DNA of 64,000 bases from Zingiber officinale. Lineage: Eukaryota; Streptophyta; Magnoliopsida; Zingiberales; Zingiberaceae. How positions within the stretch are numbered: the stretch's first letter is position 1; every line of letters starts with the position of its first letter. Shown piece by piece: positions 1 through 64,000 of this stretch. The notes below the pieces were generated by a model. The model was not told where the DNA came from. It made no database searches and saw only the letters and a program-made list of their open reading frames with translations. Where the stretch lies: positions 19,314,877-19,378,876 of the forward strand of contig NC_055992.1 in assembly GCF_018446385.1 (NCBI RefSeq), read 5' to 3'. Both the position numbers and the translations under genes were made by a program.

Positions 1-2509
1 TACTATAGTTAGGATGACACGTATTGACACAAACTTCACAAATGAGGAGAATGTCTCTTCAAAATTAATACCCTCCATTTGGGTATATCATTTTGTAACT
101 AATTGAGCTTTGTATCAATTAATCGATCCATCTACTTTCCTCTTTATTTTAAGAATTCACTTATTCCCAATAGCCCTTCGGCCCAGAGGAAGATCGACTA
201 AATCCCAAATTTGATTCTTTCTCATTGACTTCATTTCCTCATCCATTGTAATTTTCCATTTTTCTCTTACCGAGCTTCTCAAAACTTCCTCAATTGTTCG
301 AGGTTCCTCATCATCAACTGGGAGAATCATCAATGCCTCATTCTCAATATCAAACCTTCTCCGAGGAATAATCTGATGAGTACTTCTTCGTATGTTAGAC
401 TGTTGAGAAACTGACTCATTTAGTGGAAAATTACTCTCACTAGGTTGACTAGATTCAGGCATCTCCTGATTTGTTGATAAAGGAACATTATTATCCTCCT
501 CTATCTCATATAGAGGAATTGTCTTATCAACTTCACCTTATGTTGAGAACTCAGTTTCAAGAAAAGTAGCATCTCTTGACTCTATTTCAGAGATGGTTCC
601 ATCTTGTTGCTCGCCAATAAAAACATAACCCTTAGAAGTCTCAGAATACCTTATAAAGATACACTTCTTACCTCTGAGTCCTAATTTTTCATGTTCATGA
701 GTCTTATCATGAACGTAGGCAGCTGACCCCCCAAGGTCTCAGATTACTTAAATATGATTTTTTGTCTGTCCAACATTCATATGGGATAGATGGAACTGAC
801 TTTGAAGGTACTTTGTTAAATATATAGACCGTAACTAATAATGCATCTCCCTAATAGGAGATTGGCAAATTAGCCTGTGCCATCATAAACCTAATCATTT
901 CAGGAAGAGTCATATTTCTTCTTTCAGCACCCCCATTTTACTGTGGAGTTACAGGGATAGTTAGTTGTCTCATAATCCCTTTCTTATTACATATTGTCTT
1001 GAACTGATCAGACAAATATTTACCTCCACGGTTAGTGCACAAGGTTTTAACCTTATTTTCCAATTGATTCTCAACTTCATCCAAGTAATGAATAAAACAA
1101 TCTAATGCTTCAGATTTGTGAGAAATCAAATACACATGACCAAAACATGTGAAGTCATCAATAAATGTAATGAAATAAGAATTCCCATTTCTAGCATTCA
1201 TATTCATTGGACCATAAATATCCGAATGAATTAATTGTACTGGTGATTCAGCCCTAATAGCCTTACCAAATGGTTTCCTAGTCGTCTTTCCAGTAAGACA
1301 ATGCTCACATATAGACAAGTTTATCTTAGCATGAGTGCCTAAAAAGACCCTCCTTAGCTAATCTATTCATTCATTCTTGTCTTATATGTCCTAGTCTAGT
1401 ATGTCAAATTTCATCATTAACATCAGAATTACTAATAAGAGCAATGTTTGAAAAACAACCATTATTATTATTTGGTTCTACATCAAGAACCATAAAACCA
1501 TTTGTTACATAACCATGCCTAATTAACCCAGAGTTAATTCGAAGTTTCACACAATGCTATAAAAATTTACACAATAACCGAAATCAAAAAGACAAATGAT
1601 GAAAACCAGATTCCGTCGAATCTCAGGAGCATACAGGACATCATTTAGAAACAAGGTACGCCCACCACGTAGGTTGAGCTTGCAAGTGTCAATTCCTTTT
1701 ACTTCAATTCTTGCATTGTTTCCTACATATATCCATTTGTTGTCAGCTGGTACCCGATGGTACTCCACATATGTAGCTCGATCACATGCTACGTGGTTCG
1801 TCGCTCCTGAATCTACAATCCACAAAAGATAAGAATCAGCTAACAACGCTGAACTAGCAACAAAATGCTCAAGAAAATAAGACACACTTGCATTGTTTCA
1901 ATCTGGTCTTCTTTCCTTTCTTCTTGATTGGGTCTTGTCCCACAACAACAACTTCTTTCTTCTTTCCCTTCCCTTTTTTGAACCATTTCTTTTTCTTGGA
2001 TCCAGATGATCCAACAGAACCAATAGCCATATAGGCTAGTCCAAAAATTCTTGCAGATTCAACTCTCTCCACCTCCAATTCTACATGGCATGAGATGTCA
2101 ATGAAAGTCTTAATACTCTCACTGTGAGTTAGGATTTGCTTCATGGTCTCTCAAGAATCTAAAAGGGAACGAATAACTGCTTGAACATGTTGTTCATTAG
2201 TCAACTCATGACCAGCAGTTTTAAGCTCCTGAATCATGTTCGACATCTCCTTGAGGTGTTGAATCATTGAAAGATTCGGACGCTTAATGTAGCTGTCAAA
2301 CTTAATCGTTAGCTATCGAAGCTTGCTCAGACTTCCTCCACTGTACTTTTCTCTAAGGGCTACCTAGACAGCATGAGCTGATGGTAATGGCTTATACTCA
2401 AATACCAGGTCATCCATCATTAAACTAATCAATATTCCCTTAGCAATGGAGTCCTTCTTTTTCCATGCCCTATAGGCATTGAGATCTCATCTGTTCTGTG
2501 TAGTGGGAT
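1..2509 (-). pseudogene. C1 gag (C-terminal part), protease, integrase and start of RT, broken
   Basis: The minus strand encodes a decayed Copia polyprotein. From 2509 down to about 1900 is a UBN2-type gag with several stops, then a Lys-rich tail where a zinc knuckle is normally found; none is readable. The protease follows near 1830 with the aspartic motif IVDSGATNH. Integrase is seen from 1318 to about 930, with the zinc-ligand pair CEHC and catalytic-core text such as HSDIYGPM and FITFIDDF, and ends in a stop after PVTPQ. The catalytic-core DNRGG is altered to TNRGG. The first part of reverse transcriptase lies at 462 to 1 (WKITMDEEMKSM). Inference: no functional product. Confidence 0.8.
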
Positions 2510-2515
2510 CTACAG

Positions 2516-3416
2516 TGTTGGACCCCGTAGTAGTTTTGATGTGATCAACCAAGTTGGTTAGGTCCTGCTGTGTTTGATCCCTGTGTCTGAGTGTGCAGGA
2601 GCTTAGGAACACAGGAAGTCGAGCGGAAGACGCAGCTAGCGAGAAGGACGGCACGGGAAGGGAGCCGACGGGCTCGGTGCGTCCGAAGGACGAGAGAGCT
2701 GCGGAAGAGTACTCCGGTGGGCGTGAAGAGCGTGCGCGGCGTTCGAGGGACGTTAAGCCGGGACGGAAGGCTGCTCGAGGAGAAGGCCGGGAATTGGGTT
2801 CGGGTGAGCCCTATTCCGGTTGGTCGCAATCACCTAAAAGAACGGAGCATAGGAAGCAAAAGCAAAAGAGCTGAAAAGAAGCTGTGCTGGATAAACAGCT
2901 CAAGGCGCCTTAAGCCTTGAAGGCGCCTTGAAGGTTGATGAAGGCGCCTTAAGCCTGGTCGATCTGACCGTTTGCGCTGCGGATAAAGTTTTATCCGCAG
3001 ATCGAGTTGGAGGCGCCTTAAACCTTGTTGAAGGCGCCTTGGACCCTCGAGATAGACTTTCCAGGAGCTATAAAAAGGCCCCTGGAGCTAGGAATTCAAC
3101 AACAACTCAAGCAATCAATGTGTAGCCATTCCTAGCAATAGTTCTAAGCTTCCAAAGTGTAAAAGGCTTCTCCGCCTTCAGCAAAGGAGATTTTTCTACT
3201 GAGCTTTTTCTTACTGCCCTGGATTAACAACCTCCTTGGTTGTAACTAGGTTAAATCCTGTTTTCTACTTAATTTCTATTTCCGTGCTTGGTTTAATTTT
3301 ATTTCTGCCTTTACTTTATTTACTATTGCATTAATTGAGTTGAAATCCGAGGAGGGTATTTTTATTTTGTGTTTTCAGCAATTCACCCCCTCTTGCCGGC
3401 CTCCGCTGCACCAACA
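2516..3416 (+). repeat. 5' LTR of element A (901 bp)
   Basis: The LTR runs from TGTTGGACCCCG to CTGCACCAACA. U3 carries five copies of the palindrome AAGGCGCCTT, or near copies, at about 2902, 2920, 2941, 3011 and 3031, followed by a TATA box (TATAAAAA, 3069-3076). It matches the 3' LTR closely except across about 2849-2958, where the two are unrelated or rearranged. Confidence 0.88.
3069..3076 (+). promoter_or_regulatory. TATA box of element A 5' LTR
   Basis: TATAAAAA follows the palindrome cluster by about 30 bp. It is the likely core promoter of the element, and the same word lies at 6176-6183 in the 3' LTR. Confidence 0.6.
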
Positions 3417-3418
3417 AG

Positions 3419-3430
3419 TGGTATCAGAGC
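3419..3430 (+). other. Primer-binding site of element A
   Basis: TGGTATCAGAGC lies two bases after the 5' LTR end. It is an exact complement of the initiator-Met tRNA 3' end used by most plant Copia elements. Confidence 0.85.
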
Positions 3431-3481
3431 CTGATCGCCTCAGAAGGACTAACCGCCAACTGAAGCACTACGATCAAGACG

Positions 3482-4894
3482 ATGGCCGGAGCGAACATCC
3501 ATCCCCCGAAGTTCGACGGAGACTTCGCCACATGGAAGCGCAAAATGGAGGTATTTTTTAAAACAGACTTTGATATTTTAATTACTATGAAATATGGTTT
3601 TGCAGCTCCTAAAGACAAAGAAGAAAACACGTGGAGCAAAAAGGAGCAAGCAGATTTCGTCGCCAACGGAAAGGCTGAGTTCCACCTACTCAGCGTTCTG
3701 CCGCCGCAGGAGGTAAACCGGATCGGAAGCTACAACTCCGCGAAAGATCTCTGGGAAAAATTCCTGGAACTTCACGAAGGTACCTCCGAAGCGAAGCTAG
3801 CAAAGCGCGACATCCTCCGGAACCAGTTGACGAACCTCCGGATGAACCAAGGTGAGAAGGTAGCGCAACTCCAAGCGAGAATCAAGGAGCTGATAATGCA
3901 ACTAACGAATCTTGGAGAAGAGGTAACCAACTGGGACTCTATCCGGTACGCGCTCAATGCCTTCCCGAGAACTCCAGAGTGGGCCTCCTTAGTAGATGCA
4001 TACTACATCTCTAAGGACCTCGAGGTAAGTACGTTAGAACAGTTATTTTCGACTTTTGAACTTCACGAATCTCGAGTTTCAGAGCCAAATGGAGTAGAGA
4101 AGACCGGTCAGAACATAGCTCTAAAGGCAAAAGTAATCGGTTCTGACTCCGAAGCCTCGGGCGATGAATCCGAAGCAGCACTACTGGTAAAACGGTTCAA
4201 TAAGTTTTTTAATTCTAATAAATTTAGATCGCAGAAAAAGAGGCATCAACAAAGAAAAAGGACGGTTCGCTGCTACAACTGCAACGAAGAAGGGCACATC
4301 AAGGATGACTGCCCGAAATTAAAGAGAAAGGAGAAAGAAAGGGAAAAATCAAAAAGCAAGAAACCAGAATCCTCCAAGCACAAGAACCTGAAGGCTACTT
4401 GGTCAGATTCATCATCCTCCGAGTCAGACATCGAAGAATTCTCGGGACTAGCACTGATGGCCAACCATCAGCTAGAAGAAACGTCTAGCTCAGAAATGAG
4501 CATAGATGAAGGGGGAGGAACATCAGAAGGAGAAAGCAATGATGAAGGGGGAGCATCGCAAGATGAGGTAAGTAAGGTACGTGCCCTAAACTCTAAACAG
4601 TCTTTTGAGTTTATTAAAGCTTTGTCTAAAGAATTAGATCAATTAGAAAAAGAAAATAAAATTTTGAAATCTGAAAATAAAAATCTAAAATTAGAAATTG
4701 AGAAATTAAGAAATAGTACATGTTTAAATAGATTTCCAAATTCAAAAATTAAAGTTTATGGAAAATTGAACTGGTATATTAGAAACCATCAGGGCCAGCT
4801 TAGAAGGATACCCAAAAATTATATACCCCCTAAGTATCTGAATAACCCTGTAGGTAGGAACCTCTATTGGGTTCCAAAATCTGTGCTTAATTAA
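3482..4894 (+). CDS. Gag protein of element A
   Basis: An intact 470-residue frame starts at the ATG 52 bp after the primer site. Residues about 1-210 are a Copia-type gag (UBN2/DUF4219 style) with W-rich text such as FATWKRKMEVFF and LWEKFLELHEGTS. A Lys/Arg-rich stretch precedes one CCHC zinc knuckle at about 261-274 (CYNCNEEGHIKDDC), which in this family binds RNA. An acidic Ser-rich region and a coiled coil (about 375-415) follow. The end, NLYWVPK, resembles text found just before protease in long Copia polyproteins; here the frame stops there. Inference: it forms particles whose enzymes come from another element. Confidence 0.85.
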   Translation: MAGANIHPPKFDGDFATWKRKMEVFFKTDFDILITMKYGFAAPKDKEENTWSKKEQADFVANGKAEFHLLSVLPPQEVNRIGSYNSAKDLWEKFLELHEGTSEAKLAKRDILRNQLTNLRMNQGEKVAQLQARIKELIMQLTNLGEEVTNWDSIRYALNAFPRTPEWASLVDAYYISKDLEVSTLEQLFSTFELHESRVSEPNGVEKTGQNIALKAKVIGSDSEASGDESEAALLVKRFNKFFNSNKFRSQKKRHQQRKRTVRCYNCNEEGHIKDDCPKLKRKEKEREKSKSKKPESSKHKNLKATWSDSSSSESDIEEFSGLALMANHQLEETSSSEMSIDEGGGTSEGESNDEGGASQDEVSKVRALNSKQSFEFIKALSKELDQLEKENKILKSENKNLKLEIEKLRNSTCLNRFPNSKIKVYGKLNWYIRNHQGQLRRIPKNYIPPKYLNNPVGRNLYWVPKSVLN

Positions 4895-5557
4895 TTTTTC
4901 AAAAATTAAAAGCTTGCAGTGAGAAAATTAAATATTGAAATTCTTTATGGAAGCTTTGTCTAAGGAAGTGGTTGTTGCTCCAATAACCAAGAAGGCCTAG
5001 TGCCTCGCCACGACCTGGAAGCTAAAATATTGAAAAAAATGTTTAATTAACTACGAAAAACATTAAACTAGAATTAAATAATGCTTTAAAAGTTCTTAAA
5101 TCTATTCTTCAGATTGTGAAAATTCAAAAATTTAAATTTGACTTAGAAATTTTTTTATTGACTTAGAATTTTTTTTAAAATTCAAAAATTTGACTTAGAA
5201 ATTTTTTTTGGAAAAATTCATATTGACTTAGAAAATTTTTTTTGAAAATTCAAAAATTTGACTTAGAATTTTTTTGTTTGGAAAAATTCGTTTTTGAATT
5301 AGAATTTTTTTAAATTCTATACATTTCACTTAACTTAGGTTATTTTTTTAACCCCATTTTTGCTGTGATCAAAGGGGGAGAGAAAAATACAAGTTTAGGG
5401 GGAGTTAGAAAATTTTGAAATTTCTGTTATTATAAAAAGTGTTGCAATTTTACTAATTGCAAAAAATTATGCTTAACTTGTTAGTTTAGTAATTTTTTCT
5501 TTAAAATTACTTTTTATGTCTATTTTAACCCTAACTTGAACTTGGGTTGATGCACAT
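4895..5557 (+). other. AT-rich non-coding internal tail of element A
   Basis: No reading frame of note. The tract has repeated blocks built on TTCAAAAATTTGACTTAGAA between about 5120 and 5300, and two short runs containing GGGGGAG near 5376 and 5397. It replaces the protease-integrase-RT region of an autonomous Copia element. Confidence 0.7.
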
Positions 5558-5558
5558 C

Positions 5559-5572
5559 AAAAAGGGGGAGAT
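5559..5572 (+). other. Polypurine tract of element A
   Basis: AAAAAGGGGGAGAT lies directly before the 3' LTR. Such a purine run primes plus-strand DNA synthesis. Confidence 0.8.
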
Positions 5573-6524
5573 TGTTGGACCCCGTAGTAGTTTTGATGTG
5601 ATCAACCAAGTTGGTTAGGTCCTGCTGTGTTTGATCCCTGTGTCTGAGTGTGCAGGAGCTTAGGAACACAGGAAGTCGAGCGGAAGACGCAGCTAGCGAG
5701 AAGGACGGCACGGGAAGGGAGCCGACGGGCTCGGTGCGTCCGAAGGACGAGAGAGCTGCGGAAGAGTACTCCGGTGGGCGTGAAGAGCGTGCGCGGCGTT
5801 CGAGGGACGTTAAGCCGGGACGGAAGGCTGCTCGAGGAGAAGGCCGGGAATTGGGTTCGGGTGAGCCCTATTCCGGTTGGTCGCAATCACCCAAAAGAAC
5901 GGAGCTTCGGAAGCTAAAGAGGAGAAGAAAAGAAGACAAAAGAGGCTGAAATTACTGTAGCAGAAATTACTGTAGCAGTAACCTTGAAGGCGCCTTAAAC
6001 ACATTGAAGGCGCCTTGAACACATTGAAGGCGCCTTGAATGATTGTTTAAGGCGCCTTGAGCAGTCCAGTTTGACCGTTTGCGCTGCGGATAAAGTTTTA
6101 TCCGCAGATCGAGTTGGAGGCGCCTTAAACCTTGTTGAAGGCGCCTTGGACCCTCGAGATAGACTTTCCAGGAGCTATAAAAAGGCCCCTGGAGCTAGGA
6201 ATTCAACAACAACTCAAGCAATCAATGTGTAGCCATTCCTAGCAATAGTTCTAAGCTTCCAAAGTGTAAAAGGCTTCTCCGCCTTCAGCAAAGGAGATTT
6301 TTCTACTGAGCTTTTTCTTACTGCCCTGGATTAACAACCTCCTTGGTTGTAACCAGGTTAAATCCTGTTTTCTACTTAATTTCTATTTTCGTGCTTGGTT
6401 TAATTTTATTTCTGCCTTTACTTTATTTACTATTGCATTAATTGAGTTGAAATCCGAGGAGGGTATTTTTATTTTGTGTTTTCAGCAATTCACCCCCCTC
6501 TTGCCGGCCTCCGCTGCACCAACA
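5573..6524 (+). repeat. 3' LTR of element A (952 bp)
   Basis: It has the same ends as the 5' LTR. The central block, about 5906-6070, differs: two ATTACTGTAGCAG copies are followed by four AAGGCGCCTT palindromes in a new arrangement (5987, 6007, 6027, 6049), then the two shared copies. Outside this block only a handful of single-base differences are seen. Confidence 0.88.
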
Positions 6525-6530
6525 CTACAG

Positions 6531-6660
6531 GTCTTCCATAACTTGTTTTATAGCCTCAAGAACTTCTTTTTCCTCAAGAACATATTGTATTTTGAGTTGT
6601 CAGATTTTGTAGTTATCCTGATATAAGTTATAATGTTCTTATTTGTCATGATCTTATATA
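6531..6660 (-). pseudogene. C1 gag N-terminal fragment
   Basis: On the minus strand this short stretch reads QYVLEEKEVLEAIKQVM in a broken frame, the usual start of a Copia UBN2 gag. It continues directly into the gag text at 2509 once element A and one copy of its target duplication are removed. It is the far side of the insertion site. Confidence 0.65.
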
Positions 6661-8588
6661 AATAAACATATTATTTAGTATTCAGTGCAATTCATATGCA
6701 TGCAATTTATGATTGCCTCAAAATTATTTTGAGTTGGTTTACAAAATCAAGTGATAACTAGGTTTCCATTCATCATTTGTATGGTCCAATCAAATCAACA
6801 TTGATCGATACTATTACATATATCCCAACATATGAATTAATTATTGTTCTATCATGATTTCTTTAATTAAATGAACTAATCATTTTTTATGTATCATGTA
6901 GAGTAATCAACATATGAATGAACATATCATTCATATAAACATGCCGCATATGTTAACATATAACAAATGGACATGAACTAAATGGACTAATACTGTTCAT
7001 ATATAATGACAGTAACAATAACAGAACTCTTACAAATGAGACAGGCTGACACCACTCCCACTAAGACAGACACTGGTGCAGTGACCAACATAGTCCCCTT
7101 CAATCTGGACTCATTTGAGACAATCTCAGATAGAACAATTTCAAGATTTTCAATTTGATATATCATTGAAACTTCTTCAGAATCCTCTTTAGATTCTTTA
7201 GGATCCTCCTCTGGATCCTTCTCAAATTCTTCAAGATCTTCCTCTAGGAACTCATGGTTAAGTAGCTCCACACATAACTGTGCATATAAGGTTCTCCCTT
7301 CGGAGAGCCTCCATATCTGGTGTACTACCACCTTAGGATTCTCCGGTAGTGAATGAATCAACGCCCAGATCCTGTAATTATCTAGGATTGGAAACTCTTC
7401 TTATTCGAGTTTCTAGGATTGGTAATCATTCGTGCCAACTTTAAATTGAAATTAAATAAATTAGTACAAAACCAACTAACCAGTACAAAACCGGTTTTAT
7501 TTAATTTATATATAGGCATGGAACCAACATTATTAATCAAGAAAAACAAATCTTCTTGATTTTTAGGAGTCTAAATCGACTGATCCATTTGATCGGTTGA
7601 TTAGGAATCCAGATCCTGAGCTCTGTCCAATGTCCTCATTAGAACTAATCTAACTGGATTGGGATTTCTTACCTATGTTATGTTAATCTAAGCACATTTA
7701 AGTCAATCTCAGACTTATTGATCAAACTCAGGTCCATTTGATCAATCCAATGCTTATTGGATTAAGTTTGACCCATTAGAACAAATCTAATCATTTTGGT
7801 TAAACCAACTTATGTAATCAAAATCATCCCAATTAATTCAATAATAAACCAAACTGGTTAAACTAACGAATGATTTGAACCAGATATAGGTATCATTGAA
7901 TTAAACTGGTCTGCTTAAATCAACTAATAATTTAAACTAGACCTGGGTTTGATTGGACAAGTTGGTCTCGTCCAATTTTCAATTAATTGAACCCTAAATT
8001 AATTTAATATATATTTATTAATTAATAATATATTTCATTATGTATTTAATTAATTAATAAATATATTTAATTAAATTTTACACATGCATGGTTTCACGTG
8101 TTTCTTTGTTTTTTGTTGTTGTTGTTGTTGTTGTTATTTTTCACTGTGCTTCGTCAAAATGAAACACGGTTTATCGTGTTTTTGAATCGATTAAAATTTC
8201 ATTCAATCGATTCAATTGAATCGAATCGATTGATTTAATCGATTAAGAATTCAATCAATACAGCTTCGTCATTTCAATCGTCATTTCAATCGATTAAGCT
8301 GTCATTTGAATCGATTAAAATTATTTTAATCGATTAGTTAATCGATTAAACTTCTTCTTTGTCGCGACTGTTTCTCTTCTTCTATGGCGACGAACGAGGT
8401 TGTCGTGATTGTCGATTGTCGGCCTCCTCACGTGGTCACCGACACTCTCCGGCCACGGAAGTCGATAGCCAACAACCTCTCAGGGCTCGACAACTGCGGT
8501 AGATCATGCCCCAGTCACGATCTCACCTGGCGAAGGCGACTGAGAGATTTTCATTTCGACGAAGAGACCAGTTTCATGCTTAGGCATC
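6661..8588 (-). other. Long C1 leader between primer site and gag
   Basis: This 1.9-kb AT-rich stretch separates the C1 primer site from gag, which is long for a Copia leader. A minus-strand frame at 7361-6987 gives 124 residues with a very acidic middle (many Glu/Asp around EEDLEEFEKDPEED) and a hydrophobic C-terminal third that could be a membrane segment; I recognise no family. About 8170-8350 is packed with AATCGATT palindromes, and (TGT)n lies near 8113-8140. It may hide an older insertion, but I found no clear ends. Confidence 0.4.
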
Positions 8589-8600
8589 GCTCTGATACTA
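8589..8600 (-). other. C1 tRNA primer-binding site
   Basis: The minus strand reads TAGTATCAGAGC, one base from the initiator-Met tRNA complement TGGTATCAGAGC. It sits four bases inside the LTR at 8605-9001, as expected for a Copia primer site. Confidence 0.75.
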
Positions 8601-8604
8601 TTAT

Positions 8605-9001
8605 TGACAGTTCTAAGCATGAAAAATAGTAAAAACACGAAAACTGTAAACACTTATAGTGATCTCCCGCAGATCTGCAATCGGCGTCGGTAAGACTTGC
8701 TGACGGAAGAACGATCATAGAATCAGAAAGCTCTTCATGGTTCACAAACCAAATCCCTCTTGCAAGATTGGACAAACCAATTTTGAATGTTCTTCTATCC
8801 TCTTATAATCTTGTGTATATGGACAAATCTTGCACAGTAACCTTTTCGATATGGGACGAACCCTTTCTCAACCTTGCATATAGCAAGTCCCCTCTTCCTT
8901 TTTTTTTGCTTGGATATATATATATATATATATATATATAATAGAGGAAATAAATATGCTAGAAGATGAAAGAAAAAAAGGTATCCTTTCATCTTCCAAC
9001 A
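8605..9001 (-). repeat. 5' LTR of C1
   Basis: This 397-bp LTR is in minus orientation. It begins TGTTGGAAGATG at 9001 and ends at 8605, next to the primer site. It contains a (TA)n tract at about 8914-8940. Its sequence is related to the solo LTR at 40350-40671, with shared text around the ATGAACCAAATCCC-like segment, so the two belong to one family. Confidence 0.75.
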
Positions 9002-9200
9002 ACTCTATGATCGAAATTTAGTTATATATATAAATCTAAAAAAAGTCGATGGATTTTTTCAATCCGTTTATCATTATTTTATAATAGATAATCAGACAAA
9101 AGGATGGATTTTATTTTTTTCGGAAAAAAACTTTTCTTAATTTTTATTTCGGACTTCCAAATAAAAGAGGTCGGATTAGTTATTGTTCTGAACGAAACCC

Positions 9201-9443
9201 AGAGTTCCATCATGGATGTTCAAATTTTATGTTTCTAAATTTTTCTGTCTCGTATTCCTTGTCGATTGGATGGACCAAATTATATCTCAAGATATCATGA
9301 TATTCTTAAGATGTATATAATATCATCGTAATATGCAAGGTATCCTTGAGATATAATCTGATCTGTTCGATCGATAAGAAGATACGGGGACAGAAAAATT
9401 TGGAAACAGAGAATTTGAACTCCCATCCATGAACTCCCATCCG
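9201..9443. mobile_element. Hairpin MITE upstream of the UGT gene
   Basis: The two arms, about 9205-9295 and 9350-9440, are imperfect reverse complements and share segments such as AAATTTTTCTGTC and TTATATCTCAAG. The AT-rich loop lies near 9300-9345. The fold would be about 240 bp. No coding capacity and no clear target duplication were seen. It sits about 310 bp upstream of the UGT TATA box. Confidence 0.65.
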
Positions 9444-9748
9444 TTCGATCTAGCATTCATTCTGTAATTTTAGTCATAACCACCTTAATAAATTTTCAAT
9501 AAAGTCTTCATCATTTCACTTTCAAGCATGTGTTGTCTCCCGCGCGAACCTAAAAATTACCGCCATATATCTAAATCATGACAAAAAAAACATCAACTTT
9601 TTTTTAGAAAAAGTTAATTTAATAAAAAAATAATTATAAATTGTAAATTCTCATGTTATATGCAAATTCTATACTAATTTGATAGCGAAAGAATAAGATA
9701 ATCTAAAAATCAGTTAGGTAATTCTTAAGTGATAAGTTTGAGAGCTTA

Positions 9749-9756
9749 ATATAAAG
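9749..9756 (+). promoter_or_regulatory. Likely TATA box of the UGT gene
   Basis: ATATAAAG lies 52-59 bp before the ATG at 9808. That leaves a 5' leader of only about 25-30 nt if initiation is at the usual distance. Confidence 0.5.
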
Positions 9757-9807
9757 GCATCTCCAACGGAGGAGAAAGAGCCACGAGAAAGAGTGCAAGC
9801 TCCACCA

Positions 9808-11268
9808 ATGGAGGAGGAAGCCAAGTCTGAACACGTAGTTCTCTTCCCCTTCATGGCTCAAGGTCACATCACCCCTTTCCTCGCCCTCGCCGGCCTCCTT
9901 TCCAGCCGCCACCCCAACCTCGCCGTCACCCTCGTCAACACCCCTTACAACATACAAACCCTCACTAAATCCCGTGCCGGCGCCGCCATACCGTCTTCCA
10001 TCCGACTTCGCTCCCTCCCCTTCTCCCCCGAAGAACACGGCCTCCCTCCTGCCGCCGACAACACAGCCGAACTCCCCTTCTTCCAAATCGTCACCCTCTT
10101 CGAAGCTTCCAAGTCTCTCCGATCCGCCTTCGAGCAAATCATCTCCGACATTTCGGAGCAAGACGGCCGCCCTCCGCGCTACATAGTGTCGGACATCTTC
10201 TTAACGTGGACCATCGATACCGCCCGCCGCTTTGGGTCTTTCCACTCCATATTCGTCACCAGCAGTGCTTACGGCACCGTTGTCTTCTCGTCGATGTGGA
10301 AACATTTGCCCCATAGACGCGCCGACTGCGGTGATCTGTTTCCGCTTCCCGACTTCCCCGACGTCCTCATCCACCGCTCGCAGATCCCGAAGCACCAACT
10401 GCTCGCCGACGATGCCAGTCCCTGGACGGTCTTCCTCCGCGAGCAGACATCTCGTTTTTCGGAAACCGATGCTGTGCTCATCAACACCGTCGAAGAGGTG
10501 GAGCGCAGAGGGCTGCAGATGATGCGCCAAATGCTTCCCTGCTCCATTTGGCCGATTGGTCCCCTGCTATCCTCTGTTTTGCCCTCCATTTCAAGCGGCG
10601 GCGGCGGCGGCGAGCAGATCATCCAATGGCTCGATTCTCAACCGCCGGCGTCCGTTTTGTACATCTCGTTCGGTTCGCAGAACACGATTACAGCGTCACA
10701 GATGATGGAGCTGGCGACTGGTTTGGAGGCGAGCGGGGTTCGTTTCGTGTGGGTCATCCGGCCGCCAGTTGGATCGGACGTGAAGAGCGAGTTCGAAGCA
10801 GAGTGGCTGCCGGAGAAGTTCGAGGAGCGGATGCAGGCGCAGGGGAGGAGTCTGCTGGTGCACGGATGGGCGCCGCAGATGGAGATCTTATCTCACCCGG
10901 CCACCGGCGCGTTCTTGAGCCACTGCGGGTGGAACTCCGTGCTTGAGAGCTTGAACCGAGGCGTCCCGATGTTGGCGTGGCCGCTGACGGCGGATCAGTT
11001 CTTCAACGCGAATATGCTTGAGAAGGAGCTGGGGGTGTGCGTGGAGGTGGGGAGGGGGAACATGGAGAACTCCATGGCAGACAGGGTAGCGGTGGAGAGG
11101 ATGGTAAAGGAGGTAATGTGCGGGGGAGAGATTGGAGGGGAGATGAGGAGGAGGGTGGAGGAGGTTCGAGAATTGATGAAAGCGGCGTGGATGGAAGGAC
11201 TCGGGTCGTCGCTGAGAGGTTTATCCGAGTTCTTCCGAGCCGCCGCCGCCGCCGACAGACGGCGTTGA
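9808..11268 (+). CDS. UDP-glycosyltransferase, UGT92-like, single exon
   Basis: 486 residues, the usual length for plant family-1 UGTs, which move a sugar from a UDP-sugar to small molecules in the cytosol. The N-terminal motif FPFMAQGHITPF supplies the catalytic His20, and Asp129 in YIVSDIF is the partner. The 44-residue PSPG box starts at WAPQMEIL (about 354) and ends in Gln397, usual for glucosyl donors. The opening motif and the EASKSLR segment best fit the UGT92A group; the acceptor cannot be told from sequence. A GTG five codons upstream is in frame, but the ATG at 9808 is the natural start. GC-rich codons contrast with the AT-rich flanks. No stops or frameshifts: probably functional. 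Confidence 0.92.
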   Translation: MEEEAKSEHVVLFPFMAQGHITPFLALAGLLSSRHPNLAVTLVNTPYNIQTLTKSRAGAAIPSSIRLRSLPFSPEEHGLPPAADNTAELPFFQIVTLFEASKSLRSAFEQIISDISEQDGRPPRYIVSDIFLTWTIDTARRFGSFHSIFVTSSAYGTVVFSSMWKHLPHRRADCGDLFPLPDFPDVLIHRSQIPKHQLLADDASPWTVFLREQTSRFSETDAVLINTVEEVERRGLQMMRQMLPCSIWPIGPLLSSVLPSISSGGGGGEQIIQWLDSQPPASVLYISFGSQNTITASQMMELATGLEASGVRFVWVIRPPVGSDVKSEFEAEWLPEKFEERMQAQGRSLLVHGWAPQMEILSHPATGAFLSHCGWNSVLESLNRGVPMLAWPLTADQFFNANMLEKELGVCVEVGRGNMENSMADRVAVERMVKEVMCGGEIGGEMRRRVEEVRELMKAAWMEGLGSSLRGLSEFFRAAAAADRRR

Positions 11269-12539
11269 CCGGCCGCAGGAGCGATGTTCCCAAGGTCAGG
11301 CTCGATTGACCTAATCCTTGATAGAAGCAGCCGCGTAAAATCGAATGGCCTATTCGGTGTTTTAATGATAAAAAAAAATTATTATGAAATTATTTTTTCA
11401 ACAGCGGTTCATGATAAAAACGCACTTATTAAAATTTTTGAAATCTCCCTCTCAATCGAGTGAAAACCCTGTGGGTCATCCGAGATGACATGAGATAAAA
11501 GTTACTGTAAAATAGTTGTCGGGTCAAAACTCAATGATAACGGGAGAATAAATCTCCTATCCCTGTATCCCACTTGGTCCGTCCCATTTTAACTCGAGTG
11601 TTGCGATTTATCTTTCTCACAATGACCATGGGTCCGATCGATGGAGGCTCTGGGGGCGAGGATTTCATTTTTTTGCTACAAGTAAAAGCGATATTAATTA
11701 ATTAAGATCACTCGATTAGATATCAACCATACATATCTCAATGGTCATGAGATTTATTTATTTATTTTTTTGCCATCATGGTTATCATACTTTTAAATTT
11801 TTATTAGAGGTATTTAATAACTATCATTCAATTGATCAATCAACTAAAAACGAATTCAATCAACTTTACACCATTATTAAATAATTTTAATATTGTTTAA
11901 TTTTTATGATTCTTTTGAGTTTAATTAAAAAGAATATCGTATTAAAATATTAGGAACATAATAACTAGTGATTAATTCTCAGTATGTAATATAGATGATG
12001 GACGTATGATATTTTTGATGTAATGATTAGACATCAATTCTTAAAAATTGATGATCTGAGATTTATTTCATCATGCAACTAACGTCTATATACCTATATT
12101 TACCTCCCTCCATATTTATGAAGTTGGTACTAGGGGCGACTAAGATAATGAATCTATTTTTTTAGGAACATAATATATTACTAATAAGTAAATAATAATG
12201 TCTTGTAAACTTAGCAAACATAATATTTGGAAAAGTTGACAAAATACATATACTAGAAGTTAACTATTACGATAGGGGAGTATCAAAAGTCACGTGTGCT
12301 GAGAAGATCAATAGTCCTGTTGAGATGGGGGTTAAAGTCCAGATGGGTTACCCGATCACCTCTGTTTGGGTCGCCCGAGGTGAGAAGGTTTGTCATTTGG
12401 TTTAGATAAATCGAGATGAAAAGCTTCATTATTCGAGTTAGGTCTACCGTTCTGACAGCCCGTCTTACTCATTATTAATCTTATAATTGTACATGCATTA
12501 GAATCTACAAACTTTTAATAATTGTAATTTTAGAGAAAG
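11269..12539. other. Intergenic, no recognised gene
   Basis: AT-rich DNA after the UGT gene. I see no coding frame, clear repeat ends or RNA gene. A GC-richer strip near 12290-12400 has no recognisable origin. Confidence 0.6.
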
Positions 12540-12733
12540 GAAAAGGGACAACTTCCATCACGAGTCGAATTATTCCACGCTTGCTTCACTTATCCAAATG
12601 GAATCCCCTCAAGCAACATTGTGGCGGAAAAATTGGTAAGTTGCATTATAAACTCAACTATATTACTTTGAAAGATATTTGTTTTCATCATGATTATGTA
12701 TAAATTATGACTTTTGATTTTTTGGTAAAGGCT

Positions 12734-13141
12734 GCAATGAAAGAATTAGAAAAACAACTTCTTGAAGATAAGGATGATCAAGTTGGTCAAAATGACATAT
12801 TTACTCAAATCATTGGACCAGATAGACCAGGCCGAGTACGTATGTTTGATGATGGTGTTAACTCATATAATTTATGAGGAGAAGTTCCAAGCCGTAGTAC
12901 ATGCAATCGAATAGTGATAGAGCAAAAGACAAAATTAGAAAAAATGGATGAGCAAGTTAGAAAGCAAAGCCAACATATTGCAATGTTAGAATTAAAGATT
13001 TGCAATCAACCAAACCAAAACCTTGGTTCAAATTACAACAGTATACAAAACACATCATCTAGTAGGCCATTACTTTCTGATCCAGTTAGTTTATCTCCAA
13101 GGGTAAAGTCTTTATCTAGTTTTATTACTTTATTATTATAT
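12734..13141 (+). pseudogene. Plant transposase (Ptta/En-Spm type) C-terminal remnant
   Basis: The frame opens with a coiled stretch (KELEKQLLEDK) and then DIFTQIIGPDRPGRVR, text typical of the end of plant transposase_24 proteins. A TGA at 12875-12877 breaks it, and a second coiled stretch (TKLEKMDEQVRKQ) follows in the same frame. Fragmented and surely inactive. Confidence 0.55.
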
Positions 13142-13699
13142 TGAGTTAGTTCTTTATTTATTATCATCTAGTGTATTGCTGCTTATTATGAGAAGTTGAG
13201 AATATAATTCAGTTAGATTGAGTAATGATGTATAATCTTATTTAGCATAATTGTTGTTGTTGATGGTATATCATATTTGTTTTCATCATAACCTTCTCTT
13301 TTTACATTGTTAGATTGATTGTTCTGTCTCAATAAAAAGTCTATTTGATTTAATGAAAATTATGACAAAATAAGTTGTTCGTAGCATGGATCCAAATACT
13401 GAAGTAGGAAGACAGGCGTTGGGACCAAATTGATGTGAAATACAAGTTCTAGTTGTTCTAGAACGGGAAGAGAGTTTGATTAGGCCATATGATCTTTTAC
13501 AAAAGTTTGAGGATGCACTTGGAGGAATGATAGCTTGGTCTTGTCATCTGGTATGATATGCAACTTTTTAATTAACTACTATTTATTGTATATGCCCGTC
13601 ATATTATGACACTTTTTAAAACCAATATCAATTATATTTGCAGTTAACAGTTAATGAAGAAGACTTCTACTAGGTGTATTTGGAGTTTTGTGGCACAAT

Positions 13700-14159
13700 A
13701 GTAAGGTAAATGTTAGTGTCTTTTTAAACCAATTATATTTGATGCTGTGGAGCTTTCTCAGTTTATCATTTGGTAAATATTCGATAGTTCAGATTAAATT
13801 TTAATCTCTTTATTTTATGTTTTTTTAATTTTTATTTTATTTACACAAATATATGAATTTTTATTGTAGGTGACAAGAATATTGGATTTTGTTTAAGATG
13901 TGATAGTTGAAGAATGAAGATGCACCACAAGTTTGGTTACGTTTTTCTTTATGAGATTTAATTTTTTGCTAGTTCTTAAACTAAATACATTGGGTACATT
14001 TGTAGTTGGTATATAGATATTTTTTGACTTGACAAATTTATTATCCTTATGGATTAGAAAATTAATGATAATTATTGATTAACATTTTAATTTCATTTTA
14101 AAATCATTTTATTTGTATTTATGTTAATTTGTTATATGCGTGAATATTATATCATGAAA
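13700..14159. other. AT-rich interior of the CACTA relic
   Basis: No coding text or repeat structure recognised between the transposase pieces and the subterminal repeats. Confidence 0.4.
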
Positions 14160-14724
14160 ATATTAAAAATGGATGACATCTTTCATAATATATGGAATTT
14201 TTTATGTCACAATAGAACATCAAATCCATTGGGGACTTTTTAAAAAGTCATCATAAATAACTATTAATGATAATTTTTAATGCCCTTATAGATTAGTATA
14301 GAAGACATTATAGACTAGTATAGAAGACATTTGTAAGTGTCATTACAAATTATACAATGAGGCATTTTAAATTAACCTTATAAACTATCATTAAGGACAT
14401 TTTTTATTGTCACTTTAAATAAAATACAAGACAGTTATAGTTGTCCTGTTAAATGATTTTAAAGGACATATAGATTTGTCATCATTACTATAATAAAGAC
14501 ATATATAAATGTCATTACAAATCTTATAGTGACATTTTTTTTTGTCACTATAACAATTATTCATGACATTAATGATGTGACTATTTTTATGCTATAATGA
14601 CACTAGGAAATGTCATAAGACTCCATCGAGGACATTTTGACTTAATGTCACTATATTAAAAGTGTCGATATAAGTAGTATATGATGACTTTTAAATGTCA
14701 TTAAAAGCATATATTCTTGTAGTG

Positions 14725-15500
14725 GATCAGCTCCATCGATCTGACAGGCCAACGTCACTCGGCTAGTCTCCATTGACTCGATGCTCTACTCATCTCCCTT
14801 TGGTCTGCCAACCCAACATTCTGTGGCTGTCCTTTTGCATAACTAGGATTCCGACGATCCCACTTAGCTCAACTCCATTGACCTAACACATTGCCATGTT
14901 CGGGTCAACTATTATTGACCTGATGCTCGGGCTTATTCGGCACAGTTCTGTTAGTTTGACATCTTATGACCTAATATAATCAAATCCTCCAGCCCCATCA
15001 ACCAATAACACGGGAAGCCTCATGTAGGTTGTTAGAGCTTGTGAAACAACATGGTGCACTTGGTGTGTGATAATTTGTAAAACATGGTCTTCCACAACAC
15101 ATGGCCTTAGATATGATGTGACACTTTTCTTACCAGATTATCACAAATAGCCCATTATCAATTAATACCTAGAAGAAAGAGGTATTAGATGGTTGTAATA
15201 TAAAAATAGTCCACTCCTCCAGATGGAGCTATGCACAAAAGAATATACGCATACACTTATATTTACAACCACTTCATTATTCTTCTTCTCCATTTTCCTT
15301 CGTCGAAAACTTGACTTGAATGTCGGAGTGGCTAAGCCAAAGCACCCTGGCCTATATTCTAACCCTCACTTTCTCTCTTTCTAGTGGGCTCGATGGAATT
15401 CCCTGTCGGTTCGTTCTCCTCTTAGCGTGCGACGACTCCATTACTATAGACGACAGCTTATCGATGGTTCATCTGTTGACGATCTCAAGTAGGAACATAG
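14725..15500 (+). repeat. Gypsy-like LTR relic
   Basis: This begins directly after the CACTA terminus. It has repeated phrases like CTCCATTGAC(C/T) in its first part, a TATA-like AATATAAAAATAG near 15198, and TTGACTTGAATGTCGGAGTGG near 15310. That last motif is shared with three other LTR-like regions here (21266, 22940, 49968). No coding region follows. Confidence 0.45.
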
Positions 15501-15501
15501 T

Positions 15502-16800
15502 GTTGGTACAGTTTGCATTAATAATCAAAAATAGATTTTGATGTATAACAAAGGGTAAAGTTAGACTTATTTTCTAACCCGTTTACCAAGTGTGTAGGAT
15601 TGAAAGATTTGATGGAACTTGACACTAAGCTGAAGTCCAGTTAGGTCTGGAAGACCGGATAGTTGGCACAAGAAGACCAGATAGGTTGATATCTGGCAGG
15701 AAGTCCAATTGGGTCTACAGGACCTGACAACTGGTTGAAGTCCTGATGGGGCATCTGACATGAATTCTTGGTGGATCAAGTGTTAAGCACTTGAGGAGAG
15801 TGATCCAGTGAAAACGAGCCTAGTAGGGCTATAGGTACTGGTTCAACTTATATCTATTTTGGATGTCTAAGTTGAAACCATGAATAAATCTTGGTCTTCG
15901 TAAGATAGAATCTAAGCCATAAATTTATTTATTTTATTCATGTGCAAACTCTGTTTTGTAGAATATCTTTATTATTTGGATTAACATACTTTACATGAGC
16001 TAAAATGCAAAAATTAGCCTCAGATGAACAGTGTTTGAGACACCTCAGAGTTGTGGGGAGGCACCTCAGAGCTGCAGAAAGGTGCCTTGGAGCTGAATGG
16101 AGGTGCTCTGAATAAGATGGAGGCGCCCTCGTACAGATAAAGTTTGAGGATAGAGTTTCATTATGGGGAGACACCTCGGAATGCATTAGAGGCACATCGG
16201 AGCATATTAGAGGTGCCTCAAGTCTGATAGAGACACCCTCGTGCAGATAAAGACCGGAGGTTGCGGATCGGATAAGTGCTATTGGAGGCCCCCGGACCCT
16301 TAGAGGCGTCTCTAACACATTTTAAAAGAGGACTTCGAGCAGAGGCTTAACTACATATTTACTACGCAATTTGACTTCATATTGCTACGTCGCGCTGCTA
16401 CCTTACTGCTAGATGACTACATCTAACTGTTGTAGGTAGACCGACACCAACACACAAGCACATCCATTTTGACATCTTTGTGTTGGTAATGAATCTGTTA
16501 TTGTGCATGGTTATTATTATATTTGCATAGGAAAGTATAGGGTGTTACATTTGCCCTTGTATGTTGTATTCGAGATTCAAATTTAATGGATTACTCATTG
16601 GAAAGATCCAAAGAGCCTAAGTTTTGGAGTAGGAGTCATCAAATACTCTAAACCAAATAAATTGTGTGTCTTGTCTCATTCTTTTGTGCTTAACTGTTTT
16701 TCCACTGTGTACTCAGTTTAAAAATTAGAAAAAAAAAATATTTTTAAAAATCATATGATTCACCTCCCCTCTTACGTACATATAATCCTACATATAGTAG
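15502..16800 (+). repeat. Decayed LTR related to element B
   Basis: It starts TGTTGGTACAG. Near 15633 it shares AAGTCCAGTTAGGTCTGG, related to the U3 of element B near 59684. From 16030 to 16320 it carries repeated AGGTGCCTC/AGGCGCC words, decayed forms of the palindrome seen in element A. The end is uncertain: ACACCAACA occurs near 16452, while a TTCACCTCCCC phrase resembling the LTR ends of the gag-only elements lies near 16770. Confidence 0.45.
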
Positions 16801-18652
16801 TTCATAATGACAATACCACCCCTCCCTAGTGAAGTTTAATTTCCCAACAAATAAGAATGCATACTAAAAGTTAACATAGTAATTAACAATGATAAAACAT
16901 AATTAATTGGTAGTTTATACTAATAATATAAAAGGCAAAGACAATGCTAGTATACGATAGATTCTACTTATACTTGCAAATTTCATATAAAATAGTGAAA
17001 TGTTTACGTCTCTATATATAAAAAAGGTATTTAGTAAGATGTTACTCAATAACAAATTAAAATAGAAATAATATGTTTTATTTTAATCTACGACTTGATA
17101 CCCAATTCACACATTAAGGCTTTCAATTTTTTTTTGATGGAGCCTACTTGCCTATTTTCGTGATGAGTTTTAATCAGTACCGACGGAATGCCAGTGTTAG
17201 GATAGGTATGAGTTAAAGGGGATAAATTGTTCGTTTCATTTCTGTGAACTTGATTTGTAGCAAAAATTTAATAATTTTATAATGTTAACATTTGAATTTA
17301 TTTGATATTCATCTCTTGAGGTGATTAATTAAAGGTCCATTTCTCACACACAGTATACATTATGAAAACCTCCTTTTTAAAAATAATCCGGAAGTGAAAA
17401 AGTCTCGTATAAAACCGGACACAAGAATACAACAAGAGAAGCAAAGGCAAATATAAATACAATCGAAAATGATTTTTACAATAATGAAATCTTACTTAGC
17501 TTACTATCTTATTGCTTAAAAATGCCTCTTGTTAGAAATATAACAGCACTTCGCCTTAAACTTCTCAAGAACTGACGACTTCAAAATATTATAAAACTCC
17601 CTTTTCTAAGATTTCTCTCCGGCTAGAAAATACCTTCCAATCTATTGGTCTGACCCCAATCAATTTTCAAATTATAAGATTGACTACTCAAAACCTATAT
17701 AATGACTCTTTTTCGTCCATCCAATCGATTGATACGTCATACCAATCGATTAATAGCTTCTAATTGATTGACCTAATAGATTTAGAAACTTTTTGTTCTT
17801 CGCAAAAATACTCCAATCGATTGCCTCAATCAATTGTCTTAAGTCTAATCAATTGGCCAATCGATTCAAACCCTCATTGTGCTCTTGTGAAAACACTCGA
17901 ATTGATTGCCTCAATTGATTGGCCTAAGCCCAATTAATTGACTCATCGATTCCGGCTCTCACTGTGCTCTCGTGAAAAAGCTCCTAATCAATTAGCCTAA
18001 TTGATTGGACTTTGACTAATTGATTACCCAACCCTAAACTTTGAACCCAAGTTTATTTGCCCAATCCTAGAGTCATCCATGACTCATTGGAACTTTCCAT
18101 TACCAATGGGATGTCGAGTGTTAGGACAGGTATGAGATACAAGGGGGATAAATAGCTCGTTTCATTTCTTTTATTCTTTTCAATAATATAGAGACTATAA
18201 CTCTCTTCTTTCTTAGACTCCTTTCCCTTTTCTTTCTTTTCTCACTTCCATACTTCATACAAGAAGTATGAATTTATAGGATAAGATAAGAATGATGGTT
18301 ACTAACATTAGGGGTTACTAACCTTCATATAAATGCCCTATAGTGGGCATAAGTTATTTACATGTATGAATGCCCCATAGTGGGCATAAGTTACTAACAT
18401 TGATGAATGCCCCATAGTGGGCATAAGTTATTAACACTACCCACATGACCACTCCTGAATGTGGCCTCCTAATTCCATCTCATCTACTCTTGACATTATA
18501 TTTATAGCTAGATGTCCAGATGTTTCTATCTTTCATTAACTACTCTTGACACTTTAGATCATACTTGATACAATCTCCCATGTCACTTGTGACACCGAGC
18601 GGGATAATGATTATCCTGCGGTCTAATGAGAAAGAAGATTTGTGGAGAAAAT
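16801..18652. other. Repeat-derived intergenic DNA with AATCGATT cluster
   Basis: No gene seen. At about 17695-18010 there are many copies of CAATCGATTG or one-base variants. Two related segments built on TGTTAGGA(T/C)AGGTATGAG lie near 17196 and 18119, flanking that cluster. A 37-bp unit is present three times at 18329-18437, each with GCCC(C/T)ATAGTGGGC, a short hairpin. These look like parts of an old LTR, but I could not set ends. Confidence 0.4.
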
Positions 18653-20518
18653 TATTAGGATATGTCCGATGCAATGTGTGTTAAAACACATTTCGTAAAC
18701 ATGCGCAGCGGAAAATAAAACAATAATAATTCATAAATTATTACATCACACACACCACACGCATACAAGAATACAACATGCCAAACATGATCGCATAATT
18801 AAATTTTTATGGAAAGTAAATTTATACTAGGTATACCTTACGGATAACTTGCAATGAGAACAACATCAACCGTAGTGACATTGTCGAACCCCGCCTCTAT
18901 TCGTATCCATGCCGAGTTTTTCAAAACAACTCTTTGAGTATAAGCCTCTCATTCAGAAGTTACTAGCCATGAGCAAAGAAGAGGGATCAAGAAGAAGAGG
19001 AAGAGAAGCACACAAGGAAGAGATTTCTTCCTTGTGATAGTCACGACAATAAGGGGAAGGGCTTCCCCTTGTTGGCGGTGGCAAAGAGAGAGGGGAGGGG
19101 GAGAGGAAAAGAGAAATTGGGTTAAGGTTTTTCAAAAACCTTATAAGCTAATTAATGATCTCATGTGTATAATTTTCTCTCAACCATATCACTATATAGC
19201 CCTCATTAATGAGTTGGATTAGAAAACCCAAATCCAATCCATTATCCTTTAATCAAAAATTAGCCCATTAACCTATTGGTTTGGTTCATAACTAAACCAA
19301 GTTGGTTCATGACTAATTCATGATTAAACCAAATATGATCCAACTCTTCCATAAGAGATGTGGTCCATCCACGCAATTCCATTATGACAAATATTTTCAT
19401 ATTTGTCTTATGTATGGTCCAACCAAACATTTATCTCTTGATCTAAAAATCCTATTCTTTAACTTGTTTTACATCTTTTAGAGACTCATTAGTGTCTGTG
19501 ACCCAATAGGTTCCCAGTTTATCTTGGTCGTCCATAATTAACTACTTAATTATAGAACGATCATGAGTGACACCTAGTAGTACATCATGATCCCTAATTA
19601 GTCAGAAAATCATAGTTGATCTTAGAATTAATTCTAAACCCTTCAGCAGCTATAGTGAGTCCTGCCTCGTTCCTTTAACTCGTCTTATACCCACTTGGTT
19701 CAGGACATGATCTATGTATCTTGTCCCCACTAGGTTGATTATGTCACACCTAGCCCAAGTAATACTTCCTCATTTTACGGATTTAAATTACTCGTACATG
19801 TGTACAAGAGTCTCACACTCTTAACATGTGATGTTTTAGTCAAAGACTTTGACTAATAATCCTAACGAGTGGTTATAGAGTATATATCTCCTCACAAGGA
19901 ACGGTAAATCCTCTATAGGCTATCTAAACACCTTCAGACACTTCAACTTATACTCAATCATCCCGGGTCCACATCTCAATGAGATGCTTGCTTAAGATGT
20001 TAAAGTATAAGTCTCCATGAACAAGATGACTTGTATACCTTAAGTCGAAGGAAGCTTGCACTCGTGCTACAGTAATAACTTCAAAGACATATCTATATAT
20101 ATATATGTAGAGAATCATATGAAGTCTTACAACGAGTCACTCCAATGAACTTGTTATCATAACCAGCATCCACGTTTAACTCTTGACATCCCAATGTCTC
20201 CAGCTAGTGAGAAAACAACTGCTTAACCGAACCAAAGAGTATAATCCGTGCTAGTCTTATAGAATTGATGATTTCTGAATGCATCAATTCGACGACTAAG
20301 GAAATTTCAATATATTCATAATTGTGCATGTAGAGATAATCACTAGTTACGATCCAATCACAAATTATCTCATACTATGAATTATATTACGGGCATTCAA
20401 TAAATGAATTTAAGAGAATCAAACATATAATATGCACTCAAATAGTGAATCTATACTTATCAAATAAATAAAAAAAATCATAAGGCGATTGCCTTAGGAC
20501 ATTCCACAAATTCTAACA
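18653..20518 (-). repeat. Solo LTR (1,866 bp) with intact target duplication
   Basis: The LTR is on the minus strand. It begins TGTTAGAATTTGTGGAATG at 20518 and ends CTAATA at 18653, a one-base change from CTAACA. The 5-bp duplication AAAAT flanks it exactly (18648-18652 and 20519-20523). A TATA-like CTATATAG lies near 19192-19199. No primer site or coding DNA adjoins either side, so this is a solo LTR left by LTR-LTR recombination. Confidence 0.8.
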
Positions 20519-20523
20519 AAAAT

Positions 20524-20879
20524 AAGAAAAGAAACCGTCATCCTCAAGGCTTTCCAAAAAAGAAAATTTTATTCAATAGTAGAGGATAATTTTTTAAACC
20601 GCTAAACAATACCCTGACTCATAATAGATAAAATTATCAACAATACCCTAAATCTAAAAAAGTTAAAAATTATCAAAAATAGCAAACTAGATGTCCGAGC
20701 CTTCGAAAATACCATAAATGATTTTAAAACAACGCCTCATTTTGATACCCAAGTAAAAAATTATGACATTTTAAAATTCGAGAGGTCTTCTTGGATCGAT
20801 CCTAAATCAACTTGTCTTTACAATCTTGAGTCATACTTAGGCATGCTTCCATTGCAATTATAGATCATAGTTAGATATA
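20524..20879. other. AT-rich intergenic spacer
   Basis: Nothing recognised between the solo LTR and the next LTR-like region. Confidence 0.5.
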
Positions 20880-21300
20880 CCTCCCATCTACGTACAACTA
20901 TAAATACCAATATATATCCATCTTAAAGTAGTTTCAAAATATCTCTCACACTAGTGCTTAATTTAGTATATTCTCTTTGCTTTCAATCACTTAACTTTTA
21001 AATAGCCTAAGCCTAAGAGGAGTTTCATCTACTTCCAACTTAGCGCTCCTAACTAGCCCCAGTCAACCTCTCGCTCTGCCTCTTACTCCTAGCTCAGTGC
21101 CTAGCTCATCTCCGATCAACCTCGTCGTTCGGACGCCTCGACTCATATTCCATTCCGTGCTATAAAAAGTCTCGCCCCAATGGACCAAGGTGCATATATA
21201 CTTTTACATACAAATACATACACACATTTACTATTGTTTGCATTCCTCCTCTCCTGTCAGAGACTGACTTGAGCGCGTTAGAGTAGACGAGCCATGGCAC
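20880..21300 (+). repeat. Gypsy-like LTR relic (promoter end)
   Basis: A C-rich stretch of repeated CTC/TAGCTC phrases is followed by a TATA box (GCTATAAAAAG, about 21160) and then GACTGACTTGAGCG near 21264. This is the same layout as at 14725-15500 and 22800-23000. No coding DNA follows. Confidence 0.45.
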
Positions 21301-21389
21301 CCCGGGTTCTCTCTCTCTTATGTTCCTCTACTCCCTGTTGGTTATTCGAACGATTTGGTTCTCCCTGTAATGCACAGTGACATCCTTTT

Positions 21390-23300
21390 ATAACTCGAGA
21401 GATGATACGATGCATGATTGTGGGGTCGGAGAGATAATGTGGTCAGAAGTCAAGCCCGTGGGATGATCAAAAGTCAAGCTCACACATCAGTCATAAGTCA
21501 AGCTTGCGTGGTGGTCAGAAGTCAGGTCTGTGTGGGGGTCAAGAGTCTGATCTATAAGGAGGTCAAGAATCCGGTTTACATATAGTTCAAAGGGCCCAGT
21601 TACAAGATGGGTTGGGTCAGGCACGAATGGGATCCCGGGGCTAGACCCACGTGCCAAGAACTTAGAGGCCAGGATTATAGGTCGGATGTGCCAACCAAGG
21701 ATACAGGTCAGGACCTATAGCCTTATGGCTCAGGATATATAGATCAACGCGTACAAGTTGGAATATATGAGCCAAGGATACAAGTCAGGACTTATAGTCT
21801 TACGACACTGGATATCCGGACAAAAGCGTACAGGTCGGGATGTACTAGCCAAGGATATAGGTCAAGACTTATAGTCTTATGTCACTGGATATCCGGACAA
21901 AAGCGTACAGGTGGGGATGTACTAGCCAAGGATACAGGTCAGGACTTATAGCCTTATGACAGTGGATATCCGGACAAAAGCGTACAGGTCGGGATGTACT
22001 TTACTAGTCAAGGATACATGTCAGGATTTAGGGCCTTACGACATGGAGTACATAGACAAAAGCGTACAAGTCAGGATATACTAGCCAAGGATATAGGTCA
22101 GGACTTATAGCCTTACGACATTAGATATTCGGATAAAAACGTACAAGTCGCGATGTACTTTACTAGCCAAGAATACAGGTCAGGATTTATGGCCTTACGG
22201 CATGGAGCACATAGACAAAAGCGTACAGGTCGGGATGTACTAGCCAAGGATACAGGTCAGGACTTATGGCCTTACGGCATGGAGTACATAGACAAAAGTG
22301 TACAGGTCAGGATGTACTAACCAAGGATACAGGTCAAGACTTATGAATCGGAACACACAGAGATTTACAAGTAAGGATGTATAGGTCAGGAAATGCAGAC
22401 CAAAGCATACAGGTCGCAACAGACGTACACAGGTCAGGACTCGAGATAAGTGGAAGTAAATTGAGGCATACAGGTCTGGAGGCAGAATAATCAGAACAAG
22501 ACTAAAGCATACAGGTCGCTATACAAGGCAAGGCGGGGCAGTGGCTCACAAGGCAGGTTAGTACCCACAAGTCGGGGTGAGCCAGTACGAAGACCCAATC
22601 CAGGATTAACAGGTCAAGGAAAGCAGACACTACACGACAAGCGAGTCAGGGAATCGTAACAACCTGTCAGGGAATAATCACCGCCTGTCAGAGAATATGC
22701 TAACGGTTTGATGTTCACCGCCCGCTGATTCCTTCCCAGACCTATAGGAGGACACCACGTGTCATTCACTGTCGGACAAAGCCTGACACCCGACATTCCC
22801 TGACACTTGACAGACTACAGAAACGTCCACAGCAGTATAAAAAGAGAGCCTTCATCCTTACGCAGGCACGCTCACTCGTCATTTCATACTCGTCTCTTAC
22901 TTTTCGTCCTTTCTCTATATTTTCTAGGGAAAAAGTATCTGACTTGAGCATCGGAGGGCCTGACCCGGGGACTTTTTTCCTAGTTTCTGGTCTCTAACGA
23001 CTCGTGGGCTCGTCGGGGTGTGCAGGACCCTTGCTTGGTCACCACCCCCCCGGTCATCCGCTCGTGTAAGCTTTTTCGACGGGTACCAGATCGTCCAGGC
23101 TTCGCAGCGACTTTCCGTCAACAACAGCGACAGCGCGACCCACCTTCATCCGACTCAGCTTCCGGACGGGATCAAGAGATATCTTCGATGGCCCCACTTT
23201 CTTCCAACTCACTGTGACTTTGTCAACATCAGTTGGTGCCCCTCACGAATAGAAGTCCTTTCTTCATTTACCCTAATGATCTTTGAGGAGTAACATGCGA
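21390..23300 (+). repeat. Gypsy-like LTR relic with internal tandem array
   Basis: The first half is the 77-bp array described separately. A TATA box (TATAAAAAG, 22836-22844) follows, then a pyrimidine-rich leader and CTGACTTGAGCATCGGAGGG near 22939. This layout, tandem array, TATA, then the shared motif, fits the U3-R-U5 of a Tat-type Gypsy LTR. The assignment is by layout, as no coding region was found. Confidence 0.5.
21700..22345 (+). repeat. Tandem array, 77-bp unit, about eight copies
   Basis: Each unit begins GGATACAGGTCAGGACTTAT and ends GATGTACTAGCCAA. Two units carry a 5-bp TTTAC-type insertion near the end. Each unit contains a half-repeat, because TACAGGTC(A/G)GGA occurs twice per unit. 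Related half-units extend on both sides (21420-21700 and 22345-22560). Confidence 0.85.
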
Positions 23301-23673
23301 TAGTAGATTCGTTGACTAGTGGTTTGACCATCCACGGTATATTGTCTGGAACACTCGTGATGCTCGAACCACTCATGATCCTAGGCAATATGTCAGAACT
23401 CATCTGTAATTTTCAGATTTATCCTAATGGTCGGTAGAAAATTTTTATAGAATCGCATCGATCACCTCTAAAATTAATCGAATCATAAAAATTAGATACC
23501 TGAGCTACCAAAAATAAAAAATAAATTGACAACTTCTCTAAATCAAGTCTATTGGTGTATCATTAGAGCAATTAGCAACTATAATAATGCACAATTTCAT
23601 ATCAATGTTCCAATCTTACAAACATTCCATTAGTTGTTACAAAAATAAATTCACTTGTACGTGCGCATAGAAA
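23301..23673. other. Spacer before DNA transposon D
   Basis: No gene or repeat recognised. Confidence 0.5.
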
Positions 23674-23700
23674 CTATGTGAAAATCAGCAATAGACTTCG
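23674..23700 (+). repeat. Left terminal inverted repeat of transposon D
   Basis: 13 + 9 bases match the right end perfectly around a 5-bp variable centre. The last five bases start a hairpin-forming segment. Confidence 0.7.
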
Positions 23701-24454
23701 GATATTATCCGAAGTAATAGGTAGTTAATTACCGAAGTAGACGCACGTGAAGTAAAAAGGTAAATTTTTTACTTCACCACACGTTACCGAAGTCTATCAC
23801 CGGTTCAAAACCGGTTCAAAATCGAACCGTTTTCGAAGTAAAAAACCTTTATTACTTCATCAAGACCAGTAAAAATACCGAAGTAATTGAGGATATATTA
23901 CTTCATAGGTTACATTGTTTGACGAAGTAAAATATATATACGACTTCAGATTTTTTGAATTTTGGTGCAGTAAATATTTTATTTTACTTCCATATATTTG
24001 ACTTAGTCGAAGTACTTATTATTGTATTACTTCATCATAGTATAGAAGTAATAGAGCATATTTTACTACAACAAATAAATTCAAATGTAGCAAAGTAATT
24101 TATACGAACTACTTCCCAAATTTATTCAGTAGTGAAGTAAATAGTTTCTTTAACTACGCCACTATTTAAATTTATTGTAGTCTTTTGTGTTGTATTACTC
24201 CATCATTTATTTATACCGTCGAAGTAATTGACAATATTTTACTACAATATAATTTTAATTGACCAAAAGAGTATATGATAATATGTTACTCCAACACAAT
24301 ATTTTTCACAATCAAAATTAAACAAATATATCATAAATATGTATCAAATACAATCCAAAAGTGTATTCATAAAAGACATATTTAACCATAACCCAAAAAT
24401 TTTTGTATCCATAAATTTCTAAATACAATCCAAAATTTATATCACATCCTACAC

Positions 24455-25342
24455 TTAAGCACCTATATAGAAGTAGACGAATTCGCTCCATTCACTTCTG
24501 ACTTCATCATACTGAGATTGATTGTAATACTGTTTATTTTTTGATATTGCAAACTGAAACATAAACAGAAATTTGAGAGTCAATGTAAAATGATTCAATA
24601 TTTCATAAAGAAGATATTTTATAAAGAAGAAATTCACCTTCATCTCCAGTTGGGGATATTTATCCAAGACTATCTCTTTCATGTACCGCATTACACAATA
24701 TCCACATTCAACACCACCTTTTTATTTTAGATTACCCTAATCAAATTGAAAATGTTATCAATAAGTCATAATCCAAATAACAAGAATTATTAATTGATGT
24801 CTAAATACATAGTCACAATACATACCGTCAATTATTTAAAACCAAGTCCTTTTGAAATTCCCCTTGACGCATTGTATAACTTAACCCCACTACATTGTAA
24901 AACATAGAAAGTTATTTTATCAACCTCTAATAAATTTAATGTATATATTCACAATCAACATAATCTACTACCTACTTGGTCACAATAGTTTGCCAAGCAT
25001 GATCTCGGTTCCTATTACTCAAAGAGTCCAATAAATATATCATATTCTTATCTTCATTAATTATAGTCAGGATCCAATGGTATCTGCACAAATAAAAAAA
25101 AACATTGACTAATATGTAATAGGAATTGATTAATAATTAAAATCTTACCTAGTGTTGTATGGAATGAAGCAGATACTATCTTTGTTTGATGCTCTCAACT
25201 GCTCAGCAATATGTTGTGACAATTTACTGCCTTCTTCGCCCACACCACATGTTGGTATGTGACCAGGATCCACAAATGAGACATACTCAGCTCTATTTTC
25301 TTTCTTCAAGTATTTGTAAAGGTAACTGCAAGATAATTTCAA
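24455..25342 (-). pseudogene. Ulp1-like cysteine protease remnant of transposon D
   Basis: Three minus-strand pieces fit the C48/Ulp1-like domain found in plant CACTA-type elements. 25342-25145 reads YLYKYLKKENRAEYVSFVDP. About 25090-24970 gives HWILTIINEDKNMIYLLDSL, with the catalytic His-Trp and a later Asp. About 24710-24655 gives ECGYCVMRYMKEIV, with the catalytic Cys in ECG(Y)C context. The pieces are separated by gaps that could be introns. Whether it is still translatable cannot be settled by eye. Confidence 0.65.
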
Positions 25343-25959
25343 GATAATGATAAAGTAATGGCAAATCTAAATATACCACATGTAAAATTGATGAAAAAAC
25401 ATGTGAATAAATATTTCAAACAAAGTATAACATTTGAACAAATATTGTATTTAAGACATAACATACCCCATGTAAACCAAAATTTGCCTAACACCTATCT
25501 AACTTCATATTATAGCTACTGCATGGATTTGTAATATGGGTTTCTTATATGGATAACTTGTAGTTATGTTAATTGTAATAGAAGCAATCAAAACTCCTGC
25601 AAGGCTTGAGATTTTAAGCTTCGTCTATATAATTTGGATATTCAAAACAACATGTAAATTCTACAGGAATGATTGCAATGTCATCTTATGAAGGTTCTTT
25701 GGAAGACGTGCAGCTGCTACATTGCATCATCTACTCAGTCATATATCTATCTTAATTTCCTTCACTTTATAAAATATAGTACTAAAATATGTTGGTGTGT
25801 GATGCTTACGAGTTTGCTAAGTATACTAGAAGTGGCTATCCTACATCTGGAAGCTGAAGCCATACACCTATTTATATTGTTCATACTAATGTTTAGGTTC
25901 TTGCATCAAAGCATTGAATATTGAGATAAATTTTTCATTCTGATAAATTTTGATCGAGG

Positions 25960-27341
25960 AGGTGGTCCAACAACCAAAACTTCAGACAGAAAATCATACT
26001 GAATTAATGGATGCATCAACCTTGTAGCAATGTTAGGGTATCCTTTAGCAGTGATTATAATTGATTAGTTTGGTTGAAAAATCGGTCTTCTACTAATTGT
26101 TGAAATATAACATCATACTCAATTAAATAATATTAGTGGAATTGAGAGGATTTATCACCATAATTTGTAAAATGTCTCAGTTTACCTTCTCTACTATGAT
26201 GATATATCTCACATCATAATTAAGGACAAATATGTTCAATGCATAAAGGTCTCCGGTTATAGCATAGCCAACTTGTCCAAGCATAGAACAATCAACATTC
26301 TATTCACCAAGCTCCTATAAACATACAATATATCAACAATCAAGTAGTTTGGATAAATCAAAAGAAAGGGAAAAAGACAACACTCATATTCCAATGTTCA
26401 TTTAATAAGTGAATAACATTCACATAAAAGGTGAATGCTACATCATATATGACACAAGTAATATAAAGTTGAAATATAAATCTGGATCACTTAAAACAAA
26501 AAGTTGCAGAGTTGCACCTCTAACAGGAATCTCCCAACAATTGTGACTTTGCTAGAAGCCATGATACCTAGACTATGTCGAGTGCACTGGAGCAATGCAA
26601 CAACATCTGCAACAATTATTTGAGAAAGTTGAGCAACTAGGTGCAAAGTAAACTTAGATTATAGTTAATACTCAATACCAATATGGATGATAGAACATGG
26701 TGACCTTGTACTGCTCTGTTGACTTGATCCTAAGATGTGAAATAGTCAGGTGAGTCACAAAGAAGCTTATAGAAAAGTTTTCGTTGCGTGACAAGCTTCC
26801 CCTCCCCGACAATGCGGAAGCACATCGCCATGACCATCTATACTGCAGAGAAACTCAACAAGAACAAGAAATTCATGCTATGTGTAGAGTGTGAGATATT
26901 GGGAGTTAATTACAGAAACTATATCTCTTGTGAAAGGTTTTGCACCCTATGCTCTCATGAAAGATCTTGTGCAAATAGAGTGCGATAGAATAGATTGATG
27001 AGACCTCACTCAAGAACCCCTTGATGGAACCCGTTGTCATTAGATTTGTTGTTAATCTATCACGTACGTTAGATGGGATTATTAGTGAGCAAACTGTGAT
27101 CCCAAATCACTCAAAATAAATGACGTATAGCTACAACAAACACGATGAAACCCTAATAATGAAACTGGGGTTTAATTATAATACCAAGGAATGGATCCAA
27201 AATCAAATGGAAAGCCCTAAACCCTTCACAAGCTTGCAAATCGAGAAAGAGACACACCGATGCCAGATTTGATACGGCTGGGTTGGGAGCGGTGAGGGTT
27301 TTCAGGAAATTGAGGACAGCGACTTCGATTAGTGCTCTCAC
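25960..27341 (-). pseudogene. SPO11-2: SPO11-2 homologue (meiotic topoisomerase VI A-like), broken fragment
   Basis: Five exon-like blocks with introns are seen. Exon a, 27341-27258: IEVAVLNFLKTLTAPNPAVS. Exon b, 26837-26705: KLFYKLLCDSPDYF with the catalytic Tyr. Exon c, 26606-26518: VVALLQCTRHSLGIMASS. Exon d, 26314-26186: GYAITGDL and RYIIIVEK, the Toprim start. Exon e, about 26100-25990: LVEDRFFNQ then ITAKGYPNIATR in another frame. Splice sites are plausible, with GT and AG at b, c and d. A TAG at 26730-26732, a TAG at 26300-26302 and a frameshift near 26050 make it a pseudogene. The C-terminal part is missing. SPO11-2 with SPO11-1 makes meiotic double-strand breaks; this copy lies wholly inside transposon D. 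Confidence 0.85.
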
Positions 27342-27433
27342 CTGCAGATGATTGCAAGGAAAACCTAGATTCACCATTCGAGAAACACATCTAGAAGGAC
27401 AAGGATCGAGGAAAAAGCATCAAAATGCCGAAG

Positions 27434-27456
27434 AAGAAGAAGAAGAAGAAGACGAG
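27434..27456. repeat. (GAA)n microsatellite
   Basis: A run of about seven GAA/AAG triplets upstream of the SPO11-2 exon block. Confidence 0.8.
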
Positions 27457-27699
27457 TGAGGTATTCAATCTAAAGACCATGCACAGAGTGAGGATTTTTG
27501 CAGACCAAATGCACTGATCGATGAAGAAGAGCGATGATTTCAGGAGATCCTGCTCCATTTTCCACTTGAACTGGTAGGAGAAGTAATTAGCAGGCGATTT
27601 GATCTCTCCACAGTCGCTTCTTGCGGTGATGAGAAGAGGAAAGGAACGATAGTGAAAAGAGAAGTCTAGGTCAGTGAAAATAAATAGGTTGGATTAAAT

Positions 27700-27861
27700 T
27701 GTAATGACATTTATAAATATTGTCACAATAGATGATCTAATAAGATATTTTATTTTTATAATAATCTATTTTTAGTAGGTGTCATTAAAAAATATTTATG
27801 ATGACATTTTTAATTAAATGTCATTAAAAAAATATCATAATAGACCCTATTTCTAGTAGTG
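27700..27861 (+). repeat. CACTA terminus nested in transposon D
   Basis: It ends TTTCTAGTAGTG at 27861, the reverse of a CACTACTAGAAA terminus. Just inside are TGACATT/AATGTCATT words in both orientations, like the subterminal part at 14160-14710. The matching left end was not found, so this may be a fragment or part of D itself. Confidence 0.5.
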
Positions 27862-28112
27862 CCGGTTCAGCTAGAAAAATATTTTTAACCAGTTATAACT
27901 TATTACTTCAACATTTAGACATATAGTTTAATTTTGTGACTTATTACTTCATCAAATATATATCACGCAGTAAAATATTAGATAAAATTAGAAATAAAGT
28001 CTGTATTTTTTAATCTATGAAGTCTAACATAGTATTTATTATATTAAATTTTGTACCGAAGTTAATTGTAATATATTACTTCATAATTATTGATTGCCAA
28101 AGTAAATAATGA

Positions 28113-28139
28113 CGAAGTCTAATATAGATTTTCACATAG
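28113..28139 (-). repeat. Right terminal inverted repeat of transposon D
   Basis: Reverse complement of the left end in both conserved words, with the 5-bp centre different. Confidence 0.7.
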
Positions 28140-28489
28140 CCTACAAATAATATAAAAAATATAAACATTCATACATTGACATCAATGCTGAAATATAAAG
28201 TGATGAGTCTTATTTAATAAACTAACATACACTAAAATAACATCTCAAAAGTTTACTATCAAAATTTCAATCATTAGATGTTGATGAGCAATAATATTAT
28301 TCTAAACCCTATTTGAGTGAATTTTGATGTAAAAGGCGATAATGGTCACCGAGCACCTCCAGGAACTATTTTCCTAAGATAATGAACCTTAGGAGATTTA
28401 AATCTTAGTTTTGATTATGTAAATTTATAATTTGAGTATCAATTCAGTTACATCTGTATGAACGAAAGTGAATGTAGCAAATCGCTATA

Positions 28490-28855
28490 CTTGTGAGGTA
28501 AGATTTTCTGACCCATTTTTTATGATCCAGGGAATATTACTGGTATTTGTGGTCGGATCGTGGTCCTGATCCGATTGCAATTGGTTGTGATCCTTTCTTG
28601 GGTTCATTGTCCCCATCAAATTATAGGTTGATTCGGAGTAGGTGGCCGGAGGTCGTCCGGAGGACACCCTCACTTGACGCCTAATAACCTGGCCACTTAT
28701 CCACCACCGGAGGCCTTCGGGCGGCCTCCGGTTGCCCGCTCCGAATCAAACTATAACCTGGTGGGGACGATGAATCCAGGAAGGGATCGCAACTAATTAC
28801 GGTCGGATCACGATCATGATCCGACCGTAAATACGAGTGACACATCCCCTAAACC
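28490..28855. mobile_element. Hairpin (foldback) element
   Basis: The arms at about 28545-28645 and 28725-28830 are imperfect reverse complements, sharing words such as GATTCGGAG and GGTCGGATC. A GC-rich centre has its own smaller palindromes built on CCGGAGG. GC content is far above the flanks. No coding capacity and no certain target duplication. Confidence 0.6.
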
Positions 28856-29640
28856 ATAAAAAAGTGATCCAAATTAAAGATCTGCTCTCTGTACTTGTAG
28901 CGATTGAATCTCTACAAGATAATTAACTTGGAGATTATAATTTCTCTATACTTAATTTTAGAAAGGTGTACAAGCTTCAGGATTATTTGAACGAAGATAT
29001 AATTTATAATTTAGGGATGTTGGACTTACTGAATTGTTCATCATAAATACTTTTTAATTTATCCTGATAATCGATTAAAAAATTTTATAGAACCAAATTG
29101 ATATCCCATACTCAACATTATCCAATCTAATTAATCATATATTTTTTTATTTAGAAAGATGCAGGAGGTGAATGATATTTTGTGGATGTTTTTATAAGTC
29201 GAGGGCTACTGCATCCTTTGGCATCCCCGTGAAATTGTACCTTTTATGATTTTAAAAAATGGGGTGGCTTTTATTCTTTTTTATATTGAGTAAAAATTAA
29301 AAAATCACCTTTAATTATTTAAATTGTCAAAAAAAAAAAATACTCCTTACCTTTTAAAATAAAAAACATCTATCATAATTACAATATCGGATTAAATACT
29401 ATAAGATATAAAAAATCTTGACTAAAAAATTATATAAAAATCACTTTATATATAATAAAATTAAATAATGCTGATAAGGTTTATAAACACTTGATTGTAT
29501 ACAAATACTTTATATATAATATTTCTTTTATAAAATTAAATAATAATAATAATTTTTATTGTTTTTACCCTTCTATATTGACCGACAATATATTTTGCAA
29601 TCTTAATATTATTATTGTCGTCACGCAAATTAAATTGCCC
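28856..29640. other. AT-rich spacer upstream of the CBS gene
   Basis: Very AT-rich with A and TA runs. No gene seen. Its right end leads into the GC-rich 5' region of the CBS gene. Confidence 0.5.
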
Positions 29641-29954
29641 CCATGCGAACGTAGTCAATAGAGCTCAAGGCGGATAACGATGGTGTCGATCGCATCCACC
29701 TGCGACAGTTACCACGGACCCATAACCGACGATTTCAAACGCCAGCGAGCGCCACTTGTCCACTCACCCGTGGGACTTCCCGGACGATTCGACCTCCAGC
29801 GTTTCACACTCAGCTGCGACCGGAGGAGTCTGCGCTTTAGACCACCCTGTCAACGTCCCATCGATCCCCGGCGTAGGGTTACCGGCATTGGCCGATGTAA
29901 CTGCCTTTCAGGATTTCGACGCTCCGAGTGCATTGCAAACGATAGCGATCAGCT
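29641..29954 (+). promoter_or_regulatory. Promoter and 5' leader region of the CBS gene
   Basis: An abrupt rise in GC starts near 29640. Upstream ATGs at 29680 and 29756 open frames that overlap the main start in other frames, so they would act as upstream ORFs if transcribed. No clear TATA box was seen. Confidence 0.4.
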
Positions 29955-32900
29955 ATGGCGTGCGGGAGTGCTTTCCATGGAACCCTTTTCGTCCACTCCG
30001 TCCTCAAATCCCCCTCTTCCTCCTCCAAATCTTTCTTCTCCTCTGCTTCCGCTTTAACTGTGAGTAGTGGCTTCAGAAGGCCTCTTCGCTCCGGGAGTGG
30101 CGGTGTCGGGCACAAGCGGACCTTGGCGCCCTCCGCCTCCGCTTCCTTTTCCGACGACCTCCGCCCGCCCCTTGGGGAGAACCCCGAGGGCGTCATATCT
30201 GGGGAGTGGCCGGAGAACTTCTCCCTCCTTAGCTACGATGACCTGCGCGCCTACCTCGAAACCCAGATCATCAGTGATGAGGTCTGTCTCCTATAATCTT
30301 TTCTTCGTTTTGGTCCATTGGTGTTGACATCGTCCTTGGGAGCAGACGAAGCCGTCGGCGAAGCTAGCAACGGTGATGTCAACGCAGATCCGGAAGGCGA
30401 GACCGGAGCAGGCTCTGGAAGAGATCGAACACAATTTCGAATTCGTGTCGGGGCTTCCTGTGGTCGACGACGAACTTAGGTGCATCGGTGTCATCTCTAA
30501 GAAGGACAAAGCCAGAGCACCTAATGGGGTTTGTGTATTAGCTTTTGTACTCTCCTCCACATGTATTCTCTACCTGCTGCTCAACATTAAAGCTTTATCA
30601 ACATACTCTTGCTGATTCTCTCTTTTTTATCAAAGTCAAAATTCATCAACGTTTCTCATATTTGTTTTAGACTTATCGTAGCTGCTATCTGTTGAAACCG
30701 AGTAATTCAAGTTAAATTATTTTCTAAAATACTGCGGTTCACTGCTTTAACGAATCATTTTGATAAGCTGGGCTTAGTCATTAGCAGAATAATAGCAAAT
30801 TTATGCCAAAAAGATGAACTGGACACTGCCTTACCCCTAGTTCCCCTTTTCATGGACCCTTGACGTGATTACTGATCCTTTTTCTTTTAAAATGCATCAT
30901 TTGGATAGTCTCAACTGTTTTTTTTTCCCATCTATTCTATATTTGTCAGCGTAAGTGCTGTCTCTACTTGAATACAACACTCTTGTATGAACCTCTGTGC
31001 CATCTCACATGTATAGGCTCATGCTCGACACATAAATTTGGGTGGATCACCCAAATGGCTGCTTCAATATAAAGTTAAAACTCTGTATTCCCTTACTAAA
31101 ACCAACGAACTTAATGATCATGGACCCATGATTTCTCCAATTATGCGACCTCCAGTTAGTGCATCTAACCATGGTAGATCTACAACATCTCTAAGCTCAT
31201 TCTGGTTACAAGTTAGATATAAAAAACTCACTCACCACAATATTGCCAGAGCACATGATCTACAATTTGGCATAGATAACCCTAAACATGATGCACCCCA
31301 TTACATCCTTGAAATAACATGATTCCTTAGGCATCCATGACAATACCCGTCATACGTCCTCTAATATCTTTAAAGTCACATGTTCTCAGTTAGACATCGA
31401 CGACCATAATAGTTACATGCCTTGTGATCAATGCTCATAGGGCACTCAGTAATAACCAGTTAAAATCTTCTCTAATGAGCCTAAGATGCATATAACCAGT
31501 TTTACGTTATCTATTTCATGCATCACATGAAATAAATATAGGATAGGTTCTCCTTATTACAATAAATGTCTGGTATAGATCATGTAACATGTAATAATAA
31601 TATTGTGCAAACATGCACCATTGAATAGGAATATCACCTGTAAGCACTTACCACTAAATAAGCATAACAACTATAAGCAAATGCATGACATATAGTCATG
31701 ATCTCATAAAGGATCTAAGATATAGATGAAGCAATACAAGTAAAGTAACCAAAGTTAAATAGTGTGGCCATCAAGTTAAGGTTCTAACCAACTAGTACCT
31801 TGATCACTTAAGCTTAAATCTGCCGTCTAGTTTTTTTTTACTAAACAAGGGTATACACTTGACTCACAATTTATCCACAACCTCTTCCCCTAGATTTTGT
31901 ATAAACTCCTCTCGTATCTTTTATAACCTTTAATGGGTATATCACTCATAATATTTATGAACATCTCACCTACACTAGCAAACCCTAAAACAATATATCT
32001 ACACTTTAATTCAAAGGCAACACATCATGCACATAGGTCAAACCAAGTTTATTATAGGTTCCTAAGGTCTCAAATCTATTGCAACTTATCTATTTTAATT
32101 AGTGCCCCTATCATCACCCAATTACTCATAAAATGGATACTTTAACTTCACGGACACACTTGCAAGCAAACAATCAACATAATACCTTTTATAAAAGTTC
32201 ATCATGGGAAGAACTCTCTTTGCAAGGACGATTCTCCTTGTCAAACAAGCCTTATTGCTAATACTGCACCATCCAATAGAAATAAAGCATTAGGTGTTGG
32301 GAAGACAATTCCTCATGGTTGGATTACATTGTGTTATTATGATGGTTTGATAATACAACTTAAATTGGATGTGTATTTGATGGTGGTGCATCAAATGATA
32401 ATCCTAGTTAGTCTCATTGACTATCTCTGAGGGTGACCGGCCCGGTCCCACGGAAGTTTCCCACCGGCCACCAGGGTAAATCGGGAAGCACACGCGGCGA
32501 CCAACCCAGAAGCCCAGCATCCATTGATTACACCCCCCATTTGGAGGAAGATGGTGGTGCATCAAGTGTGCATGCTTAGTTGTGCTAATGGATTAGACTC
32601 AAAGGATAGGTAGCTCAAATCATGTGGATGTAAAGTTTAGAGGCAAGTAACCCAGATTGAGGAGATGCTTAGAGGACTCGGGGGGGGGGTAGTTAGTCTA
32701 TATTAAGGAGCTTAGAGAACTCAATGGCAAGTAGCTTGAATCGAGGATACGTTCAGACTACTTAGGCAGATGGTTTGGATCGAGGAGCATAAAGGAGTCA
32801 AGGTAGGTAAACCGTATCAAGAAGCTGCTTGAACGACTTAAGGGCAAGTAACCCTAATTGAGGAAGAGCTTGGAGTCTTAGACCACTCGAAGATAGGTAG

Positions 32901-35900
32901 CCTCAATCAAGGAGGTACTTGAGCTACTCGAGGGTTGGTAGACTGGACCAAGGAGCTGAATATCAAAGATATGTGAACCTTGTATTGCGATTACATCGAT
33001 TTATTGTAAGATTTGTTTTTATTATGTAAATGTGTTGATATTGTGATTGCCCAAGTAGTTTGTGAGCTACATAAGATTTGAGAGCTTAAGCCTTTTAATC
33101 TTGCTCAACCGCTTGAATTCCTTTAGCTACTTGATTTTGCTAGACTATAGCAAATGAGATGGTAGTTCGATGTTATTAGTGGCCAAAATCTCTTCTGGAG
33201 TTAATATAACTTTGGCCCCCCAATGTTCATTTAATTAGACGCCTCTAGTTGACTAAAATTTTAGTACCCAAAATAAAGATATTAGACTCTAACAACTATA
33301 TCTTTACTTGATTGTAATAATCTTCTTGTTGATTGAAATTTCTTATATTCAATTGTTGCTTAAATAGAAACATTTTACTTGCTTAAACCCTGCATCCAGT
33401 AGAATTGCCAGCCCTTGAGTTGACTACCACAGCTAGATAGTCACTTCTGCTTACAACCAGTTGTAATCCTTCATAAGGTCTAAGGCTCAAGATGATTGAC
33501 AAACACAAGTTGGGAACTTCCTAAAGTCATAAAACTTTATCAACTAAGCTTTAGATATCTCACCTACTACCTAGGAAATCACAACATCAATGCATTTTAC
33601 ACTTCCAAAATAAAGTCAAGATTGCATTCACATAATCACAATACAAACTTTACATGTCTTTGATTTTTAGCTCCTCGATCTTGGCTACCTACTCTCGAGA
33701 TGTACGAGTGCCTCCTCAATCTGGCTACTTTCCCTTGAGTCTTCTCAGCTCTTCATTGATCAAAGCTAGCTACCCTTGAGTTGTTTAAGCACCTCCTCGA
33801 TCCAGGTTACTTACCTTAAGTTGTTTAAGCTTATCCTTATCTAACTACATACTCTTGAGTCATCCTAGCATTCCTATGATTTGAGCTACCTGCCCTTAAG
33901 TTCTCTAAACGTTTTCTTGATCTAACTACTTGTCCTCGAGCTCAACATTCACTCAGTGTGAACTATTTTCCCTTCAATGGAATCCATCTGGCACAAATAA
34001 GCCAACATACTTTATACACCAACACCAAATACATACTTAAGTCATATTAACAATAAAAACAAAGTGATTTAACCTAAGTATAAGGGAGTAAGCATTTTTC
34101 TAACAATTCATTTCTCTTAAGGACAAGAATAACCATAAAAATGCATCAAGACAATTAGAAACTTAATGCTTCCCTCAACCTTAGCTCTCCCTCCCCTCGA
34201 TCAGGGCATCCACAGGAGCCCATGCTCTTGAGTCAAGCTATCTTTGGCATGTTCATTATATTTTGTTTGGGTAAGATTATTAACTTTGATCTTCACATTT
34301 CTCTATTTTGTCATACATTAAAAAATTTATAAGCGAAGGGGAGCCTTGGCGCAAAGTTAAAGTTGTTGCCTTGTGACTTAAAGGTCACAGTAAGATTGTA
34401 TACAATAGATCTGTCCCCAAGACCCCGCATTGGCGGGAGCTTTGTATACCGGACTGTCTTTTTTTATTATTAAAAAATTTATAAGCATGTGATAAATGAA
34501 ACATGCATAAATAAAAACAAGATAAGGCTGCGTACAATAGATTCTTCCTTGAGACCCCTCATTGCCGGGAATTTTGTTCATCGGGCTGCCTTATCTTTAT
34601 TGGTATAAAAAATATGTGTAAGACTGGTATCATGATATTAAACAGTGTAATCAATGAATAAAGGTGTAAAATACTCATTAAAGGTATTAAAAACTCGTTA
34701 TTGTGCTGGCTTTTCTATTTCTGACGACTAAAACAGATTTATAGTAAACTGTAAATTGCTTCAGTCAACTGATATTCTAATCCTCGATTAATTCTCTGAT
34801 CTAGTTGATTGGAATTTTAAAAGTTCTAGGTGTCAAATTTTTGCAAATTCATAAAAAAACAAATATAAATTCAAAAATCATAAAAATTGACATGGAAGTA
34901 CATTTTATTTCTCTGAATCTAAAGAAAATATATTTTTTCTATAAAAATATTGTATTGCATGATTTTAACACAATGGGATAGGATTAAAAATGTTAAATAT
35001 GTAAGTAGCTACTGATGTATATGATCATACTACACAAAATTGTCAACTCTATTTATTGACATAAATATAAGTGAATTACATGTGTAAAACATGGGTGGGC
35101 AGAAATAATGATTGCATAATTTTAGTGAGATTAAGGTGTGTGTCAAGTGTATATTAAGATATGTGATAAGATATCAAATTTTTTGATCATCATATAAACA
35201 TATAATATCAAGCATGGGTTAAAATTTCAGGCCATGCTGGAGTTTAGATTAATGATTGGAACAATATGATTTGGGTATCATATCGTGCTGTATCAATATG
35301 ATTTTGGTACTTTATTAAATGTAAAATATATTAATTAAAAAATACTATAGTTTTGGTTTATGATTGGAATGATACGATTTCGGTGTCATAGGTACTTTTT
35401 AAATATAAAATATATTAATTAAAAATATTATTATAATATTTGACTACTATAAATACTTACAATTAGGTTAAATTAGTATTTTAAAATTATGATTGAGTAA
35501 AAGTTAATTTAGGATATGATGATTAGGATCAAGTAGATTTAAATTAAATTGAATTTAATTTATTTTAATAGTTTAAGGAATATTTTTTTAATAAGAAAAA
35601 TGATTAATATAGGAAATAAGAAAAAAATAAAATTTTTCCCATGTGTTTAAGGGGGATAGAAGAAAAAGTTAAATTACTTGGAGGAAGGAGGAAGGAGGAA
35701 GGAGAAAGAATTAGGGGTGGGGGGAATTAATCATTAAAAAAAATAAAAATGAAATTAACAATTTAAAATTGAAAAAAACCTAGCGGCCTTGTGCGATTGT
35801 GTGATCGTGCCGCCTCGTCCGACCGGGTTGGTGTTGGTGCCATGCTGGTTGGCGAGCGGAAGATAAATTTTGCTCGTACCGATCAATATGGCACGAAATT

Positions 35901-38900
35901 CTAAACTATAATATCAATCATTTAGAAAGCAACTTAAAACATATATTTCACCTAAGAATTTATATATATGTATCCAATGTTTAAAATTTCGAGTCATGTC
36001 AAAGTTTTGATTTATGATCGCAACAATATGGTTTAGGTATTGTATCGTGCCGTGCCCATACGATTCCAATGCTTTTTTAAATATAAAATATATTAATTAA
36101 AAATATTTTATTAATATTTGATTGTGATGGATACTTGTTCTAATAATTCTTCTCCACCGTCCTTAATTCTCTGTCTACTCCGAAGTGCGGAGGAAGAATG
36201 GAAAGGAATCAACGGTTGAAAACTATCCTAAGGGGAAGGGAAGAGAAAGGAAGAAAAACAAAGGATGGAGGGAAAGGAATCCTACGGGGCAAGGGGAAGG
36301 AATCCTTTAGTGGCCCGTGACCTACCACTCGAGCTCGAGCTCGTGGTCGCGACGCCGTGAACTCACGACGACCATGGAGAGGCTGCAATTTACCTTTAGC
36401 TCACGGCGACAACGAACTCGCGTGGTCCTGCCACTCGTCAGGATCGAAGAGAGGCCAATCGTGGCCTCGTCGTGAGTTTACGACAAGGCCATGATGGGCA
36501 CCATCAGTGAAGCTTGACTTGGTTGAAGTGGGTGATGCATAAACGGTGGTGGAGCTCTCCGGTGGAGGCTGAGAAAACACCCATGCCCAATCGCTTGTGG
36601 GTGGTGATCATGATGTTGCCAGAGTCAATGTAGCCGACGTCATCGACCTGCTAGAAGTCGAGTATGTGTCATTAACTCAAGATGACTGTGGAGAGGCTAA
36701 TCGTGACCTCACTTATCGGACAGTTGCGAAGACGACGATCGCGGCCTCGCCGTGAGTTTGTAGGGAGGATGGTTGCATCCTCGCCTCTCGTGACAACCAC
36801 AAAGAGGCCAATGACAACCTCACCTCTCGTGATGGCTGTGTAGAGAGGCTGATCACGACCACACCTCTCGTGCCACAATGCTTGCACCGAACTCATGCAA
36901 GCTACTGATTTTTGTTTGGGATAAGCCAACGGGGAGAAGAGATGGACGGTTGTTTCATCCAATTTCGAACGGATAAAAAAAGGATAAAAATTTACCCGCG
37001 GCTGGCTTTGAGATCTGTCCATTGATTATTTTTTTTTATGTAAACAGATAAGTGTCTCGATTCTTGTGGAGTCCGTCCTTTTTAATCCGCACTTCGGGGT
37101 AAATGGGGCATAAAGGCATTTTTTTTCTTAGTCTATATAACAATTCTTAGTCTTTGTTGTTTATTTTGTAAACGGATGAAGGAGGAAAAGAAACTGATGA
37201 AAGAGAGAAAGAAAGTATTGGAAGAAAAAGCGTTCATTCGAAAAAAAATTTTTAAAAAAAAATGAAAGAGGGAAAAATTAGTCGTTCTAAATCCTATAGA
37301 TATCCTAAAATGATTACAAAAAAAAACTTAAACCCAAATTTTTTTTTAAAAAAAAAGAAAAAAATCTAAAAGAAAAAAAAAAACTAATCACGACCTCAAT
37401 TTTTTAAAAAGGAAACAAATGGTTGCGACCACATGATGCCATGACAAGGTGAGGTTGCAACCAAACGACCTCACGGAGGCCTCCACAAAGCTGCCACATG
37501 GTTGCGGTGGCCTTGCTGAGGCGTCAACGAGGCCACTTCTACCTCGCATCTCTGTCGGTCGTGGCAGTGCTAGTGCCGAACCATATCAATGTTGACTCGT
37601 GCCAAAATGGTAAAATTGCATGTTTCAAGCGGCATGGGTCGGCACCCCAATCCATGTCTATATCATGAATAACACTTAGCATGATAGTTGCCTAGTTGAT
37701 GCACCAACTCACAAATGAGGAACTAACCATTCTTCCCTTATTTATCAATATATCCTAAACCAATTTAAAAAGATGCGATAATAGATTTTGGTACTCAAAC
37801 AAGTTGGGTTCTTTAACAAGTCAGGTACTATTGGGTTCATTAGGTGCTCTTTAGAATTTCACTTTTGTGCTATGTTTTCGGATCTAATTTCTTTAGTAAC
37901 ATTTCTATGCATGCAGAATGAGGGATTTATTTGATTTCTTTTTTTTTACTTTAGTTGGCCCATAATTATCGATAGGAAATCAATAGGACTAAGTCTTTTC
38001 CTTAGAGGTTGACTTATTTATATTCCAACTTTAATTCACTCTTTAAGTAACTCTAAGCATGTCAACATATCTAGAGTCATTAGTAAATCTTTTTAGGGCT
38101 TTTCTCATCCTTCAAAGGGCAGCTCGGTGCACGAAACTCCCGCTAATGTGGGGTCCTGGGGAAGAGTCTATTGTACGCAGTCTTATCTTGCTTTGTAAGA
38201 GGTTGTTTTCGAGACTCGAATCCGTGACCTCTAGGTCACACGGTAATAATTTTACCTTTGCGTCAAGTCTCCCCTTCAACTTGATTTTAATTGTCCATTT
38301 TTAGCTGCAAGCTTTTTAACTTAAGATTTGATCATTAGCCTTATTAAAGTTGGTAAACTAGTTTAGGCCTTAAGGTTTTAAATTGCTTCTCAAGTGTTCT
38401 TAACTGCTATGTGTGAGAGAATAAAGCTAATGATCATGGAATTGCTGCTGAATCGAAAGAAAATTACAAGGAACTGACGACCCACATTTAGTTTGGAAGT
38501 GGGAACCACATGGATAGGGTAGAAGGTGCCACAACCTGTGACAAACGAAGGATAATGACCCAATAAACGCCATAAGGATTGCGTTGATAAGTTCAAAATT
38601 CCGTTCAAGAACCAACAAACTGAGTGTCTCACTAATACATCACTCAACTAGCCTCTTCTTTGGCCGAACACTCCCCCTTTTCTAGGACAATATGTTGCCC
38701 TTGCATCCAAGAAAACCCCTAAAAGACCAAGTGAGGTTGAAGCCCATTATATTCCATTGGACTCTTAATTATCTAGTTAACCTAATAGGAGCCAGGATTA
38801 AGCTAATCAGGCCACGTGGTCTGTTATTTGCTGCAACAACTCCAGTTCCAACTCGAGGGATTTGAGCCTTGGCTTTCTTCAATTAGTCTGTTGAGTGCTC

Positions 38901-41900
38901 CCTTCATGATCTTGGCTTGGGCCCTCGTGATTGGTCCCCGGGATGTGTAAAGGGTCTCCTAGTTGGTGGTTTTTAGTTTAAGTGTCCTCCTTTGTTTTCT
39001 TGGCTGCATCTTGGTCTTCCCCTTGGATCTCATCACTAACCTTAACCAATTATTTAGACAAGATAGAAAGAACACTGAATAATTTATCTACTTTGGGAAA
39101 GCTACCTCATTATCACTTTCACCTTTGCTTGTTGCTTCCTCTTGATTTATGCTAGTGTTCTCTTCATCATTGGAGCTCACTACTTAATCATCAACTGTTA
39201 TTAGAGTCAAGTAGTTACAGGTCCTTGATTGTGACACTATTGGACGATAATGTATCATTCCATATTACTCTTAATGATTTTATCTTCTTTAACTTAAGGA
39301 AATTGGTCTTGAAATATGGCCTTCTTGGTGGCAGTTGAAGCCTGTGATCTTCATTTTGCTTCTTTGCTTACCCTTGATTATCCTCTTGATCTCATTTGTT
39401 CTCAATTTCTTGGTCAGAGAGTAGCCTAAAAATGATTAGAAAATGGCTGAAATTGTGATTGAAGAGGGAGTCTACCGCTGTTGAAAATAATAGGCTCATG
39501 TGAAGGTGAAGTAGGATGTTGGGTAGCAAATTAGATCCGAAAACTTAAAAAAAAAATGTTTTTATCCTAAATCTACAGGACAGCCTAGGCTACTTTTAAA
39601 ACACCTGCATACTAGGTATTGTTTACCACCTAGGTGAGGCAACCCATGGTTAAAAAAACCTAGGCAACTAGCTAGTCCGTTTTGTAAAACCATGATTTTT
39701 GTGGCATGCCATATTAGGTATTTAGATTTTTATTCTTAACAATGAATGTCAAAATGTGATTAATTTCTTACAACCAACAATTTCATGATAAATGTGAAAT
39801 TTGTATTCAGCTAAAGAATGACCAGCAAGTTTTTTGTATTAGGTTGAATGCAATACTCTTATATTAAAACTTCATGCATTTTGTTTTGTTGAATTGAATC
39901 ATATTTTGAAATGGTGGGAAGAGATATTTTATCAATGTACTAAAGAGCAATTAGATGGTAGGTAATTGATCAACCCCCTAACAAATATAGTTGGTGGGCC
40001 TAGACAATCAACATTAAAATATTATTAAGATGATATAACATAGAATAAAAAATCAGGAAATTGAGTGAAAATCAATAAAACTCACACAAAACATAAAATA
40101 GAGAAATAATCATTAAAAATAAGCGATAAATTAGTGAACATCTAAAAAAGTAAGTGAAACCACTAGTGAAAAAGTCAGCTATTAAGAAATAAAACACTAA
40201 TAGAGGAATATAAATTGCATAAGAAATTAGAGAAACATATTTAGAGTGGAGAGAAGGGAAATTAAAACTGAAGATTGCCAGAAATCCTAATTCCAATCTG
40301 AAAAGGCATTGGGTTCCGGTAGATAAAGGAGTAGCGCTAAACTTGAAAGTGCCGATTCTAATGCATGAAATACAGAAATACAAAATCGGTAAAACTCACA
40401 GTGATATCCCGTAATAGATCTTAATCTTCGCTTGTCGTTGGAAGAACGATCACGAACGAATCGAAAAACTCTTCAAGATTCCATGAACCAAATCCCTTTG
40501 TGAATAGACGAATCAAGATATGTTCTTCTCCTTTCCTCTTCATTTTAAATTGCTTTGGACGACCTTATATAGGTGTAGAAAGTCTCTTCCCCTTTCTTCA
40601 TTGATGGAGGAAGGTGAATGGAGGGGAAGAGGAAAGGGAAGGAGCATCTTCTCACCTTCCTAACTCCAACAGAAAGTGGGATAGAAATTAAGGTTAAATA
40701 ATAACTGTTAAGTGAACCAAAAATTTTAAAATTTTTATTATTTTTTTTCTTTACTGGATTGCCCAGACCAAATTTTTGAATTGGCCAATTAATGCAGATC
40801 GCTTATTTCCTAGGCAAAGCAGAGAGGTCAAAACTGTCTAGGTGACCCCTAGACTAGAGTTTCAAAACCTGGATTGTATGCCCTTTTTATTTTTGACTTT
40901 TATAGTTTCATCTATGTTATCATCTCCTACTAAACTAAGTTTAAAGAGATTAAGTCCATTCTGAAAAATCAAAATCAAAAGGAGAAGAAAATCAAAGCTC
41001 TTCATAGCGACAAAGGAGGAGAATATTTTTCATAATAATTTAATTATTTTTTGAAACAAATGAAATTATCCACCAAGGCTCTTCTTCTCATACTCCTTAA
41101 CAAAATTAAGTAGCAAAAAAAAGAAAATTTAGAAAATTAGTAGATATGGTTAACACTATGCTTTTAAATTCAAATTTATCCCATAAAGAGGTGAGGCATT
41201 GCTCATCGGGTCATATTCATAATCATATGCTATCAAAAATAATTAAATATTTCTTTGTTAACTATGACACGTTTGAAATGTATCTTAAGTGTGATTATGT
41301 TATGATTTTGATCATCGTAAAAGTAAACTTGGTACTGGAGGAATAAAATTTATCTTTGTTGGTAATGCTCAAACTTCTAATGTCATTGTTAAATTTATTG
41401 GCTTTAAATTTTTTGAGATAGTTTTTCTCCCAATGTACTGAAATTTCAAGCATGGATTCATCTATTTCTTCAATTTCTAATTACATAGTAGATAATGAAA
41501 TGGCTCAAAATTTGTTGAATGTAGGATATATCAAAGAATCAGAGGCAAATAAGATTGTATTTTGATTTTATTTCTCCTCATTGTCTAATTTTTCTTATTG
41601 AAGGAAATAGAGATAAAACATTTAATAAAAATTTTATTTTATGAAATATGGAAATAATCCTAGGACCAATGATGAAGGGATACCTTCTAGCAATGTAACT
41701 TTTAAGAAAGAGCTATTAATGATGAAATGGATTGTCTAGTGTCCAATAGCATATGGATACTTCAAGTGTAAACCTATAGAGTACAAATGGGTGTTTAGGG
41801 GAAAGTATGATACTAATGCATCATATCAAGCCTTCAAGGCAAGATTAGTTGTCAAAAGACTTATCCAAATGGTTGGTGTCAATTATTTTGATAAATATTC

Positions 41901-44517
41901 CCCATTGGTGGCAAAAATCACATCCACCCGAAACACTTATAGTTTTAGTTTCAATATATTATTGGCATCTACATCAAATGCATGTAAAAACAACTTTTTT
42001 TTTTAATGAAGATCTTAGTGATGAAGTTATGAATCAACCAAAAGGTTTTATTTTTTTGCTATAAATGAGAGAAAAGTTTGCAAACTGCTAAAATCTCTTT
42101 ATCAGTTGACTCAAGCTTAGAAACAATGAGATGAAGAATTTGACAATACAGTTTTAACGAATGACTTAATTCATAGTAGTGTCACAAATGCATATTCTAA
42201 GTTCTCTAAAGATGATGGTGTAGTAATTATATTTGGAGTTTTAAATAGCACAAAATACTTGAACTGTGGTCTTTAAAATGAAAGATCTTGGAGAAGTGGG
42301 CATTATCCTATGGATTAAAGTTGAAAGAAACAATAATGTTTTTTTTAAACTAAATTAATTATCTGAAGCTATTTCTGAAACATAATTACTTAGGAATTAA
42401 GGAAGTAAATAGCCTTGATGCTGCCAATAAAAGTTGCTAGAGTTCTAGTACAACAATTGCATAGGTATAATATCAGGTTAGATATAGATTTTGCTGCATG
42501 CAAGCTATTAAGATATACCAGACACCGAAGTTCAAACAATGATTAATGGAAAGCTATATTTCATGATTATTTTTAGAAAAACTTAAGATTTATCTTTACA
42601 CTATTCTAGTGATGTTAGCTGGATAATAGGTGCTAGTGACAGTAAATTCACATTCAATGAATTGTCACCCTTGATGGTAGTGCTAGTTGTTGGGCATCAA
42701 AGAAGACTTGTATTAGTCACTTGACAATAGAGTCTAGTTTATAGCATCAGCAGTTGTTTGAAAACGGATCAGAATTGTTAAGAAATTTGTTATTGAATAT
42801 TGAATTATGACCACAACCAAGGTCAAAGATATCATACAATTTTGGAGCTTGGGTCTTGGATCATGTCATGTCAATGTTTGACACACTTGTAAGTTTGCTG
42901 AGATTAATCCAAATGAGTTTTAATACTATAAACCTTGACTGCTTGCTACTTTAAACATAAGTCGATAACAATTGGAAAGTCATTTGGTTCAGTTTGTTTT
43001 TTGACTTTTTGAGTATATAAATATATATTATGTATTTATCAGAATAAAACATAAACTATTATATTGTAAGTATAATTGTCTCTATAATGTAAAATTGTAC
43101 AGATCTTAAGTATATATAACAAAATTATCATATCTATCACAAATAAAATATCATATGAAGCTTTTCAATGCTTGTTCGATTTTTATTCCTTATAATTCTA
43201 TGCTTTGACATATTCAATTATTGCTTAGCAGCTGAAATCCAAGGTGGGAGAAGTCATGTCTTCTCCTGCGATCACACTCACACCTGACAATACAGTCCTA
43301 GGTAAGCTTCTTTGCCAATGACTTCTCTTCCTTATATACATGTCTTTTTTTATCTAGTTTGGATAAGAGCTCTTTCCTATAAAATTCGTGCAGATGCTGC
43401 AGCCTTAATGCTTAAGATGAAGGTCCACAGGGTACCTATTTTAGATGTGGAAAAGAGAGTTATAGGTAAGAGCCGCAAACTAATTATAATGTTATCATGA
43501 ATATCCATCTTCATATCGTGCAGCCATGTATGTATCAGTAGTATAAACTTGATTTGATAAACCAGGAATGGTGACTCGAACTGACATATTCCAAGCATTG
43601 GAGGCACAGAAGGTAGAGTCCGTTTCTTAGAGCACGCCCACCAGCTATGTATTAAATGAGTGCAATGCTTTTGATGTAATTATATTTGCAGCTGAATTAC
43701 TGTTCTTGTATAATCCGTGTGTCAGCATTTCTTGTGATAGAACTACTGTTCTTTCGGAATACTATGCAACTGCTTTGCATGGGTTATGTCGTCGTACATA
43801 GATTGTCATGCTGTATTTGTGTGTCAGAACTTTTTTGGCTGGGTAAGTTATATTATATGATGCTTGACATATGCTTTTGGGTTAAAGAAGCTAAATTAGT
43901 TGCAGCATTCCTGGAGCACAATATTATTTCTGAGAATTTAATACTATAAACTAGACGATATAAACATATTTGTCTTGTTATATCTAAATTTCTCCCTGTT
44001 GAAGGAATCAAGGACTTTTCTGTTTTACACTGACGTTTTCTATTCTTTCGTCGGGATCGAGTTAAGTGATATTGACCCATTTCTTAGAGCTCTCTATGTC
44101 GTTAATTGATTGTGGTCCCCAAAGTAGTGTCCTACTGCTTAATTTCAGGTTTGTGTTATATGAAAATTCTGCATCTCTTGCCATTACATTAGCTTGGTGT
44201 TTTATTAATTATTTGTGGTCCAAACTTTTTAATGGATGGACGAACGTTTGAATTCAAACGCTTGAAGCTTAGCCATGGATACCTGTTTATGGTTATTTGT
44301 CGTGCAACTACGACTTTGATTACTTCATTTCTTGTCAAATACCCATGTTACAACATTATCTGCCATATGTGCTCACTTTACTCAGGTAAAAGCATTCTGG
44401 ACGGACCTATGGCTGATTACAGGTTTAGCCGACCCGGCCAAGGAGAAGACACTGTACATTTGCTCGGGAGGCTTGGCTTCTTTGCGGAGAGGTGTGAAAA
44501 GCAAGATTATTGACTAG
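29955..44517 (+). CDS. Plastid-targeted CBS-domain protein, six exons, giant intron 2
   Basis: Proposed join: 29955-30281, 30346-30528, 43232-43301, 43394-43465, 43566-43612, 44386-44517, giving 276 residues. All junctions have GT and AG and keep phase. Exon 1 is a Ser-rich, acid-poor leader like a chloroplast transit peptide, ending with WPENFSLLSYDDLRAYLE. Exon 2 holds CBS motif 1 (ALEEIEHNFEFVSGLPVVDD, GVISKKDKA). Exons 3-5 hold CBS 2 (KVGEVMSSPAITLTPDNTV, MKVHRVPILD, VTRTDIFQALEAQK). CBS pairs usually bind adenosyl ligands and regulate other proteins; the partner here is unknown. Exon 6 (44 codons) is the least sure. Without it, read-through into intron 5 stops after five residues. Confidence 0.75.
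32295..34105. mobile_element. Foldback element with long inverted arms
   Basis: The left arm (32295 to about 33010) and right arm (about 33640 to 34105) are imperfect reverse complements. The ends read TGTTGGGAAG and CTAACA, and the outer arms share text built on ATGTATTTG(A/G)TG. The inner arms are made of a degenerate 45-bp unit with phrases like CTCGAGGGTAGGTAGC and GATCGAGGAG, five to six times per arm. No coding text in the 630-bp centre. No target duplication identified. Confidence 0.6.
32395..32549. mobile_element. 155-bp SINE-like insertion, unclassified
   Basis: The segment is flanked by the perfect 16-bp duplication GATGGTGGTGCATCAA (32379-32394 and 32550-32565). It is GC-rich in the middle (GGGTGACCGGCCCGGTCCC) and absent from the matching position of the opposite foldback arm, which acts as an empty site. 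The long duplication points to target-primed insertion. I see no tRNA-like boxes or A tail, so the class is unknown. Confidence 0.65.
34335..34468 (+). mobile_element. Au-type SINE with 18-bp target duplication
   Basis: It begins GAAGGGGAGCCTTGGCGCAA, passes TTGTGACTTAAAGGTCAC (a box B relic) and ends with the family-typical CGGGAGCTTTGTATACCGG before a T-rich tail. The 18-bp duplication ATTAAAAAATTTATAAGC flanks it exactly (34317-34334, 34469-34486). A central part of the usual family sequence is missing. Confidence 0.85.
34524..34606 (+). mobile_element. Au-type SINE, 5'-truncated copy
   Basis: AAGGCTGCGTACAATAGA, followed by a degenerate CGGGAATTTTGTTCATCGGG and CTGCC, match the 3' half of the same SINE family. 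It lies 38 bp after the duplication of the complete copy. Confidence 0.75.
35200..37640. repeat. Unclassified repeat-rich region
   Basis: The word AAATATATTAATTAAAAA recurs near 35325, 35405 and 36080, each time after phrases on a reversed ATCATA/TATGAT theme. 36300-36900 holds GC-richer imperfect repeats around GAGAGGC and CTCACCTCTCGTG. 35660-35730 is a purine run (GGAGGAA)n and 37240-37385 an A-rich run. The superfamily is unknown. Confidence 0.4.
38114..38277 (-). mobile_element. Au-type SINE, near full length
   Basis: Minus strand: GGGGAGACTTGACGCAAAGG, then GTGTGACCTAGAGGTCACGG and ATTCGAGTC (box B), then GACTGCGTACAATAGA, and an end matching CGGGAGTTTCGTGCACCG. This is the best-preserved SINE copy in the window. 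Confidence 0.82.
40350..40671 (-). repeat. Solo LTR of the C1 family
   Basis: Minus orientation, beginning TGTTGGAGTTAGGAAGG at 40671. The 5-bp duplication GAAAG flanks it exactly (40345-40349, 40672-40676). It is related to the C1 LTR at 8605-9001 in order and wording. No primer site or coding DNA adjoins it. Confidence 0.78.
40920..42760 (+). pseudogene. Copia polyprotein relic in the CBS intron
   Basis: Scattered Copia text is readable across many frames. HSDKGGEYF-like integrase text lies near 41000. RT text lies at 41791-42060, with VFRGKYDTNASYQAFKARLV and GVNYFDKYSPLVAKI. KMKDLGEVG is near 42280, and an RNase H-like SDVSWIIGASDS near 42610. It is heavily decayed with many stops. No LTRs were assigned to it; the nearby solo LTR has the opposite orientation. 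Confidence 0.7.
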
Positions 44518-44717
44518 CATCACTTTTATTCAAAGCCCTTTTCTCTTTGCGTAGTAGTTATAACTACACTACGAACCAAAATAAATAATTATCCTGTTCT
44601 TTACATCCCAGATTGCCGGCCCAAAGTTCGTGCTTTGTAGAGCGAAAGACAGAAACGCAGCAAATTACAGGTGATTGAACAAAAAAAAAGGAAAATGAAA
44701 CGAGAACTGGAACGTGT

Positions 44718-47700
44718 TCACTGCGAGGGGAACTTCGCCCTGGCGGCAGAGCAGATGCTGGACCCAGAGAAACTACTGTTATTGCCGTTGCTCTGACCCT
44801 GGTGGCACAGCACTGTACTAGTCGAGGTCGACGTCGTGGCATGCACCGCCGCCGCCGGAGCTGTCGACCCCTTAAGGAGGAAGTCAACCTTGGCGTATTC
44901 CTCCCTCTCGTGTCGGATCTCCTTAATCATAGCCGCCACGTCCTTCATCGTCGGCCGCTCGTCCGGCGAAACGTTGACGCACAGCAGTGCCACGCCGAGC
45001 ACCTGCAGCATTTCCTGCACCTCTGGGTCCGGCCGGCCTCTCAGGACTGGGTCGATCACCTCTACGCTCCCCTTCTTCCTCCGCACCCAGTCCACCACGT
45101 GAAGCCCGTCAGGGATCGTCGGATCGATCGGTTGCTTTCCCGTCAGCACCTCCAGCACGACCACGCCAAAGCTGTAGACGTCGCTCTTTTCGGTTATCTT
45201 CATCATGTAACCGTACTCTACAAATGCACATTCCAGATCATGTAAATTGCAGTGATACTTGGTAGAGAGACATTAAAGTTTGATGTCGATACGAACCAGG
45301 AGCAATGTAGCCATAGGAGCCAGCGACGGTGTTGGAAGACCGAGCAGGGTCTCCATCCTCGACGAGCTTCGCGAGTCCGAAATCAGCAATGTAGGCCTCG
45401 AAGTCGAGCCCGATCAGGATGTTGTTGGCCTTAATGTCTCTGTGAGCGATCGGTGGTACGCAGTCATGATGGAGGTAGGCCAGGCCTTGCGCTGCCCCCA
45501 GGATGATCTGATACCTCAAGTCCCACTCCAGCGAGAAGCCACTGCGTTCGTGGAGCAGCTCCCCGAGGCTGCCGTTGGCCATGTAATCGTACATTAGCAG
45601 CCTGGTGTTCTTGTTCCAGCAGCACCCGAGGAACCTTACGATGTTCTTGTGCCGGATTGAACCCAGCGTCCTCACCTCCGCTGAGAACGAGTCCCGTACT
45701 CTGCTGCTGTTGCAGTCTTCCTTGGCCGTCATCTTCCCCATCGAGGAGGCACTAGTCGGCCAGAGCTTCTTCACGGCGATCGCCTCTCCGTTGTCCATTT
45801 GAACGCGGTAGACCACTCCGGAGTAGCCTTTTCCGATAACATTTGCGTCCACCAGACTGCGCACAACCTGTTCGACGGAAAAGTTGAGCTTTTGAAAGGG
45901 GGTGAATTGCCACGGCCAAGACATCTCCCCGCCCATCTCCGTGTCGTCGTCGTCGCCCTTCCCGCCTCCAATTCTCTTCACCCGTATTACTCCAATCATC
46001 CCAACCACCATCGCCACTGTGGCAGTGACGAGCAAGGCTATCGCCAACTTCAACTGGTGCATCCTTCTGCTCTCAGCTTCAGCCTTAATAATCGGCCGGC
46101 CATTGGCATCCAGCGTCACGAAGCACACGTCTCCGCCGTGTGTGCAGAGGCCTTGATTGCCGGCGAGGTCGGAAGCAGAGAGTTGGCGGAAGAGCTTGGT
46201 ATCGGGGAGGTAGCCGGTGAAGTTGTTGTTGGAGACGTTCAGCGTCACCAAGTTCTCTAGCCCAGCAAGCGGAGTCAGACTTCCGTCCAGCATGTTGTAG
46301 GAGAGGTCGAGCAGCGAGAGTTTGCTGAGCGCCGAAATCTTCTCTGGGATTGATCCGGTAAGCGCATTCCTGCTCAGGTTAAGGGCAATGTCAAGACCTT
46401 CAATGAGGCAGATCTCGGGAGGGATGCCGCCAGAGAGCTGATTGCTGCTAAGGTCAATGAATTCGAGATTGGAGCATTGGCCTAGCGAAGGAGGTATCGC
46501 GCCGGAGAGCGAATTGCCACATAGCATGAGCTTGCTCATGGAAGCCAGCTTCCCGAAGCTACCGGGAATTTGCCCTGTGAGCTGGTTTAGCGAGAGGTCG
46601 AGCACCTGCAGCCTGGTGATCAAAGACAATGAATCAGGGATGGCGCCGGAGAGCGTGTTGTTGCTGAGGTCGGCCATCTGGAGCTGAGAGCAGTTGCCTA
46701 TGGAGGCCGGAATAGGGCCCGTGAGGCGGTTGCCGGAGAGGTCGAGGAAGTCTAGGTTCATGAGCCCGCCGATCTCCGCCGGGATGAAGCCAGCAATGCG
46801 GTTGCTGCCAAGGCGGAGCCGGATTAGGGAGGCGCACTGGCCAATCTCCGCTGGTATCGGGCCGGAGATGTCGTTGGAGAGCAGCAGGAGTTTGGTGAGG
46901 TTGGGGAGGAGGAAGAGGCCGGGAGGGATGGGTCCAGTCAAATGGTTGTGTGAAAAGTCAAGCGCCTGGAGGTTGGAGAGCGAGGCGAAGGAGGGGGGAA
47001 TGGCGCCCTCCAGCTGGTTCTCCCAGGCGAAGAAGACGGTGAGCGACTTGAGCGCCGACAGACCGGCGGGGATAAGACCGGAGATCTGGTTGGTGTCGAG
47101 TTGCAGCTGCGTAAGCGAAGTGAGGTTGGCGAGTGAAGGCGGGATCGAGCCGGAGATGTTGTTGTCGCTCAGCATGAGCTCCTCCAGGTTGGTGAGCGCA
47201 CCCAAAGACGTAGGGATGGCGCCTGAGATGGAGTTGATGGAAATGTCGATGGTCTGCAAGGAAGCAAGGCCGCCGAAATCCTCCGGGATGCGGCCGGAGA
47301 GCGCGTTCTGCCATAGGAGAAGCCGCTCGAGCTTCGACAACCGTCCTATCGTCGCCGGCAATGGTCCGGAGAGCGAGTTCTCGTAGAGATAGAGGTTGAC
47401 GAGGGAAGAGCAGTTCCCGAGCTCCGGCGGGATGGAGCCGGATAGCATGGTAGTGTATATGGACAAGGTTTGGAGGTTGGCGAGCCGTCCGAACGAGGCC
47501 GGAATGGGGCCAGAGACCTTGGTGTCCGCGAGGCCGAGGACGGTGAGGTTGGCGCAGAGAGAGAGGGAGTCAGGAATCGGCCCGGAGAGGTCGCGGTTGC
47601 CGCCGGCGCGGAACGTCTCGAGGAGTGAGAGATTGCCAAGGGCGACTGGGATGGGGCCGGAGAGCCGGTTGTCGAAGAGTATGAGGTGACGTAGCTCCGC

Positions 47701-48240
47701 TGCAGCTCCGAGGTCATCCGGGATGGAACCAGAGAGCTGATTGGAGTTGAGTATGAGCGAGGAGAGCGAAGGGAGGCGGCCGAGGGCCGCAGGGATGCCG
47801 CCGGAGAGGGAGTTGGAGCTGAGGTCTAGCACAGCGAGGAAGGAGCAGTCGCCGAAGTCAGGCGGGATGGCGCCGGTGAGGTTAGCGTCGGAGACAACAA
47901 AGGCGGCGAGGCTGGGGAGCGCGGCGCAGAGGCCGGCAGGGAGGGAGATGGCCAGGGGAAGCGACTGGATAGCGACGGCCGAGACAGAGCCTGCGGCGTT
48001 GCAGGTGACATGGCTCCACTTGCAGGGCGTGGCATGGGCCGGGTTCCAGTCCGGCAGCGCGGCTGCAGAGGAGTTGATCCACTGGTAAAGCGCAGCGACT
48101 TCCTGATTAGCTGGAACCAGAGACGGCAATGAGAATAGCATTAGAAGGAAGTAGAAGCGTGGAAGAAGCAGCAGACGGCTGCGCTGGAGGAGGAGGAGGA
48201 GGAGGAGGCGGAGGTGGTTCTGCTGCCTCGACCTCGGCAT
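44718..48240 (-). CDS. LRR receptor-like kinase, RGFR/RGI-type
   Basis: Join of 48240-45297 and 45217-44718, with a 79-bp intron (45296-45218) splitting the APE motif, 1,147 residues. A hydrophobic leader (about 1-44) is followed by a long LRR region (about 108-675) with more than 20 LxxLxLSxNxLSGxIP repeats, a membrane helix (about 731-753) and a kinase. Visible: P-loop GKGYSGVV (about 803), VKK lysine (about 820), HRDIKANN (about 931), DFG (about 954). The kinase text NVIGKGYSGVVYR and FLGCCWNKNTRLL closely fits the Arabidopsis RGF-receptor group, which perceives root meristem growth factor peptides at the plasma membrane. An upstream in-frame GTG is not used; the ATG at 48240 is the start. 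Appears intact. Confidence 0.92.
48187..48211 (-). repeat. (CTC)n repeat coding for a Leu run
   Basis: A GAG/CTC triplet run inside the first exon of the kinase encodes consecutive leucines of the signal peptide, likely variable in length between individuals. Confidence 0.8.
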
Positions 48241-49140
48241 CCTCAAAACCTCCTCGGCTTCAAATCCCAACTCGCTCGCTCTCCCCCCGGTGAGTTTCTG
48301 CTGTCTCACTCTTATTTTGCATTGGGTCTCTCCCTCTCTTTTCCTCTCCTCTCTCTCTCCTTCCCTATTTTAAGCTGCCGATCAAAACGGAGGATCAAAA
48401 TCGAGCTTGACTCGAGCGAGCTCGTTGCCAGCCAGAATGGATCCCGTCCATGGCGCTCGCACAGCCCTCTGCTTCAGCCAGACACGGAGCATCTTGACGC
48501 ACGCAGCAGCAGCCAAGTCTTTATAATTAATTATGCGAGAGACAGAGAGATTTAAAAAGAAAAGTGAGCAGCGAGAAAAGTAAATGGTTACCGCAAGCTG
48601 CTTGCTGTGTAGGGTTTATATTGTTATTTGCGGGACTAATCCGTTGGCTACGCCTGGGACTTCGGGCGGGGGCCTTGTTTTCGTAATGACACTGCAGACA
48701 AGTAATAAACAGGGAGTGGGTGAAATGACAGTGGGGTGTGGGTTTTAGAGCATTAGTCGACAGTTTATTGCATTGAGTTGGGATCTGTTTATTTTTTAAG
48801 TGAACCGAGTGCGTGGGATGAACCGGGATTCGATGGGTGTCCGGTCTGTCTGGTCGAGTTATTCGGAGAGGGAGACTCGTGCACCTGTCGTCACGTCAAT
48901 TAAGTAGGTTGGAAAAACTGGAACATTTAGTTTTTAAATATCCATGTATGGCAGATGAGAAATTAACTATACATGATATAGAAGATGTCCGTCTGCATAC
49001 GAATACTTTGGATTTGTGACTACAAATAGATATCTTGTCTTATTTTCTGTGATCCATCTGGTATGGAAAGTAAGTGATAGTAGTTTTTTTAACTGTTGAA
49101 TTATGAATAAATTATAAGTGTATAAATTAATATATACATT
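48241..49140. other. Promoter side of the receptor kinase
   Basis: On the minus strand a GA-rich tract (48330-48365) lies in the likely 5' leader. No certain TATA box was chosen. The rest is AT-rich with no gene seen. Confidence 0.45.
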
Positions 49141-50110
49141 GATGCGGTGACGAGGGGTCCATCTTGAGAAAGATCTTCGACATAATAAAGGTCAAAGTCA
49201 AGACGGTTAACGCCTCTATCACAGGTTGGCCGGGCAAGTGGTTCGTCCGACCAAGATATGAAAGGTCCGATCCGACATCATCACTAACTTGGCCACTAAC
49301 TGAGCCAAAACGCTCAAGACAGGAATGAACGCCAAGTGTAGCAGGCCGTGCGACTACCTCGCTTGGCCTTACATCAATGACCAGATCAGCAGAGTAGAGT
49401 CATGGTCGAGCGAACCACACGCGGACAACACTTCTGCAGTCGAGCGGCTATCCCGTTCGATCTAGACACGTGCAGTAACCGAACAATGGAAGTATCGGCC
49501 AAGCGCCTATCCCACTCAGTCAAGTAGTAAATTCATCAACCAGATAACGGAGACTCTAGCCGAGCGGCCATCCCGCTTGGCCCCACAACGAACGACATGG
49601 ACAGGGAACTCTCAACCGAGCGGGCATCCCGTTCGGTTGAGCAACAGACACCAAGGGATATCCTTCAACATCCTTTTGGGAGTTAGTGTCACCGACGGGC
49701 CGCATTGTCAGGCAAAAGATCGTACGACGGAAGCTTCCACTGTCACTTCAGAGATTTACTCGGCTCGTTAAGGTATTGTGTCAAGGGCACTTTACCGACA
49801 TGACTATTCACGGAAGATTTGGGACAATACGCCCGCTTTAAGAAGCGTGCGCACACGCTACAGGAACCCTATATAAAGGGGGGGTCCAGGCATCGATGGA
49901 TGTATACTTTTCTCACGATCTCTACAGTTGCGCTATAGTTTTCGTTGCATCTTGCTTCGCGGGAGGCTGACTTAAGCATCGGAGGGTCATCGTCGGAATC
50001 CCTTCCCTGGCTCGGCACTGACACTACTTGTATTGCATGCAGACACGGAGTCCCTCGGAGGCAGGAGCGCAACGCCCCCAACATCCACCTCCCCGATTTT
50101 TGGACAGGAT
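49141..50110 (+). repeat. Gypsy-like LTR relic with CGAGCGG repeats
   Basis: Repeated phrases such as CGAGCGG(C/G)CATCCCG(C/T)T occur about four times at 49442-49640, each partly self-complementary. A TATA box (CTATATAAAGG, about 49870) and GGCTGACTTAAGCATCGGAGG (near 49966) follow. The layout matches the other three Gypsy-like relics. The ends are not certain and no coding region adjoins. Confidence 0.5.
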
Positions 50111-50309
50111 GATACATGATATTAGAAGTGTATTCGGATATGAATATAAATCATTTTTAACACCTATATATATAATCAGCACACTTTTATGTAAGTGGCG
50201 GTGGATGATGTTCGGCGTTAACAATCTAATATAGCCAAAATCTTTTTTTTTTTAATCTCTTTGATTTGCATGCAACAACTCTCTTCTCTCTCATTTAATT
50301 ACATATAAG

Positions 50310-50845
50310 ATGGTATTGGTTTCTACGAACCAACACTAAGATGGTGTTGGTACCACCATCCACCTTGGTGTTGGTTTGTAAAAATCAACACCACCCCTTA
50401 GTGCTGGTTTGTAGGGTGCTGGTTTTTACAAACGAATACCACCTTGGTGTTAGCACCGCTAAAACAACATCATCACCATGGTGTTGGCTTGTAGATACTA
50501 ACACAAATGTGATGTTGATTTTTACAAATCAGTACCAAGTCTTGTCACTTGGTATTGGTTTACAGACCAAGTGTTGATTTCTACACACCAGCATCATGTG
50601 GTGCTAAAGACCAACATCAACACCAACACATTGGAGTTAGTCTTTAAAAACTAACACTAAAGTAGAAACCAGCACCAATGTGGTGTTGGTTTCTACAAAC
50701 CAGCAACAAGGTGGATGGTGCTAGTTTAGTGGTGTCAGCACCAACTTGATGCTAGTTTTTACAAATCATCACCACCTTTATGCTGGTTTGGTTGTGCCAG
50801 CACCACTATTGTATTGGTTCGTAGAAACTAGCATCACCCTATATG
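50310..50845. repeat. Dense alternating inverted repeats (ACCAACACC/GGTGTTGGT)
   Basis: About 20 copies of GGTG(T/C)TGGTTT and its reverse complement alternate in both orientations, often spaced to make 25-30 bp hairpins around TACAAACC. This resembles the subterminal repeat zone of a DNA transposon. No termini or coding DNA could be assigned. Confidence 0.7.
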
Positions 50846-51311
50846 CAATCAAAAGAGAGCGATGACACAAAGATCGAGGAATTACCCTTTTATGTGATAA
50901 CTAGTCTCAATTTTCTATTTTTTTTCTCTCAATAGTGTGGGGGTAGTAGTGGGCATGGACAACCCCACAAAGGGGCAAGGGGATGGGTCATAGAGGCTCC
51001 CATTTCCCCTTCTCTGTCGTGCTACTCCTACTCAGCAGAGTGTCCGTGATAGCGATTGGGTGTCACTCAGTTCCCCATAACCACCAGTGCTTGGTGGATA
51101 TCACTGTCAAACCGTTGTATCTTGGGAAACAGACGACCCGAGTAAGCCTCGAAGCACAGCCGGATGTGGAAGCGAATCAGTTTCAAGGAAACTACGACTC
51201 TCGCAGGCCTCGATCAGTTTCCCCGATCGATCTCTTCGTCCGCCCGATCGAGCTGTCTGCTCGTCCGGTCTATCTTTCGCTAGACCTTTCTACTCGCCCG
51301 GACTACCTTTA
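50846..51311. other. Intergenic, no recognised gene
   Basis: Mixed-composition DNA leading into the minisatellite. No supported coding frame. Confidence 0.45.
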
Positions 51312-51590
51312 GAGTGCTCTGTCAAGACTGCTCTGTCAAGACTGCTATGTTAAAACCTGCTCTGTCAAGACTGCTCTGTCAAGACTGTTCTGTCAAGACC
51401 TTCTCTGTCGACTGCTTTGTCAAGACTGCTTTGTCAAGACTGCTCTGTCAAGACTGCTCTGTCAAGACCTGCTCTGCCAAGACTACTCTGTCAAGACCTG
51501 CTCTGTAAAGATAGCTTTGTCAAGACTGCTCTGTCAAGACTTGCTTTGTCAAGACCCGCTCTGTCAAGACCTGCTTTGTCGCTCTGCAAC
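51312..51590. repeat. Minisatellite, unit CTCTGTCAAGACTG
   Basis: About 18 copies of a 14-15 bp unit (CTCTGTCAAGAC followed by TG or CTG) with small variants. Open frames on both strands are a by-product of the repeat. It lies just upstream of C2, perhaps within its worn 5' LTR, which would end at TTCTAACA near 51786. Confidence 0.85.
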
Positions 51591-51815
51591 GTAGACCTGC
51601 AGCTCAGCCGATCTGCCCGTTCGACAACCCAGTCTGCTTTTGTATACGTAACAAAAACTAGCCCCTGCTGGCAGCCTGAGATCATTCGCTTAGGTCATCT
51701 CTATTGTAAGTTGAATTTAAATTCTGTGTAATTTTAAATTCAGCTAATTCTCCCAAAATCTCCGGCAGCAGATTATTTTTTCTAACAATCTTGAAATAGA
51801 TTCGATTCTGTTGAG

Positions 51816-53742
51816 ATGGGCATAGAACGGAATGTTTAGGTGCAACAGACTCAACACGTGCAGGCCCCCTCCGCCCCAATTGAAACTGTGTCAATTAACC
51901 ATGGGGGAAAACCAGAGAAGTTCAGTGGACTGAACTTCAAGAGGTGGCTGTTGGAGCAATCCCAATGGTCCGCGAGACCATGTGTTTTGGTGTTTGGGCA
52001 AAGGGTTTAAGTTAGGTTCACCCTTGTATTTGATATGTGTATTTGAGTTATGCAGGTTTGCAGGATACACATGTGACTCAGGTTGATGGCTTCGGGTCCG
52101 GTGAAGGATGGAGCATCCGAGGGACCGTGGACAAGGCAGCGAGGGCAAGGGCCGAGGGAAGCGACTTCGAGGCATACGCGAAGGATGGCATTGGGGACGA
52201 GCCGCGGGCTTGAATGCATCCGAGGGACGAGAGCCAAAGGAAGTAGGCTTGAAGGCAAGAGGTCAAAGCTGCAAAGGAAGCGTCAAATGAGTCGTAAGGG
52301 TGAGGGTACGAGTGCATGAGAGATTGTACTCGGAGTAAAATCCTAGTTTTAGGGGTTCACTGTAGCGACACTGTAGCAGTACTGTAGTGCTACTGTAGCA
52401 GGACTGTAGCAGTCGACTGCATGTTTTAGCAGTCGATTGATGCAATCGACTAGAGCAGTCGACTGGCAGCGAACAGAATGTCTCTGTTCGTATGGAATCG
52501 AGCCGTTGGGATGTAACGGTCGAATTTCCACTGAGGGCAGTCGACTGCATGTTTTGGCAGTCGACTGGTAGGCGGGGTTTTCAATCCGCGGCCTATATAA
52601 CCAAAGCTTGGGAGCTTGGTTAGAGTTGACGAAATAGAGGTGGTTAACCCCTATTAGTAGTCTACCTGTGCCCTAGCTTGTAAGAAGTTCTTGTGAGAGT
52701 TGTGGTGAAGTTTCTCCATCCACAAGGAGCTACGTGAGCTAGCCGGAGGTCTTCCGGGGAGTAATCCACCGACGGATAGGGATCGTCCACCTTACGGACA
52801 CGCCGTGGAGTAGGAGCTTTATCTCCGAACCACGTAAATGATCGTGTAGCTTGGTTTGCATTCTTTCCTTTAGTATTTAGCTTTCTACTTGCTTTGTTTG
52901 CATTTCCGCTTGCGCACTAACATTGTAGAAAGAAGCGCTTATTTGGGGGCGCCGTCTATCCAACCCCCCTTCAAGCCGGCCGTCCGATCCCCAACAAGTG
53001 GCAGTAGAAGATGGTCTTCTACCTGACCACACTCAACTTGGCTTGGTTCTTGACCGAAGACCCTCCCAAGCGTGCTGAGGATGCTGATACGTAGACCATC
53101 AGTGCAGTGGAGGCATGGACTCATTCTGAGTTCCTTTACCGAAACTACATCCTCAACTGCCTTACCGACTCGTTGTACGTTGTGTATAGCATGAAGAGAA
53201 CGACTAAGGAGCTGTGAGAGTTCCTGAACAAGAGGTACAAGACGGAGGATGCAGGGGTCAAGAAGTTCATCGTGGGTCGATTCTTGGACTACAAGATGGT
53301 TGACTCCAAGACAGTGATCAGCCAAGTCCAGGAGCTTCAGATGATCTTGCACGAGATCTACTGAGAAGGGATGGTTTTGAGTGAAACCTTCCAGGTGACT
53401 GCTATCATTGAGAAGCTGCCTCCCGACTGGAAGGATTTCAAGAACTACCTGAAGCACAAGCAGAAGGAGATGAATGTGGAGGAACTCATTGTTCGACTTC
53501 GCATCGAGGAAGACAACAAGAGTTCAGAGAGAAAACTGTTCTCTCAAGCTACTATGAAAGCCAACGTGGTCGAGCACGGTCAAAGCTCGAAACGAAAGAA
53601 TCCTAAATCTTCCAAGATGGGACCCAGAGGAGTCATCAAGAAAAAGAAGTTCTATGGGAAGTGCTTCAATTGTGACCGAGTGGGTCACAAATCTTCGGAG
53701 TGCAGGAAGCCGAAGAAGAAGCAGGAGGCTAACCTGAACTAG
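51816..53742 (+). pseudogene. C2 gag, split by a solo LTR
   Basis: The N-terminus (KPEKFSGLNFKRW) is at 51905-51948 and the sequence resumes at 53003 with KMVFYLTTLNLA-like text. Stops occur near 51834, 53090, 53216 and 53361. From 53371 the frame is open and ends with a CCHC knuckle, CFNCDRVGHKSSEC, near 53665-53705. A TAG follows ANLN. Confidence 0.82.
51949..52996 (+). repeat. Solo LTR with CAGTCGACTG palindromes, inside C2 gag
   Basis: Runs from TGTTGGAGCAATCC to CCCCAACA (1,048 bp). The target duplication GTGGC is at 51944-51948 and 52998-53002, with one extra A at the right junction. U3 has five ACTGTAGC-type repeats (52365-52420), then CAGTCGACTG palindromes and variants at about 52410-52567, then a TATA box (CTATATAA, about 52593). 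Removing it restores the C2 gag frame. Confidence 0.85.
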
Positions 53743-54253
53743 GGACCAGAAATAGACGACCTCTGCGCTGTGGTCTCTGAGTTGAACCTAATTGGTTTAA
53801 ACCCGCAGCAATGGTGGATCAATACTGGAGCCACTAGACATATCTACTGCAATAAGGAACTGCTTCACAACTTTAAAGAAGTCACTGGAGACAAGTTGTT
53901 CATGGGGAACTCAGCAATCTCGGACATCATGGGCCAAGGAAAAGTGGTGATGAAGATGACCTCGGGCAAGGACCTTACTCTGAATAATGTGTTGTATGTT
54001 CCGGAGATTTGGAAGAATCTAGTATCCGGATCATTGTTAAGCAAGCATGACTTTCACATTGTCTTTGAGTCGGACAAAGTTGTATTATCCAAGAATGGAG
54101 TATTTGTAGGAAGGGGCTATGTATCTAATGGGTTGTTTAAACTCAATGTAATGATGATTAGGCCTAAGATAAATAGAACTGAAAGCTCTTCCACTTATAT
54201 GCTTGAGTCTTCGTGTTTGTGGCATGGTAGATTAGGACATGTTAACTACGATG
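53743..54253 (+). pseudogene. C2 protease and GAG-pre-integrase segment
   Basis: The protease motif reads WWINTGATRH. The catalytic Asp of D(S/T)GA is replaced by Asn, a GAT to AAT change, so the enzyme is dead. The segment goes on to LYVPEIWKNLVS and the pre-integrase text LWHGRLGHVNYDV, where the second solo LTR inserts. Confidence 0.82.
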
Positions 54254-55946
54254 TGATAGATCGAATAGAGATGGAGAATATACATTACACCTTTTAAAAC
54301 TTCTCTTTTTCTTTGAAAGTAGAGTTGTGCACAATAGAAAGTAAAGAGAAAGACAAACTTGTTTACTTCGTTCGGAGTCTAGGTCGACTCTTACTCGAAG
54401 GCCCGCGATCCTTGATCGCACCGATGGGCAATCTACTATAACCCTTCTTCCCAAAATCCTCGGAAAGAAGCAGAACGTACAAAATGAGCAAGATAGTAAC
54501 AACCTACTATCTTGCTTAAGTTAATTACAATGCAAGCTAATAAAATATACCGACAAGTAATAGAGTTGAAGCTTTGGTCGGCACTATCGGACGGAGTGAC
54601 TTGCAGAGCTGATGAAGACTTGTAGCATGAGTAGCTTGCAGAACAGAACTTCAGTCGATCAGAAAGTGTTACACAGCCTCAAACCTCGAGCCTCTTTTTA
54701 TAGGTGTAATGGACGTTCGGCCGATCGATCCCTCTGTTCGGTCGACCGAACCAGCTCCCTTCCTTCCTAGCTGGAGTCTGACGTTGGCTCGATCTTCTGG
54801 CATTAATTGCTAATTAAGGGTCTGGTCGACCGACCCCTTTGTTCGGTCAACCGAATAAGCTCCTTCCATATTCGTCGAGATTTGCCGAGATTCGCATTTA
54901 CTGTACATTTAATATTGATCGTTCGATCGACCGATCCGTGTAGTTTCCTTCTGCTCCTGATCGTTGTTGTCTGTGCTGAGTCATCAGGGTTCGGTGGGCA
55001 GATCCTACGATTCGGTCGACCGATCATGGATTGATCGAACTCGGTCTGTTCTGGTCTGATCTGAACACTACTTTGATCTCTTCTTCTTCGGTCGACCGAT
55101 CCTCCGGTTCGGTCAATCGATCCAGCTAGACCTATAACACAGTATTAGACAAAAAAGAATCCTGCAAAATAGATGTTAGCACAGTAATAATATTATAATG
55201 CATGAGTAATATAAAAGATAGTAGAATTGTCTTGATCTCAACTTTGAAACCATCCCAATTTCTTCAGTTGGATCAACGACCTTAGGTTGTTCCCTGCAGG
55301 AATCCGACCTCATTGTCGCTCCGCTAGTTGTTTACCTCAACTTACCTGCCAAACATGGTCCTCCAGACATGTTTGGACTTTGCCTGTTCAGTGTCTGATC
55401 ACCTGATCTACTAAGACATTTCCTGCAATACTATATTAGCCAACGCAATAATAGTAATACAGAATATAATGGTAAACCTAATCCTAGATTTACCGAGATC
55501 CGCTGGTCCGGTCGACCGCGCGCGGTCGGCCGGAAACCATCCTATCAACTTTTCTTGGAGTTCACTTTTCCAAGACTTCTCGTTACCTAAGTTATCTCCC
55601 CCTAGGGTTTTCTCCGCCTGACTTCACTCATAAAACTCAGTATTCGGCTACTCAGGGATCATGTCTTCCAAACCTATCCACCTGGCTTCCACGATATACC
55701 GAGATTTCCCTTGCCTCAGTATTCGACTACTCAAGGATCAGGTCCTCCAGACCTATTCACCTGGCTTCCACGATATACCGAGTTTTCCTTGCCTAGCCTC
55801 CAACTAGGACTTCCCTTACCTAGCCTCCAACTAGGACTTCCCTTGCCTAGCCTACAACTAGGACTTCCCTAGATCAAGCTCCATACTTAAGCATACTTAA
55901 ACATATTTGTCTAACATTAAAACCTTAGAGGTCGATTGCACCAACA
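54254..55946 (-). repeat. Solo LTR with TCGGTCGACCGA palindromes, inside C2
   Basis: Minus orientation, 1,693 bp: TGTTGGTGCAATCGACC at 55946 to TCGATCTATCA at 54254. The duplication CGATG is exact (54249-54253, 55947-55951). Its R/U5 part (about 54300-54430) is homologous to the LTR of element B, with shared GATCAAGGATCGCGGGCC and the same TCGATCTATCA end. U3 carries about six TCGGTCGACCGA-type palindromes (54730-55120), then a TATA box (TATAAAAAG, minus, about 54694-54702). A tandem block with CTAGCCTCCAACTAGGACTT lies at 55790-55870. Confidence 0.85.
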
Positions 55947-55951
55947 CGATG

Positions 55952-56490
55952 TATTGCGTAGATTAATTATTATGCAAAGCATACCTACATTCCACCTTAA
56001 CCCAAAACACAAGTGTGAGATTTGTGTTGAAACGAAAATGATAAGGTCATCCTTTCAACATATTGAAAGAAGTAATGAACCACTTGACCTAATCCACACT
56101 GATGTGTGCGACCTAAAAGATACACCAACACGTGGTGGTAATAAATACTTTATCACTTTTGTAGATGACAACATAAAATATTGTTATGTGTATCTTCTCA
56201 AAAGTAAGGATGAAGCTATAGAGAAATTTGCTCTCTATAAGAATGAGGTTGAAAACCAACTTAATAGGAAAATTAAGGTGGTTCAAAGTGACCAAGGAGG
56301 TGAATATATATCACCGTTTGCTGAGTTGTGTATTAAACATGGGATCAGACACAAAACAACAGCTCCTCATACTCCTCAGCAAAATAGAGTTGTTGAGCGA
56401 AAAAATCAAACTATAAAGGAGATGATGAATGCTCTTCTATTGAGCTCTGGATTGCCAGAGTCCATGGGAGGGGGGGGAGGGAAGTTGTGT
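55952..56490 (+). pseudogene. C2 integrase
   Basis: After the solo LTR the frame gives the zinc-ligand text CEICVETK and the core motifs DLIHTDVCD, VQSDQGGEY and QQNRVVERKNQTIKEM. All three acidic D,D-35-E positions appear present. A poly-G expansion near 56467 shifts the frame and ends it. Confidence 0.82.
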
Positions 56491-56612
56491 TAACAGCTAA
56501 TTACCTTTTAAATAAGGTACCCTGGAAGAAAATAGATAAGAGCCCTTATGAGTTATGGAATGGAAGACAATCGTCCTACAAATAGTTACGAATATGGAGG
56601 TGTTTTGCCAAA

Positions 56613-57959
56613 GTGTTGGTGCCTGATCCGAAAAAGAATAAGGTAGAACCAAAGACTGTTGATTACATATTTATTGGATATGCACAAAACAACACTATGT
56701 ATAGATTTTGTGTGTATGAGTCACACATACCGGAGATACACAAGAACTCGATAATTGAATCGAGAAATACCTCGTTCTTCAAGCATGTGTTTCCATATAA
56801 GAACCGGGAGGATACTAGCTCCTCAAAACGAGCAAATGAAACACAAGGCGAAGAAGATGAAGATGATGATGAGGAACCTGTGGAGGTTGAGCCTAGACGG
56901 AGTAAAAGAGTTCGGGTAGAAAAATCCTATGGCTCAGATTTTATCATTTTCATGTTGGAGAGTAAGCTCCGAATTTACTCAGAAGCTGTAGGCTCTTCTG
57001 ATAGACCTCATTGGAGAGAGGTAATTGCATCTGAGATAAAATATATCTTGTAAAATCACACTTGAGAACTTGTGGATCTTCCTCCGGGAAGTAAACTACT
57101 AGGTTGCAAGTGGATTTTCAAGAAGAAAATGAAATCAGATGGCACGATCGATAAGTATAAGGTCATATTGGTAATCAAAGGATACCGACAATGATAAGGC
57201 CTCGATTACTTTAATACATATTCTCCGGTGTCAAGAATAACTTCTATTAGAGTATTGTTGGTTATTACCGCTCTATGGAATCTCGAAATACATTAAATGG
57301 ATGGAAAGATTACCTTTTCAAACGGGGATTTAGAAAAAAAAATATACACAGAGCAACCTGAGAGGTTTTCTATGCTAGGACAAAAAAACAAGGTATGTAG
57401 ATTGGTGAAGTCATTATATGGCTTGAAACAATCACCAAAGAAGTGGCATGAAAAATTTGATAATGCCATGAAGGAATGTGGATTCAAGTTCAATAAATGT
57501 GATAAATGTCTCTACATGAAAGTCACAGAGAGTGACTATGTCATCTTGTGCCTCTATATAGACGACATACTTATCATTGGAAGTAATGATAAGATAATAA
57601 AATCCACAAAAGGTATGTTGAGCTCAAGATTTGATATAAAAGACATGGGCCTAGCTGATGTGATTATAGGAATCAAAATTCTTAGAATAACAGAAGAACT
57701 TGTTCTTAGTCAGTCCCATTACGTAGATAAAATTCTTGAGAAATTCACCAAGGATGATACTGCGTTGGCACGAACACCGATAAATATGAGTCAACATCTA
57801 TCAAAAAATCAAGGTGAAAGTATTTCTCAGCTAGAGTACTCTCGAGTGACTGGAAATCTGATGTACCTGATGAGTTGTACACGACCAGACTTGACCTACG
57901 CAGTAAATAAACTGAGTAGATACATGAGTAATCCCAGTGTTGAGCACTGGAAGGGATAA
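56613..57959 (+). pseudogene. C2 reverse transcriptase
   Basis: An acidic linker (EEDEDDDEEPVEVEPRRSKR) leads into RT text. Stops at about 57051 and 57194-57200 and one before 57297 break the fingers region. The open part 57297-57959 holds the catalytic CLYIDDILIIG, then SLYGLKQSPKKWHEKF-like thumb text and YLMSCTRPDLTYAV. Confidence 0.85.
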
Positions 57960-58555
57960 CAAGAGTTCTGAGGTACTTAAACTATACTCATGAATATGGT
58001 TTACACTATACGAGATATCTTGCTGTGATCAAAGGATACAACGATGTAAGTTGGATATCTGATATAAAAGACTCTAAGTCTATGAGTGGATACGTATTCA
58101 CTCTAGCAGGTGCAACCATTTCTTGAAAATCTTCTAAACAAATCGTAATAATCAGATCCTCGATGGAATTTGAGTTTGTAGCTCTTGACAAATGTGGTGA
58201 AGAGGCTGAATGACTACGACAATTCTTAGAAGATATTCCTAGATGGCCAAAACCTGTGTCGATAATTTGCATATATTGCGATAGTCAATAAGCAATTGAT
58301 CAGGCACAGAGCCATCTGTATAATGGTAAGTCTAGACATATATGTCATAGATATAATACCATTAGACAACTACTTTCCACGAGAGTTATCATTGCTGACT
58401 TTATGAAGTCGAAGGATAACCTAGAAGATCCACTAACCAAAGGGTTAAATCGAGAGTTAGTTACAAGATCATCACGAGGAATGGGCTTGATGCCGTTGTC
58501 AGCGATCAGTGCAGAGGACACCCAACCTATGCTGACTGGCAATCTCAAGAACTAG
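57960..58555 (+). pseudogene. C2 RNase H, broken
   Basis: Readable RNase H text includes [35 protein letters not shown] and ADFMKSKDNLEDPLTKGL, covering the acidic catalytic positions. At least three in-frame stops are present. Confidence 0.78.
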
Positions 58556-59004
58556 GTTCAAAGGGACAACTAATCTGTACTGACTAGACACATTGTGGGG
58601 GATAGTCCAATGAAACATTAACTAGATGAGGGTAAGCTGATGAACTTTTAATGATCAAGAAGAGTATATGACAACTCTTGAGGGATCACCTATGTGAGAA
58701 AGAAGTGAGGGCGCTTCGAAGAGAATTGGAGGCATAATTCTTAGAGCTTCTTACAGAACTAGGCGTGTTCATGGCCAAGAACGAACATACTCATGAAAAC
58801 TGAGTTGTATCAGGGAGAGTCTTGGGGTGAGATTTGTCACTGCTTACACAGACGACAGTATAGTTCACGGGTATCGTGTCTACTATCAGCCAGTAAGCAA
58901 CCAGATCTTCACAAGGGAAGGTTCAAAGGGTAAAACCTACCTGTCTTATACTTGATTCAACTGTTGAATGCTATCACATGCCTATCTCCATTTATGTGGG
59001 GGAT

Positions 59005-59298
59005 TGTTGAATATAGGTGAATGGAAAAGAGGTGGAAGAGGAAAGAGGCTCCATTGTAAATGAGACTTTAGTCCCACATTGGGAGTTTCATGGCATGATG
59101 GTTGGTTTATATTGATTCACATGCATTGAGGATGTGAACAAATGCATGGGGAGAGTCTCTCTCTCATGCGTGGGTGCGCAGGGGGTGCAAATCCAGGGCC
59201 CGGATTTGCACTGAACCATGTTGACTCGTGTGCGAGCACGACCTTCGCGCGCCGAATATCGGACTGGTCAGGGCAAAATTCGCCCAAGTGGAACAACC
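59005..59298 (+). repeat. C2 3' LTR, truncated by element B
   Basis: It begins TGTTGAATATAGGTG just after the purine run and includes TTTAGTCCCACATTGGG, common in plant Copia LTRs. The rest should lie beyond element B, outside the window. Confidence 0.7.
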
Positions 59299-60450
59299 TG
59301 TTGGTGCGGGGAGCATCCGACGATTGAACATGAGTTTTGATAATGGCAAAGGATTCAAAGTTAAGGTTTGTGGTGATCTAACGTGTTGAATAAGTGTTTC
59401 AGGAAAGTCCTAGCTGCGGTTAGGCAAAGGGAAAATCCTAAGGGGTGGTAACCTTAGGTCCTAGGGGGCGGTAACCCTAGGTGAGGGAAAACCCTAAGGG
59501 GCGGTAACCTTAGGTCCTAGGGGGTGGTAACCTTAGGTCCTAGGGGGCGGTAACCCTAGGTGGAGGAAAACCCTAAGGGGCGGCAACCTTAGGTCCTGGG
59601 GGGTGGTAACCCTAGGTGGAGAAAATCCCTAGGGGGCGGTAACCCTAGGTCCTAGGGGGTGGTAACCCTAGGCGAAAAGTCCAGTCAGTCTGGAGGACCG
59701 GACTGGCATCAGGTAAATCTCCTTAGTGGAGTAGGTGAGGACGCGTTCCCCGTAGAGGGAACAGTAGGCGTCGGGTCGACCTAGGGTTTTCGGTTGGAAA
59801 TCCGAAGTCAGACTCGGACAGTCGGAAGACTGTCAGCTCTTTTTCACTTATGAACTATCAGATTCTAATATTGTCTTGCAGGGTATGCAATTGCTCGGAC
59901 TAACCTTGTTTTGCAGGAGAAGCGACTCCTGGAAAAAGGAGGTCCGGGCGCCCGGGACCAACTTTTATCCCCTGCGCGATTTCGCGACGTGGAGCAACCT
60001 GGTTGGCTGGCCACGTCACACTCCAGGCGCCCGGAAAGGTCCCAGGCGCCCGGAACCTCATATAAAAGGAGGGTTGAGGTGCAGCTTTATAAATAATAAT
60101 CTTCTAAGCATTCTCCGTGCGACAAGTTGCTAACGTCTCGACTCAAAAGTGCTGCAACGACAACCCGGAGCTTCAGTTTTAGTTTTTTTATTGTCGGTAC
60201 AATATTCTTTACTGCTTAAATTGTACTTAGCTTGTAATAGCTTTTACGAATTATAGTTGTTGCCCACCGGAAGCGATCAAGGATCGCGGGCCTTCGAGTA
60301 GGAGTCGTCACAGGCTCCGAACGAAGTAAATCCTTCATGTCCACTTTATTTACTTTCCGCTGCGTTATTTCTGAACAAGCTTTTACGATTTCGAAAAAAG
60401 AAATAGCCACGAGCGCTATTCACCCCCCCTCTAGCGCTTTCGATCTATCA
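59299..60450 (+). repeat. 5' LTR of element B (1,152 bp)
   Basis: Ends are TGTTGGTGCGGGG and TCGATCTATCA. U3 has a minisatellite (59415-59680), then GGCGCCCGG-type palindromic words at about 59946, 60026 and 60045, then a TATA box (TATAAAAG, 60061). R/U5 is homologous to the solo LTR at 54254-55946. Confidence 0.82.
59415..59680 (+). repeat. Minisatellite in the element B LTR
   Basis: Alternating units GGGGCGGTAACC(C/T)TAGG and CCTAGGGGGTGGTAACC, with about 10 copies of GGTAACC(C/T)TAGGT in total. CCCTAGG words give a telomere-like look, but the unit is not the plant telomere repeat. Confidence 0.8.
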
Positions 60451-60452
60451 AT

Positions 60453-60464
60453 TGGTATCAGAGC
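60453..60464 (+). other. Primer-binding site of element B
   Basis: TGGTATCAGAGC, two bases after the LTR, complements the initiator-Met tRNA. Confidence 0.85.
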
Positions 60465-60814
60465 GGGGTCGCTTTGAACTGGTGCAACCACCATTCAAGC
60501 ATCTTTCGTGGCTTTGTCGTTTGTATAGAGTAAAAATAAAACCTTACGCCTTTCATTTTTTTCCCTCCAAAATTATTTTTGAAAAATTCATTTTTATCCT
60601 TTCACGGTTTATTAGTATTGATAAAATATTGAATTTGGCAAAATTTGAAATAATATTTTTTAAATATTTTTTTAATAATATTTTATTAATATTTTATTAT
60701 TTTTTCTCGAAACTGGTGAACTTCTATTTCTATCCTTCCATACCGTACTGCTAATCCAGGATCAAGTCCTGGTACAATATTTTTGCTATTTTTTGTGTGC
60801 AAGGTTCTTTTAAA

Positions 60815-62005
60815 ATGACATTCCAAGAAGGATTCTGCACCGTCCGACCGCCGCTCTTTTCTGGCAAGGACTTTGGATACTGGAAGAACCGGATGGAATA
60901 CCACCTCAAGACGCAAGTCGAGATGTGGATCATCATCCAGACCGGACTCGAACTTCCACGTGACGACACCGGAGAACTTATCTCATGCATCAACTGGGAT
61001 TCTATCACAATGAAAAAAGTTGAAGCCGATGCCAAAGCAACCTGCATGCTACAATGTGGCCTAACCAATGAAGAACTGAACCGCATCAGCCCTTTCGCAA
61101 GTGCAAAAGAGTTGTGGCAAAAGTTGATGAAACTACACGAGGGCACTTCCGACGCTCAAGTAAGTAAGCATAATTTAATAAATGATTTATTTGAATTAGA
61201 TGAGCAGAATAATACTACTTCGGCCGAGGAAGGTATTACGATGGTTGCAGGTACAAGTAAGACAGAGGAAAAGATATGGTCCGAGTCTTCAGATGAATCC
61301 GGGTCCGACGAAGAAGAACCGACGAGCTTCCTCGCTCTACCAGTACAAGCAACCGTGGCGGAAACTGAGTCCGAGTATGAGTCAGAAACCGAGAGCGAAT
61401 CCGAGACTGAGTCTGATCGAAGCCACGAATCCGCATTCGTTTCCGAAGGACCAAAACCCACTGTAAGTTCACTACTCGCAGAATTTCAATTAGATAACTT
61501 ACATGAATTATTACCTTACTTAGTAAAAAAGTTGGCTAAATCCAACGTCCGAGTTAAGTCGCTCCAAAAGGAGGTAACAACCCTTAAGGAAGCGACTGAC
61601 TCGAGCTCCTTAACTGAGTCAGTTCAAATTGGAAGTTAAACTCAAGTCCAACAACTTGAGGAAGAAAATTCCAATTTGAAAGCTCAAATTAAAGAACTCA
61701 AGGACATGTTGGAACGGTTTACCTTGGGCTCCAAGAATCTGGATCTGATTCTTGGAAAACAGCGAGCCGTTTACAACAAAATTGGACTTGGATTTAAAAC
61801 TAAAATAAAATACAAATCATATTTATCGCTAGTTAATAGAAATAATAGAAAAATTGTCCAAGCATGGGTGCCAAAATCTAACTTGGTTAATCAAGTTGGA
61901 AATGGTCACTATTGGGTCCCCAAGGATCAAGTCTATTACCTTGATAGACCATATCGAGGCTATGATCCAAGGGGAGCTAATAGAAAAACAATATTAAGAA
62001 CATAA
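60815..62005 (+). pseudogene. Gag of element B, lacking its centre and zinc knuckle
   Basis: The ATG at 60815 opens a Copia-type gag: PLFSGKDFGYWKNRMEYHL and ELWQKLMKLHEGTSDAQ. Right after this the sequence jumps to an acidic linker (SESDESGSDEEEP). Compared with element A, the second half of the UBN2 domain and the CCHC knuckle are missing. A TAA at 61637-61639 interrupts the frame within a coiled coil; the same frame goes on to 62005 with GLGFKTK and GNGHYWVPK, the usual pre-protease text. An upstream in-frame GTG is not a start. Confidence 0.75.
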
Positions 62006-62682
62006 TTCAAATTAATATTCAAATTAAATTCAAAATTAAATTCAAAATTCAAAATTCAATTAAAAATTTAATTTGAAATTAAATTAAATTCGAAATTCAA
62101 TTCAAAATTAAAAGTAAATTTCAACTTAAGTTAAATAAAAATAGATGGAGGATCCAGACTCGCTGGCACCCCCAACTGAACTACCCGACAGGGTAACTAA
62201 ACCTAATCTACCTGAAATGGGTAAAACAAGAGTAGATTACCCGGCAGGGTAATTAAGGTTAGATCAAAATGGGCTAGGTTTAACTTGACCCACAGTACTG
62301 GTAAAGTTTTTAGATGATAGTACGTTAGGGAAGCTTGGGCATCGCATGTCTAGGAAGATATGGCTTCGACCTGGTGCATTTGGCCAAGTGGAACTGACCG
62401 AAGCTACCCTTAAATGGATCCTAACTAGTTAGACCAAGGTTTAGTATTAAGCTCAATGGGTAGGACTATTTGGGAAACCTCGAAGGCATGGTTACTTTAA
62501 TGAGTACCTTGTGACTCACCATAGCCCAGAAGTTTATCCAAAGAATGCTTACTTGTTGAATCCAAAGCTAAACCTGAATCTAAGACAAAGTTAAACCAGA
62601 CCCTTAAATTCAACCATAATTCATCCCACAATAATTATAGGGTTCCCTGATTGAAAATTTAGATCGAGTGAGATGACTAGTT
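62006..62682 (+). other. Non-coding internal region of element B
   Basis: AATTCAAAATTAAATT-type repeats to about 62130, then single-copy-like DNA with no coding frame. Confidence 0.5.
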
Positions 62683-63180
62683 ATTTCAAAAATCTTTTAA
62701 ACTCAATTTCAAAATTATTTCAAAAATCTTTTAAACTCAATTTCAAAATTATTTCAAAAATCTTTTAAACTCAATTTCAAAATTATTTCAAAAATCTTTT
62801 AAACTCAATTTCAAATTTATTTCAAAATTATTTCAAAAATCTTTGAAACTCAATTTCAAAATTATTTCAAAAATCTTTTAAACTCAATTTCAAAGGTATT
62901 TCAAAATTATTTCAAAAATCTTTTAAACTCAATTTCAAAATTATTTCAAAAATCTTTTAAACTCAATTTCAAAATTATTTGAAAAATCTCTTAAACTTAA
63001 TTTCAAAACTTAATCATTTCAAAATTATTTTAAAACTTAATTTGAAAAATGATCATTTCAAAATCTTTTGAAAAATCATTTGAAAAATCCCTTGAAAAAT
63101 TGATTTCAAAATTATTTCAAAAATTATTTGAAAAATCATTTGAAATATCCTCTGAAAAATTAATTTCAAACCCTTTTCAG
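62683..63180. repeat. Tandem array, 34-bp AT-rich unit
   Basis: The unit is built from TTATTTCAAAAATCTTTT plus AAACTCAATTTCAAAA. It is near perfect for about eight copies up to 62990, then decays into shorter TTTGAAAAAT-type repeats. Confidence 0.85.
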
Positions 63181-63479
63181 AAGTTATTAAATTCTTTGAA
63201 ATTCTAAACTCAATTAATTTTTAAATCTTCAAAATAATGGTCACCTATTTGGAATTCTAACTGATATTTTCAATGTTGTAAATTAAAGTAAACTCCATCT
63301 CACACTCACTCATATGCTAAACATGCTTGTTAATCTAGAATGAGTGAGATAGAAAATTAGGAAAATAATTTTTTAACCTCTCATGCTTGAACTCCTGAAC
63401 TCAAAATTTTATTAAGGCATTAATTAAGGGGGAGTGATTTTGAGTCGGTTTTAAAATTAGTTTTTCTTTAAAAAATTTT

Positions 63480-64000
63480 GACTTGACCTAAAATTAAAAA
63501 CTAGTTTTGACATATCTTCGAAAATTCAAGATATTTTTTAGCTTTAAAAATTATTTATGACCTGACCTTCAAATTATAACTCCTCTATAAGCTAAATGTT
63601 TTCAAAGCTAAGTACTTAATTAAGTTTTCTCTAACTAAACTTAGTTAAATTATTTTCTAAACTTAGCTAATTGGCAAGATGTTCTCTAGAGGCAATATTA
63701 AAGTTTAAGCATGCTTGTACTTAAGGGCTCTGATACCTGATCAAAACCAAATCTTGACTCATGCTTGGACCTTAGGACTCTGATACCTTACTAAAACAAA
63801 ATTTGTAAACTATTAAACATATCTTCGAAAATTATTTGACCTAAGTACTTAATTAAAAACCCTAAACCCTAAACTACTTAAGGACTTGACCTAAAATTAA
63901 AAACTAGTTTTGACATATCTTCGAAAATTCAAGATATTTTTTAGCTTTAAAAATTATTTATGACCTGACCTTCAAATTATAACTCCTCTATAAGCTAAAT
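63480..64000. repeat. 118-bp direct repeat, two copies 403 bp apart
   Basis: 63480-63597 and 63883-64000 appear identical by eye, starting GACTTGACCTAAAATTAAAA and ending TCCTCTATAAGCTAAAT. The second copy runs into the window edge, so the repeat may be longer. Confidence 0.85.

Follow-up and report, generated by a model that had tools for sequence, protein, structure and literature searches.

Plant Copia elements such as Tnt1 carry tandem activator boxes in the U3 region of their long terminal repeats (LTRs), and the LTRs described here resemble them in having repeated cis elements upstream of TATA. Bousios and colleagues reportedly found in 2016 that the cis region of maize Sirevirus LTRs is palindrome-rich, highly variable in sequence and strongly folding. 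The closest described system is the Sirevirus repeated motif (RM), a set of palindromic boxes present in many copies upstream of the LTR TATA box (Bousios et al. 2010; PMC2829016). Elements with the RM combine polypurine tracts of the form AGGGGGAG with an integrase signal rich in C, and they hold at least eight copies of the boxes, which delimit a CpG island. The paper, whose table gives one word per element, also notes that Tnt1 box I is symmetric (PMC2829016). In the available part of that paper the binding partner and purpose of the palindromes were left open, and the available parts of later accounts give no answer. Sireviruses form a large share of many plant genomes, making up 21% of that of maize (PMC10760457).

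Sirevirus LTRs in the ginger window

We analysed a 64,000-nt stretch of the 3.09 Gb ginger (Zingiber officinale) genome, hereafter the window, in which elements A, S1, S2 and B have Sirevirus (Ty1/copia) LTRs, all on the forward strand except S2. Element A is flanked by a 6-bp direct repeat, CTACAG (2510–2515 and 6525–6530). Its 5′ LTR (2516–3416; TATA at 3069) carries AAGGCGCCTT at 2902, 2920, 2941 and 3031 and GAGGCGCCTT at 3010, and its 3′ LTR (5573–6524) carries AAGGCGCCTT at 5987, 6007, 6027, 6049 and 6138 and GAGGCGCCTT at 6117; with the one-mismatch form included, AAGGCGCCTT occurs five times in the former and six times in the latter. Between the LTRs lie a primer binding site, TGGTATCAGAGC (3419–3430), a gag gene (3482–4894), no other ORF of 100 aa or more being listed within 3400–5500, and a terminal Sirevirus polypurine tract, AGGGGGAG (5563–5570), separated from the TG of the 3′ LTR by AT and accompanied by extra copies at 5373 and 5397. 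The S1 solo LTR (51949–52996) carries CAGTCGACTG at 52410, 52456, 52538 and 52558 and CAGTCGATTG at 52430, and then TATATAACC. The S2 solo LTR (54254–55946, reverse strand) sits in Copia-like sequence between copies of a target duplication, CGATG (54249–54253 and 55947–55951), with TCGGTCGACCGA and its variants at 54717–55120. The B 5′ LTR (59299–60450), with CCGGGCGCCCGG at 59944 and AGGCGCCC at 60025 and 60044, is followed by a primer binding site TGGTATCAGAGC at 60453–60464. A 97% match to this LTR, 5.7 kb downstream and outside the window, probably represents the B 3′ LTR.

The AGGGGGAG tract adjoining AT/TG at the 3′ LTR, with extra upstream copies, is present in A and in three S1-family elements (L002, L004 and L008). 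The C-rich integrase signal and the TGGTATCAGAGC primer binding site are found in A, B and the S1 relatives L003, L006 and L007; the combined pattern occurs at 18,660 and 18,691 places, and its reversed control at 0. S2 is linked to this pattern only via its U3 relatives L120 and L126, themselves drawn from it, and a C-rich signal of its own is not evident in its sequence. A copia-type gag, tested for A, is supported by Retrotran_gag_2 (E 2.2e-16) and a zinc knuckle.

The palindromes of these LTRs correspond to the known RM, in variant words, so that novelty of the modular promoter part proposed in the initial annotation is not supported (PMC2829016). The likeness extends to palindromic boxes that form a multicopy cluster before the LTR TATA box (weakly so in B), AGGGGGAG tracts and the C-rich integrase signal; the S2 word has the Vitis RM word CGGTCGACCG as its core, and the Tnd-1 word ACAATCGATTGT resembles the ginger ATCGAT words (PMC2829016). 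The CGG-CCG core signature is present in TCGGTCGACCGA of S2 and CCGGGCGCCCGG of B but missing from AAGGCGCCTT of A and CAGTCGACTG of S1, which are therefore filed as RM variants, not strict members. In the available part of the RM account, the A, S1 and ATCGAT-family words differ from the RM in this respect, as does Tnd-1, the paper's own exception, and A, B and S1 also have fewer copies per LTR (PMC2829016). Without linker copies, these number 5 and 6 in A, 6–7 in the S1 family and 3 in B, while S2-family LTRs mostly have 7–10 near-copies, with extremes of 4 and 12; in one S2-family LTR (L108) the sole match has four mismatches. The maize Sirevirus region is palindrome-rich, variable and strongly folding as in ginger, but its word, CACCGGACNNNGTCCGGTG, is unlike the ginger words in the available parts of those accounts (PMC5311732, PMC10760457). 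Three features of the ginger LTRs, namely pairing at 18–22 bp, word exclusivity and disagreement with R/U5, go beyond the RM accounts as far as their available parts extend.

Palindromic words and their cores

The initial annotation described, upstream of the TATA box of each LTR, a cluster of one self-complementary word. This holds for both A LTRs, S1 and S2, where the top repeated palindromic 8-mer exceeded all 1000 dinucleotide shuffles, and is weak for B, where 932 of 1000 shuffles matched or surpassed the top perfect palindromic 8-mer. GGGCGCCC is perfect only once in B (59946), the copies at 60025 and 60044 each having one mismatch, and going by the number of exact words B was rejected as a clear example; its core GGCGCC, present three times, exceeded all 200 shuffles. 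The words had been called unrelated, but GGCGCC is common to A and B and GTCGAC to S1 and S2, and the cores are few. Enrichment for GGCGCC, ATCGAT or GTCGAC was detected in 24 of 40 sampled U3s and not found in the other 16. These 40 comprise the five window LTRs (two from one element) and 35 read from 100 listed Sirevirus LTR ends and chosen so that their U5 tails would be diverse, which makes the word catalogue a non-random sample; five of the 35 (L144–L148) were read further upstream, and these extra reads were left out of the enrichment count. The suggestion that all words have CG or GC at the centre fails for ACCGATCGGT, with centre AT, which occurs in L142 and L144. Arrays of GGTCGACC also contain GATCGATC and TCGATCGA forms, which we read as decay, although they may be a second word.

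Position beside TATA and pair spacing

In the five window LTRs the cluster lies upstream of the TATA box, with the nearest word 13–41 bp off. Among 16 LTRs having both, the nearest word centre is 13–33 bp upstream of TATA in 11 and the nearest word 41–67 bp away in the other five; one of these is S2, in which the word copy proximal to TATA has decayed. Typically one pair sits close to TATA, and ~60–89 bp separate it from a further word or pair; S2-family slots begin most frequently at 25/46, 129/150 and 230/251 bp upstream of TATA.

The copies are paired about two helical turns apart, an arrangement absent from the initial annotation. S2-family word pairs less than 30 bp apart number 115, of which 107 have a 21-bp spacing and 3 a 20-bp spacing. 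Spacing of 18–22 bp was seen for GGTCGACC in 47 of the first 50 places listed (allowed range 17–25 bp), and for AGGCGCCT, AGTCGACT, GGGCGCCC and AATCGATT, with an allowed range of 13–43 bp, in 35, 33, 37 and 33 of the first 50; each sample comes from one contig, and the p-values treat related copies as independent. Among loci more than 20 kb apart, an 18–22 bp pair is present in 20/23, 16/18, 17/22, 17/21 and 21/22 for the five words. The middle five spacer letters of 45 GGTCGACC pairs at 21 bp have a mean pairwise identity of 0.345 and take 30 distinct forms. Secondary spacings are 13 bp, in 7 of the 50 listed AGTCGACT places, and 12 bp, in ATCGAT families. The five-word counts suggest equal spacing in families without shared array descent, and the fixed spacing could partly reflect descent from unit duplication.

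For the most part, a given lineage uses a single self-complementary word out of a small set. In the one word combination tested, same-word close pairs number 80,828 and 39,272 against 41 mixed pairs (reversed control, 8 + 8), and with mixed pairs this rare we rejected unit-by-unit word mixing as a route of change.

Block replacement and disagreement with R/U5

The palindrome blocks of the two A LTRs (2835–2964 and 5892–6071) are unlike. Outside a ~180-bp block, two substitutions and a single 1-nt indel distinguish the LTRs; within the block the word is kept, but the spacers do not resemble each other. This agrees with the earlier proposal of a part that is replaced while the rest of the LTR is kept. 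The closest other copy found to the 5′ LTR block is 92% identical, and the whole 3′ LTR is 96–99% identical in the other 39 of 40 scored full-length matches.

The proposed check of palindrome identity against R/U5 phylogeny gave disagreement in both cases tested (p-AU 0.0164 and 0.019), values that are indicative because L127 was chosen after its word had been seen and S2, A and S1 lie on long branches; R/U5 was read for four of the 35 sampled LTRs. Judging from these comparisons, promoter ends can be related between lineages whose words differ. The R/U5 homology ascribed to S2 and B is weak, the alignment covering only 81 bp at 88% (113 bp at 82% for B and the S2 relative L081), and a swap between B and S2 is unsupported. 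Transfer of a U3 from S2-like elements was likewise rejected as the source of the L127 word, as the U3s share just a 33-bp pair segment.

Smaller changes occur as one-unit (17-nt) differences in 2 of 7 LTR pairs; pairing was assumed from distance and strand, and the left flanks of these two pairs diverge by 8–9%. Slot shifts of 21 bp are found within the S2 family.

Possible roles of the palindromes

We put at about 0.5 the probability that the palindromes are cooperative sites for a dimeric host protein, in arrays that are renewed or exchanged. Among the roles offered by the initial annotation this fits best, because of the position beside TATA, the spacing, the same-word pairs, the few cores, the R/U5 disagreement, the replaced A block and the 17-nt units. 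A host DNA-binding protein would occupy each palindrome as a dimer, and two dimers on one helix face may cooperate beside TATA, driving or repressing transcription, with different lineages using different dimer specificities. The arrays would turn over through gain or loss of one word-plus-spacer unit and through block conversion between copies, and occasional exchange of promoter parts between lineages could give one kind of R/U5 with different words. Against this reading, copies vary mainly through C>T/G>A decay, and selection for symmetry left no sign in mirror doubles (9 complementary against 13.9 expected); the five LTRs with a nearest word 41–67 bp from TATA, the 16 U3s lacking core enrichment and the secondary spacings likewise count against it. 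Word-independent spacing, rare mixing and few cores together form a concrete fingerprint with which host transcription factors or small RNAs can be compared. More tentatively, the word may act as an exchangeable identity code, drawn from a small set by Sirevirus lineages in one host, paired at two turns whatever the word, hardly mixed, and taken up across lineages with R/U5 kept; the word would then set a homotypic partner, either a protein dimer pair or RNA copies with the same word.

The arrays also fold very stably as RNA, and selection at the RNA level could therefore give the same picture as dimer sites. In LTR transcripts, paired palindromes would fold into hairpins that benefit the element or supply host small-RNA silencing, a serious rival that we nevertheless consider somewhat unlikely. 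Folding z-scores are −7.1 and −10.9 for A, −7.5 for S1, −2.8 for S2 and −4.2 for B, compared with −0.8 to 0.1 for three R/U5 controls, and small RNAs of maize Sireviruses cluster in LTR regions rich in palindromes, according to the available parts of the accounts (PMC5311732, PMC10760457). However, palindromes fold by construction, and hairpins do not demand a position beside TATA. Partner words showed no covariation (13 cases, with 12.65 expected), and neither did positions across the dyad, a weak test as most copies are decaying, and C>T changes, which would keep sense-strand G-U pairs, are not commoner than G>A (89 vs 111). The hairpin role offered earlier thus agrees with the strong folding but not with the lack of covariation and wobble preference.

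Neutral tandem-repeat turnover, in which slippage duplicates a word-plus-spacer unit and the layout is passed down within families, would account for the 17-nt unit differences and the 21-bp slot shifts. We regard it as distinctly improbable, since spacer middles are nearly random yet fixed in length, the spacing range is the same for five words, mixed two-word pairs are rare and three cores dominate.

Self-complementary words in the 3′ U3 of genomic RNA might instead pair copies of one family as a tag for RNA dimerization or co-packaging, which would yield self-complementarity, rare mixed pairs, the same word on unrelated LTRs and block replacement. Such a tag is very unlikely: it leaves the tight link to TATA unexplained, and known retroviral dimer signals typically lie in the 5′ leader.

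Least probable of all is a role as symmetric targets of CG/CHG methylation by which the promoter is marked or silenced, for although the words contain CG and their changes in the S2 family comprise 207 transitions and 24 transversions, spacing and word exclusivity stay unexplained, and we dropped CpG decay as a sign of targeted methylation because A (10/174 in words vs 25/1218 elsewhere) and S1, with the opposite trend (1/35 vs 49/371), contradict each other.

Two more palindrome clusters, absent from the initial annotation, lie in the window at 8185–8345 and 17722–17866.

Sirevirus LTRs in the window

Element A carries two LTRs (2516–3416 and 5573–6524), a primer binding site at 3419, a terminal polypurine tract (AGGGGGAG-AT-TG) at 5563 with additional copies, a single copia-type gag ORF and CTACAG direct repeats on both flanks; judged by its sequence, A is a gag-only Sirevirus. 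Relatives of the solo LTR S1 (51949–52996, plus strand) have the polypurine tract AGGGGGAG and the primer binding site as in A, and B, a 5′ LTR on the plus strand (59299–60450), is accompanied by a primer binding site and a C-rich signal. The solo LTR S2 (54254–55946, minus strand; target duplication CGATG) is linked to Sireviruses through its U3 relatives L120 and L126, both recovered by the Sirevirus-end pattern CACCCCC-N15-45-TGGTATCAGAGC. This pattern occurs at 37,351 places in the 3.09 Gb assembly (211 contigs; the places listed across the searches fall on C1–C22), and its reversed control at 0. The sections consulted of the account of the haplotype-resolved ginger genome (11 pseudochromosome pairs, 3.1 Gb) assign 33.66% of the genome to Copia and do not name SIRE (PMC8342452). 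By eye, 53000–58470 looks like a degraded Copia gag-pol element that hosts S1 and S2.

Three cores dominate the palindromic words

The U3 of these LTRs contains arrays of one self-complementary 8–12-mer (the word) upstream of the TATA box. For S1, S2 and each of the two A LTRs, the most repeated palindromic 8-mer is exceptional against 1000 dinucleotide shuffles, confirming the repeated palindromes described there. The cluster proposed in B is partly upheld: its most repeated palindromic 8-mer is unexceptional against 1000 shuffles, whereas its core GGCGCC, present three times, lies above all 200 shuffles. B also has a lone GGTCGACC in its distal U3 at 59774, found in nine of ten fetched relatives (L069–L078; as an 8-mer it is missing from L073), which is possibly a relic of another word.

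We examined 40 U3s, comprising the five window LTRs and 35 of 100 listed pattern places picked for diverse U5 tails. Enrichment for one of three central hexamers was found in 24, namely GGCGCC (11), ATCGAT (8) and GTCGAC (5), and the same test gave no enrichment for these three in the other 16. No other palindromic hexamer is enriched in more than two LTRs of this sample, except CGATCG (five), which is accompanied by ATCGAT in four. With outer letters added, the words include AAGGCGCCTT, GAGGCGCCTC, CCGGGCGCCCGG, CAGTCGACTG, TCGGTCGACCGA, CAATCGATTG and GGATCGATCC, and L142 and L144 carry the additional word ACCGATCGGT. The description of the words as unrelated in the initial annotation does not hold. 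In L134 (1–421), merged ATCGAT words form a 28-nt perfect palindrome.

Arrays are uniform in word and regular in spacing

Same-word pairs with 5–35 bases between them number 80,828 for AGGCGCCT (reversed control 13), 39,272 for AGTCGACT (650), 36,023 for GGGCGCCC (239) and 37,218 for AATCGATT (5573); with 9–17 bases between, GGTCGACC gives 16,024 (9). Mixed AGTCGACT/AGGCGCCT pairs, the sole mixed combination examined, total 41 over the two orders (15 + 26; reversed control 8 + 8). The forms GATCGATC/TCGATCGA also occur inside GGTCGACC arrays; they are set apart by C>T/G>A substitutions and may be either a second word or products of decay.

In the S2 family (30 LTRs including the window copy; L108 lacks a TATA and has a single four-mismatch match only), 107 of 115 word pairs less than 30 bp apart are spaced at 21 bp and three at 20 bp, and their distances from the TATA are mostly fixed. 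Genome-wide, among the first 50 places listed for each of five words, spacing modes are 21 bp for GGTCGACC and AGGCGCCT, 20 for AGTCGACT, 19 for GGGCGCCC and 19 with 21 for AATCGATT, and spacings of 18–22 bp account for 47, 35, 33, 37 and 33 of the 50, respectively. The middle five letters of the spacer have a pairwise identity of 0.345 across 45 GGTCGACC pairs at 21 bp. A between-word gap of 50–105 bp is present in 21 of 28 LTRs given a word, and measures 60–89 bp in 19 of those 21.

Three features, namely the link to the TATA, a spacing of two helical turns despite variable spacers and the scarcity of mixed pairs, together suggest that putative dimers would bind DNA cooperatively at paired words. 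Alternatively, the arrays might act as RNA hairpins, given their strong foldability; neither covariation nor a wobble preference emerged among 240 units, a weak test because most of the copies are decaying. CpG decay points in opposite directions, being higher in words than elsewhere in A (10 of 174 against 25 of 1218) and lower in S1 (1 of 35 against 49 of 371). The between-word gap contains further sequences: CCACGTGG in the B-like LTRs L115, L137 and L143, CCACGTCA in B, and AACGG or CCGTT in A, S1, L116, L121, L124 and L134. We take these motifs to be putative G-box or MYB sites.

Probable turnover and exchange of words

The two LTRs of A are near-identical outside a block of ~180 bp. The 3′-type LTR has 39 more copies at 96–99% among scored matches, and the nearest relative found for the 5′-type block is at 92%. 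Given its intact flanking repeats, A most likely had this block replaced once it was already inserted, probably through conversion by a copy that is unsampled or has been lost. Among A relatives, two of seven LTR pairs differ by exactly one 17-nt unit.

In the R/U5 tree (12 rows; three of nine inner branches starred, long branches flagged), L127, with the word CGGTCGACCG, groups with L112, L117, L137 and B, all with GGCGCC words, and apart from S2. Constraining L127 and S2 together was rejected (p-AU 0.0164), as was joining A with L117, which have the word AAGGCGCCTT in common (p-AU 0.019). The earlier proposal of a modular promoter part, exchanged or renewed in an otherwise unchanged LTR, is borne out in two ways, by block replacement in A and by the disagreement between word and R/U5.

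Relation to published accounts

Palindromic repeated motifs upstream of the TATA, one word per element, are described for Sirevirus LTRs, with a CGG-CCG signature in 12 of 13 words and one exception, in the portion consulted of Bousios et al. 2010 (PMC2829016). According to passages in papers citing a 2016 study (PMC5311732, PMC10760457), small RNAs are drawn to the maize palindrome region, which is variable and folds. The parts consulted of these three papers hold no mention of spacing or word exchange, and a search of open-licence papers for spacing with helical terms found no account. The arrays are a known kind of part with variant words and a rule sharper than in the passages compared; we claim no novelty.

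Other repeats in the window

Outside the assigned LTRs, 8185–8345 contains eight AATCGATT copies, several at 18–21 bp spacing. Another AATCGATT cluster lies at 17722–17866, and 17722–18010 holds CAATCGATTG, a word near to the Tnd-1 motif, with decayed forms, partly inside an 85-bp tandem array. In S1 (52358–52412) and the A 3′ LTR (5948–5978), the palindromes are preceded by a short ACTGTAGCAG tandem that the A 5′ LTR lacks; it is a second small module common to these unlike LTRs. Tandem 23-bp units with CCTAGG ends occupy the distal U3 of B (59428–59672), a 14-bp tandem array of AGACTGCTCTGTCA (~19 copies) lies just ahead of S1 (51311–51580), and tandem 77-bp repeats (~8.5 copies) span 21679–22344.
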